22,167 nucleotides of DNA from a virus. The notes under the pieces were generated by a model, which made no database searches, was not told the origin of the DNA, and was given only the letters and a program-made list of their open reading frames with translations. Every line of letters begins with the position of its first letter. Position 1 is the stretch's first letter. Both the position numbers and the translations under genes were made by a program. The stretch spans positions 1 through 22,167 of IMG/VR virus record IMGVR_UViG_3300021376_003652. One strand, given 5' to 3'. This document shows positions 1 to 22,167 of this stretch, one piece after another.

Positions 1-729
1 GGGTATCCCGACCCGCGAATTGCTGTTGGTCATTTCAGCCAAATCGTAATACTCGCAATATTCCGCATCGTGTTCATGAATCAAAAATTTAAGAACATCG
101 TCGGTTGTCCAATCGTAGATAATTTTCGCAAATCGCAACGGCAACGATTTGGGCAAAAGAAAAGGCACAACAATGTAGTTCTCGTGCAACTTCTGTACGC
201 ACGACCTGTATCTAACCATGGACTCGTTTGCCCTGACGCCGGTGATAAATGCGGTTCTTCCCCGTTTGCCCTGCATCGTGTAATAATCAACCAATTTGGG
301 ACACGGCTTTGATGGGTCTAAACCAAAATGTTCTGCGCGGATAGCCCAAGGAGGCATGTCCCTGACAAGCCTGCCGTCCTCCTGCCTTGCCTTAGACCAG
401 AGCAACACATATTCACGACGACCCAAAACCCAAACTTCTTGACCCGATGGAAGGCAGTACCACTCCATGTCAACCCAATCGTATTGACGAACTTTTTCAA
501 TAAAACGAATCACGGAGGGGCTGACCATTTCTTCGTCACGAAAAATAACTTTTACAGGACCCAAACCCCGTTCTTCGTGAATTTCTTTAGCCAAATATAA
601 AATGGCGGTGGAGTCTTTCCCACCCGAAAATTGAACACAAACAGTATCGAATGTGTCGTACACATGCCTGATTCGCTGTCTCGCTGCTTCGACACATGAT
701 GTATCAAGAAACAGCCGTTGCCGTGTCAC
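1..729 (-). CDS. PAPS-reductase-like PP-loop protein (partial, runs off left edge)
   Basis: An open frame of 243 codons reads leftward from a GTG at 727-729 to base 1 without a stop, so the C-terminus lies outside the window. Residues 35-41 are SGGKDST, the PP-loop that binds the pyrophosphate of ATP or PAPS in the adenine-nucleotide alpha-hydrolase fold. Later segments (GVRANES, then YDWTTDDV, then NSNSRVG near the edge) fit phosphoadenosine phosphosulfate reductase-like proteins, which are common in phages. Family knowledge allows sulfate reduction, sulfur transfer or DNA phosphorothioation (DndC-like); the sequence does not decide which. It starts one codon after the stop of the upstream gene in the same frame, so the two are probably translated in series. 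No strong ribosome site is visible, but the N-terminus fits the family well at this GTG. Confidence 0.85.
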   Translation of the reverse strand, partial: MTRQRLFLDTSCVEAARQRIRHVYDTFDTVCVQFSGGKDSTAILYLAKEIHEERGLGPVKVIFRDEEMVSPSVIRFIEKVRQYDWVDMEWYCLPSGQEVWVLGRREYVLLWSKARQEDGRLVRDMPPWAIRAEHFGLDPSKPCPKLVDYYTMQGKRGRTAFITGVRANESMVRYRSCVQKLHENYIVVPFLLPKSLPLRFAKIIYDWTTDDVLKFLIHEHDAEYCEYYDLAEMTNSNSRVGIP

Positions 730-732
730 GAT

Positions 733-1257
733 TTATTCGCTATCTAAAAAACTATAGGCGTTCTCTTCCGTGATTCCATCAAATGCCCATTTGCCGTCAA
801 GAGCAGACCAAAGAGCCTCATCAATACTTGTCGCATCAAGTTCGTATTCGGTCATAAGTTCTTTGTGTTGCGATATGGCTTTGCGGTAAAACTCAATCAT
901 GCTGAGTCTCTCGTCTGCTTTGTCGCTACCGGTCGCAATCATTCTTGATACTTCATCAAATTTTTGTTCTACGTAGTAGGTAAAGCGCTCAATTTTTTTC
1001 CTTCGCTCTTCAAATGATGCGTTTAACTCCATTGTTAGACGGATGCCTTCGTCCCCTAGGTGGCGATATTTTTCAATTGTTCGAGTTTCGGTGTCAAGAA
1101 TTTGTTCGCGTTGTCCATTCAAATTCTCTATGAGCAATTTGAGCGCCCTCTGCCATCGCCCCCAATTTTCGGGCAAAGAGAGATATGTTTTTTGGTCTCG
1201 GCTCGTTTTGTTTTTAACATCTTCGGCAACTAACCGAGCAAATGCGTCGTCGTTCAC
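733..1257 (-). CDS. Hypothetical helical phage protein
   Basis: 174 residues from a GTG start. The stop of the upstream nuclease gene (TAG) forms part of a TAGGAA ribosome-site-like sequence just before this GTG, which supports the start. The protein is charged and probably almost all helix: a long stretch from about residue 40 to 115 is rich in Glu, Arg, Lys and Leu and could form a coiled coil. There is no signal peptide, membrane segment or catalytic motif that I can name. Its N-terminal wording (AEDVKNKTS, then LPENWGRWQRAL) feels like a conserved hypothetical family in actinobacterial phages, but that is memory and not a search. It lies in a leftward operon with recombination genes on one side and a PP-loop protein on the other. 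Function unknown. Confidence 0.8.
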   Translation of the reverse strand: MNDDAFARLVAEDVKNKTSRDQKTYLSLPENWGRWQRALKLLIENLNGQREQILDTETRTIEKYRHLGDEGIRLTMELNASFEERRKKIERFTYYVEQKFDEVSRMIATGSDKADERLSMIEFYRKAISQHKELMTEYELDATSIDEALWSALDGKWAFDGITEENAYSFLDSE

Positions 1258-1263
1258 TTATTC

Positions 1264-2025
1264 CTACCTAGTCCATTCAGGGCATATGGTTTTAAAATAG
1301 CAGAAAGAACAGAGTTTACTTTTTTTTGTTTCAAAAATACCACTTTTGCAACGCTCGTCAATCTGTTTCCGTGTTTCAACAATAGTGGTTTTTGTGCGCT
1401 CTATATCTTGTTCGGTTGGGGTTTTGGCGAGTTTTGTGCTGTTGGCTATGTACAACAATTCCAAAGAATCAATTTTTTTATCAAACAACTCGCTTAGAAC
1501 CACCGCATATATAAGGAGTTGGTCAAACTTGTCATCCCGCCAATGTGGGGCTGGCACCTTGCCCGTCTTGTAGTCACCAATAACGATTGAATTTTCGTCT
1601 TTTTTGTTCCATCGGTCAACAAAACCCTTGATTCTGACCCCGTCAACCAATGCATCAAGTTCTGTTTCTATCCCGTCAAATTGCATGGATAAGACATCTT
1701 CCATGTTCATCAGATTTTCAAGACACTTCCAAGCCCTCAACCTGAAAAAGTGGACATTGCTGGGATATTTTCTGTAAACAGTTTGAACATCCTCCACATA
1801 ATCTTGCCAAATCAAACGAAAAAATTCTTTCATTGCGGGAACAGTTCTTTCGTTTTGTTCCAAACGATAAAAATTTTCGAGAACGGAGTGGACATAATTG
1901 CCCAACAAAGTATGTTCTGTCGGGGGTTCTTTTATCCCGTCAATCCGAGAGAGTTTGTATTTGTAGGGACATTGATGAAATGTCGCAATAGAGGATGGGG
2001 ACAAATAATCGGGGGCATTCAGCAA
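1264..2025 (-). CDS. RecB/Cas4-like PD-(D/E)XK nuclease with Fe-S cysteines
   Basis: 253 residues. The N-terminus has the LSPSSIATFHQCP element with Cys19. A GNYVHSVLE helix near residues 42-50 supplies the His of RecB-family nucleases. GFVDR followed by DYKTGK gives the core D...D-x-K metal site, and QLLIYA is the usual Q-containing helix. The C-terminus has Cys239, Cys242 and Cys248. With Cys19 these match the four-cysteine 4Fe-4S arrangement of Cas4/AddB-type nucleases. The likely role is a 5'-3' or end-processing exonuclease feeding single strands to the adjacent Rad52-like annealing protein, a pairing analogous to lambda Exo/Beta. The start is TTG, four bases after the upstream stop, with no strong ribosome site, so the start is less certain than the function. 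Confidence 0.88.
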   Translation of the reverse strand: MLNAPDYLSPSSIATFHQCPYKYKLSRIDGIKEPPTEHTLLGNYVHSVLENFYRLEQNERTVPAMKEFFRLIWQDYVEDVQTVYRKYPSNVHFFRLRAWKCLENLMNMEDVLSMQFDGIETELDALVDGVRIKGFVDRWNKKDENSIVIGDYKTGKVPAPHWRDDKFDQLLIYAVVLSELFDKKIDSLELLYIANSTKLAKTPTEQDIERTKTTIVETRKQIDERCKSGIFETKKSKLCSFCYFKTICPEWTR

Positions 2026-2029
2026 TTTT

Positions 2030-2743
2030 CTAATCCAAATCTTTTCTTGGAGGCATTTCTTTTTTGGTCAATGGCTTGGTTGGTGTATCCACAACCACCG
2101 AGCCCTCAAAATTTAAACGGACTATTTCCGACATGATGACTTCAAGTTCTTCGTCATTCATTTTTGACAAAGGCTTTGATGCGCCCCCACTGTACTCTGA
2201 CCAAAATTTTTTCACATTTTGTTTTTTGTCGTCGTTCAACGCTTCAAACAATTCCTTGACTTGAAAATATCTTGGCGAACTAACTTCTTGGGGCTGTTGG
2301 GGTTGCGTATTTGCGCTTGCTTCAATTACATTTTCAATCTCAATAGCCTCTTCACTGCGAGCAAGATAAAGACCAACACCAAAAGATTGGGCAGCCTTTT
2401 TCAGGGCGTCAGAAATTGCGCCTTTAAATTCGTCGCCAAGGTCAACAATCCCGCCCTGTTTGTTGCGTTTAATTTTTTGCCCCCCGAAACCATCACGCGA
2501 AACACCCAATTTGTTTTCCGGGCAATAGTCAATACGCACATGCGCCACGACAAACTCGGGGTCTGTGACATCTCGCTGACAAAGCAAAATTTTGAACGAC
2601 CAATTTTCCACTCCAAGCACCTTGTTCAATCGGTTAATGACTTCGCCGACAGGAATGTAGGTTAAATTAACCCCACCCTTATTGATGGACTTTTCCATCT
2701 CCTGAGGAAATGGCTCGGATAACTGTTGGTATATATTGCTCAT
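2030..2743 (-). CDS. Rad52-like single-strand annealing protein
   Basis: 237 residues. Residues 5-128 resemble the Rad52/Sak DNA-annealing core: YIPVGEVINRLNKVLG followed by a Trp, then beta strands, then GDEFKGAISDALKKAAQSFG and VGLYL (103-127), the helix typical of Rad52/22-type proteins. Residues about 130-160 are a Gln/Pro/Ser linker and the C-terminal part is helical and charged, probably for partner binding or oligomerisation. The expected role is annealing complementary single strands in phage recombination and replication. The ATG overlaps the stop of the upstream gene as ATGA, indicating translational coupling, and the RecB-like nuclease follows four bases downstream, so exonuclease and annealing protein form one module. 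Confidence 0.85.
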   Translation of the reverse strand: MSNIYQQLSEPFPQEMEKSINKGGVNLTYIPVGEVINRLNKVLGVENWSFKILLCQRDVTDPEFVVAHVRIDYCPENKLGVSRDGFGGQKIKRNKQGGIVDLGDEFKGAISDALKKAAQSFGVGLYLARSEEAIEIENVIEASANTQPQQPQEVSSPRYFQVKELFEALNDDKKQNVKKFWSEYSGGASKPLSKMNDEELEVIMSEIVRLNFEGSVVVDTPTKPLTKKEMPPRKDLD

Positions 2744-3261
2744 TTTGTATCAACCTTTCTAATCATGATGCTTGTTTTAACCTCTCCGACTTCGCAGTAT
2801 TGGTCTGCGTTGATGCCTAATTTTGACAACTCTTTGACTCGCCAGTACGAAGGCTGTAGATAATCAAGAAGTTTTACCGCAATTTCTTGGGATGACATTA
2901 CAACCTCGCCCGTGTCCATGTCAATGGACAACTCACCCAAACGCCTCAAAACCTCCTCGGCGATTTGTTGATGTTGCCAACCCTTTCTGTCGGTAGCAAA
3001 TTTTTTTTCGACCACCTGACCATTTGACGCTTTGCACTCATAGTCGGGCAATAAACCGATGATTGAATTTTGATAATCGGTAAATAGAAGACCAATTTCG
3101 TTCTTGATGGCGTGAAGCGTGACCAAGGCGTCAAGCGCAACCTGAACATCATTGGTTTCAACCACCGTTTTCAGATTTTTGTCCAAGTCCATAAGCGACT
3201 TGCGAAACAAAGTTATTGGAGACAAAACATTCGGCTGTACAGATTTGTCGGGAACCATCAT
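2740..3261 (-). CDS. Hypothetical protein upstream of the annealing protein
   Basis: 173 residues starting at an ATG-ATG pair, with a good GAGGT ribosome site 8-10 bases upstream in the AT-rich gap at 3262-3321. The stop overlaps the ATG of the Rad52-like gene (ATGA). The first half looks helical (about residues 15-65) and the second half carries a GWQHQQIAEEVLRRLGEL helix and a C-terminal beta-like tail. I see no catalytic motif, membrane segment or zinc site. The coupling suggests an accessory role in recombination or replication, for example a nuclease modulator, but this is inference from position only. Confidence 0.8.
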   Translation of the reverse strand: MMVPDKSVQPNVLSPITLFRKSLMDLDKNLKTVVETNDVQVALDALVTLHAIKNEIGLLFTDYQNSIIGLLPDYECKASNGQVVEKKFATDRKGWQHQQIAEEVLRRLGELSIDMDTGEVVMSSQEIAVKLLDYLQPSYWRVKELSKLGINADQYCEVGEVKTSIMIRKVDTK

Positions 3262-3321
3262 GGCGTTTACCTCAATTTTAATTAAATTAGTTAACTAGGT
3301 TATTTTTGGGATTATTCTTGG
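3262..3321 (-). promoter_or_regulatory. AT-rich leader of the recombination genes
   Basis: A 60-base AT-rich gap between the terminase stop and the next leftward gene. Read leftward it contains an interrupted palindrome TAACCTAGTTA, an AATTTAATTAAAATT tract that is nearly its own reverse complement, and then the GAGGT ribosome site of the 173-residue gene. It could hold a promoter or operator for the recombination genes, but no convincing -35/-10 pair is visible. The adjacent genes may simply be co-transcribed with the terminase gene. Confidence 0.25.
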
Positions 3322-4626
3322 CTAGACAATGATACTAACACGCCCCCTTTGGGGCAACCCTAGACCAGTAAGAAAAACAAAGGCACCCACCGCTGAGTCA
3401 ACTTGGTCATCATGGTCGCACGCTTCGGGAAAAGAAGCAAATTCATCCAACCAATCGGTAACCCAAGAACCCCTGACCAAACGAACATTGCCGTTTGCGA
3501 CAGCCGCAGCGAACGGTCTTGCCCTTGTTTCTTTATCCCCCGTAGGACGCACCCCCTGTAAATCCCAACCCGGTACGACATATCTTGCATATTGGTCAAT
3601 TAAGGCTTTGCCTGAAGACCCAGGTTCTTGCTCCATACGAATTGCGATATTTTGCCCATCCTCCTGAGCGGTTCTTGCAATAAAAGCCTCAACTTTGTCG
3701 CCTTTTGCCCTTATTTTACGAACATCCATAATGTAGGCAATACCGGCGTCAAAAACCATCAATGTACCCACCGTCCAGTCGGGATTCGGGTTACTCGGGG
3801 AGGGCTCAGTAGCAGCCAAGTCCCAATATCTGACCGCTCTAGCGGCGCTTGTGATTTGGGGGACTTCCGTATGGTCAATGATTGGAAAATCTGCCCTGTC
3901 AAAAAGTGAACCGAGAGTGGTAGCCCACCAATCGCCAAGTTCAAGTCTTCTTCTTTCCAGGGGGTCAAGAGCGGAAAGCGCCTGTCTATATGAAATTGCG
4001 TCAATCCCCGGATTGTCCGTGAGGAACGAGGGAACGAAAATACGTTTTTCTTGTTTGCCCTCAACTATGAATCTTTGTCGAACCCAATTGGGGGCGGGGT
4101 TGGAGGCGGCACGCATACGCAAAGGGACTTTTGAGAGTTCGCCTTGAGCAGGGCGACGAAGACGAGAAAACAGATACCGATAATCGGACTCCCTAATTTC
4201 TGTTACTTCGTCCATCCCAATGAATTGAAATTCGGAACCCTTATAACGTAAATAGTCGTTGGTGTTGTTTAAATAACCGAAAGAAACCCGCGCACCCGAG
4301 GGAAATGTGGCAACATAACTGTTCGCATTCCAATGAATCTCGTCAAAACCCGATATCCACACACGAAAACGGTCCATCAAGGCGCCGGGAAGCGCTAAGT
4401 CGGCGTATGTTCGACGGAACAAAATAGCCGAATAATTTGGGACATCCACATATTGAAGTGACGCCATAAGCAAAGCCGAAGATTTGCCTCCGCCCGCAGC
4501 GCCTCCGAATAGCGCTTCAAGAGCGTATGTTCTTAGAAAAACTTTTTGGGTCGTGGAAGGTTCTTCGGGGCAAAATAACGGATGTTTGGGCTGTAAAAAT
4601 TCGTAAACAGATTTCCAGTCAGTCAT
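3322..4626 (-). CDS. terL: Terminase large subunit (packaging ATPase-nuclease)
   Basis: 434 residues from the ATG at 4624-4626, which is preceded by GTGGAAACC; a GTG nine bases earlier is an alternative start without a better ribosome site. The ATPase half has a Walker A GGAAGGGKSS (Lys48), a Walker B FQFIGMDE (Asp139, Glu140) and the coupling SNP motif near residue 175. The nuclease half has RYWDLAATE (Asp269) and ends with HDDQVDSAVGA (Asp406, Asp407, Asp410), the acidic residues of the RNase H-like nuclease. The length is normal for the family. It cuts concatemeric DNA and drives it into the prohead through the portal. It is on the opposite strand from the portal gene and heads the leftward recombination gene set, which is unusual. 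Confidence 0.95.
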   Translation of the reverse strand: MTDWKSVYEFLQPKHPLFCPEEPSTTQKVFLRTYALEALFGGAAGGGKSSALLMASLQYVDVPNYSAILFRRTYADLALPGALMDRFRVWISGFDEIHWNANSYVATFPSGARVSFGYLNNTNDYLRYKGSEFQFIGMDEVTEIRESDYRYLFSRLRRPAQGELSKVPLRMRAASNPAPNWVRQRFIVEGKQEKRIFVPSFLTDNPGIDAISYRQALSALDPLERRRLELGDWWATTLGSLFDRADFPIIDHTEVPQITSAARAVRYWDLAATEPSPSNPNPDWTVGTLMVFDAGIAYIMDVRKIRAKGDKVEAFIARTAQEDGQNIAIRMEQEPGSSGKALIDQYARYVVPGWDLQGVRPTGDKETRARPFAAAVANGNVRLVRGSWVTDWLDEFASFPEACDHDDQVDSAVGAFVFLTGLGLPQRGRVSIIV

Positions 4627-4635
4627 GGTTTCCAC

Positions 4636-4699
4636 AATCTTGTGAGTAGCAATAAGGTACTATAGTTTGAGTCTCACTTTTGCTAGGGTTATGGGCTAG
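4636..4699. promoter_or_regulatory. Divergent promoter region between terL and the portal operon
   Basis: The gap lies between two divergently read gene sets. Its centre is the palindrome ACTATAGT (4659-4666), which gives a TATAGT -10-like hexamer on each strand. On the plus strand TTGTGA (4640-4645) stands 15 bases ahead of it, a weak -35. No clear -35 is seen on the minus strand. GTGAG (4642-4646) and CTCAC (4672-4676) form a small inverted repeat flanking the -10 palindrome, which could be an operator. Position supports promoter function; the motifs are weak. Confidence 0.35.
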
Positions 4700-4876
4700 A
4701 TGGACAAATTTTTGAAAATCAAAAAATATTTGACCCGACAATTTATGGCAAACTGTTTGATGGTTTTGTTCATTTTGGGGACGACGGTGGGTGCAAGTCT
4801 CATATTTCTGCCCGCTGGATTGGTGGTTGGGGGTCTTACTTGCGGAATCTTCGGATATTTGTTGGGGTCTGAATAA
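4700..4876 (+). CDS. Small two-helix membrane protein upstream of portal
   Basis: A 58-residue frame. A basic N-terminus (Lys4, Lys7, Lys9, Lys10, Arg14) is followed by one long hydrophobic region from about residue 18 to 56 with a Pro near residue 39, best read as two membrane helices or a helical hairpin. Its TAA shares one base with the ATG of the portal gene (TAATG at 4874-4878), so the two are translationally coupled. This overlap and the sensible membrane topology make it a real gene despite its size. Small membrane proteins beside packaging genes occur in phages, but I cannot assign a function; holin-like or envelope-related roles are possible. Confidence 0.7.
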   Translation: MDKFLKIKKYLTRQFMANCLMVLFILGTTVGASLIFLPAGLVVGGLTCGIFGYLLGSE

Positions 4877-7077
4877 TGTCTTGGAATAGTAATTTTAACA
4901 ACAAAGACCTAAAGAGCGTTGAGGAAAAATCAATTCTCAATGCTGGCGCTCCAATTGCTTTTGATGCCGGTCGCACGGGCAAACCCTATAGAGATGGTTG
5001 GGATATTGAACGTGCTTATCGAGAAGGAAGCCAAAAAGTTACTTGGGTGTTTAGGTGTATTGACGCCATCGCTGGGAATCAAGCAAAACTTCCGATTCTT
5101 CTCAGAAAAGACAACGACCAACGCGGCGAGATTATAAAAACCGACCGCCCAATTTTGGAATTACTTAATTCAAAATCCAACATGGGGGAAAATTCTTTCA
5201 TATTCCGTTACAGGCTTTCGTCGCAACTTTTGATGAGTTCACGAGGCGCATTCATAGAAAAAGTCAAAGGAAGAGATGGAAGAATAATCGCCCTCCACCT
5301 CCTCCCGCCACAACACACATCGCCGATACCTGACGCACGGAAATTTGTTTCAGGATACGAAGTTGATTTGCGGAACGGAACGAAAGTTTATTTAAAGCCA
5401 GAAGATGTTTGTTGGATTAGGCGACCCCACCCCCTTGACCCATACCTTTCGATTACTCCAATGGAATCAGCAGGAATTGCTATTGAATTGGAAAATCTTG
5501 CCAAACTTTACAACCGCAACTATTTGCTGAACGATGGGCGACCCGGCGGATTGCTTGTCGTTCGTGGGGAGATGGAGGAAGACGACAAACAGGAACTCAA
5601 GGCTCGTTTTCGAGGTAATCTTTCTCGCACCGGCTACACAAGCGTTATTGCTTCAACCGATGGCGTTGATTATGTCGATACATCTGCTTCACCCCGTGAT
5701 GCCGCATACATACAATTACGGCAAATTCAAAAAGAAGAAATTCTTTCGGCATTCGGCGTTCCCGAATCAGTTATAGGCAACGCATCGGGCAGAACATTTA
5801 GTAATGCGTCCGAAGAATTACGTGTTTTTTGGATGGAAACAATGACCCCACATCTTCATCAAATTAGCCGAGCGCTTGATGAACTTGACGATAAATATTA
5901 TGTTGATTTTGACGTATCTCAAATCCCGATTCTGATTCTCGCCAAACAAGAGCGTGAGCGATACACGATGGACGAATTTCAGCAGGGTTTGATTTCCCTG
6001 AACGAATACCGCGAGACAACAGGCAGGAAAAAAGTTGAATCCGAACTTGCTGATTCGCTTCTTTCCAACCCGAACCTTACCCCCATTGCCAATACCGAGA
6101 AACCTTTCAAACCCGAACAGCAACAGCCAGTTGACATGGTGGGTGTTGACCAAGGCGCTCCCGCCGGTGGTTTGCCCCCGATGGAGGGCGCTGTTGAAAT
6201 GCCTCAACCCGCACCTCCGGCACCAATCCCCGTTCCCGAAGGGGAAGCGCAAGCCCCCGCAACGACGGCGATTACGCCAGAGGAGCAACTAAGTGCGTTT
6301 GAAAGCGTCCAAGAGCAAATGCAACAAAAGTTCATGGAGGAAATCGAAAACAAGGCTGACTCCGATACGGATAGATGGACGGAGATTCTTGATAGGGCTT
6401 TGGAGCGTCTTTTTGAGAGACAGCAACGTGTTGTCACGGAAAAAGCATTTGGTAAAAAATCCCTAAAAGCACTTTCTTCTGGCGTTTTGACTGCGGAGAT
6501 GTTTTTTGATACAGAAGTTTGGAATAAGCAGTTAAGCGACGACATCAAGCCGGTGATTGTCGCAATCTGCAACGAAGCAAAAGATTATGTTTCTTCAAAA
6601 ACCAATTCGCCCGCCGAAATTGATGAGGATGAGTTGAAACAATTAACCGAAGAGCAGATTGCAAGAATGCAACAGGCAAATCAGACAACCCTTGAAGAAA
6701 TACAATCTGCGGTGCTCGTTGCGCTTGCATCTGGTGACGACGAAGACAAATCGGCGCTTTTGAGGCTCGCCCTTGTCGCCATTTTTATTAATTTGCTTCG
6801 CAAGCGCCGACGCGCCATGGCGGAGCATGAAGCACAAACAGCATTCAATTCTGGCGTCTATCTTGCGGGAAAGGATTCTGGTGGCTTGACCAAAACATGG
6901 ACAACCCGTCGGGATTCTAAAGTTCGTACCGCACACCAATTTTTGGACGGGAAAACAGTAGATTTCGGTGAGGGTTTCGCCGTGGGTGGAGCACTGCTTC
7001 GATTTCCGGGCGACCCGATTGCGCCCCCGTCGTTAACTTATAACTGTCGTTGCCGTCTGCGATTCAGATTTGAGTAA
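4876..7077 (+). CDS. Portal protein fused to a MuF-like head morphogenesis domain
   Basis: 733 residues. Residues about 45-395 match the HK97-type portal family: TWVFRCIDAIAGNQAKLP near the N-terminus, LLPPQHTSPIPD, then EEILSAFGVPESVIGN followed by a FSNASEE segment and a long C-terminal stem helix. A Pro/Gln/Ala-rich linker spans about 405-480. The remainder is largely helical and ends in a Mu gpF/SPP1 gp7-like domain: TWTTRRDSKVRTAHQFLDG (about 675-693), FPGDP (710-714) and a final Cys724-Arg-Cys726. The portal forms the dodecameric DNA channel docked to the terminase; MuF domains normally belong to a separate minor head protein, so this is a natural fusion roughly equal to both genes. It is coupled to the upstream small membrane gene by TAATG. 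Confidence 0.92.
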   Translation: MSWNSNFNNKDLKSVEEKSILNAGAPIAFDAGRTGKPYRDGWDIERAYREGSQKVTWVFRCIDAIAGNQAKLPILLRKDNDQRGEIIKTDRPILELLNSKSNMGENSFIFRYRLSSQLLMSSRGAFIEKVKGRDGRIIALHLLPPQHTSPIPDARKFVSGYEVDLRNGTKVYLKPEDVCWIRRPHPLDPYLSITPMESAGIAIELENLAKLYNRNYLLNDGRPGGLLVVRGEMEEDDKQELKARFRGNLSRTGYTSVIASTDGVDYVDTSASPRDAAYIQLRQIQKEEILSAFGVPESVIGNASGRTFSNASEELRVFWMETMTPHLHQISRALDELDDKYYVDFDVSQIPILILAKQERERYTMDEFQQGLISLNEYRETTGRKKVESELADSLLSNPNLTPIANTEKPFKPEQQQPVDMVGVDQGAPAGGLPPMEGAVEMPQPAPPAPIPVPEGEAQAPATTAITPEEQLSAFESVQEQMQQKFMEEIENKADSDTDRWTEILDRALERLFERQQRVVTEKAFGKKSLKALSSGVLTAEMFFDTEVWNKQLSDDIKPVIVAICNEAKDYVSSKTNSPAEIDEDELKQLTEEQIARMQQANQTTLEEIQSAVLVALASGDDEDKSALLRLALVAIFINLLRKRRRAMAEHEAQTAFNSGVYLAGKDSGGLTKTWTTRRDSKVRTAHQFLDGKTVDFGEGFAVGGALLRFPGDPIAPPSLTYNCRCRLRFRFE

Positions 7078-7078
7078 G

Positions 7079-7108
7079 TTTCAGTAAAGTCAAAAGACTT
7101 TACTGAAA
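7079..7108 (+). repeat. Perfect 13-bp inverted repeat (mRNA hairpin after the portal gene)
   Basis: TTTCAGTAAAGTC (7079-7091) and GACTTTACTGAAA (7096-7108) pair perfectly around an AAAA loop, starting two bases after the portal stop. No T-run follows, so it is not a standard intrinsic terminator. It may act as an attenuator, an RNA-processing or stability element, or an operator. It separates portal from protease, where expression levels usually need to differ. Confidence 0.85.
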
Positions 7109-7151
7109 GTGTTGCATTATTAATGATGTAAATAGTTTAAAGTTGTAGGGT
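7109..7151 (+). promoter_or_regulatory. Possible promoter/leader before the prohead protease gene
   Basis: An AT-rich stretch after the hairpin. TTGCAT (7112-7117) stands 18 bases before TTTAAA (7136-7141), a weak -35/-10-like pair, and TAGGGT lies immediately before the ATG at 7152, closer than an ideal ribosome site. Together with the hairpin this could reset transcription for the protease gene, but neither hexamer is a strong match. Confidence 0.2.
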
Positions 7152-9803
7152 ATGTCTGATGTGATGCAAACCGCCGCCCTTGAAATGACCGAATACAAAG
7201 CGTCACAAGGTCAAATCAATATTGATGAAGCACAAGGAATTGTCGAAGCCTTTGTAGCGGGGATTGGCAACAAGGACTCGGTGGGTGACATCATCGTTCC
7301 CTCGGCATTCAACGAAAGCCTAAAACGACGCAAACCGCGTGTCGTATGGGGGCATAACTGGAATGAGCCAATTGGAAAAGTTCTAGAAATTTACGAAGTC
7401 CCCCGCACCGACCCACGACTTCCAACCAAAATGAAAATGGCGGGAATCGGGGGGCTTTACGCCCGAGTGCAATTCAACCTCAAATCAGAACGCGGACGTC
7501 AAGCGTTCTCGGATGTTTCTTTCTTCGGCGAAGAGCAAGAATGGTCAATTGGCTACAAAACACTTGAAGCAGACTTTGACCCGTCACGCCAAGCAAATAT
7601 TTTGAAAAAAGTCGAACTATACGAAGTTTCCCCCGTTCTCCACGGTGCGAACCAACTGACAGGCACCATAAGTATCAAGACAGATGAATCCGCCAAAGGC
7701 GCCGACGGAAGCCCTTGTTGGGATGGCTACATACAAGTGGGCATGAAACCTGGCAAAAACGGGAAAATGGTGCCAAATTGCGTTCCAGTAGGAGAAAAAG
7801 GCGCACAACTAAGAGACCCCAAGGGTGGTCTTACCGCTGCGGGTCGCGCACATTTCCGACGAACCGAAGGTTCAAACCTTAAACCCGGAGTTAAAGGTCC
7901 TGCCAACACGCCAGAAAAAATGCGACGCAAAGGTTCTTTCCTGACCCGCTTCTTCACCAACCCGAGCGGTCCGATGAAAGACGACAATGGCAAACCGACA
8001 AGACTTGCGCTTTCGGCAGCCGCATGGGGTGAACCAATTCCGCAAGACAGGTCAGACGCAGCGAAACTCGCAGCAAAGGGGCGACGTCTTCTTGACCGTT
8101 ATCAGAACAGCAAGAAAAAGGACGACATGGAAGACATGTACCAGAAAGTACTTGAAACACTTGAAACGGACGCAAATTTCAAAAAAGAACAAAAACAATT
8201 TGTTCTCAAAGAACTACTTGCACAAGGCATGGAGCCAACACGAAAGGCTCACGACCGTTCAACAATGGAACGCATGATGCGTTTGCGTGCAATGGAGCAA
8301 TTCAAAAAGCGTCGAATGATGGAAATAATTCGTCAGTTGATGACACAAGAAAACGAAGAAGAGAGAGAAGAAGAAGGCGACGACGGCGTACCAGCAAAAA
8401 ATCCAAAACTTGGTAGGGTTGCCAACCTTGCAGATGCCCTATCCCGCAAATTTGGCGGCGCCGTAAGGGTCAGGGAATCCGACGCCAATCAAGTCGTTTT
8501 TGACCACAGGGCAGAATCGGGCAAAGTTTCAACAATGCGTCTTTCATACCATTTTGAAGATGGAAAATTTATGTTTGGCGAACCGACACAAGTGAAACCA
8601 AAATTGGTTTACCTGAATATGAACGGCGATAATGTCCCCTCAGCGAACGAAGAAGAACGCCGTTTTGTTGACCGCTACAACATGGAAGACGACCCACAGA
8701 TACCCGTTGGTGTCAAACCAAAAACGCCAGAAAAAGCAGACCCGCTTGGCGGATTGATTCCGCAAGAAGTTGTCACTGCCCGTTTCCGTGGTTACGGTCC
8801 TCGCCGAGGCAACCTTGAACGCCTGCTCCGCTACTGGCGCCCGATAATGAGGAAACCTGGCGGATTCCGTCGTTGTCGCGTGATTCTCGCTAATCACCCC
8901 GAGTTATATCCGTTGAATAACATTTGCGCTTGGCTCCACCACGAGACGACCGGACTTTGGCCGAACGAGGGCTGCCACCACCCCGGCATGAAGAACTGCA
9001 AGAAAAAAATACGAGGCATTAGGGGCGGTTCAATTTGGAACGACTCGGAGTGGAATGACCGACTTCGTTCACTTTTCAGCAGACGCAAAGACGACAATCC
9101 ATTCACGATGGAAGACGCCATTGAGGTATTCGGAGATATGGGCAGCGAAGAAAAGAACGCCATGATGATGGAAGATATAGCCGAAAGAATGGCTGTGGGT
9201 TCAATCCCCGATTTTGAAACGGACGACGAAGAGGAAGGCAACAAACAGGCTTATGAGGCTTTGCGAGAGTTCATGAACGCCGAACCCGAGTTCGTCTCCT
9301 ATATGACAGGAGACGACAATTGGGTAGAAGAAGGCGAAGACGAAGATGGCGAAACCATTGAAATGCCCATGATTTCCAAACCGGGCGGATGTGGATGCGG
9401 TGGTTCGTGTGGCGGTGGCGGAGGCAGAGAAATGATTGCCGCCCTAGCCGCCGCTTTGGCAGAAATGGTCAAAGAACTTGAAGAGGATGTAGAGGTCAAG
9501 GCTGGGCGAGTCATAAGTGCTAGAAACCTCAAGAAACTCCGAGATGCCTACCAACTCATGCAGGAAGTGCTTCTTGCTGGTGGCATAGACGAAATTGAGA
9601 TGAAAACAGCAAGTTTCCTTATAAGGGCTGAAACACAAAACATTTATGGGGTCAAAGAACTACTTGAACCAGTTCTAGAACATTACGGAATCAAGTCGGA
9701 AGCCAACGAATTTGGTGTCGAAATATTTGACATCGCCGAAATCAGCGATGACGCATATCAAGCGTTAAGCAATGTAGTCAAAAATATTGAAGATATCAAA
9801 TGA
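7152..9803 (+). CDS. Giant prohead protease fusion (protease, DUF6321-like, Cys/His cluster, scaffold-like tail)
   Basis: 883 residues against about 200-250 for a usual HK97-type prohead protease. Residues 12-176 are the serine protease: WGHNW with His68, EWSIGYKT with Ser132, and ELYEVSPVLHG (155-165). Then comes a CWDGYIQVGMKPG...VPNCVP segment (189-212) and a DUF6321-like domain (about 224-318: LTAAGRAHFRR, EKMRRKGSFLTRFF, TRLALSAAAWGE). A charged helical region follows (about 320-410). Residues 571-616 hold Cys575, Cys592, His596/597, Cys608, His609/610 and Cys616, a plausible zinc site. An acidic region, CGCGGSCGGGGG (747-758) and a helical tail (GRVISARNLKKLRDAY near 785-800) end the protein, the tail being scaffold-like. 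The protease should mature the head by cleaving scaffold and capsid proteins and itself. Confidence 0.87.
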   Translation: MSDVMQTAALEMTEYKASQGQINIDEAQGIVEAFVAGIGNKDSVGDIIVPSAFNESLKRRKPRVVWGHNWNEPIGKVLEIYEVPRTDPRLPTKMKMAGIGGLYARVQFNLKSERGRQAFSDVSFFGEEQEWSIGYKTLEADFDPSRQANILKKVELYEVSPVLHGANQLTGTISIKTDESAKGADGSPCWDGYIQVGMKPGKNGKMVPNCVPVGEKGAQLRDPKGGLTAAGRAHFRRTEGSNLKPGVKGPANTPEKMRRKGSFLTRFFTNPSGPMKDDNGKPTRLALSAAAWGEPIPQDRSDAAKLAAKGRRLLDRYQNSKKKDDMEDMYQKVLETLETDANFKKEQKQFVLKELLAQGMEPTRKAHDRSTMERMMRLRAMEQFKKRRMMEIIRQLMTQENEEEREEEGDDGVPAKNPKLGRVANLADALSRKFGGAVRVRESDANQVVFDHRAESGKVSTMRLSYHFEDGKFMFGEPTQVKPKLVYLNMNGDNVPSANEEERRFVDRYNMEDDPQIPVGVKPKTPEKADPLGGLIPQEVVTARFRGYGPRRGNLERLLRYWRPIMRKPGGFRRCRVILANHPELYPLNNICAWLHHETTGLWPNEGCHHPGMKNCKKKIRGIRGGSIWNDSEWNDRLRSLFSRRKDDNPFTMEDAIEVFGDMGSEEKNAMMMEDIAERMAVGSIPDFETDDEEEGNKQAYEALREFMNAEPEFVSYMTGDDNWVEEGEDEDGETIEMPMISKPGGCGCGGSCGGGGGREMIAALAAALAEMVKELEEDVEVKAGRVISARNLKKLRDAYQLMQEVLLAGGIDEIEMKTASFLIRAETQNIYGVKELLEPVLEHYGIKSEANEFGVEIFDIAEISDDAYQALSNVVKNIEDIK

Positions 9804-9835
9804 TGTTCATTTTCTAACAGGACATACACACTATT

Positions 9836-11383
9836 ATGGGTTATACTTCTAATACAGGTTTACCAGAAAAATCAAATAAATATCAGTGCATGGTTTCAGG
9901 CGCAAAACGCTTGACGCCGTGTAATGGTTGTTCCAATCCAGCGGGTTGCATTGCAAAAACAATGCAATACAAGGAGAAAAAAAATAACATGGCTAACATG
10001 TCAGAGACACCGACAGTCCAACTTCTCGCAGATGGCGGGATTAAGTGCGCAAAAGGTTTAGAAATTTCCGAGTGTGGATACAAGCCAGGCGCAAAAGTTT
10101 GCGGCAAATGTGGCGCGACTGCGGTTGCGGTCAAGGGCGAAGAGTTTGAGACCGAATGGGTTGAGTCAACAGAAAAAGGCAACATGCCACCCAAAAAGAT
10201 GAAGCCTGTTTCTGCAATGGAAGTTATGGCATCTGCAGTCGCTGAAGAAGACGAAGATGATGAAAAAATGTACGGCGCAATGGGCGCCGTACCCAAGAAG
10301 CCCAAAAAAGAAATGATGCCTCAAGTATCGGAAGACGACGACGAGGACGACGACGAGGACGACGACGAAGCGGAATCCGACCTCGAAGTTGATGAAGAAG
10401 AAGAAAAAATGTGGAATGCACTTGAGGGAATGCTGAAGGCTCGCAAGAAGGCTCGCAAGAAGCGCATGGAATCCATGGGTTTGAAAAACGAAGACTTTGA
10501 AGGCGACGAACAAGCATTTGTTTGTGCAATTGAACGCAAAATGTATCCGGGCGGCGCAGATATTTGCGCCAACTGTCCGGGTGGTTGCGAACCGCACGGT
10601 GATATGCCAACACTTCTTGAGGTTGAAGGCATCGCCGAAGACATGTTCGCCGGAAAGATTCTTGATTCCGGCTATGCAGACCAGACAGATATTTTCGTTG
10701 TTGACATTGAGCGCAAAGACGGCAAAGCCATTGAAGCGTATTTTGATGGGACAAGCGGCGAATGCATGGGCTGGCATCTTCTCAATCAAGATTTGATTGG
10801 CGAAGTTGCTGTCGTGCCGGGCGAAAAAGTTGTTTCATTTGACGAAGCGGCATCAATTGCGGTTAAGTCAATTGAGGGAGAGGTCGTAGCGGTTGATGCG
10901 GACATGTTTGAGGGTTATGACGCCTATGCGGTGGAAATCGAGGGCGTAGACGGAAAGTCTTACGACGTATTCGTGGGTATTGACGGCGAAGTTCTTGGAT
11001 ACGACGAGTACGACGCTGAAGAAGCCTCAGATATTGACGCCGAAGTCGCAGACCTTGCTCTTAAGCGCATGTACGACGATGAGCAGCGCGAGAAACTTGC
11101 CAAGGAAGGCAAGGCTCTCCCCGATGGTTCGTATCCGATTGTTGATGAAACCGACTTGCAAAATGCGATTCAAGCATTTGGTCGTGCAAAAAACAAAACA
11201 GAGGCTAAAGCCCACATTATGAAGCGTGCCAAAGAACTCGGCAAAGAGGAGATGATTCCCGAAAATTGGGCGGGATTGAAGTTCGCAATCTCCGAAGAGG
11301 AAGCAAAAAGCCTTATGGGTTCTTTGATGGAGTTTGAGATGTTGTCTCTTGAAATTGAAGATAGCGGCGGTAATTTCAAATGA
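9836..11383 (+). CDS. Cys-rich acidic protein with PepSY-like repeats, probably virion or scaffold associated
   Basis: 515 residues with three cysteine groups: Cys18/29/32/38, Cys71/80/89/92 (ECGYKPGAKVCGKCGA, zinc-ribbon-like) and Cys230/244/247/251 (CANCPGGC). Residues 136-191 are extremely acidic, including the E166-E178 run. Two PepSY-like domains follow (about 259-316 and 332-392), each with a DG-turn and a terminal GE...G strand. Residues 426-478 carry DGSYPIVDETDLQNAIQAFG and a KRAKELG...IPENW helix, an element I recall from other phage head-region proteins. A second possible start is the ATG at 9989, preceded by AAGGAG; the 9836 ATG has a more distant AGGAC, but the first 51 residues look like real protein with four cysteines. 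Its location next to the protease suggests a head role; function unknown. Confidence 0.82.
   Translation: MGYTSNTGLPEKSNKYQCMVSGAKRLTPCNGCSNPAGCIAKTMQYKEKKNNMANMSETPTVQLLADGGIKCAKGLEISECGYKPGAKVCGKCGATAVAVKGEEFETEWVESTEKGNMPPKKMKPVSAMEVMASAVAEEDEDDEKMYGAMGAVPKKPKKEMMPQVSEDDDEDDDEDDDEAESDLEVDEEEEKMWNALEGMLKARKKARKKRMESMGLKNEDFEGDEQAFVCAIERKMYPGGADICANCPGGCEPHGDMPTLLEVEGIAEDMFAGKILDSGYADQTDIFVVDIERKDGKAIEAYFDGTSGECMGWHLLNQDLIGEVAVVPGEKVVSFDEAASIAVKSIEGEVVAVDADMFEGYDAYAVEIEGVDGKSYDVFVGIDGEVLGYDEYDAEEASDIDAEVADLALKRMYDDEQREKLAKEGKALPDGSYPIVDETDLQNAIQAFGRAKNKTEAKAHIMKRAKELGKEEMIPENWAGLKFAISEEEAKSLMGSLMEFEMLSLEIEDSGGNFK
10331..10366 (+). repeat. 12-base tandem repeat encoding Glu-Asp-Asp-Asp
   Basis: Three copies of GAR-GAC-GAC-GAC, followed by one more Glu codon, encode the most acidic part of the 515-residue protein. 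The purity of the repeat suggests expansion by slippage. Confidence 0.75.
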
Positions 11384-11547
11384 AAAAAAAGAATCAACCT
11401 TCAGAATCGGGTTTTGTCACTTCGGGTGAATCGGTCGCTAACGACATGCCTGCTGATGAAAAACCAAAAAAAATTAGGAAGAAGAAAGCAGACGCCGAAA
11501 CTGCCGACGACCAACCCGAGGGTGCCTCAGACTCAGTCGAAGGCTAG
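11380..11547 (+). CDS. Small disordered hydrophilic protein
   Basis: A 55-residue frame whose ATG overlaps the preceding stop (ATGA at 11380-11383). It starts with MKKKNQPSES, has a basic patch KPKKIRKKKAD in the middle and ends in an acidic Asp/Glu/Ser tail, with no hydrophobic core, so it is probably disordered. It ends 12 bases before the next ATG. The overlap and compact spacing on both sides argue for a real gene; no function can be assigned. Confidence 0.6.
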   Translation: MKKKNQPSESGFVTSGESVANDMPADEKPKKIRKKKADAETADDQPEGASDSVEG

Positions 11548-11559
11548 GCGGGTGAGACG

Positions 11560-13848
11560 ATGAATTCGTCTCTCGCATTTACGGCGAATGACAGGATTGC
11601 CTTATATACGAAATCTATTTCGTCTGTCCAAGAAAATATTCTTCTATTCAAAGGGTTTTTAGGACCTAGTCTCAAGGACAAGCCAAATCTGCAATCGGTT
11701 GGGGCGCGTGCTGCCCGTGCCGCTGGCGTGATTGTTGATGCTGCGGGAAAATTGCGATGCCCGCCGGGAACACCGAACGCCAACCAATTTACAGACATGC
11801 AGATGTCCAATTGTTTAGTTCCGGGGATGGCGCTCGCCAAGCGAGCCGTTCGTGCGTCGCGACGAGAAGTTGGCGATTTGCTTACACAGGGGAAAAAAAT
11901 TTTTGAAAACAAAAAAGTAAGTAGCACAACAAAGGTCGCCGCATTGACGGCGTTGGCAACACTTGATGCGCTTGACTATTTGAACGTTGACGGTTCTGGA
12001 ACGCTGTCAGCCGTAACTTTGATTGGTGTTGATTTGTTGCGAACGGTCGGGAAAGATGTTGCCGACCTTGCTCTTAATCGTCTTGAACGAAAGGGCAAAA
12101 TTAGCAAAGAACAACGTGCGGACGTGGACAAAATTGTTGACAAAATCCACACTATCGGTTCTTCTAAATATACTTCGGCGGCAATTTCGGCTCTTCGGAG
12201 AAGGAATAGAAAATCTAATCTTGCCACACAAACAGCAGATATGGATAACGCAAATCCGGCGGCACCCGATGCATCAATACGGAAAGATGGTTTGACGAAA
12301 GTTACATTTGACGCCGATTCTTTCAACACGGAATTGGATGCAAAAATTGCAAAACTTTTAAATAAGTATGTTCCCAATGCAAAAAACAAAGAAGTTGAAG
12401 AATACGGTGATGAACTGATTGCAAAAATGGGTATACCTAAATCAAGAAGCATGAAAGAAATGCTTGATAGTGGGATAAATGACTTGAAGGGTGATTTACT
12501 AACGACAAGAATTGCCCGACTGAGAAATAAATCTAATGAAGATGGCGTTGATGATGCCTCAAAAGAACGGTTAAGGAACAGCGCTGACCAACTAGAAAAA
12601 ATTCAATCAATGTTAGAAACCGAGGGAGGTCGTGACGCCATTCGTAAAGAGTTAGGAAGAGGTTTTGTTGAGGCTCTTGTGGGGGCAGAATTGCTTATGC
12701 AAGACAATCCTTCTTTGCGTGGCGCATTCACATTTGAAATACATCAAATAGGTGATGGTGGACCTCAAGGCGCTGGCGCATATGCATGGATTGCAGATTA
12801 CCCCGACGGTAAAATTATTTCAGCAACAAGATTTTATGCTGATTCCCTGCTGATAAGCAATGTTGGCGTTGGCGGTGATGCGATGGAGAAAGGGGACATG
12901 TTTAACGGCTCTGTAAAAATTGCGGGAACCGACGACTATCAGATAGGTGTTTCCGTACATGAACTATCTCATGTCGCCCATTATGCGGAGGTTTTAAAAA
13001 CGCTGGGCATAAACTCGACAGCATCCGACCCGCCAGCGCTTGAACAAATCAGAAAACAAGGTTCAAAAGTTGGTGACACTTTTATTGGCGCAAAGTTCGC
13101 TGTTTCTTACAATATTGACCCCGATACGGATTGGAAAGATGTTGAAACGGCATTCAACGATAAAAGAATGCGGGCAGAAATTTTTGGTTACACATCTACA
13201 CCAAATTTAAATTCTCTTTTTGCTATATATGCGAAAGATGTTGCTCATAGCGATAATAGTTCGTATTCTGATTCCGTAATGGACAATTTGGGTTTTATTC
13301 TTAACAAGTTCAGTGAAGGTCTTGATAGTAAAAAGAAACTGTTTTGGGAAGCATTAACTTCGGTTAAATTTGACAAAGTTGCAATGTCCTCTTTTGAAGA
13401 CAATGACAGTATTTCTTCGGTTGAAAAAATTAGAGAACTTTTAGAAAATCAACTTGGTGGTCAAACAATTGAAAAGTTTTTGGAAGAGGGTAAACAACTA
13501 TTTGACGAAACCTTAGGTTTTGATTCGACAAGAATAAATACTAAAGGTATCAAATCTAATGAAATTATGCCCGTTCTTGGCTCTGCATCAAAATATGCTC
13601 AGACCAACAATTGGGAGGCTTTTGCTGAGGCTAAATTGTTGACGGTGTTAACAAAAAACTTCCCTGACACAAAAATCATGGACGACAAAGCCTTTGATGA
13701 AATGGGGAATATGGTGAATTTGATAGCACCGTCAGATTCGGGTCGAGCAACTCCTAGTATTATGACCCCGCAAGCAAAAGCGTGGATTAAACGGTTGCAG
13801 TCAGCAATCAACTCTATGCCAGAATTAGAACGAGGTGGCATAATTTAA
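11560..13848 (+). CDS. HExxH zinc-peptidase-like protein with the shared CP-FTD-C module
   Basis: 762 residues with a GGTGAG ribosome site just upstream. Near the N-terminus Cys67 (RCPPGTPN) and Cys85 flank QFTD, 18 residues apart, followed by a basic helix ALAKRAVRASRREVGDLL; the same module is found in the next three large genes. A long helical middle follows. The C-terminal half has HELSHVAHYAE (His467, Glu468, His471), the zinc and catalytic motif of zincin metallopeptidases, preceded by a strand-like GTDDYQIGVSV. NNWEAFAEAKL (683-693) offers Glu686 or Glu690 as third ligand, as in gluzincin-type NxxExxAE motifs. It is probably a zinc protease carried in or acting on the particle; its substrate is unknown. 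The following 74-residue gene overlaps by TAATG. Confidence 0.83.
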   Translation: MNSSLAFTANDRIALYTKSISSVQENILLFKGFLGPSLKDKPNLQSVGARAARAAGVIVDAAGKLRCPPGTPNANQFTDMQMSNCLVPGMALAKRAVRASRREVGDLLTQGKKIFENKKVSSTTKVAALTALATLDALDYLNVDGSGTLSAVTLIGVDLLRTVGKDVADLALNRLERKGKISKEQRADVDKIVDKIHTIGSSKYTSAAISALRRRNRKSNLATQTADMDNANPAAPDASIRKDGLTKVTFDADSFNTELDAKIAKLLNKYVPNAKNKEVEEYGDELIAKMGIPKSRSMKEMLDSGINDLKGDLLTTRIARLRNKSNEDGVDDASKERLRNSADQLEKIQSMLETEGGRDAIRKELGRGFVEALVGAELLMQDNPSLRGAFTFEIHQIGDGGPQGAGAYAWIADYPDGKIISATRFYADSLLISNVGVGGDAMEKGDMFNGSVKIAGTDDYQIGVSVHELSHVAHYAEVLKTLGINSTASDPPALEQIRKQGSKVGDTFIGAKFAVSYNIDPDTDWKDVETAFNDKRMRAEIFGYTSTPNLNSLFAIYAKDVAHSDNSSYSDSVMDNLGFILNKFSEGLDSKKKLFWEALTSVKFDKVAMSSFEDNDSISSVEKIRELLENQLGGQTIEKFLEEGKQLFDETLGFDSTRINTKGIKSNEIMPVLGSASKYAQTNNWEAFAEAKLLTVLTKNFPDTKIMDDKAFDEMGNMVNLIAPSDSGRATPSIMTPQAKAWIKRLQSAINSMPELERGGII

Positions 13849-14072
13849 TGGATATTGGTTCACCGAAATATAGTGGGAATACGAGTGAAAGAGTTTTCCC
13901 GTATGGCGACGGCTTTGCTGTCCATGGGACAGATGGCAAAGTTTGGTATATGGTCAGCGGCGATAAAGCATCGTCTGCCGATTTTGAATTGATGCTTGAG
14001 AATGAGCCAGATAAAATCCCGTTCAACATCAACGACAACAACATCGAATCGTGGAGAAATTCATTGAAATGA
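13848..14072 (+). CDS. Small hypothetical protein coupled to the zinc-peptidase gene
   Basis: 74 residues. The ATG overlaps the upstream TAA (TAATG at 13846-13850) and its own TGA overlaps the next ATG (ATGA), so it is coupled on both sides. The protein is acidic, with a beta-rich start (VFPYGDGFAVHGTDGKVWYM) and an acidic helix. No known motif. Its position directly behind a peptidase-like gene makes an immunity, chaperone or inhibitor role conceivable, but this is inference from order alone. Confidence 0.7.
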   Translation: MDIGSPKYSGNTSERVFPYGDGFAVHGTDGKVWYMVSGDKASSADFELMLENEPDKIPFNINDNNIESWRNSLK

Positions 14073-14491
14073 ACGAACTCCAATTAGCGGTAGAAGCGCT
14101 TAAAACCAAAATACCTCAGTCTTACGGCAAATATATCAGTGTTGACGAGGGTTGGTATCAAATCATTGTTGACTGCGACAAAGAACTGACCGCAATCGAC
14201 CCTAATTATCAAATTTTACAAATCAAAGAAAAATTTGGCGGTCTGCGCTACTACATCAGCCCGTGTAATGATACGACCGTAGAGCAACGGGAGAAAATGC
14301 ATCAAATTGTTCAGAAGTATGAAAAAATAGCATCCATTACATGTGAAGCGACAGGCTTGAATGGTGTCTTGATGAAGTCCGTAGGTGGGTGGCTGAAAAC
14401 CCTGAATGTTGAATACGCATCAAAAGTAAAGCATTACGCTAAATACTCCGTGATTAATAACCCGAGCAAAGATAATGTACAATTATCTTAG
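14069..14491 (+). CDS. Hypothetical protein resembling a KEKFGGLRYY-type family
   Basis: 140 residues from the ATG at 14069, which overlaps the previous stop (ATGA); an in-frame GTG at 14051 is possible but would overlap more. The centre reads QIKEKFGGLRYYISP, followed by a helix and then ITCEATGLNGVLM and GGWLKTLN. In relatives I remember, this C-terminal part looks like a zinc knuckle (CExCG...TLC), but here only the first cysteine remains, so metal binding is probably lost. No enzyme activity can be assigned. It ends 35 bases before the next start. Confidence 0.78.
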   Translation: MNELQLAVEALKTKIPQSYGKYISVDEGWYQIIVDCDKELTAIDPNYQILQIKEKFGGLRYYISPCNDTTVEQREKMHQIVQKYEKIASITCEATGLNGVLMKSVGGWLKTLNVEYASKVKHYAKYSVINNPSKDNVQLS

Positions 14492-14526
14492 TTTCGGACT
14501 AATTGCGACCCAATAAAAGGGCACCA

Positions 14527-15813
14527 ATGGGCAGTATTATTAACCCCACAATTGACAAATTCCTGCAAACACGCAGACAAAACCACCGCAATGGACGCTT
14601 CTCGTCCGTGAAGCGGACTGTTTTTGCGCTTCAAAAACAAATCACTTTTAAATTCAGCGGCGGTTTTGAAGACAAAAAATCTTTGTCGGTCAAAAACACG
14701 CCGATATCCACAAACAGAAAAACCTTAAATCTTAAAGCAAGAATTTTTTTAGACAAAAAAATATCCCGTCTTGGCTCTCCATTGGACGTTGAGATTCCCC
14801 AAATAGAACAACTCCAAGAAAAAGTCGGTTTAATCAGTTCACGGTCAAGACTCGGAAGATTTGCTCAGGGTGTTGGCTCATTCGTAACACCGGGAAATAT
14901 TTCTCCATTTAGAAGTCCGATACGCTCGGGTTTGTATCGTGCCTTAACGCCGGGCAAACCAGGTCTAGGGGCGCTCAGGCGTGCGCTTACCAATACGGAA
15001 CGGGGGTACAGGTGTCCTGCCGGTTTTGAATATGGCGGACGGTTCACGGATAATAACTATACGACTTGCGGTGCTCAATTGTTTGAAATACCAGGACCAC
15101 TTGCCCTGATTGCTCGCGCAGTACGCAGCGCTAACAATATTCCCAGCGCCAGAGTTGAAAGCCTTTCGCAAGTCATTGAAGGACAACCGTCGGCAAACAG
15201 AACGCTTCAAATACGGAGAATGGCGAAAATTCCACGCAACGCATCCCCCAATAGCAAGGCTTTCAAAAAAGGAATAGATGATGCGATAAAGATTCTGAAA
15301 GGTGCGCCAGGTGGGGAGGGACGAATGATTCGCAAGGATGGAATTATTTTACGACCGCTTGTTCCATCGTCGGTTTTGCGTCAATTCAGCGGCAACAAAG
15401 ACATGCTTGACGGTGCGATGATACGAGCGGCACGGACACCCCAAGATATTTCTCCCGACGATTTAGGTTTGCTGGCGGGCGCTTCAATGAGCAGAATTAC
15501 CTATGTCGCCCCCAACGGTGCGCTGGTAAGCATAGAAAGAGCAAGACCGCTTACGGTTGGTGAACGACGCAAGTTTGGTCGTCAACTTAATAGGGCTATT
15601 GCGAACGACCCCAACGACCCAACAATTAATATCAAAAAGTTTGCAGATGGGACAAACGGCGCTTTTAAATACAGCGAAGATTTTGGCAAAGTTCCGGAAC
15701 CGCTAGAACTCGTGACGTACACGGGGAGCGACGGGGTCGAGAGGACTGTCCGCAGATGGGTCTTCGAGGCGTTTATTAAACAAAATATTTCCAAGAAAAA
15801 AAACAATGAATGA
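14527..15813 (+). CDS. Protein of unknown function with the shared CP-FTD-C module
   Basis: 428 residues from the ATG at 14527, chosen because AAAGGG (14516-14521) lies five bases upstream; an in-frame TTG at 14503 would add eight residues. The N-terminal 85 residues are strongly basic. Then come SRLGRFAQGVGSFVTPGN and RALTPGKPGLGALRRAL, and the module: Cys163 (YRCPAGFEYGG), RFTD and Cys181, again 18 residues apart, followed by an ALIARAVRSANN helix. The C-terminal half (about 220-428) contains alternating helices and strands (ITYVAPNGALVSIERARPL, then VERTVRRWVFEAFI) that I do not recognise. It is shorter than its module-bearing neighbours and lacks their Arg/Pro-rich linkers. The stop overlaps the kinase-like gene by eight bases. 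Confidence 0.82.
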   Translation: MGSIINPTIDKFLQTRRQNHRNGRFSSVKRTVFALQKQITFKFSGGFEDKKSLSVKNTPISTNRKTLNLKARIFLDKKISRLGSPLDVEIPQIEQLQEKVGLISSRSRLGRFAQGVGSFVTPGNISPFRSPIRSGLYRALTPGKPGLGALRRALTNTERGYRCPAGFEYGGRFTDNNYTTCGAQLFEIPGPLALIARAVRSANNIPSARVESLSQVIEGQPSANRTLQIRRMAKIPRNASPNSKAFKKGIDDAIKILKGAPGGEGRMIRKDGIILRPLVPSSVLRQFSGNKDMLDGAMIRAARTPQDISPDDLGLLAGASMSRITYVAPNGALVSIERARPLTVGERRKFGRQLNRAIANDPNDPTINIKKFADGTNGAFKYSEDFGKVPEPLELVTYTGSDGVERTVRRWVFEAFIKQNISKKKNNE

Positions 15814-18800
15814 AAACAATATTGGCTCTGAAATCATTGTAATTTCAGATAAAAAAAATACCATTGAATATAAAGCAATGGCGTTCGTATCCGAACAAAC
15901 CAAAACGACTTTCAACTACGAAATCAAAAGAATCCGAGCACTATGGGACCCGTCACTGTCAATACCCGGCACTGGCAGACGAGGCGGTTGGAGATGCCCT
16001 GTTGGAACACGCTATGGCGGTCAAATCACCGACAGATTCGGAAGAAACTGTGGGTGGGGCGTAGCCCGTCGTATAGCCAACGCTATTTCAAACATCGGTG
16101 AACGTTTAGAAAACCGTGACGATGACAAGCGCAAAAGACGGGTAGAGCGACGCAACGCCCGAATGATTGAGAGACTGCAACGACAAGAACGAGGTGGCGC
16201 CCTTGAGAGGGGGGCAAGAAGTATTGCGGAAAGATTGGAAGGCGGAGAAGCGCCGACAGAGGCACGAGGCACGACGCGTGAACAGGGGAGATTGGGGAGA
16301 ATTTTTGGCGATGACGGTCCTTTGCGTATAGGACCTGTACGAATGCCTCGGGATGCAGAAGATAGACAACCTAGACGACAACCACAACAAAGGCGACAAC
16401 CGCAACAAGGACGACCAGAGCAACCACGAATCGAACGACCAGCGGCGCCCGAAAACGAAGAGCAGACACCCACGGCGCCCGCACCCGCAAGACCCGCTCA
16501 ACCCGCAAGACCACGCCGTCGCGGTCGTGCACAAACTGATGTTGATGCGCCAGAAGACGGACCGATGCAAAACGAAAGTTTTGATGACTACAAAAACAGA
16601 AAATATGCAGAGTACAAATCTCGTATTGAAAAAATTCAACAAGAAGGCGGAAATGCTGGTTTATTGACACAGGACGAATGGTTCAAATTCAATGAAGGCA
16701 ATCTTCGTGAAGCATACAATCGTGTCAACAATGTCCCCCAAAGACCGGCGCCCGCCCGACGCCGTCAAAGACGGGAAGCATCACCAACCCCCGACGGAGA
16801 AGTTGGGAAGCGAACGGGTGACGACCTCAACGATGCCGAAAAAGCAGTGCTTAACAAAATTAAAAACAACGCCAGAAACTTTGAATATAGAGGGTTTTGG
16901 GATGTAGATGTTGACCCGAATGACGATGAAAAAAGGATTATAAATGAACTTGTTAAAAAGGGGTATTTTCGGCGACCCCAAAGAGAGGTTGGCATGGACT
17001 TCCGCGGACTTGGCGGGCCAGGACCAGAAATCCAAGTGTGGTACCCGCTCACCAACAAAGGAAGACGATATTTCGGAGTCACCGATAGCCGTTTGATGGA
17101 CCCCGAAGAACAGGCGCCCGCTCCTCGGCGCCGTAGAGTCGCTGCGTCGGCGCAAAGAGCACGAGAAAGAGCAAATAAACCGCCAAGAAGAGTTGATGAA
17201 ACCCCTCGTCCTTTGGTTGTTAAACCCGATGACATAGACTCAAATTTTGGTGCTGAACCAGATTTGGGAGGGAGTGTTCCCGATGTTCGTTCGGAAAGAA
17301 ATGTTCGGAATCGTTTCCGTGAACGAGGTCTCCCAGATACTGCTTATTGGCGTGACGACTTATATCAGGGAGACGACAAAGCGGAACTTGAGCGCAGATT
17401 TGGTCGATATTACGATGACAGCAATCGGCGTAACGCCCGTGGCGATTTTGTCAATAATCGTATTCGGGAAGGCGGCGGTCAACCAGCCCGCAGAAGACAG
17501 CCTCCCGCAGCACCACGGGAACCAGACCCAAGTATTCAAAGAATCCTTGACGAAGAAGCAGAAGTCGCCGCACGGGTAGGAGACCCCGCAGACCTCGCCG
17601 AACAAGCAATTGAAGCGGCTAGACAGCAAGCAGATGATGCGGAAAATGCTGTACGCGCCCCCATACCGACAAGCAAGGCTGAGCGCAAAAGACAAATCGC
17701 TGTACTGCGCCAACGTGCATCAGAAGCATTGCGCAATCTTGACCAAATGGAGCGAAACGGTGCGAGAGACGCACTTGTTCGAGAAGAACAAAGAAGATTG
17801 GATGCGATACAAAATCGTATAATGGTCTTGCAAGGTACAAGAACACGGGGTAATTCAAGACCGCTTAGACCCGCACCGGTACGTGGTGACAGTGATAACG
17901 CCGCCGAATCTGAAAGACTTCGTCGGGCTAGGGCAGACGCCGCTCGCAGACCCGGCAGAGTTCTTAATTCAATAGTTGCAGACCAGCGATTTTTGAGTGG
18001 TTACATCGCCGATGCGATTCGGGGCAACGGTGACCGTCTGGCTATCGTCAATGACCCTGAAAATTTTCCTAATTCACCTGCAAGGAAAATGCAAATTGCT
18101 CAAGCCGCTCGACAAAATATTGCAGTCCTAACTAGATGGAGGGAAGACCTTCAACGCGCTGAGAACCGTGGAGTTATCGGCGAAAATGATTTTATTGAAG
18201 TTGATGGCGAACAAGTAAAACTTGCAAGAATCAAAAAAACTCTTATGGATAATATTGATGCATGGGGTGAAGTTCTTGCAGCAAATGAACCATCTTCGGG
18301 GAGGGCAAACGCACCCGAGGCGCCTGCGGCTCCAAGACGACCAAGACAGCCAAGACGACAAGGGGCTGTAAGGTCAAGGCGCAATGCACAATCTCCACAA
18401 AACAATGAATCTCCACAAAACAATGAACGACAACCCGCACCTCGACAAGTGCCAAACATGAATCGGCTTCAAAGTCGACATGATGCGCAAAATCTTCCTA
18501 GATTGGCTAACGGGAAATTTGAGAAGGTTCTTAAAGGAAACAAAGGAATTCGAACCGAATTAGACGCCGCATCCTATGCAGGTCCACTTACCGATATTCC
18601 AGATGATTTTTTGGGTGTTGCCCTTAGGAAACGCTCAAAGACACTAGCGGAAGCAGTGGCAGAATCTGCGGGTCAAAACCCCAACGCAGCGGCTTCACGG
18701 GAGGCAAGGGAATTTAAGAGCAGAGTGGAAGCAGCGCGAAAAAGTGGTGGAGCAAGTCTTACGGATGCAGACAGACAAAAACTTCTTCAAATCAAACGCT

Positions 18801-19657
18801 CTGGATTCTCATATATCTCTTATCCGGCTGGCACTCATGGCGCAAATCCATGGTTCCATCTTTACATCGGAGACGATGGCTCACTTGACGGCAGAGGGTA
18901 TTTGTTCAAGCCACCAGATAGGTCTTTTGGCGTTGCTTCACAACATTCAGAACTATTCGGTGGCTTGCTTGCCGAAAGAATGGGTTTTGCTGCTGGTCAG
19001 GGGCGCATTGTCAAAGATGACAATAAGGTCAAAATCCTTCAAGAGTTAGGTCCTAATTTTGCTGAAGGGCATGTAAAAAATGTTGCGGATTTTACCGAAA
19101 CGGGTCGTCGTGGTGCGAATGCGATAACAGACAAAGAATCTCGTCTCGGTATGGCAGTTGTCAACGCTATTACCGGAGCGACAGATAGACACAACAGTAA
19201 TGCGATGATTTTTGAAGGCAATGGCGCCCTACCGATTGACTTTGGGCGAGGATTTTACAGACAACCCGACACCGTGGATTCGCTTTTCAATTACATGGGT
19301 GGTGAGGCTTACAATTATATTGACGATAATCCATTTCATGGATACAAAGTGCGTATTACGGAACTAGAAAATGCCGGTTGGACTCGCGATGAGGCTATAG
19401 CAGCGGTACGCGCCGAATTAAAGACAACTCTTTCAAATTGGGCTAACGGTATACGAAGCGCATACGACGACGGAACAGTTGCGGCGCTTGACAGAAGATT
19501 TGCGGCGCAAGCGATGCAAGGTCGTGGGACTTGGGGAACCCGAGTCACGTCCGTCCCCGAACGAGCCGCAAAAGTTCTTGCCCGTATCGGACTAATTGAA
19601 TCAGATGCATTTGTTGACAAAGTTATCGCTAAAATAACCCGACCGGTCAGAGCGTGA
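15806..19657 (+). CDS. PI3/4-kinase-like protein with the shared CP-FTD-C module
   Basis: 1283 residues. Residues 22-148 are the duplicated module: TTFNYE, RALWDP, Cys64 and Cys82 around ITD, then an Arg-rich helical region. Residues 150-250 are a Gln/Arg/Pro-rich linker. About 340-425 looks like a winged helix (LNDAEKAVLNKI, NELVKKGYFRR, WYPLTNKGRRYFG). Residues 430-890 are mostly charged helix and Pro/Arg linkers, with a doubled SPQNNE. The C-terminal 280 residues look like a PI3/4-kinase-type fold: YLFKP (Lys1035), Glu1049, a hinge near 1076-1081, TDRHNSN (Asp1127, Asn1132) and IDFG (Asp1145). All key catalytic residues are present, so it is probably active on protein or lipid. HipA-like kinases are an alternative, but DRHxxN plus DFG fits PI3/4K better. 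It is probably particle-borne. Confidence 0.85.
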   Translation: MNENNIGSEIIVISDKKNTIEYKAMAFVSEQTKTTFNYEIKRIRALWDPSLSIPGTGRRGGWRCPVGTRYGGQITDRFGRNCGWGVARRIANAISNIGERLENRDDDKRKRRVERRNARMIERLQRQERGGALERGARSIAERLEGGEAPTEARGTTREQGRLGRIFGDDGPLRIGPVRMPRDAEDRQPRRQPQQRRQPQQGRPEQPRIERPAAPENEEQTPTAPAPARPAQPARPRRRGRAQTDVDAPEDGPMQNESFDDYKNRKYAEYKSRIEKIQQEGGNAGLLTQDEWFKFNEGNLREAYNRVNNVPQRPAPARRRQRREASPTPDGEVGKRTGDDLNDAEKAVLNKIKNNARNFEYRGFWDVDVDPNDDEKRIINELVKKGYFRRPQREVGMDFRGLGGPGPEIQVWYPLTNKGRRYFGVTDSRLMDPEEQAPAPRRRRVAASAQRARERANKPPRRVDETPRPLVVKPDDIDSNFGAEPDLGGSVPDVRSERNVRNRFRERGLPDTAYWRDDLYQGDDKAELERRFGRYYDDSNRRNARGDFVNNRIREGGGQPARRRQPPAAPREPDPSIQRILDEEAEVAARVGDPADLAEQAIEAARQQADDAENAVRAPIPTSKAERKRQIAVLRQRASEALRNLDQMERNGARDALVREEQRRLDAIQNRIMVLQGTRTRGNSRPLRPAPVRGDSDNAAESERLRRARADAARRPGRVLNSIVADQRFLSGYIADAIRGNGDRLAIVNDPENFPNSPARKMQIAQAARQNIAVLTRWREDLQRAENRGVIGENDFIEVDGEQVKLARIKKTLMDNIDAWGEVLAANEPSSGRANAPEAPAAPRRPRQPRRQGAVRSRRNAQSPQNNESPQNNERQPAPRQVPNMNRLQSRHDAQNLPRLANGKFEKVLKGNKGIRTELDAASYAGPLTDIPDDFLGVALRKRSKTLAEAVAESAGQNPNAAASREAREFKSRVEAARKSGGASLTDADRQKLLQIKRSGFSYISYPAGTHGANPWFHLYIGDDGSLDGRGYLFKPPDRSFGVASQHSELFGGLLAERMGFAAGQGRIVKDDNKVKILQELGPNFAEGHVKNVADFTETGRRGANAITDKESRLGMAVVNAITGATDRHNSNAMIFEGNGALPIDFGRGFYRQPDTVDSLFNYMGGEAYNYIDDNPFHGYKVRITELENAGWTRDEAIAAVRAELKTTLSNWANGIRSAYDDGTVAALDRRFAAQAMQGRGTWGTRVTSVPERAAKVLARIGLIESDAFVDKVIAKITRPVRA
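15869..16249 (+). repeat. Duplicated 127-codon module, copy 1
   Basis: Encodes residues 22-148 of the kinase-like protein. It aligns without gaps to 20408-20788, with about 108 of 127 residues identical by hand count. The shared core runs from RRGGW through both cysteines to GERLEN. Confidence 0.9.
18392..18427 (+). repeat. 18-base tandem repeat encoding SPQNNE
   Basis: Two exact copies of TCTCCACAAAACAATGAA in a linker ahead of the kinase-like domain. Confidence 0.85.
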
Positions 19658-19670
19658 AAACGAGGGTTTT

Positions 19671-19961
19671 ATGAAAAAATCAATCTGGTTAAATAAAACC
19701 TATAAATTCATCCTTGCCTGCGACGGTGAAAAATTTTATGTTTATGGTGATTCACCAATTGCCACAGCAATTCGGGAATACGCAAAATCGAGTAGGGATG
19801 TGACTCCATTCGCCGACTTGCTTAGTGATGCTGGCGACGATGCTGACCCCGTCCTCTATTGGTACGATTCCGCTCAAGATTTTGTTTTTGAAGAACCGCC
19901 TTTTGCCTTCAGTGATGAAGCATTAAAAAATGCTCAGAAAGAATTAGCGAAATTAAAATAA
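19671..19961 (+). CDS. Small acidic protein behind the kinase-like gene
   Basis: 96 residues with a clear GAGGG ribosome site four bases before the ATG and only 13 bases after the kinase-like gene's stop. The N-terminus is a short beta-like segment (TYKFILACDGEKFYVYG); the rest is acidic, with YWYDSAQDFVFEEPP and a C-terminal helix. There is no signal peptide, membrane segment or known motif. Order (large effector-like gene, then small acidic gene) parallels the peptidase locus, so a partner, inhibitor or chaperone role is possible but unproven. Confidence 0.78.
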   Translation: MKKSIWLNKTYKFILACDGEKFYVYGDSPIATAIREYAKSSRDVTPFADLLSDAGDDADPVLYWYDSAQDFVFEEPPFAFSDEALKNAQKELAKLK

Positions 19962-20056
19962 TTCTTTACTACTATTATTGACCATAACTGAATAGTGATA
20001 CCATTTTAAGGTATTCTCTCCCCTGCCTAAAGGGTGCATAAAGAAGAAAGACCTTG
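19962..20056 (+). promoter_or_regulatory. Intergenic region with possible promoter/operator
   Basis: This 95-base gap is the longest in the rightward arm. It has TTGACC (19978-19983), a good -35-like hexamer, but the nearest -10-like TACCAT (19999-20004) is 15 bases away, shorter than ideal. ACTATT (19971-19976) and AATAGT (19991-19996) flank the region as an inverted repeat, and ATACC...GGTAT (19998-20002 and 20010-20014) forms another. AAGAAGAAAG before the ATG at 20057 may serve as ribosome site. A separate promoter for the last gene is plausible. Confidence 0.3.
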
Positions 20057-22167
20057 ATGAAAACCGCATTCGTTGTCAAAACACGAGATGGTAAACCATT
20101 CATGCTTATCTCGTCATCCACAGAAGGAAGCACCTTTAAACCGCTATCTGATGACGCGAAAAATCTTGCCAAGGCTTTTTCGGACGAATACAAAGAATCG
20201 GCAATAACAAAAGCAGAACTTGACGCATCTCTTGATGCGGGCATGACAGTACAAGGTCCGATGCCAGAATCGGCGGTAGCCTCCGCAATAGAAAGCGGAA
20301 CAAAAACCGCATTTGAAACAAGTGAAACAAAATTTCTTCCAGTTATGTCTGTGTCCGATGCCCCTATTTACGTGTTTTCTGAAAAAGAATTCAACAATGT
20401 CATCGTCTACAAAACATTGGCGTTCATTGGTGAACAACAAAAAACAACTTTCAACTACGAAGTAAAAAGAATCCGAGCACTATGGGACCCAGGTCTTTCT
20501 ATTCCGGGAACAAACCGTCGGGGTGGGTGGAGATGTCCTGTTGGAACACGCTACGGCGGTCAAATCACCGACCGTTTTGGTCGTAACTGCGGTTGGGGGG
20601 TAGCCCGAAGAATTGCGAACGCAATCTCAAACATCGGTGAACGACTTGAAAATGTTGATGACCGTAAACGAAACCGTAGAGTTGAGCGACGCAACCAGCG
20701 AATGATTGAGCGGCTTCAAAACCAAGAACGTCCGGGCAGAATTGAACAAGGTTTTAGAAGTGTGGCGGAAAGACTTGAAGGCGGAGAAGGTACACCACAA
20801 ATTGCTCCGACATCAAGACAAAGACCGCAAATTCCTCAAACAACAGTCAGACCGCAAGGGCAGAGAAGGCGCCCAACACCCAAACCCGTAGAAGTACCTG
20901 CCGCTCCTGCTCGTCCTAGGGCACGCAGAAGAGGTGCTACTACTGCTCGTCTCGAAGATAGACGAGATGCTGGTTTGCGTGACTCGGAAAGAAGAAGAGT
21001 TCGGCGAGAAATAGAAGAACCCGGCGCACCAAGAACCGATGAAGCACCTGCCCGCAGACCGCAAAGAGAAGCAGATGCTGGTAGGCGCCGAATAAATCTT
21101 CTAGAAAATGAGTCAGACGCAGTTTTGCAAGACATGTTGGACGAGATGCGTCAAGACCCTAACTATAAAGACAGCGAAGATTACAAACAGGTAATGAAAG
21201 AAATCCGTCGTAGGCAACGACTAAACAACCGTCGCCAACCCGCAAGACCCCAAAGGGGTGGGAATCTTCGTGATTCAGAACGACGAAGAATGAATAGGGA
21301 AATTGAGCAACCCGGCGCATTAAGAACCGATGAAGATGCACCCGCACCTGCGCCAGCGCCCGCACCTGCGCCAGCGCCCGCACCTGCGCCAGCGCCCGCA
21401 CGACCTGCAAGACCACGCCGTCGCCGAGCATCCGAACAGCGTGCGGAACAAACAGCGGCTCGACGCCCTGAAGCAGAAGCGCCGGCGGTCGAAGTTCAAC
21501 CACAAAGACCAGCCAGAACGCAAACAGCAGTCAACCAAAATAAAGTGACAGCAGCAAAAAATCAAGTATTAAATCAATTGCGTGGTGCTGACTTTAATGA
21601 CGAAAGCAGATGGGGGGATGATTTAGCAAGTCTTGACGAAAAGATGACGAGACTTGTTTTTGAGGCTTTTAGAGATAATCCACAAGAAGAAGAGCGAATG
21701 CAACAGAGATTAAGAGACGCGTCTATTGTGCCAGAAGCACAAAGACGACGTGCACAGGAACAAATTAATGACCTAAATGCAGACCGGCTTCTTGATGACG
21801 CGGAGTGGGCTAATTGGAAGGAAGCAACCCGTCAACGATTGAGACAAATAGCAGACAACCCTTATTTTGATGCCGTAGGCAACCGTGAGGGGGTGGCACG
21901 CCGAATTGCCATGTCGGACATTATTGAAGAATACGGCCGTATGCGTGAACAGTTTTTGGGATTGCGTTATGGGAAAGTAAGACGAGATGAATTGCGTGCA
22001 GAACGGGCACCAAACGCCCCCGAAGCAAACGCCCCCGAAGCAAACGCCCCCGAAGCAAACGCCGCAGGGGCAGTAAACCGAGACATAGCGGCTGTTGCAT
22101 CACGATTCAGGGATGTCTGGGTGGTGGTGCGACCCCAAAGCATTTATGACGGTTTAGTACAGCAGGC
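20057..22167 (+). CDS. Module-bearing protein, partial (runs off right edge)
   Basis: 703 complete codons are open to the window's end, so the C-terminus is missing. Residues 1-100 are a unique N-terminal region. Residues 118-244 are the second copy of the 127-residue module (Cys160 and Cys178 around ITD), followed by Arg/Pro/Gln-rich linkers. A motif LRDSERRR...REIE...PGA...RTDE occurs twice (306-331 and 402-427). An Ala-Pro repeat lies at 429-448 and a triple NAPEA repeat at 653-667. Between them, about 500-650 is charged helix. By analogy with the kinase-like neighbour, a catalytic domain may follow beyond the edge. No enzyme motif is visible in the part present. Confidence 0.85.
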   Translation, partial: MKTAFVVKTRDGKPFMLISSSTEGSTFKPLSDDAKNLAKAFSDEYKESAITKAELDASLDAGMTVQGPMPESAVASAIESGTKTAFETSETKFLPVMSVSDAPIYVFSEKEFNNVIVYKTLAFIGEQQKTTFNYEVKRIRALWDPGLSIPGTNRRGGWRCPVGTRYGGQITDRFGRNCGWGVARRIANAISNIGERLENVDDRKRNRRVERRNQRMIERLQNQERPGRIEQGFRSVAERLEGGEGTPQIAPTSRQRPQIPQTTVRPQGQRRRPTPKPVEVPAAPARPRARRRGATTARLEDRRDAGLRDSERRRVRREIEEPGAPRTDEAPARRPQREADAGRRRINLLENESDAVLQDMLDEMRQDPNYKDSEDYKQVMKEIRRRQRLNNRRQPARPQRGGNLRDSERRRMNREIEQPGALRTDEDAPAPAPAPAPAPAPAPAPAPARPARPRRRRASEQRAEQTAARRPEAEAPAVEVQPQRPARTQTAVNQNKVTAAKNQVLNQLRGADFNDESRWGDDLASLDEKMTRLVFEAFRDNPQEEERMQQRLRDASIVPEAQRRRAQEQINDLNADRLLDDAEWANWKEATRQRLRQIADNPYFDAVGNREGVARRIAMSDIIEEYGRMREQFLGLRYGKVRRDELRAERAPNAPEANAPEANAPEANAAGAVNRDIAAVASRFRDVWVVVRPQSIYDGLVQQ
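20408..20788 (+). repeat. Duplicated 127-codon module, copy 2
   Basis: Encodes residues 118-244 of the right-edge protein and aligns without gaps to 15869-16249. In the 46-codon identical core about 22 codons differ silently, so the copies are old and held together at the protein level. Confidence 0.9.
21341..21394 (+). repeat. 18-base tandem repeat encoding alternating Pro-Ala
   Basis: Three exact copies of CCCGCACCTGCGCCAGCG plus a partial fourth, coding for a stiff Ala-Pro linker in the right-edge protein. Confidence 0.92.
22013..22057 (+). repeat. 15-base tandem repeat encoding NAPEA
   Basis: Three exact copies of AACGCCCCCGAAGCA followed by a partial AACGCC. A single similar segment (ANAPEAP) occurs in the linker of the kinase-like protein near residue 834. 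Confidence 0.92.

What the first reader, a model, noticed from the sequence alone, without database searches (positions are those of the whole stretch)
18872..19657. PI3/4-kinase-like catalytic domain in a phage head-region gene
YLFKP (Lys1035), Glu1049, a hinge, TDRHNSN (Asp1127...Asn1132) and IDFG (Asp1145) occur in the order and spacing expected of a PI3/4-kinase-type fold, with all catalytic residues kept. A kinase at the C-terminus of a 1283-residue protein that also carries the shared module and a winged-helix-like part is not something I know from described phages. It could phosphorylate host proteins after DNA injection, or a capsid component.
Basis: partly seen in the sequence, partly recalled or inferred. 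Interest (0 to 1): 0.8.

Follow-up and report, generated by a model that had tools for sequence, protein, structure and literature searches.

The report
Swappable kinases on phage head proteins
This gene from an uncultured phage that probably infects actinobacteria ends in a real kinase domain with an intact active site. It belongs to a row of head-region genes that share a sorting-tag-like motif and whose enzyme ends (kinases, an acetyltransferase-like domain, a protease-like domain) are swapped between close relatives, as expected of a toolkit for taking over the host.

Summary
The domain is a kinase. It has a confident AlphaFold2 model (pLDDT 90, pTM 0.90), its best structural matches are PI3-kinases (VPS34), and a 44-member family profile finds PI4KB by sequence (E 2e-6). 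K, E, D, R, H, N and D are invariant in those 44 domains.

The kinase is not a single oddity. About 45 IMG/VR records carry the shared N-terminal module. Longer ones have a row of 4-5 genes between head protease and major capsid gene, each with a CPxG...TD...C tag and, mostly, an enzyme C-terminus: PI3/4K-like kinase, GNAT-like domain or HExxH protein. Between close relatives (94% DNA identity, 97% capsid identity) the kinase end is replaced by one only about 30% identical. Hosts are probably Actinobacteria.

Most likely these are virion-packaged effectors, injected with the DNA, that modify host proteins. Packaging, injection and activity are inferred. "Unknown in described phages" is too strong: Gratiaviridae have a HipA-like kinase between portal and capsid, HSTV-2 has a PI3/4K-like protein beside its capsid gene, and injected "polyvalent" proteins are described. 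It is a new variant of a known kind.

The parts
15806..19657 (+). 1283-aa tagged head-region protein with C-terminal kinase; its start overlaps the stop of the upstream slot-II gene by 8 bases
15872..16114 (+). N-terminal shared module (residues 23-103)
   Evidence: finds 45 distinct IMG/VR loci at 63-91% identity
15995..16051 (+). Cys tag CPVGTRYGGQITDRFGRNC (residues 64-82)
   Evidence: found in 4-5 consecutive head-region genes and in no other long ORF of two 133-145 kb relatives
16137..18499 (+). long Arg/Pro/Ala-rich linker, about residues 111-898 (16.8% Arg, 8.6% Pro), net basic
18500..19654 (+). PI3/4-kinase-like catalytic domain with N-terminal helical extension (residues 899-1283)
   Evidence: AF2 model pLDDT 90, pTM 0.90; Foldseek VPS34 E 1.5e-6; family profile to PI4KB E 2e-6
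18908..18910 (+). Lys1035, strand beta-3 ATP-binding lysine
18950..18952 (+). Glu1049, helix alpha-C glutamate
19034..19057 (+). hinge strand ILQELGPN (residues 1077-1084)
19184..19201 (+). catalytic loop DRHNSN (residues 1127-1132)
   Evidence: D, R, H and N invariant in 44 domains
19238..19246 (+). DFG metal-binding motif (residues 1145-1147); the Asp is invariant, the FG varies (DPS, DHG, DLG, DHS)
11560..13848 (+). slot-I tagged gene (tag 11758-11814) with HExxH metallopeptidase-like C-terminus (HELSH 12958-12972); in relatives the same N-terminus carries a kinase or DUF3626 instead
14503..15813 (+). slot-II tagged gene (tag 15013-15069), no enzyme domain found
20054..22165 (+). next tagged gene (tag 20534-20590), cut off by the end of the record; in relatives the last slot ends in a GNAT-like domain
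4876..7077 (+). portal-MuF fusion (context)
7152..9803 (+). prohead protease (context)
   Evidence: Peptidase_S78 E 5e-13
3322..4635 (-). terminase large subunit (context)

Best explanation
The C-terminal third of the 1283-aa protein is a PI3/4K-like kinase domain with an intact active site. It is one payload in a polymorphic row of virion effectors: consecutive genes between prohead protease and major capsid protein share an N-terminal Cys tag (CPxG...TD...C), joined by long, mostly basic linkers to exchangeable enzyme domains (kinases, GNAT-like, HExxH). Shown: fold, active-site conservation, tag distribution, fixed gene order, C-terminal cassette swaps, purifying selection. Inferred: the tag directs the proteins into the prohead; they leave with the DNA; the kinase phosphorylates host (actinobacterial) proteins, more likely than lipids, to disable defence or redirect metabolism early in infection.
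For: Kinase: AF2 pLDDT 90, pTM 0.90, with order beta3(K)-alphaC(E)-hinge-alphaE-DRHxxN-beta-beta-DFG; Foldseek to VPS34/PI3K E 1.5e-6, probability 1.0; profile to PI4KB E 2e-6; PF00454 in 36 of 44 members; seven invariant catalytic residues; dN/dS 0.06-0.23. Row: module in 45 loci; 25 of 25 records tested hold kinase matches, one of them weak; tag confined to 4-5 consecutive genes in two long records, which lie between protease and major head protein. Payload variety: kinase, GNAT-like, HExxH, DUF3626. Swaps: 14.5 kb at 93.9% DNA identity ending inside the slot-IV gene, kinases then 30% identical over 147 aa, capsid protein 97% identical. Context: in related Gordonia phages the portal-to-capsid interval holds an ADP-ribosyltransferase and a 2H/Acb1-like enzyme. 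Injected polyvalent proteins are a described theme (PMC5512222).
Against: No virion proteomics, and no direct evidence that the tag targets the capsid or that the proteins are injected. Head genes are usually late-expressed, which also suits a late role inside the cell. Global TM-scores to solved kinases are low (mostly 0.30-0.39), so subfamily and substrate are not settled. Some tagged proteins carry degenerate kinase-like domains without the catalytic residues, so part of the family may be structural. Cultured relatives checked lack the tag and the kinase.
Confidence: 0.6

Rival explanations
1. Late-acting intracellular kinase: expressed with the head genes, it stays in the infected cell and modifies host envelope or regulators, for example to exclude other phages while virions mature.
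For: Proposed by Benler et al. for the HipA-like kinase between portal and capsid genes in Gratiaviridae (PMC8008677); head genes are generally late-expressed; C-terminal swapping would also fit conflict between phages.
Against: Does not explain why several enzymes of different kinds all carry the same N-terminal tag found only in this row of head genes, nor the long basic linkers.
Confidence: 0.17
2. Assembly kinase: phosphorylates capsid, scaffold or portal-MuF protein to regulate head maturation or DNA packaging.
For: The gene lies among head genes and its start overlaps the slot-II gene.
Against: Kinases are exchanged between phages with 97% identical major capsid proteins; up to three intact kinases per phage from different subfamilies; sister slots carry GNAT-like or HExxH domains instead.
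Confidence: 0.1
3. Lipid or small-molecule kinase: PI3/4K-like activity on actinobacterial phosphatidylinositol or on another small molecule.
For: Closest solved relatives are lipid kinases PI4KB and VPS34; probable hosts are Actinobacteria, which unlike most bacteria contain phosphatidylinositol (general knowledge).
Against: The segment after the DFG position differs between subfamilies (DFGR, DPSL, DHGL, DLGW), suggesting varied substrates; HipA_2 and Fam20C, which are protein-kinase-like families, also match members.
Confidence: 0.08
4. Structural or non-catalytic use: a kinase fold serving as an internal head protein or binding domain.
For: Some tagged paralogues have lost DRHxxN and DFG (DRSPATL...PSSNELS).
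Against: The window's own subfamily and most others keep all seven catalytic residues under purifying selection.
Confidence: 0.05

Closest known systems
Polyvalent proteins of phages and conjugative elements (Iyer et al. 2017, PMC5512222)
   Same: Large phage proteins combining disparate enzyme domains, proposed to be packaged and injected; includes kinases; recombining cassettes were suggested
   Different: Their kinases are reported to lack the whole C-terminal subdomain and come from Verrucomicrobia/Chlamydia/Bacteroidetes (pro)phages; this one is PI3/4K-like, keeps the helices after DFG, usually carries one enzyme per protein behind a Cys tag, and sits in an ordered row
HipA-like kinase of Gratiaviridae gut phages (Benler et al. 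2021, PMC8008677)
   Same: Kinase of the same broad fold encoded between portal and major capsid genes
   Different: Single kinase in phages of Bacteroidetes; no tagged multi-enzyme row reported in the passages read; role proposed as superinfection immunity
HSTV-2 gp16 (KC117376, haloarchaeal virus)
   Same: VFKPNK...DRHYGN...AIDSGG kinase motifs; gene lies between capsid and tail genes; matches the family profile at E 4e-7
   Different: 490 aa, no Cys tag, single copy in the record
PI3/PI4-kinase family (PF00454; PI4KB, VPS34)
   Same: Best sequence-profile and fold matches; DRHxxN...IDFG catalytic core
   Different: The window protein is below the Pfam cut-off; DFG varies within the family; fused to a phage head module
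VIP2-like ADP-ribosyltransferase and Acb1-like 2H enzyme of Gordonia phages (e.g. Gray)
   Same: Host-modifying or counter-defence-type enzymes in the portal-to-capsid interval of phages with related terminase, portal and capsid
   Different: Different enzymes; no kinase and no tag
MuF-associated and polymorphic toxins
   Same: Constant N-terminal delivery part with exchangeable C-terminal enzyme
   Different: The MuF domain here is fused to the portal, not to the kinase; no immunity gene identified; tag differs

Membership tests
Protein/lipid kinase-like fold (PI3/4K-like) | Bilobed kinase fold with beta3 Lys, alphaC Glu, catalytic-loop Asp/Asn and DFG Asp in order | tested here: met
   AF2 pLDDT 90 with matching element order; Foldseek VPS34 probability 1.0; 7 invariant residues. 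Spatial distances in the model could not be measured; global TM-score is low.
PI3/PI4-kinase family PF00454 | Score above the Pfam gathering cut-off | tested here: inconclusive
   Window protein 19.5 of 27.1 bits: not met for this protein; slot-I relative 29.3 bits and L020 relative 27.2 bits: met
PI3/PI4-kinase family PF00454 | Phosphorylates phosphoinositide or protein with ATP | not testable with these tools
   needs an enzyme assay
HipA kinases | HipA family match and hipB antitoxin partner | tested here: not met
   The window domain gives no HipA hit; HipA_2 matches 15 of 44 relatives, best E 9e-6; the neighbouring ORFs scanned gave no antitoxin match
Polyvalent / injected virion effectors | Head-gene context with multiple disparate enzyme domains behind a common delivery part | tested here: met
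   that the common part delivers anything is inferred
Polyvalent / injected virion effectors | Present in the virion and transferred into the host | not testable with these tools
   needs virion proteomics and a translocation assay
Polyvalent-protein kinase clade (PMC5512222) | Loss of the entire kinase C-terminal subdomain | tested here: not met
   The model has several helices after DFG
Polymorphic toxin-like systems | Constant N-terminus with C-terminal cassettes exchanged between close relatives | tested here: met
   L030/L028, L018/L019, L022/L023; slot I: N-terminal ~218 aa conserved, C-termini differ
Polymorphic toxin-like systems | Cognate immunity gene | not tested
   small ORFs between the slots were not examined systematically

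The most novel reading that the evidence does not exclude
A previously undescribed phage delivery platform: a short Cys motif acts as a capsid-packaging tag for a row of 4-5 head genes, letting these actinobacterial phages carry and rapidly swap a panel of protein-modifying enzymes (up to three PI3/4K-like kinases plus an acetyltransferase-like domain and a HExxH protein) that act on the host from the first moment of infection.
Probability: 0.5. Interest if true: 0.85.

Novelty: new variant of a known kind. Interest (0 to 1): 0.72.

Why it matters
If true, these uncultured, probably actinobacterial phages reprogram their hosts with pre-loaded kinases, an uncommon viral strategy in bacteria; the two characterised phage protein kinases cited by Benler et al. 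(T7-like and 933W, PMC8008677) are not described there as virion-delivered. The tag would be a testable, possibly general signal for loading proteins into phage heads. The swapping kinase ends point to host or defence targets under rapid selection and give a ready set of natural variants for finding them.

Tried and rejected
Single-sequence searches with the window kinase found nothing in viral contigs, GenBank phages or the PDB; the family appeared only after searching with the N-terminal module and then profiles. An alignment of all 44 domains was too diverse for a collection scan. Two scans of GTDB genomes with tag regions found no relative, so host was inferred from WhiB and structural-gene relatives instead. 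Before building A1, I left out degenerate (no DRHxxN/DFG), cut-off and one oversized sequence, so 'invariant' refers to intact domains only. Pairwise identities from one global aligner run looked inflated by gapped alignment and were replaced by BLAST. Pfam and PDB profile searches did not name the last-slot domain; the GNAT assignment rests on the model and fold search. NCBIfam gave no hit for the window protein and PADLOC none for its kinase. Basic net charge of tagged proteins is suggestive only. Literature searches found no report of this row, but only open-licence papers were searched.

Full report
What was checked. The window is a whole 22,167-base IMG/VR record. Terminase, portal-MuF fusion and prohead protease precede it, so the head-region setting is right.

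Is it a kinase? Alone, the domain only reaches 19.5 bits against Pfam PI3_PI4_kinase (cut-off 27.1) and finds nothing in the PDB, GenBank phages or IMG/VR. The N-terminal module (residues 23-103), however, finds 45 distinct IMG/VR loci, and the proteins there led to about 70 distinct kinase-like C-termini. In an alignment of 44 intact, diverse members (14-48% identical to the window domain) K, E, D, R, H, N and D are invariant. I had first set aside degenerate and truncated members. Of these 44, 36 hit PF00454 (best 7e-9) and 15 hit HipA_2. The family profile finds PI4KB (2e-6), a Fam20-like chain (4kqa), mTOR, PI3K and ATM among solved chains. AlphaFold2 gives pLDDT 90 and pTM 0.90, with the canonical order of elements. 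Foldseek returns VPS34 and other PI3-kinases (E 1.5e-6, probability 1.0), though global TM-scores are mostly only 0.30-0.39. Among viral models the best is an uncultured Caudovirales protein already named PI3/4-kinase. The domain is under purifying selection (dN/dS 0.06-0.23 among relatives).

What is around it. Most tagged proteins complete at their C-terminus carry a kinase-like end (66 of 107). The tag CPxGT..GGQ(I/F)TD....C appears in five consecutive genes in one 145-kb relative and four in a 133-kb relative, and in no other long ORF of either. In these relatives the row lies between the prohead protease and the major head protein. The order is fixed: slot I (tag CPPGTPNANQFTD) with HExxH, kinase, both, or DUF3626; slot II without a recognised enzyme, or with a degenerate kinase-like domain; slots III-IV with kinases; the last slot, where present, with a domain whose model matches GNAT acetyltransferases. 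In the window, slot I is the HExxH form (HELSH, 12958-12972), slot II is 14503-15813, the kinase gene follows with an 8-base overlap, and the next tagged gene is cut by the record end.

Cassette exchange. L030 and L028 share 14.5 kb at 93.9% DNA identity up to a point inside the slot-IV gene; beyond it the kinase domains are 30% identical over 147 aa, and similarity resumes at the next gene. Their slot-III kinases are 99% identical and their capsid proteins 97% identical. L018/L019 show the same at slot IV; L022/L023 differ at slots I, III and IV. Slot I keeps about 218 N-terminal residues while its C-terminus changes type. This is the pattern of polymorphic effectors, and it argues against a kinase dedicated to the phage's own capsid.

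Host. WhiB, an actinobacterial regulator, is present in 11 of 15 records. Terminase, portal and capsid are closest to phages of Gordonia, Brevibacterium and Streptomyces. In Gordonia phage Gray the portal-to-capsid interval holds an ADP-ribosyltransferase and a 2H/Acb1-like enzyme, so such enzymes are known in this interval, but the kinase and tag are absent there.

Mechanism. Shown: kinase fold, intact active site, shared tag, fixed row, swapping payloads. Inferred: packaging by the tag, injection, and phosphorylation of host proteins. The strongest rival is a late-acting kinase for superinfection exclusion, as suggested for the HipA-like kinase of Gratiaviridae (PMC8008677). Capsid phosphorylation, lipid phosphorylation and a non-catalytic role are less likely but open.

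Novelty. The general idea of injected, multi-enzyme phage proteins, including kinases, is published (PMC5512222), and kinases in this interval or beside capsid genes are known (HSTV-2 gp16). What I did not find described is the tagged, ordered, multi-kinase row with cassette swapping. I therefore rate it a new variant of a known kind.

Noticed in passing
11560-13848 (HELSH at 12958-12972): Slot-I head-region protein has a HExxH motif kept in all ten homologous ORFs listed (HELSH, HEALH, HEVAH, HEAAH, HEGAH, HETGH), suggesting a metallopeptidase; no Pfam family is matched above cut-off.
   Followed up: partly
L022:6247-7935 and L029:6240-7928: Slot-I gene in the same tag context ends in DUF3626 (L022, E 6e-10) instead of kinase or HExxH; the L029 counterpart has the same length.
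   Followed up: no
L020:4050-7373: One tagged protein carries both a kinase domain (131-431) and the HExxH-type domain (581-1100).
   Followed up: partly
L042:7416-9602, L043:7413-9602, L044:7399-9606, L037:7413-9629: Slot-II proteins in one clade carry degenerate kinase-like domains (DRSPATL...PSSNELS), possible pseudokinases.
   Followed up: no
L013:4861-7188 and 7185-7946: Slot-I kinase appears split over two overlapping ORFs, with ERDxSN in place of DRHxxN in the second; possibly decaying.
   Followed up: no
L086:6979-20853 (MN234216 31978-45852): Streptomyces phage Gilgamesh has one 13,875-base hypothetical gene between portal-MuF and capsid, possibly a giant counterpart of this interval.
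   Followed up: no
L084:6050-7045 (Gordonia phage Gray gp25): Annotated RNA ligase gives sub-threshold matches to the 2'-5' RNA ligase family and to the anti-CBASS protein Acb1; it lies in the portal-to-capsid interval.
   Followed up: partly
9836-11383: 515-aa acidic protein with several Cys-containing segments and a weak PepSY match between protease and slot I; its counterpart in G012 has a weak match to the C-terminus of a head maturation protease family.
   Followed up: no
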